A stretch of 64,000 bases of DNA from Fibrobacter sp. UWH6 (GTDB taxonomy: Bacteria; Fibrobacterota; Fibrobacteria; Fibrobacterales; Fibrobacteraceae): positions 62,001 through 126,000 of the forward strand of contig NZ_FRAX01000008.1 in NCBI RefSeq assembly GCF_900142465.1, given 5' to 3'. The translations under genes and the position numbers were made by a program. The notes under the pieces are model-generated. The model worked only from the letters and a program-made list of their open reading frames with translations, had not been told where the DNA came from and made no database searches. Every line of letters begins with the position of its first letter. Position 1 is the first letter of the stretch. Shown piece by piece: positions 1-64,000 of this stretch.

Positions 1-1347
1 GAGGATTGTGATGAACACGAAGAAGCTGATGAAGAAGGCTGCAGCGACGTTCTGAATAATAGTCTGAGTCTTTGTGGAAAGGGGCTTGCCACGGAGTTTT
101 TCGATGCCGAGGAACATGAGGAGGCCGCCATCGGTAATGGCCAGCGGAAGCAAGTTCATCACGCCAAGGTTGATGCTGATGAGTGCCAGGAGCATAAGGA
201 ATTCCTGGAAGCCGCTCATCCATACGTTACCCATGACCGCCACGATGGAAACGGGGCCGGAGAATGCGTCCATCTTGACTTGACCCTTGAAGAGGCGGCC
301 AAAATAACGGAAGATGCTGGTGGTCATTTTCCAGCTGGTAGCGCAAGTCTTTTCAAGAGCCTCGATGGGACCGCGACGAACAAACTTTGTTTCGCGGAAG
401 AGGACATAGCCCATCTGCACACCCACCATATAGCGCTTGTATTCTTCGTTATAGACCGGAGTCATGGGGAGAGTAAGAGTGTCGCCATTGCGTGTAACGG
501 TTACGCAGACTTCTTCGCCCTTGGAACCATCAATCTGACGGACCACATCTTCGTAGCGGCCAATATGCTTGCCGTTAATTTCAAGAACGGTATCGTTCTG
601 AAGAATTCCAGCCTTTTCTGCAGCGGAACCTGCCACCGGCGGCAAACGGACAATCACGCGATTCTGAGGGTAAATGCCAATATCGCCGATACCCATCTTG
701 GTTTCGGAATCGGTGGAGTCCTGTGCGGGAATTACCAGTTCTTCGGGCACCACAACAATGGTCTGCACAGAACCCTCGCGATGGACTTCCAATTCCACAT
801 TGGCGCCAAGGCTTACGCCGATCTGCTCGCGGAAATCATCCCAGCCCTGAGTGGGCTTACCGTTAATGGCGGTGATGGTGTCGCCGGGAATAATGCCTGA
901 AACTTCGGCGGGAGAATTCTTACCTACAAAGCCAATAATCAATTCCTTGTTAGCGGGTTCCTGAACGCCCACCATGTAAAGAATCATCAAAAGGACAAAT
1001 GCAAACACAATGTTGATGAAAGGTCCGGCAAAGGCGATGGCTGCGCGGGCGCCAACGGACTTAGCCATAAAATCACGTTCATCCAGAGCTTCGCCTTCCT
1101 GGATCTTGTCGGGATTTTCACCGGCCATGGCCACATAGCCACCAAAGGGAATGGCGGAAATACAGTATTCGGTTTCGCCAACCTTGTACTTCAGAAGTTT
1201 CTTGCCAAAGCCAACACTAAAGGTGTTCACCTTGACGTTATTCCACTTTGCCACCAGGAAATGACCCAGCTCATGGATAGTCACCAAAAAACTCAGGCCA
1301 ATCAGGCCCAAAACAAACATCAAAACATTATCAAGGACATTTTCCAT
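1..1347 (-). CDS. rseP: Site-2 intramembrane zinc protease RseP (3' end beyond window)
   Basis: This is a membrane-embedded metalloprotease (family M50). In the best-studied relatives it cleaves anti-sigma factors within the inner membrane during envelope stress. The reading frame runs 449 codons from an ATG at 1347 to the window edge without a stop, so the C-terminus is missing. The zinc-binding HELGH motif sits near residue 26 in the first membrane segment (TIHELGHFLVAKW). A second hydrophobic stretch follows at about residues 105-120. Two PDZ-like segments come next, with NSPAEVSGIIPGD and GSAAEKAGILQND as typical ligand-loop sequences. The second catalytic segment (NLGVMNLLPLAITDGG) lies near residue 395. 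The usual NxxPxPxLDG reads NLLPLAITDGG here, which keeps the Asp. It follows dxr in the conserved order, but a GH9 gene separates the two. Confidence 0.93.
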   Translation of the reverse strand, partial: MENVLDNVLMFVLGLIGLSFLVTIHELGHFLVAKWNNVKVNTFSVGFGKKLLKYKVGETEYCISAIPFGGYVAMAGENPDKIQEGEALDERDFMAKSVGARAAIAFAGPFINIVFAFVLLMILYMVGVQEPANKELIIGFVGKNSPAEVSGIIPGDTITAINGKPTQGWDDFREQIGVSLGANVELEVHREGSVQTIVVVPEELVIPAQDSTDSETKMGIGDIGIYPQNRVIVRLPPVAGSAAEKAGILQNDTVLEINGKHIGRYEDVVRQIDGSKGEEVCVTVTRNGDTLTLPMTPVYNEEYKRYMVGVQMGYVLFRETKFVRRGPIEALEKTCATSWKMTTSIFRYFGRLFKGQVKMDAFSGPVSIVAVMGNVWMSGFQEFLMLLALISINLGVMNLLPLAITDGGLLMFLGIEKLRGKPLSTKTQTIIQNVAAAFFISFFVFITIL

Positions 1348-1411
1348 CGTTTTTCAATATAGCAAAAGGCGAGAGCAACGACGAGTAACACTATGGGCTT
1401 TATAGCAGAAA

Positions 1412-1467
1412 GGCGAGCCGCAAGGCTCGCCCATCCGCAGTTTTTTATTTACCGGCCAAGGGCCGGT
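1412..1467 (-). terminator. Two hairpins after the GH9 gene
   Basis: Two hairpins lie between the GH9 stop and rseP. One is ACCGGCC-aag-GGCCGGT (1451-1467), which is followed by T4 only on the plus strand. The other is GGCGAGCC-GGCTCGCC (1412-1431), followed by TTTCT on the minus strand. They probably end GH9 transcription before rseP. Confidence 0.55.
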
Positions 1468-1483
1468 TTTCAAAAGGTTAGAA

Positions 1484-3316
1484 CTACTTTATCTGCATAC
1501 CCTTCAAATCAAAACGTTTTCCATTGCGTTCAATGAAGACCTGCTGATCCACAAATCGCATACGGAGAGCGCCTTCTGGAGAGGAGTGCCTTGTCACAGA
1601 GGGTTTAATTGATGTAGCTTCGCCCTTGGCCACACCACCCACAGCAAAGCTAGGAGCATGGCCAGCATTAAGGGCTTCGATTGCACCAGCCAAATAAGCC
1701 AGCGGAGCATTCCAGTTGATAGCCACTTCGTTGGATGCATAGCTACAATTGTGGTCGGTGTAGGAAGTTGCGGGAACTCCCGTGCGGTAATCCTTACATT
1801 CCCAGGATTCAGAACCGATGTCTTCACCACCGGGCTGAGGACCACCCACCAACATACCGGGCACAGGGTCAGTCACCTTGTCAGCGGTACTGGGACGATG
1901 ATGAGGCTTCTTCGGGGACTTGGTTCCAAAACCTGTCATAAAGGACATGTCCAGAGGATTCTTGCCCAACAGATAATCCAGGACCTTGCGGGCTGCCTTG
2001 TAGTACTTATCTTCACCAGTCAGGTAATAGGCATGCAACAGCCAGATGCCCTGATTAGCGGCCACTGCGTTGGATCCCCAGACAAAATCATCTTTGGCCA
2101 TAACAACACCAAAGCCTGTTTCGGAACGTTTCACAAATTCATCGGCGGTCTTGATCAAAATGTTCTTGCTACCATCATCGGTACCGTATGTGGCAGCACC
2201 ATAGGCGGCAAGACCAGAGACATCGCCCCAGTTGGGAACATTGGCTTTAGAAACATTCTGCTTGTAGGAAGCATCCCCTGTGGCAATGAACAGTTCGGTA
2301 CCTGCGAACAGCTTTTCATCGTCGAGCCACTGGTCACCATATTCCCCAGTAGAAACGCCCTGGGGATTGGAATAGGTTACATTGGGATTCTGGGCACCCC
2401 ATGCGTAAGCCTTCTTGGCGGCTTCAAGACACTGGGCAGCAAAAGTTGCATCGTAGGCCTTGTAGACTCGGGAAGCGGTTGCCATGACGCCTGCAAAATC
2501 AAAGGTGGCTGCAGTACCCTTACCGATAACATAAAGAGTAAGTTTGTCTGCAGCGGGCATGTCATCGCCAGGGAAACCAAGGGAGGTCAACTTATGGAAT
2601 ACGCCACCATCGGTATCCTGCATGGTGAGCATCCAATCCAGATTGTACTTGATTTCTGCCAACAGATCAGGCAGAGTACCTTCGGCAGGAATGTTCCACT
2701 TGAGGGTCCTGAAGTAATCCGGATAGTGTTCAAACAGAGAAAGGAGTGTATAAGTAGTGATGCCGGAGTTCACGATATAACGACCATAGTCGCCAGCATC
2801 GTACCAGCCCTTACCGGAAGAAATGGAGCCCGAACCTGCGGAATTGTGAAGCTGGTAAGTGCCTGCGTTATGGCCAGCGGCACGAGCCCACTGACCAGCA
2901 TAGGTCTGTTCCAACGCCATGGAGGCACGCTGATAGTAGAACCACTTCAAGGCGGCCTTAGTTACATCTTCAAATGTATTGTCGACAATCTTAAGATCAT
3001 TGCGGAGAACCTGGCCGCCCACTCGGATAGAGTAAACACCAGGAGTCTTCAAATCGGAGAAATCCACCAGAGACACATTCTGGCTGCTGGGAACCCACAG
3101 GGCGGAGGCAGACGGGGTGGCTGTCATGACGACACTGCCCGCAGCATCCACGATTTCGACAGGGCCGCTAACATCCTGAACGGTGAATTCCTTGGCATCA
3201 TTTGAACGATAACCAATCTGGTTGATGTAGGCATTGGCACCAAAAGCTGTAGAAGCCAGAGTCAATGCAGAAATGGCCAACGGCGCAAACTGTTTGAGAC
3301 CGAATTTTGAAAACAT
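1484..3316 (-). CDS. Secreted GH9 endoglucanase with N-terminal Ig-like domain
   Basis: A family 9 glycoside hydrolase of 610 residues, predicted to cut beta-1,4-glucan by inversion outside the cell. I chose ATG 3316 because AAGGAG lies six bases upstream; in-frame ATGs further out have no spacing for it. A signal peptide (about residues 1-28, ending near AFGA) is followed by a CelD_N-type Ig domain (about 30-115). The catalytic domain then begins at GKGWYDAGDYGRY, which holds the DAGD catalytic aspartates. The GH9 signature blocks are present: KKPHHRPS with its substrate His, and SNEVAINWNAP with the catalytic Glu. The last 50 residues or so resemble a short C-terminal sorting module. Unlike the enzymes of the 15-60 kb island it has no CBM6 and no TKGAY-N5-RTCMA dyad upstream, so it is probably regulated separately. 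It sits between the core genes dxr and rseP. Confidence 0.92.
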   Translation of the reverse strand: MFSKFGLKQFAPLAISALTLASTAFGANAYINQIGYRSNDAKEFTVQDVSGPVEIVDAAGSVVMTATPSASALWVPSSQNVSLVDFSDLKTPGVYSIRVGGQVLRNDLKIVDNTFEDVTKAALKWFYYQRASMALEQTYAGQWARAAGHNAGTYQLHNSAGSGSISSGKGWYDAGDYGRYIVNSGITTYTLLSLFEHYPDYFRTLKWNIPAEGTLPDLLAEIKYNLDWMLTMQDTDGGVFHKLTSLGFPGDDMPAADKLTLYVIGKGTAATFDFAGVMATASRVYKAYDATFAAQCLEAAKKAYAWGAQNPNVTYSNPQGVSTGEYGDQWLDDEKLFAGTELFIATGDASYKQNVSKANVPNWGDVSGLAAYGAATYGTDDGSKNILIKTADEFVKRSETGFGVVMAKDDFVWGSNAVAANQGIWLLHAYYLTGEDKYYKAARKVLDYLLGKNPLDMSFMTGFGTKSPKKPHHRPSTADKVTDPVPGMLVGGPQPGGEDIGSESWECKDYRTGVPATSYTDHNCSYASNEVAINWNAPLAYLAGAIEALNAGHAPSFAVGGVAKGEATSIKPSVTRHSSPEGALRMRFVDQQVFIERNGKRFDLKGMQIK

Positions 3317-3434
3317 ACACATCTCCTTACACTTATTCAAAATCAATATAGGAGATTTTTTAGAACAAAGCTAAAAAAACATCATTAATTCTGTTTACAA
3401 GTGTAACAGCTGTTTCCAAAATGTGTTCCACATC

Positions 3435-3464
3435 AAAAAAGGGCCCGCAAAGCGAACCCTTTTT
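3435..3464 (-). terminator. Intrinsic terminator of dxr
   Basis: On the minus strand a stem with outer arms AAAGGG/CCCTTT and inner CGC/GCG is followed by T6, just after the dxr stop codon. Confidence 0.75.
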
Positions 3465-3481
3465 CAACAATCTGCCAGAAT

Positions 3482-4627
3482 TTACTTAATCAAGTCAAGA
3501 GTCAGGCGGCGAGCTTCGGCGTCGGCTTCCAGAACCTGTTCCAGAGTCAGATGACCGGTAAGGTTGGGAGCGCCGTTGATGATAGTTTCCACATGACGGG
3601 GAATATCGGTGAACTTCAGCTTGCCATCCAGGAAGCGATCCACCAGAACTTCGTTGGCGGCATTCATCATGGCGGGAACTACACCGCCGCGGCGGCCAGC
3701 TTCAAATGCGAGGGCCAGGCAACGGAACTTGTTGAAGTCCGGTTCGAAGAAGGTGAGCTGACCCAAGGTCGGCAGGTCGAGGCGCTTGGTTTCAAGAGGC
3801 AGGCGTTCCGGCCAAGTGAGGGCCACCTGAATAGGAATGCGCATGTCGGGGGCGCCCAGCTGAGCCATCAGGGAACCGTCGCGGAACTGCACCAAAGAGT
3901 GCACCATGGACTGGGGGTGAACCACCACCTTGATCTGTTCGTAAGGAATGTGGAACAGGAAGTGGGCTTCAAGAACTTCAAGACCCTTGTTCATCATGGA
4001 AGCGGAGTCGATGGTGATCTTGCGGCCCATGCTCCACACCGGATGATTCAAAGCATCGGCAACAGTGATGTTTTCAAAACGTTCGATATCCCAGGTACGG
4101 AAAGGGCCACCGGAAGCGGTGATTTCCAGGCATTCCACTTCCTTGTTGGGGCGGTCGGCCAGGCACTGGAAAATAGCGCTGTGTTCAGAGTCGATGGGAG
4201 TGATGAAAGCCTTGGGATTTTCGGCCAGCTTGTCCCAGATGACGGGGCCGGCCATGACCATGGTTTCCTTGTTGGCCAGAGCCACATGCTTACCGTGTTC
4301 GATAGCGGTAATGGTGGGCAAGCAGCCTACGGCACCCATAAGGGCGTTGATGATGATGTCGGCCTTGGGGTCGGCAGCCAGTTCGCAGAGGCCTTCCATA
4401 CCGGAGAGCACCGGCATATTGAGCATGGCGCTCAGTTCCTTGGCGGCTTCGGGCTTGAACATGCAAACACGTTCCACCTTGAACTTGCGAACAATTTCAG
4501 CAACTTTTTCAACGCTGGAATTTGCAGCCACGGCATAGACCTTGAACAGGTCGGAATGCTGAAGGCAAACATCTACAGTAGAAGTTCCGATAGAACCGGT
4601 AGCACCGAGAAGAACGACATTTTTCAT
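3482..4627 (-). CDS. dxr: 1-deoxy-D-xylulose 5-phosphate reductoisomerase
   Basis: The second enzyme of the MEP isoprenoid pathway. It rearranges and reduces DXP to 2-C-methyl-D-erythritol 4-phosphate using NADPH and a divalent metal in the cytoplasm. The start is ATG 4627 (381 residues, normal for the family), preceded by AAAGG. An in-frame start seven codons further upstream has no ribosome-binding site and would extend the protein before the nucleotide-binding strand. The NADPH fold opens with LLGATGSIGTSTVDV. ALANKETMV and the metal/substrate block ITPIDSEHSAIFQ are both present, as is TASGGPF. It normally follows cdsA directly and precedes rseP; here five genes separate it from cdsA and a GH9 gene from rseP. 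Confidence 0.97.
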   Translation of the reverse strand: MKNVVLLGATGSIGTSTVDVCLQHSDLFKVYAVAANSSVEKVAEIVRKFKVERVCMFKPEAAKELSAMLNMPVLSGMEGLCELAADPKADIIINALMGAVGCLPTITAIEHGKHVALANKETMVMAGPVIWDKLAENPKAFITPIDSEHSAIFQCLADRPNKEVECLEITASGGPFRTWDIERFENITVADALNHPVWSMGRKITIDSASMMNKGLEVLEAHFLFHIPYEQIKVVVHPQSMVHSLVQFRDGSLMAQLGAPDMRIPIQVALTWPERLPLETKRLDLPTLGQLTFFEPDFNKFRCLALAFEAGRRGGVVPAMMNAANEVLVDRFLDGKLKFTDIPRHVETIINGAPNLTGHLTLEQVLEADAEARRLTLDLIK

Positions 4628-4639
4628 AATTAAAACCTT

Positions 4640-4837
4640 TGGATGCAAGAGCTAGGTATGAGGCTTGAGGTCGTTCGCTACGCTCACTTTGAGGTGCGAG
4701 ATTTCGCAGGCTTCAAGACTCACCTTTCTCAAAAAAATAATATAATTCCATTCCCGAATAAAGATACCTCTAAGGCCGAAGGCCGCCCTCAAAGCAAAGC
4801 GACCTCACCGCTCTTTAAACTTTATCCTTCCTACTAC
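4640..4837. repeat. Inverted intergenic repeat between galE and dxr
   Basis: The spacer holds TGAGGTCG...CTTTGAGG (about 4668-4695) and, facing it, CCTCAAAG...CGACCTCA (about 4790-4807). The intervening bases differ. No gene fits here. It looks like a dispersed intergenic repeat, but that cannot be tested from one window. Confidence 0.45.
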
Positions 4838-5848
4838 CTAGTATCCCTTGGGATTATTCTTCTGGAAGTTCCAGGAATCGCGGCACATATCCTCGATACC
4901 GTACTTCGCTTCCCAACCCAGTTCAGCCTTGGCCTTTGCAGGGTTGCAGTAACAGGTAGCGATGTCGCCGGCACGGCGAGGCTTGATACTATACGGGACC
5001 TTCAATCCGTTTGCTTTTTCGAATGCGTGAACCACATCCAATACAGAATAGCCATGACCTGTACCCAGGTTGTAGATGGCAAGGCCACACTTACGTTCAA
5101 TGGCCTGCAAGGCGCACACATGGCCCGCAGCCAAATCGCAAACGTGAATATAGTCGCGGACACCAGTTCCGTCGGGGGTATCGTAATCGTTGCCGAACAC
5201 GCCCAGTTCCTGACGTAAGCCCACGGCGGTCTGCGTAATATAAGGCATCAAATTGTTGGGGATTCCGTTAGGGTTCTCGCCAATGAGACCGCTCTGGTGA
5301 GCGCCAATGGGATTGAAATAACGGAGGAGCACTACGTTCCACTCAGGGTCGGCCTTCTGCAAATCCATCAGTACTTCTTCAAGCATGGACTTGGTCTTGC
5401 CATAGGGATTGGTGCACTGACCCTTGGGGCATTCTTCAGTAATGGGGATGATGGCCGGATCGCCATACACCGTTGCAGAAGAAGAAAAAATAAAGTTCTT
5501 GCAGTTATGCTTGCGCATGACGTCCAACAGAACGAAGGTGGCGTTCATGTTGTTCTCGTAATACTCCAGAGGCTTGGCAACAGATTCGCCCACCGCCTTG
5601 AGACCCGCAAAATGAATGCAGGCATCAAAGGAATACTTTTCAAAAACTTCGTTCATGGCGGCTGCATCACGGACGTCAGCCTTTACAAAGGGAACCGGCT
5701 TTCCAATAATCTGAGCCACCCGGCGAAGGGATTCCTCGCTGGAGTTCACCAGATTATCGACCACAACCACGGAGTGGCCAGCCTTATCAAGTTCAATGAT
5801 GGTGTGGCTGCCAATATAACCTGCGCCACCTGTAAGAAGAATATTCAT
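4838..5848 (-). CDS. galE: UDP-glucose 4-epimerase
   Basis: An extended short-chain dehydrogenase that interconverts UDP-glucose and UDP-galactose. It supplies galactose for surface polysaccharide and lets the cell use galactose. The protein has 336 residues, as usual. The NAD-binding GGAGYIGSHT is at the N-terminus. The active-site FSSSATVYG (Ser/Thr) and NPYGKTK (Tyr-xxx-Lys) are intact, and the substrate-binding NPIGAH is present. It lies between the PAP2 gene and dxr on the same strand. The connection to the galactosidases in the distal island (GH2, GH27) is plausible metabolically, but no shared regulatory site is seen. Confidence 0.95.
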   Translation of the reverse strand: MNILLTGGAGYIGSHTIIELDKAGHSVVVVDNLVNSSEESLRRVAQIIGKPVPFVKADVRDAAAMNEVFEKYSFDACIHFAGLKAVGESVAKPLEYYENNMNATFVLLDVMRKHNCKNFIFSSSATVYGDPAIIPITEECPKGQCTNPYGKTKSMLEEVLMDLQKADPEWNVVLLRYFNPIGAHQSGLIGENPNGIPNNLMPYITQTAVGLRQELGVFGNDYDTPDGTGVRDYIHVCDLAAGHVCALQAIERKCGLAIYNLGTGHGYSVLDVVHAFEKANGLKVPYSIKPRRAGDIATCYCNPAKAKAELGWEAKYGIEDMCRDSWNFQKNNPKGY

Positions 5849-5922
5849 CTAAGACCTTATGTTTTTCCACAAATAATGTAGATAATTCACACCACCGAGA
5901 GTAAACCGCCCATGTCTAAAGA

Positions 5923-6792
5923 CTAGAAATACAAGGAGGCCACAAGCCCTTTCTGGTCATCATAAAATAGGGGCGCAACGGTAACCCGCATCCCTTTTTC
6001 GGGTGCGCCGTTTTTTTCACGATAGAACGCATTTCCGATGTACCACCCGATAGAGGCCCCCATCAGAACACCGGCCACCGCATCGGAAAACCAGTGCGCC
6101 TCCCCCTTGGCACCAAGGACCATGCTGGTCGCCACATAGCCCGCAAAGAGGCCACAGCCCGCAACCACGAAGGGATTGTCACGATGATAGCTGGCGATGC
6201 TCATGGCAAGGGCTGCGTTGGTCATGGAGTGCCCCGAAGGCCAGCCATAAAAAACACCTCGCTTAAAAAAGCCCCACTTAAAATCCCGGGAAAGGCTTCC
6301 GCTATTGCTATCCGCCACCGGGTGGGCACGCCCCGAAATTGCCTTCAGGATATTGTTGTACAAAAACGCCACCGCCGTAGCCTGGGCCGCCACCGCACCG
6401 GTATTGTTCAAGGTTTTATTGCCGCTAAAGAAGTACATATAGCCAGGAACAAGAAACGGGAAAAACGTTCCCGCCATCATTCCCGGCATAAAGGCGATAC
6501 CGAAGGCCAGCTCATTCTGACGAGCCGCAAATCGAGCCACCTTCAAATCCACATCATTGGTAGAAAGCAGGTAGGTTGCGCCACCGCCAACTAGGTGAAA
6601 AGCGAGAGGCCAGCCAAAGGCACTCCACAGCATGTTTTGACCCAGGTGATCGAAAGGCGACAAAGTAACGGAGGCTGAATTACTTTTATGGTCCGTTGAC
6701 TGACGAACCACCGTTGTATCCGAAACCGGTTCCTGCCCGTGAGCAAGAACAGTAAAAAGAAAAATCAAAATTATGGAAAGAATTCGATTCAT
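5923..6792 (-). CDS. PAP2-family membrane phosphatase
   Basis: A membrane-associated acid phosphatase of the PAP2 superfamily (289 residues), with possible substrates such as undecaprenyl pyrophosphate or phosphatidic acid. The N-terminus is a signal sequence (ILSIILIFLFTVLAHGQ). The three PAP2 blocks are present: KAISGRAHP for the first (K-x5-RP variant), WPSGHSM for the second, and the third block at HWFSDAVAG, with several hydrophobic segments between. I chose ATG 6792; a TTG four codons earlier is also possible. No strong ribosome-binding site is seen. Lipid-carrier recycling would fit the neighbouring isoprenoid genes (uppS, dxr), but this is inference. Confidence 0.8.
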   Translation of the reverse strand: MNRILSIILIFLFTVLAHGQEPVSDTTVVRQSTDHKSNSASVTLSPFDHLGQNMLWSAFGWPLAFHLVGGGATYLLSTNDVDLKVARFAARQNELAFGIAFMPGMMAGTFFPFLVPGYMYFFSGNKTLNNTGAVAAQATAVAFLYNNILKAISGRAHPVADSNSGSLSRDFKWGFFKRGVFYGWPSGHSMTNAALAMSIASYHRDNPFVVAGCGLFAGYVATSMVLGAKGEAHWFSDAVAGVLMGASIGWYIGNAFYREKNGAPEKGMRVTVAPLFYDDQKGLVASLYF

Positions 6793-6878
6793 TTTTAACA
6801 GCAAATTTAGAATAAAATAAAAAAGCCATATCCATTACAAAACGGACACAGCTGCATTTTTCAAGGAAAAATGTCCTT

Positions 6879-7439
6879 TTACCTTATCCACTTTTCCACG
6901 TCTTTTTCGGCCTTGGACTTTTCGTTCTGGGCAACGTGACCATAAATGGCGAGACCCATAGTAACATTGGCGCCGGTCAATTTCTTAAGGCGGGCTACAC
7001 CGCTGAGGCCACTACCTTCGTGAGTGACAAAAGGATGAATAGTTTTACCTTTCAGATTGTACTTTTCGAAGAAGGTTACCATGGGCATAGGCATTTCGCC
7101 CCACCACACGGGATATCCGACATAGATTTCGTCGTATTCTTCCGGATTGACACTAACCGGTTTAATTTCGGGACGGGAGTCGTTTGCCAATTCCTTCTTG
7201 GCCACAGCGATACAGTCGTCGTATTCTTTCGGATATTCCTTGACGGGTTCCACCTTCAAAAGCGTTGCACCTGTTTTTGCGGCAATGATTTCGGCAACGA
7301 TTTCGGTATTGCCCTTCTTGATATAGCCCACGCTATAGTTTTCGTCGGCACGGGAATAATAGATGACCAGTTTCTTGGATTCAGCAGCCATGGCAGCCCC
7401 CATAAGGATTGTTAAAAGGATGAGGATGATCTTTTTCAT
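6879..7439 (-). CDS. Exported flavodoxin-like protein
   Basis: A 186-residue protein with a flavodoxin fold of the Flavodoxin_4 type, expected to bind FMN and act in electron transfer or quinone/nitro reduction. The N-terminus has a clear Sec signal (about residues 1-18, ending in GAAMAA), which is unusual for a flavodoxin. The mature part begins KKLVIYYSRADENY, containing the phosphate-binding loop region. YVGYPVWWGEMPMP is the loop that stacks on the flavin in this family, and FVTHEGSGLSG follows. It faces a nitroreductase gene across a 166-bp spacer and carries a MerR-type promoter (see 7459-7489). Confidence 0.85.
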   Translation of the reverse strand: MKKIILILLTILMGAAMAAESKKLVIYYSRADENYSVGYIKKGNTEIVAEIIAAKTGATLLKVEPVKEYPKEYDDCIAVAKKELANDSRPEIKPVSVNPEEYDEIYVGYPVWWGEMPMPMVTFFEKYNLKGKTIHPFVTHEGSGLSGVARLKKLTGANVTMGLAIYGHVAQNEKSKAEKDVEKWIR

Positions 7440-7458
7440 TGAAATCTCTTTTTGTTAT

Positions 7459-7489
7459 AATATATCATCTAGAGTTGACTCTAGGTCAA
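7459..7489 (-). promoter_or_regulatory. MerR-type promoter with dyad between -35 and -10
   Basis: On the minus strand TTGACC (7484-7489) and TATATT (7459-7464) are separated by 19 bp. The perfect dyad CTAGAGT-TG-ACTCTAG (7469-7484) fills the spacer. A 19-20 bp spacer containing the operator is the hallmark of promoters activated by MerR-family regulators. No MerR gene lies in this window. Confidence 0.6.
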
Positions 7490-7547
7490 GACCTTGTTTA
7501 AATAAATTTCTTTTTTTATAAAGTCAGTTATTTGAAAATGCTATTTT

Positions 7548-7553
7548 TATAAT
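7548..7553 (+). promoter_or_regulatory. -10 box of the nitroreductase gene
   Basis: TATAAT is a perfect -10 hexamer, about 50 bases before the chosen start. It overlaps an in-frame ATG at 7552, which argues that this ATG is not the translation start. Confidence 0.5.
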
Positions 7554-7605
7554 GAACGTGGTGCCAAATGGCCCTCGGCAAAACTTTTTCGCCATAGGTA
7601 AGACA

Positions 7606-8148
7606 ATGATGAACGAAACCCTGATGACTCTGGAAACTCGCCGCAGCTGCCGCAAGTTCAAGCCCGACATGATTACCGACGAGGAATTGGAAGCCGTGCT
7701 TCGCGCAGGAACCTTCGCCCCTTCCGGAAAGAACCAGCAGTCTTCCATCATCATCGCCGTAACCAACAAGGAAATGCGCGACCAGATCGCCGAAGAGAAC
7801 CGCAAGATCGGCGGTTGGGACGAAGGTTTCGACCCCTTCTACGGCGCACCTGTAATCTTGATTGTCATTGCAGACAAGGATGCCAACAACGGCTCCGGAA
7901 CCTATATCAACGACGGCAGTCTTGTCATGGGAAACCTGATGAATGCCGCCGCAAGCCTTGGCCTCGGCAGCGTCTGGATCCACCGCGCCAAACAGGAATT
8001 CGAAAGCGAATTCGGAAAGTCTATTCTAGAAAAGCTGGGCATCAAGGGCAACTACGAAGGCATCGGCCACGTGGCCCTAGGTTACCGTCAGACACCAGTT
8101 CCCCAGGCTTTGGCCCGCAAAGAAAACTACATCTTTTACATCAAGTAG
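7606..8148 (+). CDS. Nitroreductase-family flavoprotein
   Basis: An FMN-dependent NAD(P)H oxidoreductase of the nitroreductase superfamily (180 residues), reducing nitro compounds, quinones or similar acceptors. FMN-binding TRRSCRKF is at the N-terminus, APSGKNQQS follows about 30 residues later, and GLGSVWI is near residue 120, all in family order. I chose ATG 7606, with AGGT eight bases upstream. The ATG at 7552 lies inside the likely -10 box. This is the only plus-strand gene in the first 19 kb. It faces the flavodoxin-like gene, so the two redox genes may share control through the dyad at 7469-7484. Confidence 0.88.
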   Translation: MMNETLMTLETRRSCRKFKPDMITDEELEAVLRAGTFAPSGKNQQSSIIIAVTNKEMRDQIAEENRKIGGWDEGFDPFYGAPVILIVIADKDANNGSGTYINDGSLVMGNLMNAAASLGLGSVWIHRAKQEFESEFGKSILEKLGIKGNYEGIGHVALGYRQTPVPQALARKENYIFYIK

Positions 8149-8161
8149 CGAAAACTTAAAT

Positions 8162-8190
8162 GGCCGCGTCAAGGATTCCCTGACACGGCC
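8162..8190. terminator. Bidirectional terminator between nitroreductase and GGDEF gene
   Basis: Ten-base arms GGCCGCGTCA and TGACACGGCC with a nine-base loop sit between two converging genes. The single mismatch becomes a G-U pair on the minus strand. Confidence 0.65.
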
Positions 8191-8237
8191 TAATTACTCT
8201 TTAATAGTTTGCGTTTCCTGTCCGCGAAACCCAATAT

Positions 8238-9371
8238 CTACAAGGCAAGCCCCTTTATACGCCGCTTGTCTTTTTTCATATCCGCCAACAGACAGTCCTG
8301 GAAGTAATCCACGCTTTCGGAACTTCCCGCATATTTCTTGACGCCAATAGCGACAGTCAACTTATACGGTTCACCGCTATTGCGATTGAACTTTTCCACA
8401 TTCATCCTGATTTTTTCTACGCAGTTGGCAATACTGTTATCGTGATGCGTATCGACCATGATAATGAACTCGTCACCTGAGTAGCGCAGGATTGAACCCC
8501 ACTGCCCCGTAGACTCACGGAGGATATCGGCCGCATTGCACAAGGCACGGTCACCGACCTTATGGCCTAACTCGTCATTGATTTTTGAAAAATCGCAAAG
8601 GCTGACCATGATCCCGCTGGACTGACGCTTTTTGTTATTGTACAGGTACAGCACATAGTCAAGGAAGGGGCGATTGAAAAGACCGGTCAGATAATCCCTG
8701 AAAACGCGTTCGTTCTGCAGGCTACAGAACGCGCCCGCAATAGCGACGGCAAAACTAGGCGCCATCAACGACACACCGTAGAAGATACTCTGCAGCACGA
8801 TGGCCACAACAGTCGGAATCGCGTAAAACCAAATGGGGAAAAATCGGATTAGGCCATCCTGCCTGTAATTCTTATAGTAGAGCGTAAGGGATGTAACCAC
8901 GATGCTGTAGTTGAAAAAGATATAAATCCAGTAGCCGAAACAGCGAACGTAGCGGTTATGTTCGTTAACGCTAAAGAGTAACGGCACAAAAAGATTCGTC
9001 AACAGCATCAGGGGCAAGACGACCATGGAAATCCGCAGGATACATTTCAGGAAGCCATTCAACTCCATACGGAAATGTTCCTTTAGGAAGGACATCCAGC
9101 TGTATGCACAGAGGAAGTTGGAGGCATAGACCCACGAGTTCGTGATATACACTAACTGCTTAGCATAGACGCAGGAACAACCATCGGCGGCATAAGCAAA
9201 AAGGTCAGAAAGGCAACTGAAAAAGCAGAATAGCAGCATCGCAATGAGCAGCTTGCTTTCCTTGGTTTTTAGACGCAATCTCCAGACATTACCCACAATC
9301 ATCACGACGACAAGAATCATACCGACAACGTCGGTACCTAGTGCCATCCTGATGTCAATAGGTGTATCCAC
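8238..9371 (-). CDS. Membrane GGDEF-domain protein (putative diguanylate cyclase)
   Basis: A 377-residue protein with about seven hydrophobic segments (residues 10-215), followed by a GGDEF domain (about 220-375). The signature reads YSGDEF, a common active variant, so it probably makes cyclic di-GMP at the inner membrane. No inhibitory RxxD is evident just before it. Translation starts at GTG 9371, with AAGGAGG six bases upstream. The sensory input of the membrane part is unknown. It lies between cdsA and the nitroreductase in the stretch that interrupts the conserved cdsA-dxr neighbourhood. Confidence 0.85.
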   Translation of the reverse strand: MDTPIDIRMALGTDVVGMILVVVMIVGNVWRLRLKTKESKLLIAMLLFCFFSCLSDLFAYAADGCSCVYAKQLVYITNSWVYASNFLCAYSWMSFLKEHFRMELNGFLKCILRISMVVLPLMLLTNLFVPLLFSVNEHNRYVRCFGYWIYIFFNYSIVVTSLTLYYKNYRQDGLIRFFPIWFYAIPTVVAIVLQSIFYGVSLMAPSFAVAIAGAFCSLQNERVFRDYLTGLFNRPFLDYVLYLYNNKKRQSSGIMVSLCDFSKINDELGHKVGDRALCNAADILRESTGQWGSILRYSGDEFIIMVDTHHDNSIANCVEKIRMNVEKFNRNSGEPYKLTVAIGVKKYAGSSESVDYFQDCLLADMKKDKRRIKGLAL

Positions 9372-9397
9372 AAATCCTCCTTTATACCTAACAATAA

Positions 9398-9428
9398 TAA
9401 AAAAAAGGAGGTTTGCACCTCCAATTTT
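9398..9428 (-). terminator. Intrinsic terminator of the uppS-cdsA unit
   Basis: Arms GGAGGT/ACCTCC with a four-base loop are followed on the minus strand by T8, immediately after the cdsA stop. Confidence 0.8.
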
Positions 9429-10310
9429 TTAAGCAAGATTCTTCATGAAATCAAGCAACAGCCAGAGCATCGGCGCTGCCAGGAAGAAGGAATCGCAGCG
9501 ATCCAGGACTCCGCCATGCCCCACAAACAAGTTGCCGGAATCCTTGGTACCGCTCCAGCGCTTGAGAGCACTCATGAGAAGATCGCCAGCCTGACCAGCC
9601 ACGGTCACCATGACGCCAAGAATAATGGCCTTGCACCAATCCATGTTTACATTGAAGGCGCCAAGGGCGGAACTGCAGTTTGCCCAGTAGGCCACCCATG
9701 CAATGGTTGCAACAGAACCCGCAATGGAACCTTCCCAGGTTTTCTTGGGGCTGATGCTGGGAGCAAAGAGATGACGACCGAAGGGGCCCTTGCCTGCAGC
9801 AAACTTTCCAAAGAAGTAAGCGACAGTATCGCAGAGCCACACGCTGGTCATGACCAGGATAAATCCATAGCAATGTTCAAAGCCCTGGCCATTGCCCATC
9901 ATCAAGACATTCATACCACCCCAGAGGCCCACATACAGAGGTGCGGCCAGCTGCATTACCAGCCAGGGGAAGAGGTTTTCAATTTCAACCTTGGCGTAAG
10001 CCACACCGATGTAGACGGCAAAGATGACCATGGCGGTCATGCCCACCACATAGGGCACGGCAGAAAGACCAAAGTACCCACCCTTGGAAAGAGCCCAGGC
10101 AAGAGTCAACGCAAGGCTAGAAGCAAAGGAGAGATAACGTACGTTAGGTCCCTTGTACATCTTGGTGGCCATGCCAGCCCATTCCCAGGCGCCAACACCG
10201 GCCAGGAAGCACATCAGGCCGACACGGGAAAAATCGTTAAACCACAAAAGGAAAAATACCAGCGGGATTGCAATCACCGCGGTAATCAGACGTTGAGCCA
10301 AATTACTCAT
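9429..10310 (-). CDS. cdsA: Phosphatidate cytidylyltransferase
   Basis: An inner-membrane enzyme that makes CDP-diacylglycerol from CTP and phosphatidic acid, the branch point of phospholipid synthesis. It has 293 residues and multiple hydrophobic segments. The C-terminal signature SPKKTWEG...VGHGGVLDRCDSF matches the family (S-x8-GhxGGxxDRxDS). The start ATG 10310 overlaps the uppS stop (ATGAGTAA), so the two genes are translationally coupled. A longer in-frame reading frame runs back over uppS and is rejected. Confidence 0.95.
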   Translation of the reverse strand: MSNLAQRLITAVIAIPLVFFLLWFNDFSRVGLMCFLAGVGAWEWAGMATKMYKGPNVRYLSFASSLALTLAWALSKGGYFGLSAVPYVVGMTAMVIFAVYIGVAYAKVEIENLFPWLVMQLAAPLYVGLWGGMNVLMMGNGQGFEHCYGFILVMTSVWLCDTVAYFFGKFAAGKGPFGRHLFAPSISPKKTWEGSIAGSVATIAWVAYWANCSSALGAFNVNMDWCKAIILGVMVTVAGQAGDLLMSALKRWSGTKDSGNLFVGHGGVLDRCDSFFLAAPMLWLLLDFMKNLA

Positions 10311-11013
10311 GAAGAACCTTCCCAAAGCGGCGTTCGCGAGTATTGAAGAACTCGACCGCTTGCATAAATTCATCCTTGGTGAAGTCGGGCCAGAGCGTAT
10401 CGGTAACGTAGAATTCGCTATAGGCGGCCTGCCAGAGGAGATAATTGGAAAGTCTGAATTCGCCACCGGTACGGATAATCAGATCCGGGTCGGGAGCGCC
10501 TTTCAGATACAGATTTTTTGCAAACAGGGTTTCGTCGATATCATCCACGGACAGGGAGCCTGCGGCAACCTGGGCGGCAATGGACTTTACGGCACCGACG
10601 ATTTCCTGACGACCACCATAGGAGATAGCCAGGTTCAACTGCATGCCGGTATTGTTTGCAGTAATATCAATTGCAGATTGCAAGCTCGCGCGAGGCTTCT
10701 CAGGAATACGGTCCATGTTTCCAATGACTGTAAGCTTCACGTTCTTTTCCATCAGGTCGGGGATTTCTTTAACGACCATCTCAATGAGAAGGTTCATCAG
10801 ATAATCCACTTCCTTGGAGGGGCGACCCCAGTTTTCGGAACTGAAGACATACAAAGTCATGTGTTCCAGTTTGAGGTTCACACCCATTTCAACGGCATCG
10901 ATAGTAGACTCGGTCCCCTTGCGATGACCGAAGAAACGTTCCATGCCGCGGCTCTTGGCCCAGCGGCCATTGCCGTCCATAATGATGGCTACATGTCTAA
11001 GCTGATTTGCCAC
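10303..11013 (-). CDS. uppS: Undecaprenyl diphosphate synthase
   Basis: A cis-prenyltransferase (236 residues) that condenses isopentenyl diphosphate with farnesyl diphosphate to make the C55 carrier lipid for cell-wall and polysaccharide synthesis. The N-terminal signature IIMDGNGRWAKSRG carries the catalytic Asp. FSSENWGRP and PDLIIRTGGEFRLSNYLLWQ are the downstream conserved blocks, and SEFYV follows. It lies 21 bases after frr and overlaps cdsA by eight bases. Confidence 0.97.
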   Translation of the reverse strand: MANQLRHVAIIMDGNGRWAKSRGMERFFGHRKGTESTIDAVEMGVNLKLEHMTLYVFSSENWGRPSKEVDYLMNLLIEMVVKEIPDLMEKNVKLTVIGNMDRIPEKPRASLQSAIDITANNTGMQLNLAISYGGRQEIVGAVKSIAAQVAAGSLSVDDIDETLFAKNLYLKGAPDPDLIIRTGGEFRLSNYLLWQAAYSEFYVTDTLWPDFTKDEFMQAVEFFNTRERRFGKVLHE

Positions 11014-11034
11014 GCGTTACCTTACAAAGGACAA

Positions 11035-11568
11035 TTACACCTTGAGGATGTCTGCTTCCTTGGCAGCAAGGAGAGCGTCAATCTTTGCGATAGCCTTGTC
11101 AGTAGCCTTCTGGATTTCGTCCTGCTGCTTCTTGGCTTCGTCTTCGGGCATTTCCTTGTCCTTCTTGATGGCATCGTTTGCATCGCGGCGGATGTTGCGG
11201 ATAGCAACGCGACCGTCTTCAGCGTGCTTGCGAGCGACCTTAGCCAGCTCCTGACGACGTTCGGTAGTGAGGATCGGGAGGCTAACGCGAATGGAGTTGC
11301 CATCCTTCATGGGAGTCAGACCGATGTTTGCTGCGTAGATAGCCTTTTCGATCAGGTCCACCAGAGCCTTTTCCCACGGAGCAACCAGAAGCATACGGGG
11401 TTCCGGAACGGAAACCTTAGCCACCTGGGAGATAGGAGTGGGAGTGCCATAATAGTCGATACGAATGTCGTTCAGGATAGCGGGAGAAGCCTGTCCAGCG
11501 CGGATCTTGGTGAATTCACGTTCAGTAGCTTCAATAGCCTTGTCCATCTTAACTTGATAATCTGCCAT
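11035..11568 (-). CDS. frr: Ribosome recycling factor
   Basis: Frees ribosomes from mRNA after termination together with EF-G. It has 177 residues, slightly shorter than the usual 185. The three-helix core is recognisable: FTKIRAGQASPAIL, YGTPTPISQVAKVSVPEPRML, IRVSLPILTTERRQEL and VAIRNIRRDAND. It is followed by uppS in the usual order. Confidence 0.97.
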   Translation of the reverse strand: MADYQVKMDKAIEATEREFTKIRAGQASPAILNDIRIDYYGTPTPISQVAKVSVPEPRMLLVAPWEKALVDLIEKAIYAANIGLTPMKDGNSIRVSLPILTTERRQELAKVARKHAEDGRVAIRNIRRDANDAIKKDKEMPEDEAKKQQDEIQKATDKAIAKIDALLAAKEADILKV

Positions 11569-11606
11569 AATAAAACCTTTTAGAATAAAGATATGAAATG
11601 CAGTTA

Positions 11607-11690
11607 GTGGTTAGTAAACAGTGGTTAGTAAACAGTGGTTCAGGAGGTTTCATCTTTCCTCAAAACTAACCACTAAACACTAACCACTTC
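11607..11690. repeat. Tandem and inverted GTGGTTAGT repeat between pyrH and frr
   Basis: GTGGTTAGTAAACA occurs twice in tandem (11607-11634), followed by GTGGTT. The inverted form ACTAACCAC occurs twice at about 11665-11687. The whole can fold into a long hairpin in the pyrH-frr transcript, with GAGG/CCTC near the loop. Confidence 0.6.
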
Positions 11691-11698
11691 TTACTCCA

Positions 11699-12406
11699 TT
11701 AACAATGAACCAGTGTACCTAAATTACCTTCAACGGCGGCCTGAGTCAAGCAGCCCTTTTCCATCTTGAACACGAAAATGGGCATATTGTGTTCCATGCA
11801 CAGGGCCACTGCAGCAGTGTCCATCACCTTAAGACCGCGGGCGATAACTTCCTGGTAGGTAATGTCATCGAAGCGGGTTGCAGTAGGATCCTTCATGGGG
11901 TCGGCGGAGTAGATGCCGTCCACCTTGGTCACCTTCATGATCACGTCGCACTCGCTTTCAATGGCGCGAAGAGCGGCGCAGCTGTCGGTAGTGAAGAAGG
12001 GATTGCCGGTTCCTGCGGAGAAGATCACCACGGAACCAGCATTCAAAAGTTTGATAGCCTTACGGCGATCAAAAAATTCGCAGATGGGTTCCATACGGAT
12101 GGCGCTCATGACCACACTGTCGATGCCCTGCTTATCAAGGGCGTCCTGCATAGCCAGTCCATTCATCACGGTACCCAGCATGCCCATGGCATCGCCCTGG
12201 GCACGGTTCATGCCACCGGCTGATGCGGACACGCCGCGGATCATATTGCCGCCACCGATCACGAGAGCGACCTGAACACCCTGCTTAACGACAGAAGCAA
12301 TTTCGCTTGCCATTTCTGTCAAAATTCCGTTGTCGATGCCATGGCCCTTTTCGCCTGCGAGGGCTTCGCCACTAAGCTTCAACAAAACTCGCTTAAACTT
12401 TGCCAT
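11699..12406 (-). CDS. pyrH: UMP kinase
   Basis: A hexameric amino-acid-kinase-fold enzyme that phosphorylates UMP to UDP (235 residues). I chose ATG 12406, with TTGGAGC upstream, because the family starts with this lysine-rich strand (MAKFKRVLLKLSGEAL). IGGGNMIRG binds phosphate. AGTGNPFFTTD is the nucleotide-binding block and KVDGIYSADP is conserved. A terminator separates it from tsf, so it probably has its own promoter, unlike the fused rpsB-tsf-pyrH operons of many bacteria. Confidence 0.96.
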   Translation of the reverse strand: MAKFKRVLLKLSGEALAGEKGHGIDNGILTEMASEIASVVKQGVQVALVIGGGNMIRGVSASAGGMNRAQGDAMGMLGTVMNGLAMQDALDKQGIDSVVMSAIRMEPICEFFDRRKAIKLLNAGSVVIFSAGTGNPFFTTDSCAALRAIESECDVIMKVTKVDGIYSADPMKDPTATRFDDITYQEVIARGLKVMDTAAVALCMEHNMPIFVFKMEKGCLTQAAVEGNLGTLVHC

Positions 12407-12458
12407 AATAAGCTCCAATTACTTAATCATGGCTAATGTAGTAAAAAGAAGGGTATAA

Positions 12459-12490
12459 AAAATAGCCGCCCCCAAAGGGACGGCCATTTT
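12459..12490 (-). terminator. Intrinsic terminator of rpsB-tsf
   Basis: On the minus strand AAAATGGCCG...CGGCTATTTTTT forms a strong GC stem followed by a T run. Confidence 0.8.
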
Positions 12491-12501
12491 CTATTTCGCA
12501 A

Positions 12502-12527
12502 GATCCCTCGACTACGCTCGGGATGAC
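12502..12527. repeat. Short GATCCCTCG...CGGGATGAC palindromic element
   Basis: An imperfect palindrome (ATCCCTCG...CGCTCGGGATG) of a form that recurs in intergenic spacers of many bacterial genomes. Only one copy is seen here. Confidence 0.35.
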
Positions 12528-12537
12528 AAAAAGCGAA

Positions 12538-13434
12538 TTAGTTACCGCGTTCGAAGCGGATGAAGTTTACGACCTTCAGGGAAGAGAGGCCAAGCTGCTT
12601 TGCAACGACTTCCTGGAGGTAGTCCTTGACATTGAGCTTCTTGGGGTTCTTTTCAGACATGAAGAATTCCTGGTCTTCGAGAACGATTTCCTTGAGGACC
12701 TTAGCAACGCGGCCTTCAAGCTGACGTTCAACGAATTCCGGCTTGGTAGCCTTACCAGTTGCCTGAGCCTGAGCTTCGATCTGGGCGCGAGCGATTTCGC
12801 GTTCCTTTTCGATAGTTTCAGCAGGAACTGCAGCGTCGTTCAATGCAACCGGAGCGAAAGCAGCGGCCTGCATAGCGATGTCCTTAGCAGCAGCCTTGAG
12901 AGCGGCTTCGTCGGCAGAGCCTTCATAAGCGAGTTCGGTAATAACGCCGATCTTGCCCTTCATGTGGCTGTAGACACCGAAGACGGAGTTTGCAGACTTC
13001 TTGATTTCTGCGAACTTGCGGAAGTCGATGTTTTCCTGGATCTTAACGAGAACGTCCTGGAGGATGTCGTTCACCTTCTTGCCATCGACGACAGCGTTCT
13101 TCAGGTCTTCCACAGAGGAGATAGCCTGAGTTTCGACAGCCTTGACAGCGAGGTTAGCGAGAGCAACGAAGTCGTCGTTGTTAGAAACCGGTTCGGTTTC
13201 GCAAGACAGTTCGAATGCAGCAGCCTTGTCAGCAGTTTCGATGAGGTAGATGCGGCCTTCCTTGGCAGCCTTGTCTGCGCGCTTTGCAGCAACAGCAGCA
13301 CCCTGCTTACGGAGGAGTTCAACAGCCTTGTCCAGATCGCCGTCAGTTTCGGTGAGGGCCTTCTTGCACTGCATCATGCCCACGCCAGTCTTCTGGCGGA
13401 GTTCGTTAACGAGAGAGGCGGTAATAGTTGCCAT
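12538..13434 (-). CDS. tsf: Elongation factor Ts
   Basis: The guanine-nucleotide exchange factor for EF-Tu (298 residues, normal length). The N-terminal UBA-like domain reads LRQKTGVGMMQCKKALTE. The TD motif core is ETEPVSNNDDF, and the dimerisation part follows. It begins two bases after the rpsB stop, so the pair is a tight operon. Confidence 0.97.
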   Translation of the reverse strand: MATITASLVNELRQKTGVGMMQCKKALTETDGDLDKAVELLRKQGAAVAAKRADKAAKEGRIYLIETADKAAAFELSCETEPVSNNDDFVALANLAVKAVETQAISSVEDLKNAVVDGKKVNDILQDVLVKIQENIDFRKFAEIKKSANSVFGVYSHMKGKIGVITELAYEGSADEAALKAAAKDIAMQAAAFAPVALNDAAVPAETIEKEREIARAQIEAQAQATGKATKPEFVERQLEGRVAKVLKEIVLEDQEFFMSEKNPKKLNVKDYLQEVVAKQLGLSSLKVVNFIRFERGN

Positions 13435-13436
13435 GA

Positions 13437-14171
13437 TTACTTGTCCTCACCGTTGTCAAACTTCTTAGCTTCTTCCTTGTCCTTCTTATCGACAGAACGC
13501 TTTGCAACGTTAGCAGCGATGTAGTCAACGATGAGCTTGATGGACTTCACTGCGTCGTCGTTTGCCGGAATCGGGAAGTCGACGAGAGTCGGGTCAACGT
13601 TGGTATCGCAAATGCCGATGATAGGAATGTGAAGACGGCGAGCTTCTGCAACGGCGATCTTTTCGTGAGCGAGGTCGGTCACGACCATGAGGCCAGGAAG
13701 GTTCACCATTTCGCGGATGCCACCGAAGACGTCCAGGAGCTTAGCGCGTTCGCGGGTCTTGTCCAGAACTTCCTTCTTGGAAAGAACCTGGAAAGTACCA
13801 TCCTGTTCCATGGTGTCGATCTTGTCGATCTTCTTGATGGACTTACGAACGGTCTGGAAGTTGGTCAGCATACCACCGAGCCAGCGGTTGGTAACGGAGA
13901 ACTGGTTGCAGGAACCAGCAGCATCCAGCACGCACTGACGAGCAGTCGGCTTGGTACCAACGAAGAGCACGGTCTTGCCAGATTCAGAAATCTTCTTAGC
14001 AGCTGCAGCAGCGGCTTCGAGGAGGTCGCGGGTCTTGGACAGGTTGAGAACGTAGATGCCGTTCTTTTCAGCCAAGATGTAGGGCTTCATCTTCGGATTC
14101 CAACGCTGAGTCTGGTGGCCAAAGTGGGAACCTGCAGCGAGCAGGTCTTCAACAGAAGGCAGATTTGCCAT
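13437..14171 (-). CDS. rpsB: 30S ribosomal protein S2
   Basis: A 244-residue small-subunit protein. The N-terminal block LLAAGSHFGHQTQRWNPKMKPYI and the signatures NRWLGGMLTNF and PIIGICDTNVDPTLVDFPIPANDDA are all typical. It is the first gene of the rpsB-tsf unit, preceded by a structured leader of about 125 bases. Confidence 0.98.
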   Translation of the reverse strand: MANLPSVEDLLAAGSHFGHQTQRWNPKMKPYILAEKNGIYVLNLSKTRDLLEAAAAAAKKISESGKTVLFVGTKPTARQCVLDAAGSCNQFSVTNRWLGGMLTNFQTVRKSIKKIDKIDTMEQDGTFQVLSKKEVLDKTRERAKLLDVFGGIREMVNLPGLMVVTDLAHEKIAVAEARRLHIPIIGICDTNVDPTLVDFPIPANDDAVKSIKLIVDYIAANVAKRSVDKKDKEEAKKFDNGEDK

Positions 14172-14310
14172 AGTAGTATTCCTTTTTTCGGTTATTTCTA
14201 CCCGGTCGGTAATTAAGCCGCAAAGTACCTTGGTACCACCGAAGCGGCTCTTACGAGACCAGTGATTGTTTATTTCCCCAGGCGTAATTGCCCGAGTGGG
14301 CGTAAAGATA
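14172..14310 (-). promoter_or_regulatory. rpsB promoter and structured leader
   Basis: A TATCTT -10 box (14305-14310) predicts a start near 14298 and a leader of about 127 bases. In it are GCCC-ACTC-GGGC (about 14289-14300) and a GCCGC/GCGGC stem (14217-14221 with 14244-14248) enclosing GGTACC-AAGGTAC. Ribosomal-protein leaders often bind the product for feedback, so S2 autoregulation is a reasonable guess. No -35 box is obvious. Confidence 0.45.
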
Positions 14311-14399
14311 GCAAAAAAAGGGGAAAGATTAAAGGTTAGAGGTTAAAGAGGAAAGGCTAAAAGGGTAGAAAATAGGGGCGATTTTCATTTTCCCATGAG
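14311..14399. other. A-rich spacer upstream of the rpsB promoter
   Basis: Purine-rich sequence (AAAGGTTAGAGGTTAAAGAGG-like on the plus strand) without a convincing reading frame. It separates the rpsI terminator from the rpsB promoter. Confidence 0.4.
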
Positions 14400-14432
14400 G
14401 AAAAAAAGAAAGCCCCCGCCGAGCGGGAGCTT
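14400..14432 (-). terminator. Intrinsic terminator of rplM-rpsI
   Basis: On the minus strand AAGCTCCCGC-TCG-GCGGGGGCTT is followed by TCTTTTTTT. Confidence 0.85.
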
Positions 14433-14473
14433 CCTGAAATTGCCTTTGCAATTTCCAAGCAAAATCGTAACGA

Positions 14474-14878
14474 TTAGCGCTTGGAGAACTGGAAGTGCTT
14501 ACGAGCCTTCTTGCGGCCGAACTTCTTACGTTCAACAGCACGAGAGTCGCGAGTCATGAGGCCTTCCTTCTTGAGGGCAGGCTTGCATTCTGCGTCGTTA
14601 GCAACCAGTGCGCGGGAGATGCCGAGACGGACAGCGCCCATCTGGCCAGCGATGCCACCGCCACGAGCGGTAACTTCGACGTCCCATTCTTCAGCGTTGC
14701 CGAGGATGGCGAACGGAAGATTTGCAATCATGTTCTGCACTTCAGAATGGAAGTAATCCTTAAAATCACGACCATTGATGGTGCGCTTGCCGGTACCCGG
14801 CTTCAAAATCACAGCGGCGATAGCGTTCTTGCGACGGCCAGTGCCGCGGTAGATCTTCTTATTCTTTGCGGTAGCGAT
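14474..14878 (-). CDS. rpsI: 30S ribosomal protein S9, apparent AUC start
   Basis: A small-subunit protein whose C-terminal tail (KARKHFQFSKR) reaches the P site. The first usual start codon in frame is a GTG at 14812, which would delete the conserved TGRRKNAIA segment and leave 112 residues. Reading upstream, the frame stays open (ATAKNKKIYRGTGRRKNAI) back to an ATC at 14878. A GGAGG lies eight bases before this ATC. Starting there gives 134 residues, the normal S9 length. No ATG, GTG or TTG exists in frame between this point and the rplM stop. AUC initiation is rare but consistent with the AUU start of infC known elsewhere. Its neighbour rplM ends 22 bases upstream. Confidence 0.9.
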   Translation of the reverse strand: MATAKNKKIYRGTGRRKNAIAAVILKPGTGKRTINGRDFKDYFHSEVQNMIANLPFAILGNAEEWDVEVTARGGGIAGQMGAVRLGISRALVANDAECKPALKKEGLMTRDSRAVERKKFGRKKARKHFQFSKR

Positions 14879-14900
14879 AGAGGTATCCTCCGTTCTAAAA

Positions 14901-15329
14901 TTACAAGTCTACGACTTCGGGATTCTGTGCAGCGTGCGGATGTTCGGCGCCAGCATAGATTTTGAGTTTCTTGATCATCTTGTGACCGAGAGCGCTGTGC
15001 GGCAGCATGCCCCAAATGGCAGCTTCCAGCGGAGCGGTCGGGTGCTTAGCCTGGAGATCGGCAAAGTTGATCCAACGTTCACCAGCGATGTGACCGGTGT
15101 GGTGGAAGTATTCCTTCTTCAGGTTCTTGTTGCCAGTAACTGCAACCTTTTCAGCGTTGATCACAACCACGAAGTCGCCAGTGTCGACGTTCGGGGAGAA
15201 GATGGCCTTATGCTTACCCATGAGGAGGCGAGCAACTTCGCTTGCTACGCGGCCCATCGGCTTTTCGGCGGCGTCCACAAGCTTCCACTTGCGTTCGACG
15301 TTCTTCGGGTTTACCGTAATGGTCTTCAT
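14901..15329 (-). CDS. rplM: 50S ribosomal protein L13
   Basis: A 142-residue large-subunit protein that binds 23S rRNA early in assembly. WKLVDAAEKPMGRVASEVARLLMGKHK and the DTGDFVVVINAEKV block identify it. The family signature follows in the C-terminal half (AIWGMLPHSALGHKMIKKLKIYAG). It forms an operon with rpsI, as in most bacteria. Confidence 0.98.
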   Translation of the reverse strand: MKTITVNPKNVERKWKLVDAAEKPMGRVASEVARLLMGKHKAIFSPNVDTGDFVVVINAEKVAVTGNKNLKKEYFHHTGHIAGERWINFADLQAKHPTAPLEAAIWGMLPHSALGHKMIKKLKIYAGAEHPHAAQNPEVVDL

Positions 15330-15392
15330 GTAAATCCTTTGTGTTTTTCGTTAATGTTCCGAAACAGCTCCGTCCCGGACAATGCGAGGCAA

Positions 15393-15421
15393 AATTTAGA
15401 AGAAAATCGAGACTGTTTCAA
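15393..15421 (-). promoter_or_regulatory. rplM-rpsI promoter
   Basis: TTGAAA (15416-15421) and TAAATT (15393-15398), read on the minus strand, are 17 bp apart. They predict a leader of about 57 bases containing CCGGGACGGAGCTGTTTCGG, which can fold. Confidence 0.6.
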
Positions 15422-15580
15422 GGTAAAAAAGTTGCATTTTTTGAAAAAAGTCCGTAGTTTAAAGGATTTTTACTCTATCAATTATATCAATCCTTATAAT
15501 TAATATATAAAATTTGATGATTTTTATAGCGATCTGTTTGTATAAAGTGATGAATCCACTTCTGCAAGCTCAGAGATCTT
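15422..15580. other. AT-rich spacer between rplM promoter and xylanase terminator
   Basis: Very AT-rich around 15465-15540 (TTATAATTAATATATAAAA). I see no gene or clear promoter. It marks the boundary between the core genes and the hemicellulase island. Confidence 0.4.
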
Positions 15581-15619
15581 AAAAAAAGGAACCCCATGAC
15601 ATACGCCACGGGGCCCTTT
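15581..15619 (-). terminator. Intrinsic terminator of the first GH10 gene
   Basis: On the minus strand AAAGG..CCCC.TG and CA.GGGG..CCTTT pair around an eight-base loop, followed by T7. Confidence 0.75.
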
Positions 15620-15665
15620 GTTTGGTGTTTTGGATTAGGATTCTTGAGGACCGAAGTCCCAAACT

Positions 15666-17594
15666 TTACTGAGCGATGGTGAAGGAAGTCATCTGCTTGG
15701 TATCCTTGTTGCGGATATAGTAGACACCCTTTGCAAACTTGACATCGCTTTCCTTGACGGTATTGATTGCCTGGTCAAAGCTGTAGGCATTGAGACGGCC
15801 CATGAAGGAACCCTGCATATCGAATACGTCGAACTTCTGGAGGGTTTCAAATTCCATCTTGAGGTTCTGCACGAAGCTTTCCTTGTCGCCAACTTCAGGA
15901 GTCTTAGAATCACTAGAGGCAGGAGCTTCTACAGCAGAGGAAGAAATCGGTTCCGGGTCAGTTGCGTCGGCGCCAGCAACGAAGGTCATATAGTCAAAGT
16001 CTACGTAGCCTTCAACGATGGTGAAGCGAACGATCTGCTTGCCAGCCTTCTTGAAATTCACATTGACAGCATTCTTTGCAAAGCTATTGTAGTCATCTTC
16101 ATTGGCACCTGCAGCGACCTTGATGGTTTCGGTAAGGTCAGAGAAAGTACCATCGGAATTCTTGACAGAAAGCTTGTAGCTGCCGCCGTTACCAGAAGAA
16201 GCTGCAACGAACAGGGAATATGTACCAACTTCGACAACGTCCACGGTGTATTCCAGCCATTCGTCAGTTGCGCCCCAACCGATTACGTAGCCAGAGCCAG
16301 AAGTCTTGATATCAACGGAAGCATCCTTACGATAATTCGACTTGCAGTCGGAAGCCAGTGCAGGATTGTTTTCTGCGCAGGCGTTGTTGCCGCTGTCGGT
16401 ATCGTAGTAGGAATCATTGCCTGCGCCAATACCCGGTTCATCAAAGTTTTCAGCTTCGATCTTGCCAGGAATGGTTGCAGCCTTGCCGCCAAACGGAGTC
16501 TGCGGTTCCGGTTCTGCCACAAGACCTGTTGCAAGGCCAGTGGTGTTCACGCCCTTGTTGGACTTCAAGTAGTTTCTCATCCAGGTCATGGCCTTACGAT
16601 CCTGGCCGTTCTTGATCAAGCCGGAACAACCGCTTGCCTGACCGTTACAGTCGAGCCATGTACGACCATAGATGTAACCCCAGATGGTGATGCCTGCGAC
16701 ATTGGGATCTTCCATCCAGTATGCAAACTGTTCCTTATAGCACTGTTCCTGGATGTTGTCATCGGTAGAAGGAACGTCGTATTCAGAAATGAGAATCGGG
16801 AAGTTGTTTGTCTTGCTATGGATTTTTTCCATAGTGGACTTAAAGGTGTTGTAGTTGAGGCAGTTGCCACCACCACCGGTGCCGTTGTAGCCACCACCAG
16901 TGCTCATCAAGTCATGAGCCTGAAGGCCGTATGCGTCAACAGGTGCGCCATTCTTACGGATGGTATTGATCAGGTCAATGCCCTGGTCCACATTCCACTG
17001 GATGGTGTTATAGTCGTTATAGATCAGGATTGCCTTGGGCCAGCGTTCGCGAGCCATCTTGAAAGCGGTAGTCAAGAACTGGTAATCGCCGTTGTTGTCG
17101 CCACCCAGAGCCTGAATAATCTTGGTCTTGGTATAGTTGGAATGGTACTGGCCGTTACCGGTACGGATAGCTTCGTTGGCAACATCGATCATTTCGATAT
17201 CGGGGTAATGAGCCTTGACAGCATCGAACCATGCGGTAATAGCTTTCTTGGTATCGTCAACACTCAGGGATTCGAGCCAACTGGGATACTGGGACCCCCA
17301 GAGAAGAGCGTGGAACTTGAAGTGGCCACCGTTATTCTTTGCCCAATCGTAGGCGGCGTCGCAGCCAGCCCAGTTGTAGCGGCCGCGGGTACCTTCGATG
17401 GAGCCCCACTTACAGCCGTTTTCAGCAGTGGCCTGGTTCCAGAGCTTAGTAAATTCGTCGTTAGCGCCGGGAGCGGTGTTAGACTGGGTAATGTTACCCA
17501 CGAACTTTGCAGCGCCATCGGCAATACCCGGGCCTGCATAGGAGATCGATGCAGCGGTAAGACCGGCGGCAACGAGAGAGAAAATTTTATTCAT
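15666..17594 (-). CDS. GH10 endo-xylanase with CBM6 and C-terminal FPm-1-like module
   Basis: A secreted endo-1,4-beta-xylanase (642 residues). The start is ATG 17594, with AGGA nine bases upstream; an ATG three codons earlier lies directly on the AGG. Signal peptide about 1-20 (ISYAGPG). The GH10 barrel spans about 25-355, with the acid/base Glu in DVANEAIR and the nucleophile Glu in ILISEYDVPS. CBM6 spans about 375-536, starting at IPGKIEAENFDEPG. The last 55 residues (FDVFDMQGSFMGRL to the end) are the repeated C-terminal module, separated by a short Ser/Pro linker. Where most GH10 enzymes have LVWH, this has LLWG. It has its own dyad promoter and terminator, so it is monocistronic. It is a paralogue of the next gene. 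Confidence 0.95.
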   Translation of the reverse strand: MNKIFSLVAAGLTAASISYAGPGIADGAAKFVGNITQSNTAPGANDEFTKLWNQATAENGCKWGSIEGTRGRYNWAGCDAAYDWAKNNGGHFKFHALLWGSQYPSWLESLSVDDTKKAITAWFDAVKAHYPDIEMIDVANEAIRTGNGQYHSNYTKTKIIQALGGDNNGDYQFLTTAFKMARERWPKAILIYNDYNTIQWNVDQGIDLINTIRKNGAPVDAYGLQAHDLMSTGGGYNGTGGGGNCLNYNTFKSTMEKIHSKTNNFPILISEYDVPSTDDNIQEQCYKEQFAYWMEDPNVAGITIWGYIYGRTWLDCNGQASGCSGLIKNGQDRKAMTWMRNYLKSNKGVNTTGLATGLVAEPEPQTPFGGKAATIPGKIEAENFDEPGIGAGNDSYYDTDSGNNACAENNPALASDCKSNYRKDASVDIKTSGSGYVIGWGATDEWLEYTVDVVEVGTYSLFVAASSGNGGSYKLSVKNSDGTFSDLTETIKVAAGANEDDYNSFAKNAVNVNFKKAGKQIVRFTIVEGYVDFDYMTFVAGADATDPEPISSSAVEAPASSDSKTPEVGDKESFVQNLKMEFETLQKFDVFDMQGSFMGRLNAYSFDQAINTVKESDVKFAKGVYYIRNKDTKQMTSFTIAQ

Positions 17595-17640
17595 AATCCA
17601 CATCCTATATTGTCAGAGGTTAATCCCCCCGATGCCCATA

Positions 17641-17704
17641 AAACTATATCGTCCAGGATGGAACATTCCACCCCGAAAATCAAATGCCATGGACATTTTA
17701 TCCA
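17641..17704 (-). promoter_or_regulatory. Island dyad promoter of first GH10 gene
   Basis: Dyad TGGACATTTTATCCA (17690-17704) sits inside longer arms GCCATGGA/TCCATGGC (17686-17708). -10 box TAGTTT (17641-17646), centre-to-centre 53.5 bp. No -35 box is seen. Confidence 0.75.
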
Positions 17705-17771
17705 TGGCGAAATTCGCTCAAAAACGCCGTTTTTCGTGTAAAAAGGGGGCTAAAGTGTGTAAAAAGCCAAC

Positions 17772-17803
17772 AAAAAAAACGGCCCCTTGTCAACAAGGGG
17801 TCG
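17772..17803 (-). terminator. Intrinsic terminator of the second GH10 gene
   Basis: GACCCCTTG/CAAGGGGCC pair on the minus strand, followed by T8. Confidence 0.85.
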
Positions 17804-17837
17804 CCTCAATAGGATTGTGAACAGAGGGTAGGACCAG

Positions 17838-19682
17838 CTACCTGGTAATACGAACCGTCCGGGAAACGTTAGACTTTACTGCACGAACGTGGAAAATGCC
17901 GTTCGCCTTGATAGTCTTGCTGTTCTTTACGATAGACACGGCCTCACCGATGGAGTAGGCGCTGAGGCGGCCAACGAAAACGCCCTGCATGTCGAATACA
18001 TCGTAATCGGCACGGACCTTTTTCATCGCCGGTCTAGCAAGCACGGCATCGACGCCATCCGCCTTGAAATTGAAGTAGTCGATGTTCACGTAGTCGCCGG
18101 TAATTTCCAGCTTGAACACATGCTTGCCTGCAGAAACCTTGCCGATTTTCACAGCGACGTCAACGTAGTTACTCCAGTCGCCCTCGCCGGTCTGTTCCAT
18201 CTTCACTTCATCACCGACTTTCTTGTCGTCGATGTAGAGCTGGAAAGCGGAGGTGGCGTTACCGGAAGAAGCGTTTACAACCACTTCATAGTCGCCTTCA
18301 GCAAAGTCCAGGGTGTATTCCAGGTATTCACCGGCCTGGGTCATGCCAAGAACAACGCCGGTACCTTCGTCGTAAAGGTCTACAGAGGGGGCGTCATTGC
18401 TACGGTAGGTGGACTTGCCTGCGTTTTCGGAAGACTTGTCTGAGTAGGAAGCGTTGCTTGCGCCAGTCTCCGGATCCTTGCCCTTGCCGGAAATGTCGAA
18501 GTCTTCCACTTCCACCTTGCCAGGCACGGTCATGGCAACTTCATGGAACGGCTGCTGGGCCACGGGGTCCACAGGCACTCCGCCACCCATTCCGGTGGTG
18601 TTCTGGCCCTTGTCCAGATTTGCGGCAAAGTATTCCTTGAGCCACTTCATGGATGCACGATCCGATCCGTCGGAATTCATGATACCAGTATTCTGACGCC
18701 AGGTAGAACCATTGATGTAACCCCAGATGGTAATGCCGGCAATCCATTCGGTTTCCCACAGGAAAGGAATCTGGTTTGCAATAATGTTTTTCTGTTTGTT
18801 ATCATCAGCCTCACCGATGTCATATTCGGTGATGAACAGAGGAATCTTAACACCATTGTAAACTTCGGTCAGAACGTTCTTGAAGCTTTCTGCATCGGGG
18901 AAGTCGCCGGCATCGTGAGCCTGCTGACCATAGGCATCTACAGGAGCACCATTCTTAAGAATGGTCTGCACCAGTTCAATACCTTCATCCTTCTGCCAAT
19001 GCAAGGTGTTGTAGTCATTGTAAATCAGAACAGCCTTGGGCCAACGTTCACGGGCCATCTTGAAGGCCGTTGTAATGAAGTTATACTGATGCTTGCCATT
19101 GACAACATCATCACCACCAAGAGCTTCGATAATATAGGAGCCACCGCAAGCAGCATCGTCGGTGCTGACGCCTTCGGCGCCCGTAGCAGGGAGCTTATAG
19201 CCGGAATGATAATTGTTACCAGACCAAATAGCTTCGTTCACCACATCGATATATTCCAGGTCCGGGAACTTGGCAGCAACAGCATCGAACCATTCAGTGA
19301 TGTACTGCTTGGTCTTTTCTACGGTGATGCTGGAGTTCTTGGCCTTGCAAAGGAAGCTGGGATACTGGGAACCCCAAACCAGGGCATGGAACTTGAAGAA
19401 ACGTTCACCCGGTTTTTCCTTGGCCCAATTATAGGCTCCTTCACACTTGTCGTAGTTATCCCACGCAAACTGACTTTTCCCTTGTGCGTCAAGAGAATGG
19501 ATAGAGCCCCACTTACAGCCGTTTTCAGCCGTAATCTGATTCCAGTAGGTACCCATGTCACTGCGAATTTCGCCTTTAGTGGTGATATTGCCAAGAAACT
19601 TGGCACCGCCATCGGCAAGGGCTGCATGGGAAATGGTAGCTGCCGCAAGGCCAGCAATTGCAATAGTGATGTACTTTTTCAT
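17838..19682 (-). CDS. GH10 endo-xylanase with CBM6 and C-terminal FPm-1-like module
   Basis: A 614-residue secreted xylanase and close paralogue of the preceding gene product. Signal peptide about 1-20 (AGLAAATISHA). The GH10 barrel spans about 25-370, with the acid/base Glu in DVVNEAIW and the nucleophile Glu in LFITEYDIGEADD. CBM6 spans about 387-538 (VPGKVEVEDFD to NIDYFNFK). The C-terminal module covers about 560-614 (YDVFDMQGVFVGRLSAY). It shares the unusual HALxWGSQYPS block with its paralogue, so the change is not a sequencing error in one copy. It faces the CE1-type esterase on the other strand and has its own dyad promoter. Confidence 0.95.
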   Translation of the reverse strand: MKKYITIAIAGLAAATISHAALADGGAKFLGNITTKGEIRSDMGTYWNQITAENGCKWGSIHSLDAQGKSQFAWDNYDKCEGAYNWAKEKPGERFFKFHALVWGSQYPSFLCKAKNSSITVEKTKQYITEWFDAVAAKFPDLEYIDVVNEAIWSGNNYHSGYKLPATGAEGVSTDDAACGGSYIIEALGGDDVVNGKHQYNFITTAFKMARERWPKAVLIYNDYNTLHWQKDEGIELVQTILKNGAPVDAYGQQAHDAGDFPDAESFKNVLTEVYNGVKIPLFITEYDIGEADDNKQKNIIANQIPFLWETEWIAGITIWGYINGSTWRQNTGIMNSDGSDRASMKWLKEYFAANLDKGQNTTGMGGGVPVDPVAQQPFHEVAMTVPGKVEVEDFDISGKGKDPETGASNASYSDKSSENAGKSTYRSNDAPSVDLYDEGTGVVLGMTQAGEYLEYTLDFAEGDYEVVVNASSGNATSAFQLYIDDKKVGDEVKMEQTGEGDWSNYVDVAVKIGKVSAGKHVFKLEITGDYVNIDYFNFKADGVDAVLARPAMKKVRADYDVFDMQGVFVGRLSAYSIGEAVSIVKNSKTIKANGIFHVRAVKSNVSRTVRITR

Positions 19683-19709
19683 AAACCAAATCCTTTTCTT
19701 TTTTCTATT

Positions 19710-19773
19710 AAACTACCTAGTCCTGACGTAAAAACACATTCAAAAAAAATAGGCAGCGTGGACGAATAGTCCA
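19710..19773 (-). promoter_or_regulatory. Island dyad promoter of second GH10 gene
   Basis: Dyad TGGACGAATAGTCCA (19759-19773), perfect five-base arms. -10 box TAGTTT (19710-19715), centre distance 53.5 bp. Reading the other way, no TAnnnT box occurs at this distance, so the divergent esterase is probably not driven by the same dyad. Confidence 0.75.
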
Positions 19774-19926
19774 CATTTAAGCGAAAAAAAACATTTCGGG
19801 AACTTTTACACCAAAAACCTGTTGTTAAAACATACAACGAATTCACCCGACTCCCCCATAATGTTGTTGCTTTTTACTATTCCACATCGTATTATTGTAT
19901 ACTGGGAGAGAAAGTTCCTTTTTTTG

Positions 19927-19938
19927 GGGAGATCTCCC
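19927..19938 (+). promoter_or_regulatory. Palindrome in the esterase 5' UTR
   Basis: GGGAGATCTCCC is a perfect 12-base palindrome, 16 bases before the esterase start and next to its ribosome-binding site. Its role is unknown. Confidence 0.35.
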
Positions 19939-19954
19939 TTATCAAGGAGTAGCT

Positions 19955-21493
19955 ATGCATATCCACAAGATGGATTTAGGCAGTGTAGCCCGAAAGGGCG
20001 CACTGGGTTTGTTTTTTAGCTCTCTGGCAAGCATGGCCTTTGCCTGGAGCATTGACGGTTACGTCGTCAACGAAAGCGAAGCACGTCTGCCGGGGGTATC
20101 AATATCCTCCTTTAACGTGGCAGGGGTGTCCGCAGTCACCAACGCGGAAGGGGAATTCAGACTTTCCAGCGACGGGCAGACGGGAATTGCGGACTTCGGC
20201 CTCAAGGAGGCCAAGCTTGCCGTGCGTTATCAGGGTTCTGTACTGAATATCTCAAACAAAAGTGGCACAAATTTCAAGGTTTCCCTAATGGACGCCCTGG
20301 GAAAGATGGCCTTCCAGCAGGAATTTAACGCCCCGAACGCCCAAATAGACCTGCAGAAGTTCTCCAACCAGAAAATGATGATCCTAAAGGTTTCCTCCAA
20401 TGGAACCAGCAGCAATTATGTGCTGAACAAGGATGGCGCAAGGCAGGTTCTGAAAAAGGACGGCGAAACCTTGCCTACCCTTACCTTTACCTTGGACGGA
20501 TACGGCCTGACTTATCACGAAATGACATCGGATGAAGAAACCGGCGTGAAGATCGTACTGAAAAAGGCGGGCCCCATCCCCACCTCCAGCGCCGGGGTTG
20601 TCCCGCCTGCTTCCAGCTCCAGCAATGTTACCCCGGTCGTATCGTCAAGCAGCGCCGCTGTAGACGTGAAGCCCTCCAAGGTGCTCGCCCCGGGAAATTA
20701 CGACAGGACGATCGGTTCACGCAAATACATTATTCACGTTCCCAGCACTTACAAGGGCGACAAGCCGGTTCCCTTGATTGTGGACTACCACCCCATTGGC
20801 GGAAACGCAGACCAGTGGGCAGGAAGCAAGACTTATGAAAGCGAAACCCAGGCAGACCAGGTAATCATCATCTACCCCGACGGTGAAGCAAGCGCCGGCG
20901 GATTCATGGGACATGCCTGGAACGTCGGCCCCTGCTGCAACGATGCAGACGATGTCACCTTCAGCCGCAAGTTTATTGAGGAAGCCAAGAAGGAAGTCTA
21001 TATCGACTCCAAGCGCATTTACGCCGTGGGCTTCTCCATGGGCGGCGGCATGTCCAACTATGCAGCCTGCAAGATGGCCGATATTTACGCCGCAGTGGCC
21101 CCCGCCTCCATGGACCTTTCCGAAGAAGTCGTCAAGAACGGCATGAACGGAGGTTGCAAGCCTAGCCGTCCCATTCCCGTGCTGAACTTCCGCGGAACAA
21201 GAGACAATGTCGTAAGCTACAATGGCGGCTACTCCAGCGTAGTACCGGGCAAGCCCATCACCTTCCTTGGCGCCGAAAACAACTTTAAGGAATGGGCCTC
21301 CATGAACCAGTGCACCGGTTCCCCAAAGGGCTCCACTCCCGAAAACGGCTGCCAGATGTACGAGAACTGCGCCAGTGGCGTAAAGGTGGGACTCTGTATA
21401 GACAAGCTAGGAGGAACCTGCACTGGCAACGGTCACGAAGCAGGCTGCGCCCGCATCGGCTGGGCCTTCCTGAAGCAATTCACCATGCCGTAA
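19955..21493 (+). CDS. CE1-type esterase with N-terminal regulatory-like and sorting-like domains
   Basis: A secreted alpha/beta-hydrolase (512 residues) of the CE1/PHB-depolymerase-like group, a likely feruloyl or acetyl-xylan esterase. Start ATG 19955 has AAGGAG six bases before it. After the signal peptide comes a carboxypeptidase-regulatory-like segment (about 30-95). A beta-rich segment at about 95-165 then resembles the C-terminal sorting module but is placed internally. A Ser-rich linker (about 206-239) leads to the catalytic domain. The nucleophile is in GFSMGG (about residue 360), with the Asp in RGTRDNVV and the His in GNGHEAG near the end. It has no CBM6, no C-terminal module and no island dyad, and it is the only plus-strand enzyme gene of the island. 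Confidence 0.85.
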   Translation: MHIHKMDLGSVARKGALGLFFSSLASMAFAWSIDGYVVNESEARLPGVSISSFNVAGVSAVTNAEGEFRLSSDGQTGIADFGLKEAKLAVRYQGSVLNISNKSGTNFKVSLMDALGKMAFQQEFNAPNAQIDLQKFSNQKMMILKVSSNGTSSNYVLNKDGARQVLKKDGETLPTLTFTLDGYGLTYHEMTSDEETGVKIVLKKAGPIPTSSAGVVPPASSSSNVTPVVSSSSAAVDVKPSKVLAPGNYDRTIGSRKYIIHVPSTYKGDKPVPLIVDYHPIGGNADQWAGSKTYESETQADQVIIIYPDGEASAGGFMGHAWNVGPCCNDADDVTFSRKFIEEAKKEVYIDSKRIYAVGFSMGGGMSNYAACKMADIYAAVAPASMDLSEEVVKNGMNGGCKPSRPIPVLNFRGTRDNVVSYNGGYSSVVPGKPITFLGAENNFKEWASMNQCTGSPKGSTPENGCQMYENCASGVKVGLCIDKLGGTCTGNGHEAGCARIGWAFLKQFTMP

Positions 21494-21564
21494 CTAGAGC
21501 ATCGGCCGTAACCAGCCCTAGTCGGCCTTAGGTACGGCGCGAAGCGCAATAAAAGGTGCATTTA

Positions 21565-21600
21565 AAAATTCCCAGGTCCTTGACCTGGGAATTTTCTTTT
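21565..21600. terminator. Bidirectional terminator between esterase and GH95 gene
   Basis: Perfect 14-base arms AAAATTCCCAGGTC and GACCTGGGAATTTT with a three-base loop lie between converging genes. T-rich on the plus side (TCTTTT). Confidence 0.9.
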
Positions 21601-21645
21601 CGACATTATTTTTCCTGCTTTTCCAACCGATTACGGAATTGGCGT

Positions 21646-24645
21646 TTAAAAGGCGGAAAGGCGAAGGACTTTCTGGCGGGACCCGCAGCGGACAATGGCG
21701 ACATAATTTCCCTGTGCCAGGGCCTCGCTCACACCGAATTCCACCAGGTTGGAGGAACCGCCAATGCCGCGGGAGATTCCCACCTGACGGCCATCCACAT
21801 CCAGGAGGCGCACGGTGTAGCTTTCGCCAGCAGGGGCCTTTACCATGAGAGCAATAGAGGCGTTGGACATAGGCACGCGGGACACTTCCAGGGAGTTGAA
21901 GCGCTGGGAGGCAACGGTGCCGATAGCGGTGGGATCGCCTTCCAGGGAGAACTTATCCACGTTCATGAGGAAGCCTTCGCCGTTGTAGGTAAAGCGCAAA
22001 GTCTGTTCGCCGGCAGGGAGTTCGATAGAAGTGGATTCTTCGTACCAATCATTCCACCCGCTAGTCTTTGCAGGATCAACGGTAATAACACCCAGCTTCT
22101 TGCCAGCCTCGTCGGTCACCGTAATGGTGCTTTCGTCTTCGGAACCGGAAGCCACGCGGACCTTCAAAGTGTAGGTTCCAGCAACAGGGGCCTTGACGAA
22201 GTATTCGGACCAGTCGCCGTCTTCGATCCAGCCGATATTGGGTTCGCCGGATTCATCGGGTTCAATAACCACACCGTCCATAGCCACGTAATCTTCCGCT
22301 TCGATGGTCGCGGGAATGGCCACGGCTTCGAAAGGTTCGTTGGTCAGTTTCAAGTTACCGTCGAATTCGTACTTGCCGCCCGCCATGGTGGTGGTGCTGG
22401 CGATATTGCCGTTATATTCGATGGTCAGATTATCCTTGTTGGTGGAGCTAAGGCCAAGATAAGTCAACTTGCCGTTATTCCAGGCCAGGGAATCCACAGT
22501 GATTCCGCCGCGGGCCTTGAGACCTGCGATGCTGCCGCTAGACCACTTGGAAGGAAGTGCGGGCAGAACGCGAATCTTGCCGCCCTGACTCTGGATGAAC
22601 ATTTCGTTAATGCCGGAAACGGCACCGAAGTTACCATCAATCTGGAAAGGCGGATGTGCGTCAAAAAGGTTATTGTAGGTACGGTCCGGTGTAAGGAGGT
22701 TGCGGACCAGCTTGTAGGCATGATCGCCATCCTGCAAACGAGCCCACAAGTTAATCTTCCAGGCCAGAGACCAGCCGGTGGCATTGTCGCCGCGCTGGGT
22801 CAAAGTAGTCTTTGCAGCTTCCGCTTCTTCCTTGGTGCCGTCTACAGAAATCTGGGCACTGGGGAAAAGGCCGTAAAGGTGAGAAACATGGCGGTGATCG
22901 CTCTTAGGATCATCCCAATCTTCAAACCATTCCATAAGCTGGCCATACTTACCGATCTGATTAGGCGGAAGCTTCTTCACGGCCGCTTCAAAATCGGCGC
23001 GAAGATCTGCGTCAACGCCCAAAATCTTGGAAGCTTCGATGGCATTGTTGAAGGCATCGCGGGCGATCTGAATATCCATGGTAGGGCCAAAGCAGACATT
23101 GTAACCACCGTGTGTATTTTCGGGAGAATCGCTAGGTGCGGTTACCAGATACTTATGGCCACTCTTCGGTTCTTCAACCATAGTGGTGAGGTAGAATTCT
23201 GCGGCGCCCTTCATAGTTTCGTAGGCGTCCTTCAGGAACTGCTTATCACCGGTATAGAGGTAATGTTCCCACAGGTGGGTGCTAAGCCAGCCTGCGCCAG
23301 AAGGCCATACGCCCCAGGAGCCATCTACGGGACCGGTACGGTTCCAGAGGTCAGTATTATGATGGACAACCCAGCCGCGGTCCGTTCCCCAGATTTCCTT
23401 GGCGCTCTTGGAGCCCTGAGTGACGAGAGCCTTGATTTTGTCGAACAGAGGTACACCGCATTCCTGAAGGTTGGCGGATTCAACCATCCAGTAGTTCATT
23501 TCAAGGTTGATGTTGGTGGTGTACTTGGAACCCCACATAGGAGAAGTATCCTTGTTCCAGATGCCCTGAAGGTTTGCGGGCTGGCCGCCCTTACGGGAGC
23601 TGGAAATCATGAGGTAACGACCAAACTGGTAGTAAAGTTCCACAAAGGAAGGGTCATCGGTAGTGTTGAAAGCCTTGACGCGGCTGGTAGTAATATCACC
23701 TGCGTTAGAAGCGGCAGCGCCCAAGTTCAGACGCACACGATTGTACAATTCCTGATAGTCCTTAAGATGAGCGGAACGCAGCTGATCGTAGGTCTTGGCG
23801 CTAGCAGCCTTGATGGTGGCCTCGGCGCGGGCAGCGGGGTCTGCGGTCACATTATCGAAAGAAACGAAATTCGTACCCGTATTCAAAATGATGGTTGCGG
23901 AATTTGCACCGGAAACGTTGACGGTTCCATTGCCTGCAGAAACGGTACCGCCATCAGTCTGCACCACAAAGCGGGTCTGGAACTTGATGGAGTTGACGGT
24001 CGCATCCATGGTGAGGGTGTTGGAGCCCACATTCTTCACACTATTATTTTTGTGAGGCGTAGTTAGACCTGCACTAAAACCAACCCTACCCTTTTCGCTT
24101 GCGGTCAGGCGGACCACAATCACATTGTCGGGATAGCTGGCAAAATATTCACGGGTGTACTTTACGCCGCCTGCCGTATAGGTAGTCTTTGCCGTTGCGG
24201 TCTCAAGATCCAGTTCACGACGATAGTCAGAAGCGGTGTGGCCAGTATTGATCACCAAATCACCAACAGGCTGGAATGCAGCAATGTCATAGGTGGCAAA
24301 ACTGCCAGTTACATCTTCAGCAGTCTTGTAGTCGCCAGAGAAAAGGGCGTTACGGATCTGACCCAGTTTGCTTGCAGAGCCACTCTTATTGTTGCTGCCG
24401 GGACCGCTATTCCATACGGTACCTTCATTCAGTCCGATGATATCCTTGCCGGCTCCGCCATAGACCATGCCGCCCATGTAGCCGTTACCAATGGGGAGCG
24501 CATCGGTGAACACATCGCCGGCATCACGGTTGTACCAAAGAACGTGAGAGGTTTCGGGCGCAGCATTTGCAGATGCCACGAACATCGGTGAGGAAAGAGC
24601 TGCAAGACTCAAACCCAAACCAAACAACAAATTTTTAGAAAACAT
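21646..24645 (-). CDS. GH95 family alpha-L-fucosidase/galactosidase with CBM and C-terminal module
   Basis: A 999-residue secreted enzyme of family GH95, which removes alpha-1,2-linked L-fucose or L-galactose from side chains by inversion. Start ATG 24645 with AGAGG upstream. Signal peptide about 1-28. The family opening ALPIGNGYMGGMVYGG...IGLNEGTVWNSG is clear. TTNINLEMNYWMVE carries the catalytic Asn pair, and FQIDGNFG the catalytic Asp. A CBM6/CBM35-like beta-sandwich follows at about 778-905 (IPATIEAEDYVAMDG), then the C-terminal module (about 945-999). Its presence suggests the target is a complex hemicellulose with fucose or galactose caps. Exact specificity is not readable from sequence. 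Confidence 0.9.
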   Translation of the reverse strand: MFSKNLLFGLGLSLAALSSPMFVASANAAPETSHVLWYNRDAGDVFTDALPIGNGYMGGMVYGGAGKDIIGLNEGTVWNSGPGSNNKSGSASKLGQIRNALFSGDYKTAEDVTGSFATYDIAAFQPVGDLVINTGHTASDYRRELDLETATAKTTYTAGGVKYTREYFASYPDNVIVVRLTASEKGRVGFSAGLTTPHKNNSVKNVGSNTLTMDATVNSIKFQTRFVVQTDGGTVSAGNGTVNVSGANSATIILNTGTNFVSFDNVTADPAARAEATIKAASAKTYDQLRSAHLKDYQELYNRVRLNLGAAASNAGDITTSRVKAFNTTDDPSFVELYYQFGRYLMISSSRKGGQPANLQGIWNKDTSPMWGSKYTTNINLEMNYWMVESANLQECGVPLFDKIKALVTQGSKSAKEIWGTDRGWVVHHNTDLWNRTGPVDGSWGVWPSGAGWLSTHLWEHYLYTGDKQFLKDAYETMKGAAEFYLTTMVEEPKSGHKYLVTAPSDSPENTHGGYNVCFGPTMDIQIARDAFNNAIEASKILGVDADLRADFEAAVKKLPPNQIGKYGQLMEWFEDWDDPKSDHRHVSHLYGLFPSAQISVDGTKEEAEAAKTTLTQRGDNATGWSLAWKINLWARLQDGDHAYKLVRNLLTPDRTYNNLFDAHPPFQIDGNFGAVSGINEMFIQSQGGKIRVLPALPSKWSSGSIAGLKARGGITVDSLAWNNGKLTYLGLSSTNKDNLTIEYNGNIASTTTMAGGKYEFDGNLKLTNEPFEAVAIPATIEAEDYVAMDGVVIEPDESGEPNIGWIEDGDWSEYFVKAPVAGTYTLKVRVASGSEDESTITVTDEAGKKLGVITVDPAKTSGWNDWYEESTSIELPAGEQTLRFTYNGEGFLMNVDKFSLEGDPTAIGTVASQRFNSLEVSRVPMSNASIALMVKAPAGESYTVRLLDVDGRQVGISRGIGGSSNLVEFGVSEALAQGNYVAIVRCGSRQKVLRLSAF

Positions 24646-24677
24646 ATGGACCTCTTTCCCTTTAATTTTTCTCTGTA

Positions 24678-24741
24678 AAAATATTCCTGTATGACGCATT
24701 TTACCCACGTCATTTACAAAGTCTCATGGATAGATTGTCAA
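24678..24741 (-). promoter_or_regulatory. Island dyad promoter of GH95 gene
   Basis: Dyad TGGATAGATTGTCAA (24727-24741). -10 box TATTTT (24678-24683), centre distance 53.5 bp. Confidence 0.7.
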
Positions 24742-24754
24742 AGCCCATTAACAA

Positions 24755-24787
24755 CAAAAAGCACTTCGAAATTTCTCTCGAAGTGCT
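24755..24787 (-). terminator. Intrinsic terminator of the GH2 gene
   Basis: AGCACTTCGA (24760-24769) pairs with TCGAAGTGCT (24778-24787), followed by T5 on the minus strand. Confidence 0.85.
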
Positions 24788-24818
24788 ATGGGTGTGGCGT
24801 ATACAGATTCCGCTAATT

Positions 24819-28730
<3,912 letters not shown>

Positions 28731-28748
28731 TTATTACCAACCAATAAA

Positions 28749-28812
28749 AAAATACCCCTTTTAAAGAGGTAGCGAAATATCTGTTGTGAAAATCTCATTG
28801 ACAGATTGTCCA
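28749..28812 (-). promoter_or_regulatory. Island dyad promoter of GH2 gene
   Basis: Dyad TTGACAGATTGTCCA (28798-28812). -10 box TATTTT (28749-28754), centre distance 53.5 bp. Confidence 0.75.
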
Positions 28813-28830
28813 AAAGCGTCCATTATGGAC

Positions 28831-28862
28831 AAAAAAAGTCCCAGTCCGAAGACTGAGACTTT
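28831..28862 (-). terminator. Intrinsic terminator after the first GH43 gene
   Basis: AAAGTCTCAGTC-TTCG-GACTGGGACTTT with a T7 tail on the minus strand. Confidence 0.85.
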
Positions 28863-28896
28863 CCCCAAAACTCCCTTTCGGAGTATCAAAAGATTT

Positions 28897-31056
28897 TTAC
28901 TTCACCTGAACTTTCTGCATGGCATTAACGCCTACGCCACGGAGCAGGTATACACCGCGAACAAATCCTGCAGACTTCATTTCCTGCGAAATGGAAACAG
29001 CCTCGGTTGCAGACAATTCCACATTGCCAATCAGTTTGCCGTTCATGCTAAACACTTCATAAGAAGCCGGCTGAATTTTGACGAACTGAACACGAGATCC
29101 AATAGAGACTTCCTCATCATTAGATTCATTACCTATGGGAGAGCTGTCTTCAGCATCCTTGCCAGATTCAAAGTTGAAGTAGTCCACATCGAACCAGTCG
29201 CCGGTAGCGGTAAAGCGAAGAATATGCTTACCCGCAGTCAGCTTCACATTGGCCTTTGCCTTGGCGTATTCGCTGTAACTTCCTTCTTCCTTGGCGGCGG
29301 GAACTTCTACGTCAGAGGTAATATCTTCACCGTCAATAGAAAGCTTGAAGGTAGAGCCACCTGCAGATGCCACCGCAGCATACATGGTGTAATCACCATC
29401 CTTGGCCACATCCACGGTGTATTCCAGCCATTCGCCTTCCTGGATAAAGCCGATAGCGATACGGCCATCCTTCTTCTTGTAAATATCAACGCCAGTGCCA
29501 TCACGGTAGTCGGAACATTCAGAAAGATCGTCTCCGGAGCAAGCATGGTTTTCAGCATCCTTGTCCATGTAGGAACTGTTACCGCGACCCACACCCGGCT
29601 TGTCGAAATTCTCGGCCTGGATCTTACCGGGAATTGCGAATGCAGCACCCAGATACGGTTCCTGAGGAACAGCGGTTGCAGAAGTTTCAAAGTACCAGTA
29701 GTCAAACTTGAAGTTGCCCGACTTAAATACGAAATACAAGTCTCCAATGCCTTCGGCACCGGTCACTTTAAAGGAGTTTTCCTGCCAATCGGTGCTTGCA
29801 GGAACCTCGATGGTAGACATCAGCGGACCAGTTGCAGAACCGGAGTGAAGTTCAATCACACCAGAGCCGCCCTTGGTGCAGACCACAATATCATCGGCAC
29901 CCATGCTCATGTCCACAGAACGGACCTTAGTCCAGGAACCCGCATTCATATTGGTAAGGTAAACAGTCTTACCTTCGGTTTCAACATTCTTGATAATGGT
30001 ATAACCACCGCTCTTATCTAGATTGATGCCTTCCATCCAAGCCTTGGTTTCGGCCTGTACCTTTTCGTACGGGTCCAGATTCTTGATAGGAGTCTTGACG
30101 CCTTCATCCGTCATGTGAATGGTAGGAATGGTACCATCAGCACCCCAGGTGAATTCCTCCACTGCAGAAGTACGGGAATAGCCACCTGCACCAGGAACAC
30201 GGCGCTGATTATGATAGAAGAAGAAGCTACGGCCCTGGAAATCCACAATGCCGGAATGAACTGTAAATGCGGCACCCGATTCGCCGCTAGGCATAATAGT
30301 GCCCTTATACTGCCAGCCGCTAGTGGGCTTGTCACTCCAGGAATAGTCAATAGATTCAGGAACACCGCTTGCAGCGTAAATCATGTAATACTTGTTGCCG
30401 CGCTTATGGATCCACGGACCTTCGGTATACTTGCCGTTAAAGCTAGACATGTCGGTAAGTTTCACGTCGGTGGCACATTCGATCATGTTTTCCTTAAGAG
30501 GGCAATAATAAAGCTTGGGGTTACCCCAGTACAGATAAGCCTGGCCATCGTCATCAATCCATACAGTCGGATCAATGTAGTCCCAGTTGGGGCCAGCCAA
30601 GTGCTTACCATTCAAGGCATCCTTAAAGGGACCTTCCTTGGTGTCGGAAACAGCCACGTTAATGGCGCGGCCACCACGGGTTGATTCCACTGTAACGTAG
30701 TAGTAATACTTGTACTTGCCGCTGGCATCCTTACGACGGATTACCTGGGCAGCCCAGTCGCCATTCTTCTTGGCGCTGCCGTTAAAATCACCAGCTTCCA
30801 GAATCAGCGTACCCATATCGGTCCAGTTCACCATATCGGTGGTGCAGGAAACACGCCAGCCGTGCATGGTAAAGAAGGAACCACCTTCGTCGTTACCGGA
30901 ATAGGAGCAAAGGGTATCGCCAAACACAACCGGAGCCGGGTCCGGGGAATAGTACGTCTGGATAATCGGATTATCAGCCATGGCAGAGGGCACTAGACCC
31001 AAGCCAAACAGGCCGAATGCGGCCGGAGCAATCCACTTCTTGAAACTCTTTTTCAT
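28897..31056 (-). CDS. GH43 enzyme with two CBM6-like modules and C-terminal module
   Basis: A 719-residue secreted family 43 enzyme, likely arabinofuranosidase or beta-xylosidase. Start ATG 31056 gives a proper signal peptide (MKKSFKKWIAPAAFGLFGL...SAMA). The five-blade propeller spans about 28-315, with the base Asp in YSPDPAPVV, the modulating Asp in YIDPTVW and the acid Glu in YTEGPW. A divergent CBM6/CBM36-like module covers about 335-475. A typical CBM6 follows at about 477-630 (IPGKIQAENFDKPG), then the C-terminal module. The third GH43 gene product of the island has the same four-part layout. Expression is from its own dyad promoter. Confidence 0.9.
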   Translation of the reverse strand: MKKSFKKWIAPAAFGLFGLGLVPSAMADNPIIQTYYSPDPAPVVFGDTLCSYSGNDEGGSFFTMHGWRVSCTTDMVNWTDMGTLILEAGDFNGSAKKNGDWAAQVIRRKDASGKYKYYYYVTVESTRGGRAINVAVSDTKEGPFKDALNGKHLAGPNWDYIDPTVWIDDDGQAYLYWGNPKLYYCPLKENMIECATDVKLTDMSSFNGKYTEGPWIHKRGNKYYMIYAASGVPESIDYSWSDKPTSGWQYKGTIMPSGESGAAFTVHSGIVDFQGRSFFFYHNQRRVPGAGGYSRTSAVEEFTWGADGTIPTIHMTDEGVKTPIKNLDPYEKVQAETKAWMEGINLDKSGGYTIIKNVETEGKTVYLTNMNAGSWTKVRSVDMSMGADDIVVCTKGGSGVIELHSGSATGPLMSTIEVPASTDWQENSFKVTGAEGIGDLYFVFKSGNFKFDYWYFETSATAVPQEPYLGAAFAIPGKIQAENFDKPGVGRGNSSYMDKDAENHACSGDDLSECSDYRDGTGVDIYKKKDGRIAIGFIQEGEWLEYTVDVAKDGDYTMYAAVASAGGSTFKLSIDGEDITSDVEVPAAKEEGSYSEYAKAKANVKLTAGKHILRFTATGDWFDVDYFNFESGKDAEDSSPIGNESNDEEVSIGSRVQFVKIQPASYEVFSMNGKLIGNVELSATEAVSISQEMKSAGFVRGVYLLRGVGVNAMQKVQVK

Positions 31057-31087
31057 ACAATACCATACCCTTTTATGTTTTTTTATA

Positions 31088-31151
31088 AAAATATCTTTAG
31101 GAACCGCTAACCGACCAACAGAAAGAAGAAATCCCATTGACAAGTTGTCAA
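31088..31151 (-). promoter_or_regulatory. Island dyad promoter of first GH43 gene
   Basis: Dyad TTGACAAGTTGTCAA (31137-31151), perfect arms. -10 box TATTTT (31088-31093), centre distance 53.5 bp. It overlaps the terminator at 31131-31157. Confidence 0.78.
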
Positions 31152-31157
31152 TGGGAT
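31125..31157 (-). terminator. Terminator of the beta-helix gene, built around the dyad
   Basis: Perfect 11-base arms ATCCCATTGAC/GTCAATGGGAT (31131-31157) and a TTTCTTCTTT tail on the minus strand, 25 bases after the beta-helix gene stop. The loop-proximal part is the activator dyad of the next gene. Confidence 0.65.
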
Positions 31158-31181
31158 AACAATGTTTCATTCCTTAAAAAA

Positions 31182-33797
31182 CTACTTCACTTTCATGCGG
31201 AAGGCGGATCCGTTGGGAGCCTTCACCATGTAGATGCCGGCATCATGAATCATGGCACGGGCGGCATTCTGAGCTTCGCGGGCGGAATTTGCATTCACGT
31301 AGCCCATGAGGCGGCCCTGAGCGGTATACACCTTGTAGGCACCAACGCTGTTCAAATCCAAGCTGATTCCGTAATTCACCGACTTGATACCCATGGCGTT
31401 CAGTTCTTCTTCGGTCAGAGCGAACTTGATCCAGTCCAGGTTGCCGTATGTACCGGTAATGGCCACACGGAGCACATGTTCACCCTTAGTCAGTTTCGCC
31501 GTCTTACCATCGATGGAATCGTAGGTCACCCAGTCTTCGCCCTGGGGGATCGCAATGGTATCGGTAATGGCCTTGCCATCCATGAACAGGCGGAAACTTG
31601 CCATATCCAGGCCGCTAGCCACATTGGCACGGAACAGGTATTCGCCATCCTCAGCCACGTTCACGGTGTATTCCAGCCATTCGCCAGGATTGGTGTAACC
31701 AATGGCATAGCCCTTGCAATCTTCGGTATTCAAGGTGTCGGAGCAGCCATAGCCCACAACGTCTACGCCATCTTCGCGGTATACGTTACCTTCGTTGATG
31801 AAATCCTTGTCGCTGAAGGAAACGCTCTGACCGCCTTCATCGTAGTTTTCGAGCTGGATTACGCCCGGGATAGCTGCGGCCACGCCACCGAAAGGAGCCT
31901 GGGGCACCGTATTGGAGAAATCAGGCAGCGGAATTTCCGTGATTTCCTTGATGTACTTGAAATCCTTTTCGATACCGGCATTGTCTGCAGTATTCTGGTT
32001 CCAGTAATTACCAGTCTGGTTAATTGTATTGGTTCCTGCCTGGTTCTGGCCTACACCACCCTGGGCATTCTTGAACACGTTTTCCTTGATGGTAAAGCCG
32101 CTGGTACCTTCATCCAGGTAGATGGGCACATTCCAGTAGTCAGCCCACTTGGAAGTGGTGTTATCGTGAATATAGTTGTACTGGATTTCACCACCAACAC
32201 CCTGGTTAGACAAAGTGTAAATCGGACCTGCGTCGCAAAGCAGACGAGCGATATGGTGAATCTCGTTCCAGTTAATATGGTTATTGGTCATGGCCGTTTC
32301 TTTCTTGGTCCAGCCGAAACCAACGGAAATGCCGGAGTAGTTCGTATAGGAAATTTCGTTATGGACAATTTCCACAAAGCGGGGGTAACCAGCGCCAATA
32401 CCAACAGCACCCTGATGTTCCGTAGTCACGTTATTGACCAAGTTGTTCTTGATGGTATCGCGGGTGCTGATTTCTTCCTTATCGGTAGGATTGTAGGCTT
32501 CGTGAATTTCGGTGAGGGAGTCCTGGGCAAACTTACCGATCATGATACCAGCAGCGCCAATATCGAAGAAGGCGTTGCCCTGGATCATATCGTCATTGGT
32601 ACCGCTAACAAAATCAAGTGCCGTTGCGGCAATCTGGGAGAAAACGTTTCCCTGGACCTTGAAATGATGGGCATTTTCTACGCGGAATGCGGCATCCGGA
32701 CGCCACAGCAGGAACTTATTGCTGTTCAAATTTTCCCAGTTTCCGCGACCCGGGTCAGCCAAGACATCGATATTGAAGTTTGCGGCCTGCAGATCCAGGA
32801 AGCCTTCATCGCTGGGGCGCAGGTAATTGGAATGGCCGAAGTACAGGCCTTCGAATGCCATATAGCCCACCTTGTTCTTGGTATCCTTACCCAGAACGTT
32901 AAACAGGGTATTGACACGGGGAGCCACAACAACTGCAGAGCCCATATTTTCGCCTTCGCGGGCCTTGTAGTAAAGCACATGTTCCTTTTCGTCCAGGAAC
33001 CATTCACCCGGGGCGTCAATAAAATCGTAGGAGTTTTCGAGATAGAAAGCCTGCTGCTTGGGCGGATTGCTGGCAAAGGCGGTACCCAGCATAGGGTAGG
33101 CGCGGTGGAAGAGGCGGGTACGTTCCGGATCCTTGGGAATCAACTTGGAAGTACCACCGTTATTCTGAATCTTTTCCAGACGGAGGATATTTTCGGACCA
33201 GGCAATCATCAAGTGGATTTCCACATTGTCCGCATCCTTGATCATCTTTACATCGTCGGTAGAAACATCAAAAGCGCGGCCAGCGGAGTCCACCTTGGTC
33301 AGGCGCCTAAAATCATGGTCCATGTCGTTGACCATGTTGGGGTAGCAAGCGCGAACGGCCTTCTTGTTGTTCACATACAGCTGGCGGAAACGGCCATCTA
33401 CGTTTTCTGCCTTCCAGATGTTATTCTTTTCGTCATGGATAGTCCAGCCGGTAATGGGCATACCACCGGTAATCAGGGGCTTTTCGCCATCGGCAGCCTT
33501 ATAACGGACGTAATAGCCGTTCTGACCGCCATCAGCCTCGGTAAAGTTCACGGTGTTGGTCAGCTGGTAGGTACCTTCCCGGAGAATGACCTCGATATCG
33601 CCGGTCATGGAGCCGTTGATAGCACGAACCGCCTTCTGGGCAGCCGTAATCGTCTTAAAAGGGGCGTCCTTGGTACCCTTCGCGGCATCACTGCCATCGG
33701 GAGCCACATAAAAGGTAGCCTGAGTCGCAGCCTGAGCCAGGCCAAAGATAGATGCGCAAGCCAGAACTGCGCCACCAAAAACATGTTTAAAAGCCAT
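31182..33797 (-). CDS. Secreted right-handed beta-helix glycosidase (GH141-like) with CBM6
   Basis: An 871-residue secreted protein. Signal peptide about 1-23 (IFGLAQA). The N-terminal part begins FYVAPDGSDAAKGTKDAPF, followed by a parallel beta-helix to about residue 600 with many Asn-rich turns (NNLVNNVTTEHQG, NNHINWNEIHHIA). The opening segment, RQLYVNNKKAVRA and the helix layout resemble GH141, which includes an alpha-fucosidase and a xylanase; GH120 is an alternative. CBM6 spans about 642-795 (IPGVIQLENYDEGG). The C-terminal module (YKVYTAQGRLMGYV) ends the chain. Substrate is therefore uncertain, but the module and promoter place it with the xylan enzymes. Confidence 0.75.
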   Translation of the reverse strand: MAFKHVFGGAVLACASIFGLAQAATQATFYVAPDGSDAAKGTKDAPFKTITAAQKAVRAINGSMTGDIEVILREGTYQLTNTVNFTEADGGQNGYYVRYKAADGEKPLITGGMPITGWTIHDEKNNIWKAENVDGRFRQLYVNNKKAVRACYPNMVNDMDHDFRRLTKVDSAGRAFDVSTDDVKMIKDADNVEIHLMIAWSENILRLEKIQNNGGTSKLIPKDPERTRLFHRAYPMLGTAFASNPPKQQAFYLENSYDFIDAPGEWFLDEKEHVLYYKAREGENMGSAVVVAPRVNTLFNVLGKDTKNKVGYMAFEGLYFGHSNYLRPSDEGFLDLQAANFNIDVLADPGRGNWENLNSNKFLLWRPDAAFRVENAHHFKVQGNVFSQIAATALDFVSGTNDDMIQGNAFFDIGAAGIMIGKFAQDSLTEIHEAYNPTDKEEISTRDTIKNNLVNNVTTEHQGAVGIGAGYPRFVEIVHNEISYTNYSGISVGFGWTKKETAMTNNHINWNEIHHIARLLCDAGPIYTLSNQGVGGEIQYNYIHDNTTSKWADYWNVPIYLDEGTSGFTIKENVFKNAQGGVGQNQAGTNTINQTGNYWNQNTADNAGIEKDFKYIKEITEIPLPDFSNTVPQAPFGGVAAAIPGVIQLENYDEGGQSVSFSDKDFINEGNVYREDGVDVVGYGCSDTLNTEDCKGYAIGYTNPGEWLEYTVNVAEDGEYLFRANVASGLDMASFRLFMDGKAITDTIAIPQGEDWVTYDSIDGKTAKLTKGEHVLRVAITGTYGNLDWIKFALTEEELNAMGIKSVNYGISLDLNSVGAYKVYTAQGRLMGYVNANSAREAQNAARAMIHDAGIYMVKAPNGSAFRMKVK

Positions 33798-33846
33798 ACT
33801 TCCTCGCTTTTTCCGTTACCACACGGATATACCAACCACATCCTAA

Positions 33847-33910
33847 AAGATATTTCTATGCAGGGCAAAAAGAATTGCCCCTACAAAACATCCCATGGAC
33901 AAGTTGTCAA
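33847..33910 (-). promoter_or_regulatory. Island dyad promoter of beta-helix gene
   Basis: Dyad TGGACAAGTTGTCAA (33896-33910). -10 box TATCTT (33847-33852), centre distance 53.5 bp. A second dyad AGGGCAA/TTGCCCCT (33862-33882) lies between them. Confidence 0.75.
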
Positions 33911-34404
33911 CACTCCAAGTCAGACGATTTACGCGTCAAAAACTAGACCAAAAACATATTTTTTAATTAATTTGATTAAATTTTACCAAATAACTTAATT
34001 TCGTATAAAACATTACTATATTATGGACAACTCCAAACTTGAATGACAAGTTTTGTTGTTATCCTCCTAACCCCCTACAAGTCCCGGCATATGCTGGGGC
34101 TTGTTTTTTTTAAAATGTTTAAGAATTTTTATAAATGCAGACTTTTTGATAAACAGTCCAAGAGTAAAATTTCCGAAACAAGAACTTAAAACGCCTATTC
34201 CAAATAGAATTACTATCCATTTGCACACTCAAAAGTGTGTAAATTTTTTCTTTGTTATAGTTTGCTTAGACATCCCCACGTTCACCCCTACCCCGTAGCA
34301 TTTCCGTCACATTTTTGTTTTCAAAAAAAAGTTTGCGACCAAGGGCCCTATTTCTAAATTTCGCCTTGTCCGCATAAAAATCTCAAAAATCTCTGAGGTC
34401 AACC
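33911..34404. other. Intergenic region between divergent genes
   Basis: AT-rich sequence (33960-34020), then a candidate small RNA (34029-34111), then about 290 bases with a weak dyad GCACACT-caaa-AGTGTGT near 34221 and no gene that I can support. The vWA gene starts at 34405. Confidence 0.4.
34029..34111 (+). ncRNA. Candidate small RNA with CCUCCU seed
   Basis: A strong plus-strand terminator (ACAAG...CTTGT around CCCGGCAT/ATGCTGGG, 34077-34104, then T8) has no plus-strand gene upstream. About 50 bases before it is a TATATT -10 box (34017-34022). In between are a 7-bp stem-loop AAACTTG/CAAGTTT (34035-34053) and an unpaired pyrimidine-rich stretch TATCCTCCTAACCCCC. That stretch is complementary to Shine-Dalgarno sequences. 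This is the layout of a trans-acting regulatory RNA. No -35 box is convincing. Confidence 0.38.
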
Positions 34405-37400
34405 TTGAGTCTCAAGAATTTTTTCGGGCGTGTCTTAGGAGTGTGTATTATTAGTCTAGCCGCATCTGCTGTTTTTACGGCAGGTGCTTTTGCTGCAGGC
34501 TCCACCTACAAGATTTCCGCCACCGCCACAGAATACAACGTCAAGAATAATGGTTTCCTAGGTTCCACCAACTATTCCAACGAAGGGGTCAGACTTATCT
34601 TTGTCGCACCCACCACAGGCACCTATACCATCAATTTCCAGACCGACGCCCCCGACAAAGAGTTTAAGATCATAAAGACAGACTCGTCCTACAACGCCAA
34701 CTTTTTAACCACCTACTTCTATTCCACCTTCAAGGACTCTGTGGCGGTAAATGCTGGCGACAGCCTCTTCTACAAGGTGAACAACTACTGGTACGCCGAT
34801 ACGCTGGAAAACTTCAAAGTCAGCTACAGCACCCTTACGGCCACCACAAAAAATTTGACCGTCACTTCAGCGTCGAAAAATTGCTACACCAGCGGCTCCT
34901 CCGGCAAAGTGGTCGTCGGCACAAAGCAGACTTTTTTCGGATACGGGAAAGAGGGGTACCGCCCCGCCGGTTGGAAATACACTTCCGATTCCCTTCGCGC
35001 ATACGATAACATCACCTATAAGTTTAGCGCCTATTTCTACGGGAACACAAAGCTGGAACTCCAGTGCGAACCCGGCAAAATTTACGACATCACCACCAAG
35101 CGTACAGGCTACGACACCGACCGCGATTTTTATGACGTCAAGCCAGAAAACGGCATATGGTTCCGCTACGTCTTCCCAGACACGAACCTCCACGTGATCA
35201 AGGGCAGCCCCAAGAGCAGGACCCATTATTTCTACTCATACGAAAACGATTCCACCTTCACGACCTCAAAAGGGAACAGAAGCCTCTACCGCTATTCCTT
35301 CGTCCCAGTCAAGGGCAAGAAGGGAGACTCCTGGTATTTCAAAGACAAGCAATCATACTACGATTACAAGGATTCCCTCTTCATCCAGGCAATGGACGCC
35401 GCCATTGTCACCACCCAGGGCAAGACCAGGCCCGACACCGTCGGAATCAACGACACCCTTTCTGTATCGGTAAGCGTCAAGGCAGACTCCCAACTGGTCA
35501 ACTGGTACGTCATATCGGGCAAAGGTACTTTCGCAGACTCCTCCCTCAAAAGTACCCTATTCATACCTTCTACGGCCCAGGCTACTATTGGTTACAAGTT
35601 GAAACTGGGCGAGATGTACACCCTGACAAGTAAGCCGACCTCTTACAGCACCCCTAAAAACGGATCCGCCACTAAAGACGGTTATTACGGCATACGTTTC
35701 AAGTTCGTCGCCACAGATTCCAGCAATTATACAATCTCGTACAACACCCAAAATACCATACACATACTTTCTTATCAGGACGACAGCCTGTTTTCTCGCA
35801 GCAAGAGCAGCACCTACAATTATAACGGCAACGGCCATGCCTTTACCGCCGAAAAGGGGAAAACCTACTACTTCTTGCTGGACCAATATTCAGACCCGGC
35901 CGAGACAATAAACGTAAGCGTACAGAAAGCGCTGAAGGTGGATGCAGACATCGACTCCACGCAAGGATACATCTACATCTCCGGCAACCAGAAAAATTAC
36001 GACTACTCCCACATCAAGGGAGACTCTCTCAGCCTATCCGCTTACAGCCGCAACGACTACATATTCTCCAAGTGGGAAGTGACAAGCGGGCAATGCTCCG
36101 TTCTCGACCCCAAGAAAGCTAGCACAAAACTGGTCATCAACAGCGATTGCCGCATAAAGGCCGTCTATAGGCTGGGCCAGGTCTATCCCATCATCGCAAC
36201 GCCCGTTTCGTACGACTTTAACGATCACAGCTTCAGCAACGCTTCATACAACAAGGAAGTCCGTCTCAAGTTCGTAGCCCCAAAGGCAGGAAAGTACACC
36301 ATCGCCATATCACGCCCTGTCGTAGATTACAGCGAAAGAGCCCTACAAATCACCCGATACAAATCTTCAGCATTCAGTACTGCAGACACCTTATTCAGCT
36401 ACGTATCAAGCATCCTGATAGACACACTGAACATGAACGCAGGAGATTCCATTTTCTACTCAGTGAAATCTTATTACAGCAACTATCAGGACGATCCCTT
36501 CTGGATCAGCTATTCCCAGAATACAGCCTCCCTGACGATCATCACAGATTCCTTGGGAACAGCCTCCCCCAGCGGTTACTCGTCGGCCTACACAAACGTG
36601 GCCTATCCCATCCGAATTTCTTCTTCCAAACACAACCGGTTTGACCACTGGAGAGTCATCAAGGGAAAGGCAACCATCAAAGATTCCCTAAGTAACGGAA
36701 CCGTGGTCATTATCAGGGATTCCTCCACAATCAAGGCTGTATTCAAGAAAGGCGTCTTCAAGACCTTGTCTACAGTCAAGAAGCATTACGACTTCTATAA
36801 GGACTTCTACAGCGAAAGTCTCCGTACTTCTGTCTTGTTCAAGTGGACTCCCACAGACACCTTAAAGCACATGCTGGGTATCGCGTTTGATTCGACTACG
36901 TCATACACCATCAATCACTGGGGAACCGATTCCACCTTGAGCAACTCTACGCGATCCTGGGTTGCAGTTGGCAACACTTTCCAAGCCCAAGTTTCAGGAA
37001 CACCCGGAGTCCCCCTCTATTTTGAAGTTAAGCTGAGCAGCGCATACGGATTCAAAAACCCGGGTTTCACCATCAGCGAACAGACTCCCGTCACAGTTAT
37101 CGTTTCAGAATCAAGTAACGGCAGAGTCTTCCCTAAAAACGAAATCATAACTTACCCCGGCTTTGACACCTCCTTGACCGCGATTCCCTATGGCGGCTAC
37201 AAATTCAAGTCCTGGGAACTGGTAACCGGAACAGCCACTTTCGCAAGCAAGGATTCCGCCACCACGAGAATCAAGCCCACTTCCAGACAATGCACCATCC
37301 GCCCGAATTTCGAGCTGGACTCCAGTACGGTTACCGCCGTAAGCATCCTGGACATCAACTTGAACGAACATCCGGGCGTTTGCGTTTCCGTATCGGCAAG

Positions 37401-39969
37401 CGACAGTAAAACAGGGAACCCCATCCAGAACTTGTCCGCAGAAAACTTCGAAATCTTCCAGGATGGCAAAAGTGTTCCCACCCAGGTTTCCACTATGGAG
37501 CAGGTGGGAGGCGTTTCCGTGGCCCTGGTCGTTGATGAAAGCGGATCTATGTCGGGAACAAGAATTACCGAAGCCAAGGAATCCATCCGTCAATTCATCT
37601 CGGATATGGGCCAATACGATAGAACGGCAATCGTAGGCTTCTCTGGCGGAAGCAATTACAAGGTCCACCAGACCATGACATCGGATAAGGAATTGCTGAT
37701 GAATGCCGTTGACCGGCTTACAGCATCCGGCGGGACCAACATCAAGACCGGAGCCTATTACGGCGTAGAACAGGTCTTTGGCGAAACCAACCCAACGGCA
37801 GTCATCATTTTCTCTGACGGCGATAACGGATCCGAAACCATTTCCAGCGACGAAGTAATCGATTACGCCAAAAGTCTAAATACCACCATCTATTCTGTAG
37901 GCATCGGCGGCAACTACGAAGTTCCCCTGAAAGAATTGGCAGAAGCTACTGGAGGCACCTACACTAACGCACCTACCGCAGGACAATTGGCTTCCATCTA
38001 TTCCGAAGTCAGAACCTCCGTACAGACCCGCTACGTTGTCTGTTACCGAAGCCCCGATATGATTCTTGACGGAGACGTCCATACCGTTTCAGTGAACGTC
38101 AAATTCCTGGAAAACGCTTCTCAGAAAACCGCCACCTGGAGTGAAGATTTTACGCCACCCATTATCCGTCTAACGGACTCCACCAAGGCCCTCATCGGCA
38201 AAAAGCAAGCCGCAGGCGACTCCATTGTTATCGAGGCTCGCATTACCACCAAGAGCGACGTGGACTACGCCCGAATCTACTTGCGTCATGCAGGCATCCC
38301 CCAAGGATCCTTCAGCCCTTATGACATGGAAAATGTTTCTGGCAACTTGTGGCGTTTTGTGGTTAGCGACTCCATGGCCGTGGCTCCGGGAATCAACTTC
38401 TACATCATAGCCGCTGACACGACAGGTCTAATGGGCCGCGGCCCTAATGTCAGCAACCCCGCCGCGCAACCCTACACCATTCCCATTGACAACCAGGCAC
38501 CTTCCGTTTCCATGGTTTACAACTGCGCAGACACTTCTAACGGAAAGGCAACCTTCTCCTTTAACATCCTGGACAATGACGGCATTTACGAAGCCAGACT
38601 GTTCTACAAGAATTCCGACATGGTTGTCTTCAACGGCAAAGCCCTTAGTCACCTGGCCGGCGAAAACCGTTGGTCTGTAAAAATTCCGTCAAGTTTATTC
38701 CAAGGTGATAGCGTTGAATTCTACCTGAGAGCCACTGACAAGGCTGGCGTTACCACCCGCTGGAAAACCTTCAGGAATTCATTCATCAACGCCTGCGAAG
38801 AACCTATTGAAGAGGAAGAGGATATCCCCGAAGAAGATTCCACCCGTGTAGCGGACAAGGCCGAAATATATGATTTGAATCTGGATGGTACCGCAGACTT
38901 TATAAAGATCCGTTTCCAGGAAAAGCTTCTGAAAAAGATCGCCGGCATCGACACCTTGTTCTGGAATAGCCCCGATGGAGATTGGCGAAGCGTTACCCAG
39001 AACAACGTGGAAATTTCAAGCGATTCCCTTTGGATTACAGCCAATTTGGAGCCCTTCAAATATGGCCTTACCAGCGCAAAGAATTCACCCTACCTGAGAA
39101 TCCTTCACAAGAAAAGGGGCAAGACGCAGAAACTGAAAATCAGGGACAAGATTGGCGCAGTTGTTGTCAGCGCCCAGAAGCGCCCCGGCGAATTCGCCAT
39201 AAACAACGACATGGGCGGAATCAACGAAATCTACCCCGACACATTAATCGTCAAACTGTCAGAACCTATCGAAGTAAAAGAAACGACCTCTTCCAAGAAA
39301 TCAAAAAAATCTGAAGATAGGGAACCTTGGCAAAAACTGTTCCGATATTCAGAAAACTGCGAAGATACAGTTTCCCACCCCATCAATCTGCTGAGCATTC
39401 CGAAAAAGGATTCATCGGGATTGGTGTGGACCTTACTTCTGAAAGACCGCGTCGTAAACGTAGGCAACTGCATCATCACAGACCATCAGGCCCCTTATCA
39501 GGATGAAGCAGGAAACGCTATGGGCCGCGGAGGCGTAGAGGCTACCGGCACCGACATCGCCACCTATCTTTACAAGATCAGGAGCAACCCCTCTGTCAGC
39601 GGCTTAGGCCAACCTGTCGAATGGATTCCCGACGGTCAGGACGAATGGGAAACTCAACCCGATTCTATTTCTAGCGTAGAGGTATGGACAATCGCCCCCT
39701 ATAAGGTCTCTGTCACCATTTACGATGGAATGGCCCAGGTGCTTGCCACCTTCAACCAGGAATTCGGCTCAAACGGCGAAATGGAAATGGAAAGCCGCAG
39801 TAGCAGCGAGCACCGTTACAAGGTTGGATTCATCAGCTGGAACCAGCGTTCGTCAGAAGGACGACTCGCCGGAACCGGAGTCTACACCTGGAGAATCCTG
39901 TTCAGATTCGAAGACGGGCATTCCGAACTCCGAGTCTTGAATACAGGCATCAAGCGCAAACAGAAATAG
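34405..39969 (+). CDS. Giant secreted repeat protein with von Willebrand A domain
   Basis: An 1854-residue exported protein. Translation starts at TTG 34405, with GAGG six bases upstream, giving a signal peptide that ends near residue 31 (AGAFAAG). Five tandem modules of about 190 residues start near residues 34, 227, 405, 594 and 785. Each has a beta-domain (Y-x-I-x-ATxxxY...VRLKFVAP...YTI) and a part like the InlB B-repeat (FDHWRVIKGKATI, KFKSWELVTGTATF). A vWA domain (about 1035-1215) has a complete metal site: DESGS, GGTN, SDGDN. The rest is beta-rich, with Glu/Asp and Lys stretches near 1468 and 1635. It ends in a FlgD-like Ig fold (GTGVYTWRILFRFEDG). Adhesion to substrate or surface assembly is plausible but unproven. 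No island dyad lies upstream. Confidence 0.85.
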   Translation: MSLKNFFGRVLGVCIISLAASAVFTAGAFAAGSTYKISATATEYNVKNNGFLGSTNYSNEGVRLIFVAPTTGTYTINFQTDAPDKEFKIIKTDSSYNANFLTTYFYSTFKDSVAVNAGDSLFYKVNNYWYADTLENFKVSYSTLTATTKNLTVTSASKNCYTSGSSGKVVVGTKQTFFGYGKEGYRPAGWKYTSDSLRAYDNITYKFSAYFYGNTKLELQCEPGKIYDITTKRTGYDTDRDFYDVKPENGIWFRYVFPDTNLHVIKGSPKSRTHYFYSYENDSTFTTSKGNRSLYRYSFVPVKGKKGDSWYFKDKQSYYDYKDSLFIQAMDAAIVTTQGKTRPDTVGINDTLSVSVSVKADSQLVNWYVISGKGTFADSSLKSTLFIPSTAQATIGYKLKLGEMYTLTSKPTSYSTPKNGSATKDGYYGIRFKFVATDSSNYTISYNTQNTIHILSYQDDSLFSRSKSSTYNYNGNGHAFTAEKGKTYYFLLDQYSDPAETINVSVQKALKVDADIDSTQGYIYISGNQKNYDYSHIKGDSLSLSAYSRNDYIFSKWEVTSGQCSVLDPKKASTKLVINSDCRIKAVYRLGQVYPIIATPVSYDFNDHSFSNASYNKEVRLKFVAPKAGKYTIAISRPVVDYSERALQITRYKSSAFSTADTLFSYVSSILIDTLNMNAGDSIFYSVKSYYSNYQDDPFWISYSQNTASLTIITDSLGTASPSGYSSAYTNVAYPIRISSSKHNRFDHWRVIKGKATIKDSLSNGTVVIIRDSSTIKAVFKKGVFKTLSTVKKHYDFYKDFYSESLRTSVLFKWTPTDTLKHMLGIAFDSTTSYTINHWGTDSTLSNSTRSWVAVGNTFQAQVSGTPGVPLYFEVKLSSAYGFKNPGFTISEQTPVTVIVSESSNGRVFPKNEIITYPGFDTSLTAIPYGGYKFKSWELVTGTATFASKDSATTRIKPTSRQCTIRPNFELDSSTVTAVSILDINLNEHPGVCVSVSASDSKTGNPIQNLSAENFEIFQDGKSVPTQVSTMEQVGGVSVALVVDESGSMSGTRITEAKESIRQFISDMGQYDRTAIVGFSGGSNYKVHQTMTSDKELLMNAVDRLTASGGTNIKTGAYYGVEQVFGETNPTAVIIFSDGDNGSETISSDEVIDYAKSLNTTIYSVGIGGNYEVPLKELAEATGGTYTNAPTAGQLASIYSEVRTSVQTRYVVCYRSPDMILDGDVHTVSVNVKFLENASQKTATWSEDFTPPIIRLTDSTKALIGKKQAAGDSIVIEARITTKSDVDYARIYLRHAGIPQGSFSPYDMENVSGNLWRFVVSDSMAVAPGINFYIIAADTTGLMGRGPNVSNPAAQPYTIPIDNQAPSVSMVYNCADTSNGKATFSFNILDNDGIYEARLFYKNSDMVVFNGKALSHLAGENRWSVKIPSSLFQGDSVEFYLRATDKAGVTTRWKTFRNSFINACEEPIEEEEDIPEEDSTRVADKAEIYDLNLDGTADFIKIRFQEKLLKKIAGIDTLFWNSPDGDWRSVTQNNVEISSDSLWITANLEPFKYGLTSAKNSPYLRILHKKRGKTQKLKIRDKIGAVVVSAQKRPGEFAINNDMGGINEIYPDTLIVKLSEPIEVKETTSSKKSKKSEDREPWQKLFRYSENCEDTVSHPINLLSIPKKDSSGLVWTLLLKDRVVNVGNCIITDHQAPYQDEAGNAMGRGGVEATGTDIATYLYKIRSNPSVSGLGQPVEWIPDGQDEWETQPDSISSVEVWTIAPYKVSVTIYDGMAQVLATFNQEFGSNGEMEMESRSSSEHRYKVGFISWNQRSSEGRLAGTGVYTWRILFRFEDGHSELRVLNTGIKRKQK

Positions 39970-39973
39970 AAAA

Positions 39974-40837
39974 TCAGTTCACCTTAGCCTTGTCTGCTTT
40001 TCGGTTCTGGTCACCGATCTTAATGCGAACCGTAAAGCAGTTTTCCAGATTCAGAGCCCTCAGGAATTCATGAAGGATTCTGTATTCATCGCCTGCGGTA
40101 AAAGCCTCGAAATTCTTCTGGAAGATATTGAAAGTGTGGGCCACATCGTCTACCAGTTTCTGAGGCACTTCAAACATTTCTACAAAGCTGACACCGTACA
40201 GCTTTCTAAACAGGAAGGCGGGCAACACCATTACACTCCTGAACCAGTCCGTAACGACCTGGGATTTCTGGGGCTTGGCATTCTGCTGCTTGATGACGTT
40301 TACATAGGTGCGGATTTCCTTGCCCATGGCATTCAGCTGTAAGGGACGGAATTCTTTCATCTGATAGATTTTTGCGTCTGCGATCAAATCCATAGAGGCA
40401 CAGACAAAGAAGTTGGTAAAGTCGGAATACAACGACTGGGACATGGATTCCAGCACTTCCATCTGAGACTCGGGAACAATCTTTTCTAACTCGCCACGGA
40501 ACTTACCCACGGCATTCCTGAAATTAGATTCAGTACAGCAGACTTCATGCTCCCTGTTATTCAGAATAGATTCGCGAGCCATCTCAAAGCGGACGACTTC
40601 ACGCAATTTCTTATACACGTCACCTTCATCGTCAGAAGTTTCCATCTTGACACCATACTTCTTTTCTACAGAGTCGGCCTTCTGCTTGACAAGGGCAGCA
40701 TAATCCGTCTCGCTACAAATCTTCATAGAAGATGAAATCAACTGCTTGAAAAGTTCATTGTAACGGTCAGCGGACTGACTGTCAACGGGCTTAAAGTTCA
40801 GCAATCCTTCCAGGGCGTTATCGAATTCGTTCTGCAT
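39974..40837 (-). CDS. Hypothetical protein
   Basis: I do not recognise this 287-residue protein. It lacks a signal peptide and is rich in predicted helices and charged residues. The middle holds two cysteines close together (HEVCCTESNF). A hydrophobic stretch near residues 205-225 (VMVLPAFLFRKLYGVSF) could touch a membrane. It converges on the vWA gene with only four bases between stops and shares its strand with the downstream enzyme genes, but it has no island dyad. Confidence 0.65.
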   Translation of the reverse strand: MQNEFDNALEGLLNFKPVDSQSADRYNELFKQLISSSMKICSETDYAALVKQKADSVEKKYGVKMETSDDEGDVYKKLREVVRFEMARESILNNREHEVCCTESNFRNAVGKFRGELEKIVPESQMEVLESMSQSLYSDFTNFFVCASMDLIADAKIYQMKEFRPLQLNAMGKEIRTYVNVIKQQNAKPQKSQVVTDWFRSVMVLPAFLFRKLYGVSFVEMFEVPQKLVDDVAHTFNIFQKNFEAFTAGDEYRILHEFLRALNLENCFTVRIKIGDQNRKADKAKVN

Positions 40838-40852
40838 ATACTTACCAATTTC

Positions 40853-40877
40853 AAAAAATCCCGGTCAAATGCCGGGA
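40853..40877 (-). terminator. Terminator of the Cache-GGDEF gene
   Basis: TCCCGG/CCGGGA stem with a seven-base loop, T6 on the minus strand, 30 bases after the stop. Confidence 0.75.
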
Positions 40878-40906
40878 GGCTAATTTAACGATGCCAAATA
40901 TAGCTT

Positions 40907-42478
40907 TTAACCGAAACTTTTCATCGCTCTCTTATTTTCGTACATGGCGTCATGGGCACGCTGCACCGCATCAACAAGAGGTTCGTTCGTGTAACAGTTA
41001 TAGACGGCAAGTCCCTTGGCAATAGAGATGCGATCCCAGGGAGCAGAATCTTCGGAACGGGTAGCAGCCATCTTGCGGTCCATTTCAGCCAGAAGAGCCT
41101 CGCGGTTTCTGTAGTCTTCATACTGGAGGACAGCCACAAATTCGTCTCCGCCAACACGGAATACGGGACTATGGCCAAACACCTGGCAAATAATCTGGCA
41201 AGCGTTCTGCAAGAGCAAATCACCATGATCATGGCCGCTGCATTCATTTACCTTTTTCAAGTTGTTCACATCAAACGAGACAAAGCCCAATTCCGTAACG
41301 GCAAACATGTTCACCTTATTCTGCAGGTCTGCCAAAAAAGTATCAAAGGCCGTTTTATTGCGCACCCCAGTGAGGCCATCCTTAAAGGCCACGCCCCTTA
41401 CAAAACCCATATACTCCTTCACATACTTTCGGATTGCAGCAAAATTATGGGCAAGATCCTCCACTTCATCATCAGAATGGAATTCCAGCGAAACATCAAT
41501 ATTTCCGGCAACCATTTGATTGGCGGATTCAGTCAGCGCCGTCAGAGGTTCTGTAATAGAGCGGGCCATACGTACAGAAATCAAACCGAAAACAAGAAGG
41601 ATTATAAAAGTAAAGCCCATAATTTCGGCAACCAGTGCATCGCGCTGCATATTGGTCTCGGAGGCTGGAACTTCTAGCACAAGCACCATCCCATTAGAAA
41701 GGACTCTCTTCACGCAGACCCTGCGGAAATTATCAGGAACCCTAGAACCTCTCGACAGAGACGGATGATAAATTACAGTTCCATTCTTGTTTTCCAGGTA
41801 GGCATATCCAGACTCAAGGAATGAAATGCTCGCGATTTCTGAAGTCAGATACCCAAAGTCGATATCAACACCAACAACGCCAACTTCCGTTCCGAACTTG
41901 ACCAAGGGCATCACATAGGATATCATGTAAATATCGACATTCTTATTTTCGTAAGGATCCATCCAGATGGGTTTACCCGAAATAACGGGGACGTAATACC
42001 AACCCACATGTTCGATGTCGCTGGGATCGTACTTTGAAAAATCGGTCGGGACCTGCTTCAGGATGTTTCCGTTCTTACTTGTCTTGGCCAGAAAAACCCC
42101 AGAAGTGGGAGGCGTAAACTTGGGATTATAACGCAAATACACAGCCACAGCACTATTCACGTTATGGATGGTCGCCCGCATAAAATTCAGGTTGTAATCC
42201 GTAAACGCTTGCTGGCGCAAGGTATCCTTCAATTCATCCAAATCATCAAGCCCATCCAACACCACATAAGATACGGTCTTCACATACTGCTCGATATTCT
42301 GCAACCTGGCAGAAATGCGGGCTGATTCCCTCTGGCTGATCAACTGCAGATGTTCCTGGGTGTCGTCCTTGACAAAATGACTAGCACACAAAATGCCAAA
42401 ACCTCCCACGAATACTGCGCAGAGCAGCAATACGGAGAGGTTTAATCTTAGGATTTTGCTATGAATAGACGTCTTCAT
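40907..42478 (-). CDS. Cache-HAMP-GGDEF diguanylate cyclase
   Basis: A 523-residue inner-membrane receptor predicted to make cyclic di-GMP. The first membrane helix spans about 12-34. A periplasmic double-Cache sensor covers about 40-275 (WMDPYENKNVDIYMISYVMPL is typical of the ligand pocket). The second helix is about 285-305. A HAMP linker (ARSITEPLTALTESANQM) follows, and GGDEF lies at about 365-520 with an intact RVGGDEF. No RxxD inhibitory site is seen before it. Cache domains sense small molecules such as amino or organic acids. It sits inside the hemicellulase island without the island promoter. Confidence 0.93.
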   Translation of the reverse strand: MKTSIHSKILRLNLSVLLLCAVFVGGFGILCASHFVKDDTQEHLQLISQRESARISARLQNIEQYVKTVSYVVLDGLDDLDELKDTLRQQAFTDYNLNFMRATIHNVNSAVAVYLRYNPKFTPPTSGVFLAKTSKNGNILKQVPTDFSKYDPSDIEHVGWYYVPVISGKPIWMDPYENKNVDIYMISYVMPLVKFGTEVGVVGVDIDFGYLTSEIASISFLESGYAYLENKNGTVIYHPSLSRGSRVPDNFRRVCVKRVLSNGMVLVLEVPASETNMQRDALVAEIMGFTFIILLVFGLISVRMARSITEPLTALTESANQMVAGNIDVSLEFHSDDEVEDLAHNFAAIRKYVKEYMGFVRGVAFKDGLTGVRNKTAFDTFLADLQNKVNMFAVTELGFVSFDVNNLKKVNECSGHDHGDLLLQNACQIICQVFGHSPVFRVGGDEFVAVLQYEDYRNREALLAEMDRKMAATRSEDSAPWDRISIAKGLAVYNCYTNEPLVDAVQRAHDAMYENKRAMKSFG

Positions 42479-42518
42479 GGGTTAAAATATAACCAAAACG
42501 TCTGTATACAGCCGGCAG

Positions 42519-44216
42519 CTACTTCACATTAAACTTTACAGCGGGACCATAAGCGGGTTTCGCCACATAAATTCCAGGATTTTTCACAAGCCCGCGAACC
42601 TGTTCCGCAATACCCGCAGACAAACCGTACACAGTCCCCACATAATTTCCATTTACGGTAAAGACTGAATAGTTCTGCGGAGTAGCCACGTTAAATTGCA
42701 GGCGTGTTCCGACAACCGCATTCGGATCTCCAAGACTGACCCAGTCCACATTGCCGTAAGCACCCGTAAACTGTAGCTTCAGCACATGTTCCCCTTCGGC
42801 GATTTCAGACACGGGGAATTCGATTTCGGAATAGGTTACCCAATCTCCGCCCTTGGGAATCTTGACCGTATCGGTCACCGTCTTGTCGTCGATGTACAGG
42901 ATAAAGCCTGCCCCCTCGAGACCGCTAGCCACTCGGGCAGAACCGACAAGAGAATCATGGGCTCCAACGTTCACAGAATATTCCAGCCATTCACCCACCT
43001 GGGTATAGCCCAAGGAATAGCCTTCGCAATCCTTGGTATTCAGGGAGTCGGAGCAGCCAAAGCCAACGATATCCACAGCATCATCCCTATAGACATTTCC
43101 CTGGTTTGAAGCATCCTTGTCGTAGAAGGAAACACGGTTTCCGCCCTTGTCATAATTTTCAGCTTCAATTTTTCCGGGCAACGCAATGATTCCGTCAAAC
43201 GGTTCTTGAACGGCAGGAGTCGTCTCAACAGTATCCGTCCAGGAATACTGCATACGGTCTACGCCAGACTGGTTCACGATTTCAAGTTTGGTATTGGCTC
43301 CTTCACCGGAACGGGTTACCATACTGTACCAGTCACCATCGCGGAGGCCAACCCAGTAGAAACTGCCCATCTGCCATTCACGAAGTTGTTCGGACATACC
43401 GCGAATGTAGGCCATGAAGTAGTTGGTGGGATTGGGATCGTTGTAATCCATGATCTCGTAATGAACGCCGTTCTTGTCGCCAGGGCCCATAGCGCCACCC
43501 CATTCGGTTGCCACGGTGCGGTCGGCGTACTTGCCCACCTTGCCCTTGAAACTGTTCATCCAGCCCTGTTCGGTAGTAATGCTCATGTTCCAGAAGGTGT
43601 ATTCGTGCACTGCGAAAAGGCATCCATCAAAACGGGAATCGTCGGCGATTTCGGGCACATTCCATGCAAGGCCCGTACCATCCAGCAAAACATGGTCACG
43701 AGGAACATCCGGGTAACGAGCCAGCCACTTTGCGTACAGACTACGAAGTTCGTCCTTGGTGTACATGTGGGGTTCGTTGAAAATTTCGAAATAGGCATTG
43801 GGATTGTCACCGTATTCCTTGATGACGGTATCCCACATTTTCCACCAGTCATCCATGTTCTTGGGGCCGGCGGGCTGTGCAGGGCCCCAGTAGCCAACGA
43901 GCATACGACCGTGAGCCAGAATACCGTCGATAATGCCCTTATAGGAGCTCCAGGCCTTTAAAGCGGTAGGTTCGTTAATAGGAATGCGCAGGCTGTTGAT
44001 GCCCAGTTTTTCTACGAACTGGCTCATGACGCGGTCGGACAGCGCGTAGGCGGCCTGGTAGTCCTCAGTGCCGGTCATGCCGGAAAGTTTCAGCACATCG
44101 GAGACGAAATTGTCACGCTTATCAGCCCAGTTCGTACCGCGGAACTGATTCGTTACCGCAAAGGAGCTAACGGCAAAAACAGCAGCAAATGCTGCAACGG
44201 AAACCAATTTCCCCAT
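42519..44216 (-). CDS. GH5 glycoside hydrolase with CBM6 and C-terminal module
   Basis: A 565-residue secreted family 5 enzyme. Signal peptide about 1-20 (AVFAVSSFA). The TIM barrel spans about 22-335. INSLRIPINEP is the conserved Arg block, FEIFNEPH holds the acid/base Glu, VHEYTFW the catalytic-site His, and ATEWGG the nucleophile Glu. CBM6 spans about 345-500 (LPGKIEAENYDKGG). The C-terminal module YSVFTVNGNYVGTVYG follows. GH5 covers endoglucanases, mannanases and xylan- or xyloglucan-active enzymes, so specificity is open. In this island xylan or glucomannan is the likely target. Its promoter dyad overlaps the terminator of the GH27 gene. Confidence 0.9.
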   Translation of the reverse strand: MGKLVSVAAFAAVFAVSSFAVTNQFRGTNWADKRDNFVSDVLKLSGMTGTEDYQAAYALSDRVMSQFVEKLGINSLRIPINEPTALKAWSSYKGIIDGILAHGRMLVGYWGPAQPAGPKNMDDWWKMWDTVIKEYGDNPNAYFEIFNEPHMYTKDELRSLYAKWLARYPDVPRDHVLLDGTGLAWNVPEIADDSRFDGCLFAVHEYTFWNMSITTEQGWMNSFKGKVGKYADRTVATEWGGAMGPGDKNGVHYEIMDYNDPNPTNYFMAYIRGMSEQLREWQMGSFYWVGLRDGDWYSMVTRSGEGANTKLEIVNQSGVDRMQYSWTDTVETTPAVQEPFDGIIALPGKIEAENYDKGGNRVSFYDKDASNQGNVYRDDAVDIVGFGCSDSLNTKDCEGYSLGYTQVGEWLEYSVNVGAHDSLVGSARVASGLEGAGFILYIDDKTVTDTVKIPKGGDWVTYSEIEFPVSEIAEGEHVLKLQFTGAYGNVDWVSLGDPNAVVGTRLQFNVATPQNYSVFTVNGNYVGTVYGLSAGIAEQVRGLVKNPGIYVAKPAYGPAVKFNVK

Positions 44217-44290
44217 AATATCCTCTCAATTGCGTCAACCACGACGCACCAACCGTAAACGGAACCACCACAATCCTGTTTACAAGTCTA

Positions 44291-44353
44291 AAGATATTTT
44301 TCACAGCGGTAAAAAACGCAAACAAAAAAAAAGTTCCTTTGACATTTTGTCAA
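44291..44353 (-). promoter_or_regulatory. Island dyad promoter of GH5 gene
   Basis: Dyad TTGACATTTTGTCAA (44339-44353), perfect arms. -10 box TATCTT (44291-44296), centre distance 52.5 bp. Confidence 0.78.
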
Positions 44354-44359
44354 AGGAAC
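44323..44359 (-). terminator. Terminator of the GH27 gene, built around the dyad
   Basis: Perfect 11-base arms GTTCCTTTGAC/GTCAAAGGAAC (44333-44359) with a long T run on the minus strand, just after the GH27 stop. The inner 15 bases are the dyad of the GH5 promoter. Confidence 0.82.
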
Positions 44360-44382
44360 CAAAATCAATCTGACTTGTTTTT

Positions 44383-46200
44383 TTAGCGAAGCAGATACAT
44401 GCCGTTGGAACGCTTCTTTGTTTCGCGGCCCAGATTTCGGCCCGTCAGAGAATAGGCGTTACGTTCGCCCTTCACAAGACCGGCAGAACGGCTCTGAGCC
44501 ACCTTCTTACCAATGCGAGCTGTACCACTACCCTCGAACTGAACATAGTCAATATCCATCCAGTCACTAGTAACAGTAAAGCGGAGAATGTGTTCGCCCT
44601 TGGTCAAGTTCACCTTCTTTTCAACCAGGTTGTAGTCATCGTAATTATCATCGCCTTCACCCTTGGGCACGGAGATTTCTTCGGTAATGTCAGTACCGTC
44701 TACAGAGAACTTGAAGCTGGAAGTTTCGTTGGCAGAAGCCACATAGGCGCCCAAAGTGTATTCACCTGTTTCGGCAACATCAACTGTATATTCGAGCCAA
44801 TCACCCTTCTGGTTGTAACCAATTACAATGCGGCCGTCAGTCTTTTCATAAATGTCTACGGGAGTTCCCTTACGGTAATCGCTGTTGCCCTGATTTTCGG
44901 AATCGCCATCGCTATAGGAAACGTTACCCTGGCCGATACCGCTAACGTCAAAATCTTCCATTTCGATCTTGCCGGGGATTGCAAAGGCCTTGCCCTTGAA
45001 CGGTTCGCGGGGAACGGGTTCAAGAATCAAGCGGAGCAATACAGAACCGTGGGCAGGAACTTCAACAGAGACATGGTTCAGCTTGCCCAAATCCTTCTTC
45101 TGCCAGGCATCGCGAACTTCCACTTCACCAGTTACACCGATATCTGCGAAATCGCATTCGATAGTCTGGGTAGAGGTATTGTCATTCAGGAGAGCTACAG
45201 CGAGGTCACCATTGCGCAAGGGCTTGGTCCAGACCTGCTTACCATCTACATTAGAAATTCGATGTCCCTGCACGCCCAGGGAATCCTGGTTAATGGCAAT
45301 CATATCCTTGTTCAGGTAAAGCTCCTTCACCTGGTCGCTCATCTTGCGGACATCGGAACTGATCATGATGGGAGCCGCCATAATGGACCACATGGTCATC
45401 TGGGACTTCTGTTCTTCATAAGTCAGGTTTCTGTTATCCACTTCGAGCATGTCCGGGTCATTCCAGTTACCCGGCTTTGCAATCTTCCAGTACTTGTCAT
45501 TGGCATCGATAATTTCGTAAACGCCGCGGTACCAGGAGGTAGATCTCCATTCGGGGCCAATATCGAAAGTGGTACGCCACAGATGGGCGATTTTCGGCAT
45601 CCAGTCCTTATATTCCCAGGCGCAAATGCTGAACACGATGTCGCGGCCGGAATTGCGGAGAGCCTTGGACATACGGGTGTAATCTTCTTCCTGGTTGGAG
45701 CCGGGAGCCGGGTCGCAGTTATCGTACTTCAGGTAGTCAACGCCCCATTCGGCAAACTTCTTGGCATCCTGTTCTTCGTGCATGTAGGAGCCGTTTTCGC
45801 TTACCCAGTTGCTGTTGTAATGATGGCAGGTACGTTTACCGCGGTCGCCATACACGCCGAACTTCAGGCCCTTCTTATGAATGTAATCGGCCAGAGCCTT
45901 CATGCCACTGGGGAAAGTCTTGGGATGGTTCTGGAGGTCGCCATTGGCGTCGCGCTTGGTGTCCATCCAGTTGTCGTCCAGATTCAGGTAGATATAGCCA
46001 GCATCGCGAAGGCCAGAAGAAACCATGGCGTCGGCCACTTCCTTGATCTGGGTTTCGTTGATGTTTTCGTGGAATACGTTCCAGCTGTTCCAGCCCAGAG
46101 GGGGCGTAAGCACCAGACTATCTGGGTGGGCATTTGCAGTAACGGCAGCTACAGCCATAGCGGCTGCAGCAAGACCCATCTGTTTCTTCAAACCGAACAT
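44383..46200 (-). CDS. GH27 alpha-galactosidase with CBM6 and short C-terminal module
   Basis: A 605-residue secreted alpha-galactosidase, removing alpha-linked galactose (or beta-L-arabinopyranose) from hemicellulose side chains. Signal peptide about 1-24 (ANAHP). The family hallmark TPPLGWNSWNVF opens the barrel. YLNLDDNWM binds substrate, VDYLKYDNCD holds the nucleophile Asp, LWRTTFDI the acid/base Asp, and GNWNDPDMLEV is conserved. A beta-sandwich follows to about residue 400. CBM6 spans about 410-560 (IPGKIEMEDFDVSG). The C-terminal module is shorter than in its neighbours (about 40 residues, ending NGMYLLR). Confidence 0.95.
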   Translation of the reverse strand: MFGLKKQMGLAAAAMAVAAVTANAHPDSLVLTPPLGWNSWNVFHENINETQIKEVADAMVSSGLRDAGYIYLNLDDNWMDTKRDANGDLQNHPKTFPSGMKALADYIHKKGLKFGVYGDRGKRTCHHYNSNWVSENGSYMHEEQDAKKFAEWGVDYLKYDNCDPAPGSNQEEDYTRMSKALRNSGRDIVFSICAWEYKDWMPKIAHLWRTTFDIGPEWRSTSWYRGVYEIIDANDKYWKIAKPGNWNDPDMLEVDNRNLTYEEQKSQMTMWSIMAAPIMISSDVRKMSDQVKELYLNKDMIAINQDSLGVQGHRISNVDGKQVWTKPLRNGDLAVALLNDNTSTQTIECDFADIGVTGEVEVRDAWQKKDLGKLNHVSVEVPAHGSVLLRLILEPVPREPFKGKAFAIPGKIEMEDFDVSGIGQGNVSYSDGDSENQGNSDYRKGTPVDIYEKTDGRIVIGYNQKGDWLEYTVDVAETGEYTLGAYVASANETSSFKFSVDGTDITEEISVPKGEGDDNYDDYNLVEKKVNLTKGEHILRFTVTSDWMDIDYVQFEGSGTARIGKKVAQSRSAGLVKGERNAYSLTGRNLGRETKKRSNGMYLLR

Positions 46201-46227
46201 CTTTTCACTCCTGTTTAATTCGGTATT

Positions 46228-46291
46228 AAACTATCCACTTCTGTCACTGAAAACACCAACCTACCAGAATATTTCATGGACATTTTGTCTA
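46228..46291 (-). promoter_or_regulatory. Island dyad promoter of GH27 gene
   Basis: Dyad TGGACATTTTGTCTA (46277-46291). -10 box TAGTTT (46228-46233), centre distance 53.5 bp. The stop codon of the upstream CE1 gene is only four bases away, and no terminator separates them. Confidence 0.75.
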
Positions 46292-46295
46292 GATA

Positions 46296-47816
46296 TTATC
46301 GACCAACCTGAATCGATTTCACAGAACTTCCTGAACGAACCATATACACGCCAGATTTTTTTACCAGCGAAAGTACATTCGATTTCATTTCATTGAAATT
46401 CAAGGCATCAATCTTTCCAAGGTAGGCACCAGATAAACCGTAGACTTCATAAGTTCGTAAAACATTACGATCCAAATTCAACGCATGCACAGCGGTTTCG
46501 CAGCAGGGAACCATGGGCACATCATTTTCATCAACCTTTTCAATGGAAACATTATCCAGCATAAGGGTTCCCGTAGATGTCGCCGCATTAAAGCTTAGGC
46601 GGGCATTGGTGTCCGTCGCAGCGGTCATCTGGAAATAGAATGAAAGGGGCTGCATGGAAGTACTAACGTCAAAATTCTGGACCGCGGTCAAATAGCTATC
46701 CCAAGGATCTTCGTGCTGTTCCACGTTCACTTCAAGAACACGATCTGCATCGGCACCGGCCTCAAAACTGACCTTGTACCATTCACCCTGTTCAAGATGA
46801 AGATTGTGCTGGATCAGCTGCACGGTATAAGGCTGCGACCCGACAGCGGAAATATCAAGAACATACTTGCCATCCTTCACAGAACCAACGGACTTACCAT
46901 CGCCATGATTCTGGAGGGTCCATGCATTCGCAGTAGAATCGAAACCACCATTATAAATGCTGTCGCGGTTGGTGGGTTCAACAAAAGGAGGTACGGCAGG
47001 CGTTTCCGCTACCGCTCCGTCGAGAGAGAAGCGCTTTACAAAATTCCAGATTTCGTCAGAGGTATTGACGCTGGCCAAATCCATGGAATACCAATGGCCC
47101 TTATCCTTAATGGAAATCAGACGGATATCGCTATTTTCCTTACAGCCGCTCCATTTTTCCATGGAGGCTGCAGAAGTGGTTTTGCCAACTGGATATTGGG
47201 AAATCTTTTCGGAGTTGGAGGAACAGCCTTCGTATTCCACCCAACGCTTCAAATAGGAAACAGCGCTGTTGTAGTTCACCGTAGGATCCGTCGTGCCGTG
47301 AGTATGCAGAATCGGCATCATGCGCTTGCTGGCGGGAGCGGGATTTCCAACCGGGTAGCCGGACACGGGAGCAATTGCAGCAATCTGGTCGCTCATCTTG
47401 TTAGCAGCGTGATAGCTCATCATGCCGCCCATGGAGAAGCCTGAAACATATACGCGTTTCTTATCAATTCCGTATTTCGTATACATTTCATTGATGATTG
47501 CTTTCAGGAAGTTCACATCCTTGTCGCCAGAAATATCCCAGGACTTATTTTCGCCATTAGGGAACACCACCACAAATCGGGCGGTATCCGCGATTTCTTC
47601 CCACTTAGCCGCATCATGCTGGTAGGGGGCATCCTGATTCATGCCATGCATCTGAATAATCAGGGGGCGATCTTTTTCGATATTAGCGGGTGCGTAAACC
47701 AGCATATTACGGTTCGCACCATTCACATTGATATTCTGAGAAGGAATCCCAAAGGAACTTCCCATAAATACAGTCAACGCAGCAAATGCTGCGACAAAGA
47801 ACTTTTTGCCAGACAT
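46296..47816 (-). CDS. CE1 esterase with CBM4/9-like module and C-terminal module
   Basis: A 506-residue secreted esterase, probably feruloyl or acetyl-xylan esterase. Start ATG 47816 has GAGG six bases upstream; the earlier in-frame ATG lies directly on the GAGG. Signal peptide about 1-22. The alpha/beta-hydrolase spans about 25-275, with the oxyanion loop MHGMNQDAP, the nucleophile Ser in SGFSMGG, the Asp in HGTTDPTVNY and the His in KDKGHWYSMD. The second domain (about 290-440, NGGFDSTANAWTLQ) is a jelly-roll like CBM4/CBM9 rather than CBM6, which is unusual in this island. The C-terminal module YEVYGLSGAYLGKIDAL closes the protein. Confidence 0.9.
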   Translation of the reverse strand: MSGKKFFVAAFAALTVFMGSSFGIPSQNINVNGANRNMLVYAPANIEKDRPLIIQMHGMNQDAPYQHDAAKWEEIADTARFVVVFPNGENKSWDISGDKDVNFLKAIINEMYTKYGIDKKRVYVSGFSMGGMMSYHAANKMSDQIAAIAPVSGYPVGNPAPASKRMMPILHTHGTTDPTVNYNSAVSYLKRWVEYEGCSSNSEKISQYPVGKTTSAASMEKWSGCKENSDIRLISIKDKGHWYSMDLASVNTSDEIWNFVKRFSLDGAVAETPAVPPFVEPTNRDSIYNGGFDSTANAWTLQNHGDGKSVGSVKDGKYVLDISAVGSQPYTVQLIQHNLHLEQGEWYKVSFEAGADADRVLEVNVEQHEDPWDSYLTAVQNFDVSTSMQPLSFYFQMTAATDTNARLSFNAATSTGTLMLDNVSIEKVDENDVPMVPCCETAVHALNLDRNVLRTYEVYGLSGAYLGKIDALNFNEMKSNVLSLVKKSGVYMVRSGSSVKSIQVGR

Positions 47817-47867
47817 CCACATCCTCATTTTTAAGGTTAGCGGACACCACTCCGCGAACCCACCTTA

Positions 47868-47931
47868 AAACTATATGGGTTGTAAGCAAAAAGAAAACAT
47901 CAAACCATAACAACTATGGATAAAAAGTCCA
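47868..47931 (-). promoter_or_regulatory. Island dyad promoter of CE1 gene
   Basis: Dyad TGGATAAAAAGTCCA (47917-47931). -10 box TAGTTT (47868-47873), centre distance 53.5 bp. Confidence 0.73.
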
Positions 47932-47945
47932 TGACAAAACAAGCA

Positions 47946-47979
47946 AAAAAAAACGGCACCCGACGTAAATCAGGTACCG
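47946..47979 (-). terminator. Intrinsic terminator of the second GH43 gene
   Basis: CGGTACCTGA/TCGGGTGCCG stem with a T9 tail on the minus strand. Confidence 0.8.
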
Positions 47980-48021
47980 CTTTAGTGTATGGGATGTGTT
48001 ATGAAAGATCGTTTGTAAAAT

Positions 48022-50388
48022 TTACTTGGTCACGGAAATCTTGTGAACCAGGCCACCACGGACTGGCTTTACGATATACATGCCGCTCTGCTTTACAAAA
48101 TCGCGGGTAACGTTCACGATATCGGCGCCATTGCTGTTCACGATTCCCAGCAAGTTTCCGTTCAGGTTAAACACGCGGTAGTTCTGCTGACCGCCAACCA
48201 CCATGCGAATGTCCCTGATGGAGGTGGTGCCAATAGGAGCGGGATCCGTTGCGTCCTTACCTTCGGCAAAGTTAAAGTAGTCAATGTCGAACCAGTCTGC
48301 GGTGGCGGTAAAGCGCAGGATATGTTCACCGGCAGGCAGGACCACATTGGCATTCACCTTGTTGTAATCATCAAAGTTCTGTTCTTCGCTATCACCGTCT
48401 TTCTTTGCAGCAGGAACAGCGATGTCTTCAGTAAGATCCTTACCATCCAGAGAAAGCTTGAAGCTGGAGCCACCATCGGAAGCGACTGCGGCAAACAAAG
48501 TATAGTCACCAGCCTTTGTAACATTGATGGTATATTCCAGCCATTCATCCTTCTGGATATAGCCAACCACAATGCGGTCGCCAGATTTCTTGTACAGATC
48601 TACGCCAGTATCCTTACGGTAATCGGAGCATTCGCTAACCTTGTCACCAGTGCAGGCACGATTTTCGGAATCCTTGTCGCTGTAAGACGGACCGCCCTTG
48701 CCCTTACCCGGATCGTCAAAGTCTTCAGCTTCGATCTGGCCAGGAAGTGCCCACGGAGTCTGGGTTGCATTGTGTGCCGTCTGGGGAATAGGTTCTGCGC
48801 CGGCACCATCCAGGTAGATTTCATCATTTGCGTCTACACCAATCTTGAACCAGTCAAAGTCAACAGATCCGCCAGCGGTTTTTGTTGCCCAGTTGAACAA
48901 GCCAAAACGATTACCCACGAACATGTGCAAATCGAAGCTCAAGCTTACATTAGTACCGATCTTCTTCCAAGAACTGCCATCTTCGCTGTAGTAGAAGGAG
49001 GCTGTGCCCTTATCGATAGGAATGTCAAAATCGACGCGGAGGTAAACCTTGGAGCCAGAAAGATTTTCAGAAGCCTCGCGCTTTTCACCATCCTTGGTGC
49101 CGCTGTACATGACAACCTTATAGCTGCCACTTTCCTTCGTAATGGCCACCATGCCCTTGTTGTCCTGCCAAGCAGCAAGACCGGCAACATCGCCATCATT
49201 CATATTAGAGCCATCCACCAAGGTACGGCCAACGCACTTGGGGCCAAAGGTACGCTGAGTCAGCATATTCTTGACGCTGGTAATGCGGGCATCGGTACGG
49301 CCAGTGGTAATGCGGAGCTTGCCATCAGCCAGTTTCCACTTGGAGTTATCCGGATTGTGGTTCCACTGCCATTCCAGCGGAAGTTCGTCGCCATCAAAGT
49401 CATCGGAAGTGACCATGCCGTAACCCGGTTCCACTTCGCTAGGCAAATCCAAAGTTGCGGGAGCCTTCTTGGAACCGCCTTCAGGTTCCGGCCAACCATC
49501 CTTCCACACCGTGGGAACCAGGTGAGAAATACGGCCAATAGGACCAGAATCGCGGAACAGGAGCGCATACCACTTGCCATCGGGAGTATCAAAAATACCG
49601 CCCTGGGCTACGCCATTATCCTGCAAGAAGATTCGGCCGGTAAAGCCATCCAAAAGGTTCTTGGAACGATAAACAATTTCAGTACGGCAAGCGCCTGCGG
49701 GCCAAGAAATAGTAAACAGGTAGTATTCACCGTTCACCTTTTCCATGTGAGAGCCTTCCTGCTGCACATAGTAATCGCGATCGCCCTTGCCGGTAATCTT
49801 GTTGACACTAACGCCACCAACCTTGCCGCTCTTGCCGCCAGCCTTTACGCCAGACGCATCGTCGTTCAGCTGCACATAGCTAATCTGATCGCCAGAACCG
49901 TAGAAAACCCAGGCCGTGCCGTCATCATCGAAGAACAGAGAGGGATCGTGATAGAAGGGCAGCTGGACTTCGCTCCAGGGGCCGCCTTCGATATCCTTGG
50001 TCTTGTAAAGGTGAGTCTTGTTGGTGGTATAAGACGGAGTCAGGACGTAATAGTAACCGTCCTTCTCTCGATAGCGGATGCTAGAAGCCCAGGAGCCCTT
50101 ACCATAGGCATCCTTACCGCCGTTCAAATTCATGTTGTCGTTATTGGTCAGGGTTTCGTACACATAACCAATAGTGCGCCACTGAGCCAAATCGGTGCTC
50201 TTGAAAATGGGAATGCCCGGAGCGTAATGCATGGTGGTCGTCACCATGTAGTAGTTGCCCTCGACGCGTACAATGGAAGGGTCCGGAGAATCGGACCAGA
50301 TCACCGGATTATTAACAGTGACGGCAAAGGCGCCAACTGCAGAACCGAGCAAAGCTGCTCCGGCAAAAAACTTCTTTAACAATCCCAT
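48022..50388 (-). CDS. GH43 enzyme with beta-sandwich, CBM6 and C-terminal module
   Basis: A 788-residue secreted family 43 enzyme resembling the beta-xylosidase/arabinofuranosidase group with an accessory C-terminal beta-sandwich. Start ATG 50388 with GAGGAG seven bases upstream. Signal peptide about 1-21 (AVGAFA). The propeller spans about 24-310, with the base Asp in WSDSPDPSIV, the modulating Asp in FYHDPSLFFDDDG and the acid Glu near QEGSHMEKVN. The beta-sandwich spans about 330-530 (WQWNHNPDNSKW is typical of GH43-linked domains). CBM6 spans about 549-705 (LPGQIEAEDFDDPG). The C-terminal module starts at YRVFNLNGNLLGIV. Its upstream region carries the tandem repeats. Confidence 0.92.
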   Translation of the reverse strand: MGLLKKFFAGAALLGSAVGAFAVTVNNPVIWSDSPDPSIVRVEGNYYMVTTTMHYAPGIPIFKSTDLAQWRTIGYVYETLTNNDNMNLNGGKDAYGKGSWASSIRYREKDGYYYVLTPSYTTNKTHLYKTKDIEGGPWSEVQLPFYHDPSLFFDDDGTAWVFYGSGDQISYVQLNDDASGVKAGGKSGKVGGVSVNKITGKGDRDYYVQQEGSHMEKVNGEYYLFTISWPAGACRTEIVYRSKNLLDGFTGRIFLQDNGVAQGGIFDTPDGKWYALLFRDSGPIGRISHLVPTVWKDGWPEPEGGSKKAPATLDLPSEVEPGYGMVTSDDFDGDELPLEWQWNHNPDNSKWKLADGKLRITTGRTDARITSVKNMLTQRTFGPKCVGRTLVDGSNMNDGDVAGLAAWQDNKGMVAITKESGSYKVVMYSGTKDGEKREASENLSGSKVYLRVDFDIPIDKGTASFYYSEDGSSWKKIGTNVSLSFDLHMFVGNRFGLFNWATKTAGGSVDFDWFKIGVDANDEIYLDGAGAEPIPQTAHNATQTPWALPGQIEAEDFDDPGKGKGGPSYSDKDSENRACTGDKVSECSDYRKDTGVDLYKKSGDRIVVGYIQKDEWLEYTINVTKAGDYTLFAAVASDGGSSFKLSLDGKDLTEDIAVPAAKKDGDSEEQNFDDYNKVNANVVLPAGEHILRFTATADWFDIDYFNFAEGKDATDPAPIGTTSIRDIRMVVGGQQNYRVFNLNGNLLGIVNSNGADIVNVTRDFVKQSGMYIVKPVRGGLVHKISVTK

Positions 50389-50438
50389 ATCAATCTCCTC
50401 AGCAGGCCACACCAACAACCTGCGGTTTTCATGACTAT

Positions 50439-50502
50439 AAATTACCTCTGTCCAAGGACAAAAAACATGCCTAGACAAAAGCTTTTATTGACATTTTATC
50501 AA
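50439..50502 (-). promoter_or_regulatory. Island dyad promoter of second GH43 gene
   Basis: Dyad TTGACATTTTATCAA (50488-50502). -10 box TAATTT (50439-50444), centre distance 53.5 bp. The right part of the dyad lies inside the first tandem repeat unit. Confidence 0.72.
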
Positions 50503-51141
50503 TGGGGGGACGTTATAAACGTCTGACTGTTTTCTATAGGTACTGCTTTGCGGGGAGAGGGCCCGCACTCGGAGTTACGAAGGCCGTCAGCCCTCTCCCC
50601 CGCACCCCTTTCCCGCCCGGCCACGTGAAAGCAGATTAGAACGTTATTGCACAAAAGGAACGTCTTTTTCACTCCTCACTAAAACATTTTTTCAATGGGG
50701 GGGGACGTTATAAACGTCTGATTGTTTTCAGTAGGTACTGCTTTGCGGGGAGAGGGCCCGCACTCGGAGTTACGAAGGCAGTCAGCCCTCTCCCCCGCAC
50801 CCCTTTCCCGCCCGGCCACGTGAAAGCAGATTAGAACGTTATTGCATAAAAGGAACGTCTTTTTCACTCCTCACTAAAACATTTTTTCAATGGGGGGACG
50901 TTATAAACGTCTGACTGTTTTCAGTAGGTTCTGCTTTGCGGGGAGAGGGCCCGCACTCGGAGTTACGAAGGCCGTCAGCCCTCTCCCCCGCACCCCTTTC
51001 CCGCCCGGCCACGTGAAAGCAGATTAGAACGTTATTGCATAAAAGGAACGTCTTTTTCACTCCTCACTAAAACATTTTATCAATGGGGGGACGTTATAAA
51101 CGTCTGATTGTTTTCTATAGGTTCTGCTTTGCGGGGAGAGG
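50491..51141. repeat. 193-bp tandem repeat, three full copies and a partial fourth
   Basis: Units start at 50491, 50684, 50879 and 51072 (193, 195, 193 bases; the 195 comes from extra Gs). The fourth breaks off near 51141. Each unit has CAATGGGG, the dyad GACGTT-ATA-AACGTC, a GGGGAGAGGGC...GCCCTCTCCCC stem and a C-rich stretch. Copies differ at only a few positions. No reading frame in it is convincing. The start of every unit (ACATTTTATC or ACATTTTTTC, then AATGG) is the right half of the island dyad. Confidence 0.92.
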
Positions 51142-51152
51142 GTGTGATGCAT

Positions 51153-51186
51153 CAAAAAAAGAAAGGGTCCGCGAACGGACCCTTTC
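51153..51186 (-). terminator. Terminator of the CE6 gene and small ORF
   Basis: Perfect AAAGGGTCCG/CGGACCCTTT stem with four-base loop, then TCTTTTTTT on the minus strand. Confidence 0.88.
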
Positions 51187-51210
51187 CCCTCTAACCACCA
51201 AAATTTCGTT

Positions 51211-51294
51211 TTATCCGTAAATCAGACCAAGCGCTACTGCTACAATGCCGCAGACAACAATCTGTTTTACGATGGAAATTTCGTGAGCGCCCAT
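51211..51294 (-). CDS. 27-residue hydrophobic small protein
   Basis: A short reading frame from ATG 51294 to a TAA at 51211, lying between the CE6 stop (15 bases upstream) and the CE6 terminator. AAGGA precedes the ATG at a good distance. The peptide begins MGAHEISIVKQ, and the remaining 16 residues (IVVCGIVAVALGLIYG) would just span a membrane as one helix. It would be translated from the CE6 transcript. I do not recognise its family. Short membrane peptides of this type often assist transporters or other membrane proteins. Confidence 0.5.
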   Translation of the reverse strand: MGAHEISIVKQIVVCGIVAVALGLIYG

Positions 51295-51309
51295 AAATCT
51301 TCCTTGGTG

Positions 51310-52908
51310 TTATTTTTCAACTCGCATAATGAAGTTCTTTTCGCCGGGGACACTGACCAGGTAAACGCCCTGCTTCTTGGTAGCAGACTTGCTTACGCGA
51401 TTGCCCTGCATATCGAAGTACTGGGCCTTGGACATATCCACCTGCTGATTGGACTTCACACCCAAACGGATTGCCGTGGGATCTTCTTCAGAACCGCCCA
51501 CCTTGACAAATTCCACATAGTCGATGTCAATCCAGTCGTTGGTGATTTCCAGTTTCAGCTCATGTTCACCAGCGGTGAGAGTTGCGGTGCCGCCCTTCAC
51601 AGTCGTGTAGCTTTCTTCGCTAAAGCCCAAGCCCTCGTTGACCATTTCAGTACCGATCTGCTTTTCATCCATGTAGAGGACAAAGCTGCCAGTGCTGTTT
51701 TCGCCAGCGATTCTTGCAGAAATTTCGTATTCACCATCAGCAGCCACGTTCACGGTATACTTGAGCCATTCGCCCTTCTGGCAATGACCGATAGCCATAC
51801 CCTTATCCGGCTGGTAAATATCCACGTCATCCTTACGGAGCTTGCCACCTTCGTTGCCCTTGCTCAAGTCATAGTAAGCTTTTCCGGCGCCGCCCTTGTT
51901 GTAGTTTTCGGCCTGAAGCTTACCCGGAATTTCAATAGGATCTGCATAGGGGCCATATTCTTCAGGGGGTTCATCAGCCACTGTAGACTTGCTGGGGTCA
52001 ACCAGATCCACGGCGGGTGCGTTGGGGTCAATAGTCTTGTCGATCAGCTTCAGCATTTCGGAGCAGTAACGCTTGCCCAGTTCAATGACACCTTCGCGTC
52101 CGAAATGGTAAACATCCTTGCCGTTACCCTTCAAGCCCTTGGAAGACGCCAAACCAAACTTCTTGAAGTTGTTCTTCAGCAGAGCAATGCCGCCGTTCTT
52201 GCTGGAACAGCAGTTGTTACCTTCCTGGAGCAATTCACCAGCCACGAAAGGAACTTCGTTTTCGTCCAGATCGAGAGCGTCGATAATGTCCTTGTAGGTC
52301 TTGTAAACAGTCTTACGCCAGTTATCATCAGTACCGTCAGATTCACCCTGATGGAAGATGAACCCCTTGATGACACCCACTTCCTTGGCCTTCTTGGCAA
52401 GTTCCAGAATACGTCCCGGAGGATTGTTGTCGTAATCCTTGGGCCAGCCCCAAGACTTAATGTCCTTACCATCGCCGTTAAAATAAGCCTGATACTGATC
52501 CTTGTCAAATGCGCGGATACTGACAGCACCGATAGCCACAGGAATAATGCCCACGGTCACACCCGGCAGGGAGTCCACCATGGCGCGGCCAAAGTAGTCA
52601 GCGGGGGAAAGCTGTTCAAACGCGTGGAACATGGGGGGAATTGCCGGATACCATTCTCCGGTCTTGATAGACTGGGTTGTGGAACCAGTACGGCTGCTGG
52701 CATTTGCCGTGTGAGAAGCCAGCATAATAAAGTTCTTGGGTTCCTGAGCCTGATCCACAGACGGAACGATTTCACCGTTACCCGACATATTGGACTGGCC
52801 ATAGGCAATATAAATATGGAAATTCGGATTGGGTGCAGCAAAAGCACAACCGGCAACAGCCAATACACCCAGCGCCGCCTTCATAAATTTAGACTTAATT
52901 GTATTCAT
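51310..52908 (-). CDS. CE6 acetyl-xylan esterase with CBM6 and C-terminal module
   Basis: A 532-residue secreted SGNH-type esterase of family CE6, which removes acetyl groups from xylan. Start ATG 52908 has GAGGAG upstream. Signal peptide about 1-24 (GVLAVAGCAFA). The nucleophile Ser is in IAYGQSNMSG, the Gln/Glu block in FHQGESDGTDDNW, and the catalytic His in DVYHFGREGVIELGKRY. CBM6 spans about 329-475 (IPGKLQAENYNKGG). The C-terminal module is about 480-532 (AQYFDMQGNRVSKSATKKQGVYLV). A 27-codon ORF follows on the same transcript. Confidence 0.94.
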   Translation of the reverse strand: MNTIKSKFMKAALGVLAVAGCAFAAPNPNFHIYIAYGQSNMSGNGEIVPSVDQAQEPKNFIMLASHTANASSRTGSTTQSIKTGEWYPAIPPMFHAFEQLSPADYFGRAMVDSLPGVTVGIIPVAIGAVSIRAFDKDQYQAYFNGDGKDIKSWGWPKDYDNNPPGRILELAKKAKEVGVIKGFIFHQGESDGTDDNWRKTVYKTYKDIIDALDLDENEVPFVAGELLQEGNNCCSSKNGGIALLKNNFKKFGLASSKGLKGNGKDVYHFGREGVIELGKRYCSEMLKLIDKTIDPNAPAVDLVDPSKSTVADEPPEEYGPYADPIEIPGKLQAENYNKGGAGKAYYDLSKGNEGGKLRKDDVDIYQPDKGMAIGHCQKGEWLKYTVNVAADGEYEISARIAGENSTGSFVLYMDEKQIGTEMVNEGLGFSEESYTTVKGGTATLTAGEHELKLEITNDWIDIDYVEFVKVGGSEEDPTAIRLGVKSNQQVDMSKAQYFDMQGNRVSKSATKKQGVYLVSVPGEKNFIMRVEK

Positions 52909-52937
52909 AACACTCCTCGTACAATTTATCACACTAT

Positions 52938-53000
52938 AAACTATTCTTTAATGGAATAAAAAGCAAAATTTCTACACGTAAAATATGGATTATATGTCCA
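52938..53000 (-). promoter_or_regulatory. Island dyad promoter of CE6 gene
   Basis: Dyad TGGATTATATGTCCA (52986-53000). -10 box TAGTTT (52938-52943), centre distance 52.5 bp. Confidence 0.73.
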
Positions 53001-53019
53001 AAAAAACGTCATATTTTAA

Positions 53020-53057
53020 AAAAAAGGGACATCCCAGTTTCCCAGGACGCCCCTTTT
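53020..53057 (-). terminator. Intrinsic terminator of the GH30 gene
   Basis: AAAAGGGGCGTCC pairs with GGATGTCCCTTTT (two G-U pairs) on the minus strand, followed by more T. Confidence 0.8.
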
Positions 53058-53093
53058 TGGTTTTGGTTTGGTTTATGGAAGTTTTTATGAATC

Positions 53094-55232
53094 TTACTTA
53101 GTTACGTTCACTACAGCAGAACCAGAGACGGACTTCACCAGATAGGAACCCTTTGCCTTTACAAGGTCAGCAGTCTTGTTCTGCAGATCCACAGATTCAG
53201 ACTTGAAGGAACCCATCAAATTACCGTTCATATCGAACACGGAGTAGTTCTGTTCGCCAGCCACGTCAAAACGGACCTTGACAATACTAGTCGTATCTTC
53301 AGGATCTTCGGGATCCACAACCGGTTCCGGGTCAGTTGCGTCCTTGCCTTCGACGAAGGTGAAGTAGTCTACATCCAGCCAGTCGGAGGTCACCTGGAAG
53401 CGAAGGATATGTTCACCTTCGGTAAGGGTTACATTTCTCTGGATCTTGTCAAAGGAGTCAAAATTGCCTTCGCTAGAAGTAGTTGCCGGAGCGACGATGG
53501 TATCGGTAATAGCCTTGCCATCCATCAAGAGCTGGAAACTTGCAGTACCGTTGTTGGAAGCCACATAGGCGAACATGGTGTAATCACCGGACTTGGCCAC
53601 CTTCACGGTGTATTCAAGCCATTCACCATTGCGGTTGTAGCCGACCACGTTGCCAAAGGACTTCTTGTAGATATCGACGCCGGTGTCTTTGCGGTAATCA
53701 GAACATTCAGAAACATCGGTATCCGAGCAAGAATGGTTTTCGGAATCGGTATCATAGAAAGTCTTGTTGGCGTTACCCGTACCCGGGATATCAAAGTCTT
53801 CGGCCTGGATCTTGCCCGGGATGGCGAGGGCTTCACCCTTGAACGGTTCACGGGGAGTAGGAGGAGCAAAGGCGGCAGCACCAACCAGGGTCACAATGCA
53901 GTCCTTGTTGGAGGAACCGGATTCCATCTTGATGGTCACGGAACCGTTAACCACATCATATTCATCCAGGTATTCCGCATTCTTGTTTTCGCTGGTCATG
54001 TAGGCGCGAACGGTCTTGACATCAGCACCCTTTATGTTGACCGTAACAGTCTTTGCGTTCCTGGCATCACGATTAAGGAGAACCACGATGACGCTATCGC
54101 CATTGGCGCTCTTGTAAGCGGAAGCATGAACGTCAGTTTCGGGCTTCAGGGTAGCACCCACACGAACTGCACCCGGACGGATGAATCGGGCAAACTGGCT
54201 CATGATGTAGCCGCGCTTGGAAACCTTGCCCACTTCGTTGGAAGGAATGGAAAGCTTATTGCTAAAATCCGTTTCCATGATCAGGCCATAGCAACGACGG
54301 ATGTACCACCAGGTGTACTGATTGAAGTTACCAATAGCCAAGGCACGATGAATATCGTAGGCCACGTCCATAGCGCGGACGGTGTCCTTCTTGTTCTGAT
54401 TTGCCTGGTCACCGGTATTCATAATCTTACGCCAATAGTTGCCGCTGCCCTGGCTTTCGGTATAGTGTTCCGTCATCCAGCGTTCCACATTTTTCTGGTC
54501 AGCGAGAGAGTACTGGAACCAGGAATCTGCGGTATAGGCTTCACTAGCGTAGAAGTGGGCGCCAAGAATGTCCCAGTTCTTCAGAACATTATCATCCTTC
54601 AGAACCTTGTCGTACATGCCCTTGGCATAGGCAAAGGATTCCGTAGAAATCACCTTGGTGCCATGCTTACGCATCTTGGCGGCGTAATCTCTGGTAAAGT
54701 TGTAAATTTCGTCAGCAGACCAGCAGGCCCATTCGCCGCACCAGTCCGGTTCGTTGCTGATGGAAAGGGCGTACAGGGGAACACCCTGGTTGATCATGTA
54801 TTCTGCAAAGCTATTCAGATGGTCAACATACTTCTGGTAGTTGCTGGAGGCGATGTGCTGACCGGCACCTGCATAGTTGGAAGTCCAGGGGGTTGCATAG
54901 AGAATGAAGTCATTGCCGGCATACTTCTTGGCGGACTTGGCGGCGGCAACATCCTTGTTAAAACTGTTAGAATTTCCGTAAACCGGAATACGGAGGGTAT
55001 TCAAGCCAATTTGGCCATCACCGGTACCAAAGGCAAGCTTAGCATCGGCATCGGAGAGACCTTTACCGCCCTGCCATTCATTGTGGACCATGCCACCAAA
55101 ACCACGAATTACCTGATATTCAGTATTTGCATCGACAGTAACAGTCGAAGCCAAGGCGCTACCGGCAAAAAAGCCCAGGATGCCAAACAAAGACGCAATC
55201 TTGCCTACGCAAGAGCAATTTCTATTCCACAT
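53094..55232 (-). CDS. GH30 glucuronoxylanase-like enzyme with CBM6 and C-terminal module
   Basis: A 712-residue secreted family 30 enzyme that cuts xylan, in the best-known relatives at positions set by glucuronic acid branches. Start ATG 55232 with GGAG eight bases upstream. Signal peptide about 1-28 (GFFAGSALA). The barrel opens YQVIRGFGGMVHNEW; LSISNEPDW holds the acid/base Glu and WMTEHYTES the nucleophile Glu. The family's side beta-domain follows to about 450. CBM6 spans about 477-635 (IPGKIQAEDFDIPG). The C-terminal module starts at YSVFDMNGNLMGSF. Whether it needs glucuronate is not clear from the motifs I can see. Confidence 0.93.
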   Translation of the reverse strand: MWNRNCSCVGKIASLFGILGFFAGSALASTVTVDANTEYQVIRGFGGMVHNEWQGGKGLSDADAKLAFGTGDGQIGLNTLRIPVYGNSNSFNKDVAAAKSAKKYAGNDFILYATPWTSNYAGAGQHIASSNYQKYVDHLNSFAEYMINQGVPLYALSISNEPDWCGEWACWSADEIYNFTRDYAAKMRKHGTKVISTESFAYAKGMYDKVLKDDNVLKNWDILGAHFYASEAYTADSWFQYSLADQKNVERWMTEHYTESQGSGNYWRKIMNTGDQANQNKKDTVRAMDVAYDIHRALAIGNFNQYTWWYIRRCYGLIMETDFSNKLSIPSNEVGKVSKRGYIMSQFARFIRPGAVRVGATLKPETDVHASAYKSANGDSVIVVLLNRDARNAKTVTVNIKGADVKTVRAYMTSENKNAEYLDEYDVVNGSVTIKMESGSSNKDCIVTLVGAAAFAPPTPREPFKGEALAIPGKIQAEDFDIPGTGNANKTFYDTDSENHSCSDTDVSECSDYRKDTGVDIYKKSFGNVVGYNRNGEWLEYTVKVAKSGDYTMFAYVASNNGTASFQLLMDGKAITDTIVAPATTSSEGNFDSFDKIQRNVTLTEGEHILRFQVTSDWLDVDYFTFVEGKDATDPEPVVDPEDPEDTTSIVKVRFDVAGEQNYSVFDMNGNLMGSFKSESVDLQNKTADLVKAKGSYLVKSVSGSAVVNVTK

Positions 55233-55281
55233 ATCCCATACTCCATGTATGAAGAGCGACACCACTCGCCCTATGCAACTT

Positions 55282-55345
55282 AAACTATTCCATTTCGGAG
55301 CATATATCCACTATGGACACCCTCTTTCCATGGACAAATTGTCCA
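55282..55345 (-). promoter_or_regulatory. Island dyad promoter of GH30 gene
   Basis: Dyad TGGACAAATTGTCCA (55331-55345), perfect arms extended by A/T to six bases. -10 box TAGTTT (55282-55287), centre distance 53.5 bp. Confidence 0.8.
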
Positions 55346-55350
55346 TAGAC

Positions 55351-55383
55351 AAAAAGCCCCCAGGCAAATTCTGGAGGCTTTTT
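55351..55383 (-). terminator. Intrinsic terminator of the third GH43 gene
   Basis: AAAAAGCCTCCAG/CTGGGGGCTTTTT stem on the minus strand with a seven-base loop, five bases from the GH30 dyad. Confidence 0.85.
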
Positions 55384-55442
55384 TGGATGCGTTTATGGTA
55401 TCTTTTGACGATTTTCGCCTAAATTCAACGATTTTCTGCGTT

Positions 55443-57710
55443 TTAGCGAACCACACGGATCATGGACTTTTCACCATTGGTACCACGGATCATGAAGATG
55501 CCCTGGACACCCTTGGCAGAATTTTTCCACTGGGCCGTTGCAGAAGACAGGTCCTTGGCATCGATGGTAGCCATCTTCTGACCGTTTACATCGAACACCT
55601 GGAAGCTTCTGGAAGAGGTCACGTTCATACGGATAGACTTAATGGAAGTAGGATCAAGTTCCACGTCATCCGGTGCATCGGCGCCAGCAACGAAGTTGAT
55701 GAAGTCGATGTCGAACCAGTCTGCAGTGGCGGTAAAGCGCAGGATGTGCTCGCCCTTGGTCAGGTTCACATTGGCGCTAACCTTGCTGTAATCGTCAAAG
55801 TTCTGGGCAGATTCTTCGCTCTTCTTGTTGGCGGGAACAGTGATATCTTCTGTAATATCCTTGCCATCGATAGAAAGCTTGAAGCTGGAACCACCATCAG
55901 AAGCAACAGCGGCATACATGGTATAAGTGCCAGTTTCAGCAACGTTCACCGTATATTCAAGCCATTCGCCTTCGTTGATGTAACCCACAATCAGCTTACC
56001 GCCAGCCTTCTTATAGATATCTACGCCAGTACCGTCACGGTAGTCGGAGCATTCCGCTTCCTTGCCGGCATCGGTGCAGGAGTGGTTTTCGGAATCCTTG
56101 TCATAGTAGGACTTCAAATCGCTACCGCGGCCAACACCGGGAACGTCAAAGTCCTCCATCTGGATCACACCGGGGATAGCCCAGGCGGTGCCGCCATAAG
56201 GTGACTGCGGCGTGGGTTCAGTAGTTCCGCTACCTTCGAAGCCCCAGGCCTTGATAGCCATGGTAGAATCCTTGGCACCCTTGAACACCAGGAACAGCTG
56301 ATCCACAATACCGGAGAGGCCTTCAACTTCGCACTTGTTTTCGGCATAGGTCGTCTTGGAACCAGTATTCTTCAGTTCGCAAGTACCAGCCAAGGTGCCA
56401 GTTGCAGAACCCTTGCGGATTTCAATGGTGTTCCCATCGGCAACACTACCCGCTTCAACGATAAAGCCAGTTGCTGCAGTACCGAAGTCTACACCAGAAA
56501 CGCGAATCCAGGATTCCTTGGTAGAAAGAGGCAACAGAAGGCTACCAGATACCTTACCCGGAGCCCACAGGGAACGGCTACGGACGCCTCTCTGCTTGGA
56601 GCTAGTCAGAGCCGGATACCAATCGTACGGGTCAAAGTTTTCAATCTGTTCCGGACCTTCGTTAGTGCAAACCACCTGCTTAATGGTACCATCGGCGTTA
56701 TAGAACATTTCGTCTACAGAAACGCTACGGTGGTAACCTTCGTTAGGCTTAGGCATGCCATCATCGGCAGGGATAATTTCCAGACCATCGTGGCCCTTGG
56801 CAATACGGCGATCATGGTAAACCACATAGGAATGGCCCTTGAATTCGGCGATACCGTGGTGGTTGTTATTGCCGTTAATGCTCTTGCCATTCATGCTGGG
56901 ATCGCCAAGGATGGTACCCTTCCAGGTAAAGGGGCCCGTGGGGCTATCACCAATACCATAGTCAATAGTGGGAGCACCCTGCTGCCAGCCAGTACTGTAG
57001 GAGAAGTAATACTTACCTTCATGCTTATGGATGTAGGAAGCTTCCAGCATCTTGCGGGTAGACAGGCCGTTCACCTTCACGTGAGAGCCGGTACCCACCG
57101 GAGCATCCTTGGCATCATTCAGCTTTACGACGTCAAAGTTATCTGTGTTCGGACGACTAGTGCTTTCGCCACCACCCCATGTCACATAGGTAGTACCATC
57201 GTCATCGATGAAGATACCCGGGTCAAAGCACCAGGAAACGCCATCACAGTCAATATGGCCCTTTCCCCAACCGGCAACCAGCTTGTCCTTGCCACCGCCC
57301 ACAGCGTTGCTCCACGGACCGGCGATGCTATCAGCCTTGATGTAGCCAATACCGCCGCCACCGCCATCGGGGAACACAATATAAAGTTTACCAGTCTTGG
57401 GATCGGAAGCAATACCGGAAGCCCAAATATCACCGATGCCGTTGATTTGACGGGCATCATAGATAATACCGAAATCAGTCCAGTTCTGCATGTCCTTACT
57501 GCGGAAGCCGTAAAGAGCATAAATCTTATAACCATCGGAATTATAGGGAGCCGGGTCATCGGAATCGGTGATGATGTAGAAATATTCATCATCGGCGGCG
57601 GCACCCGGGTCAGCCAGATAATGGTAAGTTGAAATCGGATTGTAGGCCAGGCCGAAGGTTGCAAGACCTGCGGCAAAGGTGGCGCCAACCACTTTCTTTA
57701 AAAGCTTCAT
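55443..57710 (-). CDS. GH43 enzyme with two CBM6-like modules and C-terminal module
   Basis: A 755-residue secreted family 43 enzyme. Start ATG 57710 with GGGAG upstream. Signal peptide about 1-21 (GLATFGLA). The propeller spans about 22-350, with the base Asp in YHYLADPGAAA, the modulating Asp in CFDPGIFIDDDG and the acid Glu in KMLEASYIHKHEGKYY. A divergent CBM6-like module covers about 375-500 (PGKVSGSLLLPLSTKESW). A typical CBM6 follows at about 517-680 (IPGVIQMEDFDVPG), then the C-terminal module (RSFQVFDVNGQKMATI). This is the layout of the first GH43 gene product. Arabinofuranosidase or xylosidase activity is likely. Confidence 0.92.
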   Translation of the reverse strand: MKLLKKVVGATFAAGLATFGLAYNPISTYHYLADPGAAADDEYFYIITDSDDPAPYNSDGYKIYALYGFRSKDMQNWTDFGIIYDARQINGIGDIWASGIASDPKTGKLYIVFPDGGGGGIGYIKADSIAGPWSNAVGGGKDKLVAGWGKGHIDCDGVSWCFDPGIFIDDDGTTYVTWGGGESTSRPNTDNFDVVKLNDAKDAPVGTGSHVKVNGLSTRKMLEASYIHKHEGKYYFSYSTGWQQGAPTIDYGIGDSPTGPFTWKGTILGDPSMNGKSINGNNNHHGIAEFKGHSYVVYHDRRIAKGHDGLEIIPADDGMPKPNEGYHRSVSVDEMFYNADGTIKQVVCTNEGPEQIENFDPYDWYPALTSSKQRGVRSRSLWAPGKVSGSLLLPLSTKESWIRVSGVDFGTAATGFIVEAGSVADGNTIEIRKGSATGTLAGTCELKNTGSKTTYAENKCEVEGLSGIVDQLFLVFKGAKDSTMAIKAWGFEGSGTTEPTPQSPYGGTAWAIPGVIQMEDFDVPGVGRGSDLKSYYDKDSENHSCTDAGKEAECSDYRDGTGVDIYKKAGGKLIVGYINEGEWLEYTVNVAETGTYTMYAAVASDGGSSFKLSIDGKDITEDITVPANKKSEESAQNFDDYSKVSANVNLTKGEHILRFTATADWFDIDFINFVAGADAPDDVELDPTSIKSIRMNVTSSRSFQVFDVNGQKMATIDAKDLSSATAQWKNSAKGVQGIFMIRGTNGEKSMIRVVR

Positions 57711-57761
57711 GCTAAACTCCCTAAGGCCTTAAATACACCCAGCCTTATCTTTTCATTTCTA

Positions 57762-57825
57762 AAGATATTTCCGGCAGAAGAAAATTTTTCACACCGAAAA
57801 AGGGATTTCATTGACATTTTGTCAA
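57762..57825 (-). promoter_or_regulatory. Island dyad promoter of third GH43 gene
   Basis: Dyad TTGACATTTTGTCAA (57811-57825), perfect arms and identical to the GH5 dyad. -10 box TATCTT (57762-57767), centre distance 53.5 bp. Confidence 0.8.
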
Positions 57826-57844
57826 CGTGAGCGGCAAACTAAAG

Positions 57845-57880
57845 AAAAAAGCCCGTCGCTTTTTTGCGACGAGCTTTTTT
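57845..57880 (-). terminator. Intrinsic terminator of the regulator-lipoprotein operon
   Basis: AAAAAAGC..GTCGC and GCGAC..GCTTTTTT pair on either side of a six-base loop, just after the lipoprotein stop. Confidence 0.85.
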
Positions 57881-57900
57881 CATATAAAGCCTAACGGACC

Positions 57901-59238
57901 TTAGGGCGTTAAACCCTTTACGCCATAGATTTCCACGTCATCGACCCAGAGTTCGTATTCGCCTTCGTCGCCACGGCGGGCGGCAAAGATACCAAGACTG
58001 TTCACATGATCCTTGACAGCGTCCCAACCGACGTTTCCGCCAATCTTGCTTTCGCTTGCAGGATCCAGATCGTCTACGGTAATCACAATACGAGTCCACC
58101 TGTCGGTAATTCTCTTATGGCCCCAAGCCTTGCCGGTCTCGTAACCAAGCACGCTATCTGCGGTGCTGTTGTCTACGTGAACATCGAAGGAGAAGCTGAC
58201 CCACATGGAATCGTTATCCGGATTTTCGCCGCGAGCCCAGAACACAACGGAATCAAGTTCCGAGAAGTCATGGAATTCGGCGAAGTTGTGACCCATCATG
58301 GACCACACCAAGTTGGAATCCTTGTGACAGCTCATATGAGCTACCAGACCGAACTTGGCTTCTTCCACAGCATCCAGCTCGATAGTCGCATTCCTGGATA
58401 CAGAAGTGTACCAGCGGTAGGTGCCATCGTCGAAATCATCCAGCAGCACATAGGGGTAAACCTCTACGGTATCTTCGTCTACGGAATCCTTCGCCGTTGT
58501 ATCGGCAGGAAGCGTATCGGGAGTTTCAACCTGAGGACGGGTTCCGATAACCACGCCATCCTTGGACTTTTCAGACACCACAGTCACGGGAACAAAGCCG
58601 ATGGTCTGGAAGTTGTCGTAAACTTCAAGCTGGCCGTTGACATTCACGTATTCGCTGGTGTAATAGATAAAGCCCACAGCGTCAAAGGATCCTTCGGGCA
58701 GGGACTTGAATTCGAAGTTGCCCAGAGAATCCGTCTGCACAACGTAATCAAGACCGCGGATACCCACGTAGGTAGACTTGTTTCCCTCGGGAATCAATAC
58801 CTGACCGCTCATAGAAGTAGTCTTCTTGAGAACCATGGACAAGGTATCGCAAACGCTATCCTTAACGACAATACGGTCCAAAGCCTTATCGGAGCTACCA
58901 CGAGCTTCGACAAGATACTCGCCGGCCTTCATCCTGGGCAGGCTCAACCGGCCCTGGTCGTCGGTCTCCTTATTCCAGATACCGGCGGCAGAATCAGACT
59001 CTTCAAGACTATTGACATAACGAGAGCTGGAACCAGCCAAGAAATGACTCGGTCGCACCATCACCTTAGTGCGAGCTGCAGGAGAGCCGTCAGCCTGGCG
59101 TACAGTCATGGCAACAGAGTTCTCCGTTTCAAACGAAGAACCGGCAGTGTCACCCACGCTGTCGCTAGAACATGCGACAAAAAGCGCACTGAATGCGCTT
59201 GCTGCAGCTAAAGTTAAATGCCACACCCACTTTTTCAT
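57901..59238 (-). CDS. Lipoprotein with carboxypeptidase-regulatory-like and CBM11-like domains
   Basis: A 445-residue predicted lipoprotein. The N-terminal signal ends in a lipobox-like LFVAC at about residue 23, followed by SSDS. A regulatory-like beta-domain (about 42-140: VRQADGSPAARTKVMV...GRLSLPRMKAGEYLVEARG) and a second such unit (about 145-235) come next. An acidic linker follows, then a CBM11/CIA30-like jelly roll (about 265-440: LLDDFDDGTYRWYTS, RWTRIVITVDDLDP, ELWVDDVEIYG). The start ATG overlaps the stop of the TIGR02147 regulator (ATGA), so the two are translationally coupled. I infer a carbohydrate-binding sensor or surface lipoprotein working with the regulator. No enzymatic motif is seen. 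Confidence 0.85.
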   Translation of the reverse strand: MKKWVWHLTLAAASAFSALFVACSSDSVGDTAGSSFETENSVAMTVRQADGSPAARTKVMVRPSHFLAGSSSRYVNSLEESDSAAGIWNKETDDQGRLSLPRMKAGEYLVEARGSSDKALDRIVVKDSVCDTLSMVLKKTTSMSGQVLIPEGNKSTYVGIRGLDYVVQTDSLGNFEFKSLPEGSFDAVGFIYYTSEYVNVNGQLEVYDNFQTIGFVPVTVVSEKSKDGVVIGTRPQVETPDTLPADTTAKDSVDEDTVEVYPYVLLDDFDDGTYRWYTSVSRNATIELDAVEEAKFGLVAHMSCHKDSNLVWSMMGHNFAEFHDFSELDSVVFWARGENPDNDSMWVSFSFDVHVDNSTADSVLGYETGKAWGHKRITDRWTRIVITVDDLDPASESKIGGNVGWDAVKDHVNSLGIFAARRGDEGEYELWVDDVEIYGVKGLTP

Positions 59239-60098
59239 TTTGTCTCCCTTTTTACGCCCTCCGCTTCATCTACGGTGCCAACCCCGCCCTTTCGGGCAAC
59301 CGGGTAGAACGCCATCGAGAGTTGCATTACCCGATCCGGATTCTTGGCGCCATCCACGCGCTTCTGAACCAGGCGACGGAATTCACGGAGCATGTCCCCC
59401 AGATCCTCAAAGCAGGACTGGTCGACAGACAATGTAAGTGTAGAAATATTTCTTTCGTCCACAGGAACGTTATCAAGCGCATCGCTGGCTAAAGACAGCA
59501 CCTGACGCTGGAATTTGCGAACTGCGGCCTTCTTTTCGGGTCCGCCAGCGGTCAAATGGGCGTCTGTAAGCGCAAGTTTACCGGAAGCCATCTTCTTTAC
59601 CAGACCCACTTCCAGCAGAGTATCGATTGCCTCTTGCACCTGGGCCTCGGAAATGGGCGGGCAGATGTCATGGGCGATCTGCTTGATGTTCACCACGCCA
59701 CCATTCAGTTCCAGGTAGGCACGGACGGCGGGAATCCACCAGTTCTCAAGCAGTTTAAGTTCGGCGGCCTGCAGGCTATGACGGTTCACGTCCCTGAGAG
59801 ACAGGGCCTTGGCCATCAGTTCTTCGCGCTGACCCTTGTCCTTGGTAACGGAGGCAGAGAACAGCAGGTCGAAGTACTCGGCTTCGCGGCCAGACAGTTC
59901 AAGCATTTCCTTCGCGGCAGGCAGCGCACGGGCAGGCAGGTGTTGCTTCTTCTGAAGCACCCTGTACAGGTAGCTGGAATCGAGGCCCAGCTTGTCACCC
60001 ATCATGCGATAGCTGTAGAAAGGCATCTCTGCCTTTTTACGATCATAGAAGGCTTTCAGGAATTCGCGGTAGTCCGCTATGTCAGAAAAAGTAACCAT
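59235..60098 (-). CDS. TIGR02147 (DUF4423) family regulator
   Basis: A 287-residue protein of the TIGR02147/DUF4423 family, expanded in Fibrobacter and of unknown function. Start ATG 60098 fits the family; the open frame runs on upstream across the promoter. The N-terminus (YREFLKAFYDRKKAEMPFYSYRMMGDKLGLDSSYLYRVL) looks like a helix-turn-helix domain of the Cro/XRE kind. The middle has a second winged-helix-like segment (VVNIKQIAHDICPPISEAQVQEAIDTLLEVGLVKK), and LTLSVDQSCFEDLGDMLREF forms the C-terminal part. No membrane segment. The gene has the same dyad promoter as 13 enzyme genes and is co-transcribed with a lipoprotein gene, so it is the best candidate for the island activator. That role is inference. 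Confidence 0.85.
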   Translation of the reverse strand: MVTFSDIADYREFLKAFYDRKKAEMPFYSYRMMGDKLGLDSSYLYRVLQKKQHLPARALPAAKEMLELSGREAEYFDLLFSASVTKDKGQREELMAKALSLRDVNRHSLQAAELKLLENWWIPAVRAYLELNGGVVNIKQIAHDICPPISEAQVQEAIDTLLEVGLVKKMASGKLALTDAHLTAGGPEKKAAVRKFQRQVLSLASDALDNVPVDERNISTLTLSVDQSCFEDLGDMLREFRRLVQKRVDGAKNPDRVMQLSMAFYPVARKGGVGTVDEAEGVKRETK

Positions 60099-60125
60099 AT
60101 TAATTATCCAAATCTTTACACTAAT

Positions 60126-60189
60126 AAGATAGACTTTGGACGTTTTAAAAAATAGATATTTCGCGAATTTGCCGTGGACGTTTTGTCCA
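60126..60189 (-). promoter_or_regulatory. Island dyad promoter of the regulator gene
   Basis: Dyad TGGACGTTTTGTCCA (60175-60189), perfect arms. -10 box TATCTT (60126-60131), centre distance 53.5 bp. An extra half-site TGGACGTTTT, identical to the first ten bases of the dyad, lies at 60137-60146, just upstream of the -10 box. Confidence 0.8.
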
Positions 60190-60876
60190 AGCCAATCGTG
60201 ATTTTTGTCACAAAAATATAAGTTTTGATACAAAATTGGCGTTTTCAGGCGAAAAACCGCAAATTTTTAAAAGAAAGAATGGGATTCCTCATGGATAAAA
60301 ACGCCTCAAAGGGGGCCGGAACATCTCCATTCAAGAGCAAACTGTGAGCGCAGTCAACAAATCAGCAATCGGATGCCATTTTACACAGCCCGCTGGCGGT
60401 GGAAATTATTCCAAAGGCAGTGAAAGGGGCGGCCTGCGACGATCTTTTGCGAAAAAGGCGGTGGATTCGGCGAAAAACGGAGGTTTACACTGCCTTTTCG
60501 CGAATTTGCTTGCGAAAGCGGCGGGTTAAACGATGAAAGTGGCGGTCTAAACAGAGGAAATGGCGGGTTGGACAGCCAAATTGAGGCTTACGCAGAGGCG
60601 AAAGGGGCGGCCTGCGACGATCTTTTGCAAAAAAGGCAGTGGATTTGGTGAAAAAAAGGTGGTTTACACTGCCTTTTTCGCGTGATTGCCTGCGACAAAG
60701 ACCGCGTTTCAAATAATAGTTAGCAGTTCTTTGCCCGACGTACATTATATATAAAAGGGATTTTCTATTTCGCGTTATAGTTTTTATCAATAACAAATCA
60801 TTTATTTTCAGTTTTCGTAATTGGCAACGCCTATAGAGTAGTGGATTAGCGGCACCTTTTTTCTAAAATTCCAATT
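60190..60876. other. Divergent intergenic region between regulator and metH
   Basis: About 690 bases without a supported gene. It contains the two-copy repeat (60422-60700) and, after 60720, an AT-rich stretch likely to hold the metH promoter (TATATA-rich near 60746). I see no recognisable cobalamin or SAM riboswitch. Confidence 0.45.
60422..60700. repeat. Two diverged direct repeats of about 105 bases
   Basis: GAAAGGGGCGGCCTGCGACG starts at 60422 and again at 60600. The copies stay alignable through TTTACACTGCCTTTT and TTGCNTGCGA. Short GGCGG-rich pieces lie between them. Probably a non-coding intergenic repeat. Confidence 0.75.
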
Positions 60877-63800
60877 ATGACTTTACGTGAAGCATTTGAA
60901 AGTAGAATGATGCTCCTGGACGGGGGCATGGGTTCCGTCATTCAGACCTACGGCATCAAGGGCGCCAACAACGATATGTTGAGCATCGAACGCCCCGACG
61001 TCATTCTTGATATCCAGCGCCGCTATGTAGACGCCGGCGTGGACGTGCTGACCACCAATACATTCTCTAGCCAGAGAGTGAGCCAGCACGAATACCATCA
61101 GGAACATCGTATCGCCGAAATGAACCGCGCTTCCGTAAAGATCGCTAGGCAGGCCGCCGACGAGGCCATGGCAAAATATGGCCGTCAGGTGTATATCGCA
61201 GGCGACGTGGGCCCTACCAGCAAGATGCTTTCTATGAGCGACGACGTGAACGATCCCGCCAGCCGCTCCATTACTTTCGATGAACTGGAAGACGCCTATC
61301 TAGAACAAATTCAAGTTCTCTTGGAAGAGGGCGTCGACGCCATTCTCATCGAAACGATTTTCGATACTTTGAACGCAAAGGCCGCCTTGAGCGCTTACAG
61401 CAAGGCCAAGGAAGCCATGGAAGCCGCAGCCATCGCCAAGGGTGAAACGCCCCGCCCGGTAGAAGTGATGCTTTCCATGACGGTGAGCGACGCTTCGGGC
61501 AGAACCCTTTCTGGCCAGACTGTAGAAGCATTCGCCATTAGCGTCATGCATGCAAAGCCTTTGAGCATCGGCTTGAACTGCGGCCTGGGTGCCGACGGCA
61601 TGATTCCCTATTTGCGTCGCATGGGAAAGGTGGCTCCCTGTTATTTGAGCTGCCACCCCAACGCAGGACTCCCCAACCAGTTCGGCGGTTATGACGATAC
61701 CCCCGAAGACATGGTGCGTCTCATGACGCCTTACATGGACGAACATCTGGTGAACATGATCGGCGGTTGCTGCGGAACTACTCCCGAACATATTGCCGCC
61801 ATGCGCAAGATGCTGGATGCCCTGCCTGCCGATTACGAACGTCGCAAACCCGCACCGAAATTCGCAACTTCCCCGCTGCTGCGCCTGGCCGGTTTGGAAC
61901 CGCTGTTGGTCAATCAGGTACGCCCCAGCAATGGCGCCGACAACTGCAATTCCGAAGATTTCGTCCCCGTGGGTGAACGTTGCAATGTGGCAGGTTCCAA
62001 GAAGTTCCTGCGACTGATCAACGAAAAGAATTACGAAGAAGCTCTGGACATCGCCCGCAAGCAGGTAGAAGACGGCGCCCAGGTTGTTGATGTGAACATG
62101 GACGATGGCCTTCTGGATGCCAAGCAGGAAATGCGAACTTTCCTGAACTTGCTGGCTTCCGACCCGGCCATTAGCCGCGTGCCCATCATGGTGGACAGTT
62201 CCCGCTTTGAAGTCATCGAAGAAGGTTTGAAGTGCGCCCAGGGCAAGTGCATCGTGAACTCCATCTCCCTGAAGATGGGCGAAGAAGCTTTTATCGAACA
62301 CGCCATGACGGTGAAGCGCTTGGGTGCCGCCGTTATCGTGATGCTCTTTGACGAAGAAGGACAGGCCACCAATTACGATCGCCGTGTAGCGATTGCTTCC
62401 CGCGCCTATAAGCTCATTACCGAGAAGTGCGGTTTCGATCCCTCTGACATTATTTTCGACCCCAACGTCTTGACGGTAGCAACAGGCATGGCGGAACACA
62501 ACGCCTACGCCCATGACTTTATCCGCGCTTGCCGCTGGATTATCGACAACCTGCCTGGAGTCCGCATTTCTGGCGGTCTTTCTAACTTGAGTTTTGCCTT
62601 CCGCGGAAACAACTACCTCCGCGAAGCCATGCATTCTACGTTCCTGCATTTGGCAACTCCCAACGGCATGGGCATGGCCATCATGAATCCGGCCGCCGCT
62701 GTAGACTACAAGACCATCCCGCTGGAATTGCGCATGGCCATTACCGAAGTTCTGCTGAATACCTATCCGGAATCCAGCGAAGAGCTGATCGAAATTGCAA
62801 GCCGCATGACTGCCGCCCAGATGGCCGCCAAGGAAAGTGGCGCCAAATATGACCCCAAGGCCATTTTTGCCGTAAGCGCCGGAGCCGCGAACGCAGCTAG
62901 TTCTGAAAGCGCGGGCGCCGATGTCGCCGCAGTGCAGACCACTCCGGAACAGCGTTTGCAGGAAGCCCTCCTGAAGGGAACTTCCACCACCTTGCAGCCG
63001 GATCTGATGGAACTGATTAACCGTGGCGACAGCCCGGTGAACATTATTTCGGGTCCTTTGATGGACGGCATGAACGAAGTGGGCCGCCTCTTCGGTGAAG
63101 GAAAGATGTTCTTGCCCCAGGTGGTAAAGACAGCCCGTACCATGAAGAAGGCCGTTGAAATTCTGCAGCCCTACATCGAGGCCGGCAAGGAAGAAGGCGC
63201 CGCCTCTCGAGGCAAGATCGTCATCGCCACCGTCAAGGGCGACGTCCATGACATCGGCAAGAACATCGTCTCCGTGATCATGGCCTGTAACGGCTTTGAC
63301 ATGGTGGACTTGGGCGTGATGGTTCCCGAAGATGTGATTGTCAACGCGGCAATTGAACATAAGGCGGATATCGTCAGCCTTTCCGGTCTGATTACTCCGT
63401 CTCTTGAAGAAATGTGTACCGTGGCCACCAAGATGCAGGAAGCGGGACTCCGCATTCCCATTATCGTTGGCGGTGCCACCACTTCGCCTACCCACACCGC
63501 AGTAAAAATCGCTCCCTGCTACGATGGCCCCGTATTCCACGTCCGCGATGCCGCAAGCAATCCGGGCCTGGCCCAGAAACTTCTGGATCCCTCCACCAGC
63601 GCAGAAACCATCGAAGAAAACCGCAAGGAACAGCAGCGCATTCGCGACAAGCAGGCTGGCATCATCTCTGCTGCCGAAGAAGCCATGGCCGCTGCAGAAT
63701 CCACTCCGGTGGAACGCCGCTACAAGTGCGACTGGGAAAAATATCAGCCGGTACAGCCCCCCTTCATGGGCGAAAGCAAGTTGCCGCCTATCGCCTTGGA

Positions 63801-64000
63801 AAAGGTCATCCCGCTGATCAGCTGGGAATACTTCTTCTACACCTGGAAGGTAAAGCCGGATTGCGAAGAAGCAATCAAGCTGAAGGCCGACGCCGAAAAA
63901 CTGCTGGCAGAAATCAGCAAGCCCGAATACGCCCTGCGAGCCGTTCAGGCATTCTACCCAGCCGCCGGTACCGATAGCACCGTCCAGTTCAACACCGGAC
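60877..64000 (+). CDS. metH: Cobalamin-dependent methionine synthase (3' end beyond window)
   Basis: The enzyme transfers a methyl group from methyltetrahydrofolate through cobalamin to homocysteine. 1041 codons are present and the C-terminus is cut. Domain order is normal. The homocysteine-binding barrel begins LLDGGMGSVIQTYGI, with zinc cysteines in GLNCGLG and IGGCCGTTPEH. The pterin-binding barrel begins VGERCNVAGSKKF. The helical cap of the B12 module and the cobalamin domain follow, with the cobalt-ligand His in VKGDVHDIGKN, then LSGLITPS and IVGGATTS. The activation (SAM-binding) domain would start near the window edge. It is divergent from the regulator gene. Confidence 0.97.
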   Translation, partial: MTLREAFESRMMLLDGGMGSVIQTYGIKGANNDMLSIERPDVILDIQRRYVDAGVDVLTTNTFSSQRVSQHEYHQEHRIAEMNRASVKIARQAADEAMAKYGRQVYIAGDVGPTSKMLSMSDDVNDPASRSITFDELEDAYLEQIQVLLEEGVDAILIETIFDTLNAKAALSAYSKAKEAMEAAAIAKGETPRPVEVMLSMTVSDASGRTLSGQTVEAFAISVMHAKPLSIGLNCGLGADGMIPYLRRMGKVAPCYLSCHPNAGLPNQFGGYDDTPEDMVRLMTPYMDEHLVNMIGGCCGTTPEHIAAMRKMLDALPADYERRKPAPKFATSPLLRLAGLEPLLVNQVRPSNGADNCNSEDFVPVGERCNVAGSKKFLRLINEKNYEEALDIARKQVEDGAQVVDVNMDDGLLDAKQEMRTFLNLLASDPAISRVPIMVDSSRFEVIEEGLKCAQGKCIVNSISLKMGEEAFIEHAMTVKRLGAAVIVMLFDEEGQATNYDRRVAIASRAYKLITEKCGFDPSDIIFDPNVLTVATGMAEHNAYAHDFIRACRWIIDNLPGVRISGGLSNLSFAFRGNNYLREAMHSTFLHLATPNGMGMAIMNPAAAVDYKTIPLELRMAITEVLLNTYPESSEELIEIASRMTAAQMAAKESGAKYDPKAIFAVSAGAANAASSESAGADVAAVQTTPEQRLQEALLKGTSTTLQPDLMELINRGDSPVNIISGPLMDGMNEVGRLFGEGKMFLPQVVKTARTMKKAVEILQPYIEAGKEEGAASRGKIVIATVKGDVHDIGKNIVSVIMACNGFDMVDLGVMVPEDVIVNAAIEHKADIVSLSGLITPSLEEMCTVATKMQEAGLRIPIIVGGATTSPTHTAVKIAPCYDGPVFHVRDAASNPGLAQKLLDPSTSAETIEENRKEQQRIRDKQAGIISAAEEAMAAAESTPVERRYKCDWEKYQPVQPPFMGESKLPPIALEKVIPLISWEYFFYTWKVKPDCEEAIKLKADAEKLLAEISKPEYALRAVQAFYPAAGTDSTVQFNTG

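Follow-up and report, generated by a model that had tools for sequence, protein, structure and literature searches.

A TIGR02147-family protein as the probable self-activating regulator of a Fibrobacter hemicellulase island

The window, by which we mean the whole 64-kb stretch analysed here from the 3.92-Mb genome of Fibrobacter sp. UWH6, contains a hemicellulase island that spans 15.7 to 60.1 kb. The island encodes two GH10 and three GH43 enzymes together with GH95, GH2, GH141, GH5, GH27 and GH30 enzymes, as well as two esterases, one of SASA/CE6 type and one with a CBM4_9 domain; CBM6 is present in nearly all of the island enzymes. Its right end is formed by the gene of a TIGR02147 protein, the putative regulator, and a lipoprotein gene (Table 1), and the coordinates of the two agree with the ATGA overlap described in an earlier note on this DNA. 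Close named relatives are Fibrobacter metagenome-assembled genomes and F. intestinalis ATCC 43854.

Table 1 Genes, candidate promoter elements and dyads of the island, in window positions.
Feature	Position	Strand	Basis or downstream unit
TIGR02147 (DUF4423) regulator, 287 aa	59235..60098	-	HMM matches and predicted structure
Lipoprotein, 445 aa	57901..59238	-	lipobox, CBM11-like fold
Putative operator dyad TGGACGTTTTGTCCA of regulator-lipoprotein operon	60175..60189	.	motif, conservation
Predicted -10 element TATCTTAT of regulator operon	60124..60131	-	first T 51 nt from dyad centre
CRP-type box TGTGACAAAAATCACG upstream of regulator dyad	60197..60212	-	motif match, kept in many orthologs
Dyad TTGACATTTTGTCAA	57811..57825	.	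GH43+CBM6 gene 55443-57710 (-); -10 at 51
Dyad	55331..55345	.	GH30+CBM6 gene 53094-55265 (-); -10 at 51
Dyad	52986..53000	.	CE6-type (SASA)+CBM6 gene 51310-52932 (-); -10 at 50
Dyad	50488..50502	.	GH43+CBM6 gene 48022-50478 (-), true start likely ~50388; -10 at 51
Dyad	47917..47931	.	esterase+CBM4_9 gene 46296-47828 (-); -10 at 51
Dyad	46277..46291	.	GH27+CBM6 gene 44383-46200 (-); -10 at 51
Dyad	44339..44353	.	GH5+CBM6 gene 42519-44216 (-); -10 at 50
Dyad	33896..33910	.	GH141+CBM6 gene 31182-33797 (-); -10 at 51
Dyad	31137..31151	.	GH43+CBM6 gene 28897-31170 (-), true start likely ~31056; -10 at 51
Dyad	28798..28812	.	GH2+CBM6 gene 24819-28718 (-); -10 at 51
Dyad	24727..24741	.	GH95+CBM6 gene 21646-24708 (-), true start likely ~24645; -10 at 51
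Dyad	19759..19773	.	GH10+CBM6 gene 17838-19682 (-); -10 at 51
Dyad	17690..17704	.	GH10+CBM6 gene 15666-17603 (-); -10 at 51

The regulator is, as previously noted, a member of the TIGR02147 family, both by the TIGR02147 HMM (194.8 bits against a curated cut-off of 50, profile positions 8-271 of 272) and by that of Pfam DUF4423 (PF14394; 96.8 bits against a gathering cut-off of 30, residues 107-267). The family has no assigned function. Our literature search found no mention of TIGR02147, and in the literature searched DUF4423 receives only a passing mention, for Bd3700 of Bdellovibrio (PMC12546842). A sequence search of the PDB returned no relative of the regulator, and Foldseek with its AlphaFold model returned nothing at E < 0.001. 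The model is mostly helical (pLDDT 79), with a predicted layout of an XRE/HigA-like helix-turn-helix (HTH; residues ~7-90), a winged-helix-like domain (residues 106-185) and C-terminal helices. Residues 8-90 align with DNA-bound HigA (PDB code 9chn; VIA Z 8.2, rmsd 2.6, 75 residues) and residues 106-185 resemble winged-helix domains, each a moderate structural match. The HTH-like N-terminus proposed earlier is consistent with the HigA match in predicted fold; at the level of sequence families it falls short, with Pfam HTH_31 scoring 15 bits against a cut-off of 27.

The dyad has the consensus TKGAY-N5-RTCMA, and we scanned the island with TKGACN5GTCMA, allowing at most one mismatch. A dyad matching at no fewer than 9 of 10 positions precedes all 14 minus-strand units tested, namely 13 enzyme units and the regulator operon, just as the earlier note had the island enzymes sharing the dyad of the regulator operon; the latter is described there as the best match. 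The first T of a -10-like TAnnTT element lies 51 nt from the dyad centre in 12 units and 50 nt from it in 2, while the distance from start codon to dyad is variable (76 to 122 nt). Perfect 10/10 matches to the scanning pattern number 8 in the 44.7-kb island and 6 in 421.6 kb elsewhere in the genome (Fisher p = 1.3e-5). Genome-wide counts of the dyad alone exceed the control only modestly, and a composite that includes the -10 (dyad, 43 nt, TANNTTW) was therefore needed: It has 15 matches in the genome, 11 of them within the island, and 1 in the reversed control. The observation of a shared dyad is thereby confirmed, and the dyad can be read as a promoter element of the island units.

Sites outside the island include those before a CE6-type esterase with CBM6 and before a PETase-like esterase, the latter with two tandem dyads (G000:C9:138368-138449; L116, L190) upstream of a PETase-like/esterase lipoprotein gene. 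Inside the island, a GGDEF/dCache gene and its neighbouring unknown gene (39974-42478) have no dyad of their own. A dyad at 34146 before a VWA-domain gene was left uncounted, and the one at 19759 was rejected as a promoter of the divergent plus-strand gene (19895 on), there being no -10 at the right spacing in either case; exact dyads elsewhere in the genome that are intragenic and have GC-rich spacers look like chance.

Across 99 thinned sites the operator widens to YYATKGAYAAWTTRTCMATRR, and no -35 hexamer consensus was found among them. Placing the first T of the -10 at -12, the dyad centre would lie at about -62 or -63 from the transcription start in all 14 units, as in class I activation. 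A classic class I CRP site is centred at -61.5, and the likeness of the island promoters to CRP class I promoters is one of position, with the start sites predicted; the dyad and the protein are different ones, and a true CRP-type box occurs separately at the regulator promoter. The half-sites of the dyad are 10 bp apart, a spacing that suits the XRE/HigA fold. XRE/HigA-like proteins are often repressors, which counts against reading the regulator as an activator, and the resemblance of its HTH to HigA/XRE antitoxin repressors could mean that it binds the dyad yet represses, with sugar releasing it in the manner of LacI/XRE-like logic. Repressors that regulate their own genes usually have sites overlapping the promoter core or the start, however, whereas the dyad is held at its fixed distance upstream of the -10 in promoters that lack a -35 consensus, and we consider repression very unlikely. 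The regulator also departs from XRE/HigA-type proteins in adding the winged-helix-like domain and DUF4423, and the position of the site suggests activation rather than autorepression.

The dyad is conserved well beyond this genome. It precedes 67/67 scored orthologs of the regulator (identity of at least 52%) from several genera, 66 times as a full match to TKGAYN5RTCMA and once at 9/10 (L251); in nearly all of them a -10 follows at 49-52 nt, and little else is conserved in these upstream regions. For the deepest orthologs (L257, L258 and L261) the automatic TAnnTT search gave no element. By inspection, a 52%-identity relative (G002) has TATACT 51 nt from the dyad before its regulator gene; another gene there, apparently for a GH10 xylanase, is preceded by TATCTT, again at 51 nt. 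Among sister paralogs of 44-49% identity such a dyad was found in 1/7: L267 carries TGGACAAAGAGTCCA 75 nt upstream of its start codon, and is perhaps cross-regulated by the island regulator.

We counted the composite in 111 related genomes. Its mean per genome is 13.4 in the 76 same-genus genomes with an ortholog of the regulator (the reversed control gives about 0.1 per Fibrobacter genome with the regulator), 3.1 in 15 genomes of other genera with an ortholog, and 0.19 where the ortholog is missing (16 genomes), the last mean leaving out the incomplete genomes G016, G023, G069 and G107, all without a recognised ortholog. With all 20 genomes that lack a recognised ortholog included, the difference has p = 2e-10. 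Near orthologs in named genomes there are 160 composite sites, with 0 in the reversed control; 152 of the 160 stand directly before an ORF, and 151 of these 152 ORFs are homologous to island enzymes or to the regulator. Counting against the pairing of regulator and dyad, the incomplete G023 and G069 have sites while the ortholog is absent from the assembly. Because the enzymes are also missing in the genomes without the regulator, presence and absence cannot single out this regulator, and we dropped them as proof of the identity of the binder: another regulator could be lost alongside the enzymes.

The joint absence of all parts in genomes without the system would suit a rival model in which the TIGR02147 operon and the enzymes are alike controlled through the dyad by a different transcription factor, either a CRP/FNR protein or a metal-dependent response regulator of the kind put forward for F. 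succinogenes S85; the S85 genome paper suggested two response regulators within the cluster Fisuc_1762-1804 (PMC3079729). The UWH6 genome has five cNMP-domain matches, of which L069 alone is a DNA-binding protein resembling CRP; its helix reads TTRETVSRI. The E. coli CRP helix has RETVGR and reads TGTGA. A separate TGTGA-N6-TCACA-type box is conserved next to the dyad in many orthologs, and in the window no CRP-type match other than the one beside the island regulator's dyad has one mismatch or fewer. The dyad, for its part, fits neither the TGTGA-N6-TCACA nor the TTGAT-N4-ATCAA form of CRP/FNR operators. A CRP/FNR protein, which the earlier note had named as the binder that would overturn its model, is thus an unlikely one, since the genome encodes a single such DNA-binding protein, whose helix is of CRP type and whose putative box lies beside the dyad. 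The GGDEF protein of the island has no DNA-binding domain in Pfam, and the type of dyad tracks the TIGR02147 ortholog group and recognition helix, as described below; control by any such different factor seems to us highly improbable.

TIGR02147 proteins are numerous in Fibrobacter, as had been pointed out, with 23 matches in this genome, and their conserved upstream footprints vary by paralog group. GTTGTN6ACAAC (the L009 group) and GTTGTN8ACAAC (the L003 group) have the same -10 spacing as the island dyad and occur far above the reversed control across the genomes of the family. Each precedes its own regulator gene; the L009 type is also found before genes for a rhamnogalacturonan lyase (PL11) and pectate lyases and before a divergent lipoprotein gene, and the L003 type before GH11+CBM6, CotH and Fib_succ_major genes. 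At least two further TIGR02147 members, those of the L009 and L003 types, look like regulators of other substrates. The idea of gene-specific dyads shared with enzyme genes across the family fits these two types and not a large fast-evolving clade, which has no plain palindrome; for this reason, and as a palindromicity metaprofile of paralog promoters (any TAnnTTW anchor) lacks a clear peak near 51, we rejected the notion that every TIGR02147 gene has a dyad. That clade (L006, L007, L013 and relatives) has upstream TTTTGTATCAT motifs, sometimes as inverted repeats. In most TIGR02147 paralogs other than the island regulator (L001-L022, L128-L176), the start codon follows the beginning of a -10-like element by only 12-13 nt, so that their mRNAs are predicted to be leaderless; the leader of the island regulator is longer.

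We compared operators and recognition helices across three genomes, at 71 loci. Five paralog groups and no others have TTG/TGG-type dyads whose centres lie 49-51.5 nt from the -10, at 15/15 loci, and these five are the groups with Arg-Val inside the predicted recognition helix. The script had scored seven Arg-Val groups (Fisher p = 2.5e-5), in two of which the letters lie, by eye, outside the helix position. As the five groups need two changes on the tree, the covariation represents at most two independent events.

Together, the spacing, the conservation, the covariation with the helix and the separate CRP box make it very probable that the dyad is bound by the regulator, which thereby activates both the island and its own expression. 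That the regulator acts in this way had been the simplest model of the earlier note, and comparison of sequences across genomes argues strongly for it; we give a probability of roughly 0.82 to the reading that the TIGR02147 protein is devoted to the island as its transcription activator, acts via the dyad and also activates its own operon. In the mechanism we propose, a regulator dimer would bind YYATKGAYAAWTTRTCMATRR through its N-terminal XRE-like HTH, with half-sites one helical turn apart. From a class I activator position, ~62-63 bp upstream of the transcription start, it would recruit RNA polymerase to promoters with a TAnnTTT -10 and no recognisable -35. It would thereby switch on the 13 island enzyme units, together with its own operon, lipoprotein included, and a small number of esterase genes outside the island. 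A CRP-type protein at the adjacent box may couple the regulator operon to the carbon or energy state, and sugar might be sensed by the DUF4423 part, the lipoprotein, or both.

The lipoprotein has a signal peptide with the lipobox FVAC and a lipid-bearing Cys23, invariant in 30 orthologs, and is modelled as two Ig/TTR-like domains followed by a C-terminal CBM11-like jelly roll. A conserved tract, AGSSxETENSVA, has its most conserved part (ETEN..A) 14 residues past the lipid cysteine. The CBM11-like domain claimed earlier stands at the level of fold (6r3m, E 4.6e-8, TM 0.72 by target length; 1v0a, E 6.6e-8) and not at that of sequence family: a Pfam search up to E = 1 gave no CBM11 match, and we therefore call the domain CBM11-like rather than CBM11. 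The suggestion that the lipoprotein binds sugar is likewise borne out in part, by the modelled fold and not by Pfam.

Almost all TIGR02147 genes of the genome are followed directly by a lipoprotein gene, so that the pairing looked for beyond this locus extends across the family in this genome. The C-terminal domains of these partners differ, and include CBM4_9, laminin-G lectin, pectate lyase and Fib_succ_major domains. A motif after the lipid cysteine, C-x(2-11)-[VTS]-A-[GN], is found in 16/17 partners as against 4/30 other candidate lipoproteins (p = 5e-8); one of the four non-partner carriers is encoded near the paralog gene L016 and may be the partner of L016. The partner lipoproteins, for example that at 57901-59238 and L094-L114, share this short motif in forms such as CSxxxxVAGG, and it is rare in other candidate lipoproteins.

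Compatibly with activation by the regulator, the lipoprotein could be just another target, a surface adhesin outside signalling. Its cotranscription by overlap and its CBM11-like fold would suit an adhesin, as would the lack of a visible path by which an outer-membrane signal could reach a cytoplasmic protein, whereas a lipoprotein gene of its own beside nearly every TIGR02147 gene, with a post-cysteine motif largely confined to partners, is a one-to-one pairing that exceeds the needs of an adhesin; we give the adhesin even odds. A broader and rather doubtful proposal sees in each TIGR02147 protein and its partner lipoprotein a sugar-sensing pair that links envelope and nucleoid. Such pairs would be a new class of system, with more than 20 copies per Fibrobacter genome; each copy would have its own operator, at the same class I distance, and would govern a polysaccharide regulon of its own, and the post-cysteine motif of the lipoprotein would set the activity of the cytoplasmic activator.

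Bacteroides PUL regulators, such as HTCS and ECF sigma/anti-sigma pairs with SusCD, are also substrate-specific and many per genome, and occur with surface sugar-binding lipoproteins and enzymes. The Fibrobacter arrangement resembles them in having many regulators per genome, each with lipoproteins and enzymes, and differs in that the lipoprotein gene is the immediate partner of a cytoplasmic one-component protein; neither a membrane-spanning sensor nor an anti-sigma factor or SusC was seen in the regulator operon. XynR/XylR of the Caldicellulosiruptorales, from another phylum, appear alike in pathway-level control of xylan genes (PMC12285236). RNA-seq of S85 defined coexpression clusters, one enriched in CBM6, CE6, GH10 and GH30 and another in CBM6, GH27, GH43, GH95 and GH141, whose expression was higher at slow growth (PMC6204037). 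These are the families of the island, and at the level of families the likeness speaks in favour of the activation proposed here.

The S85 genome paper left the regulation of cellulases as an unanswered question (PMC3079729), and the activator proposed here bears on the question of regulation raised there: the finding provides a specific candidate activator of hemicellulase genes, with a putative operator of 15-21 bp and a list of targets. An orphan family with more than 20 members per genome would thereby gain its first plausible, testable role.
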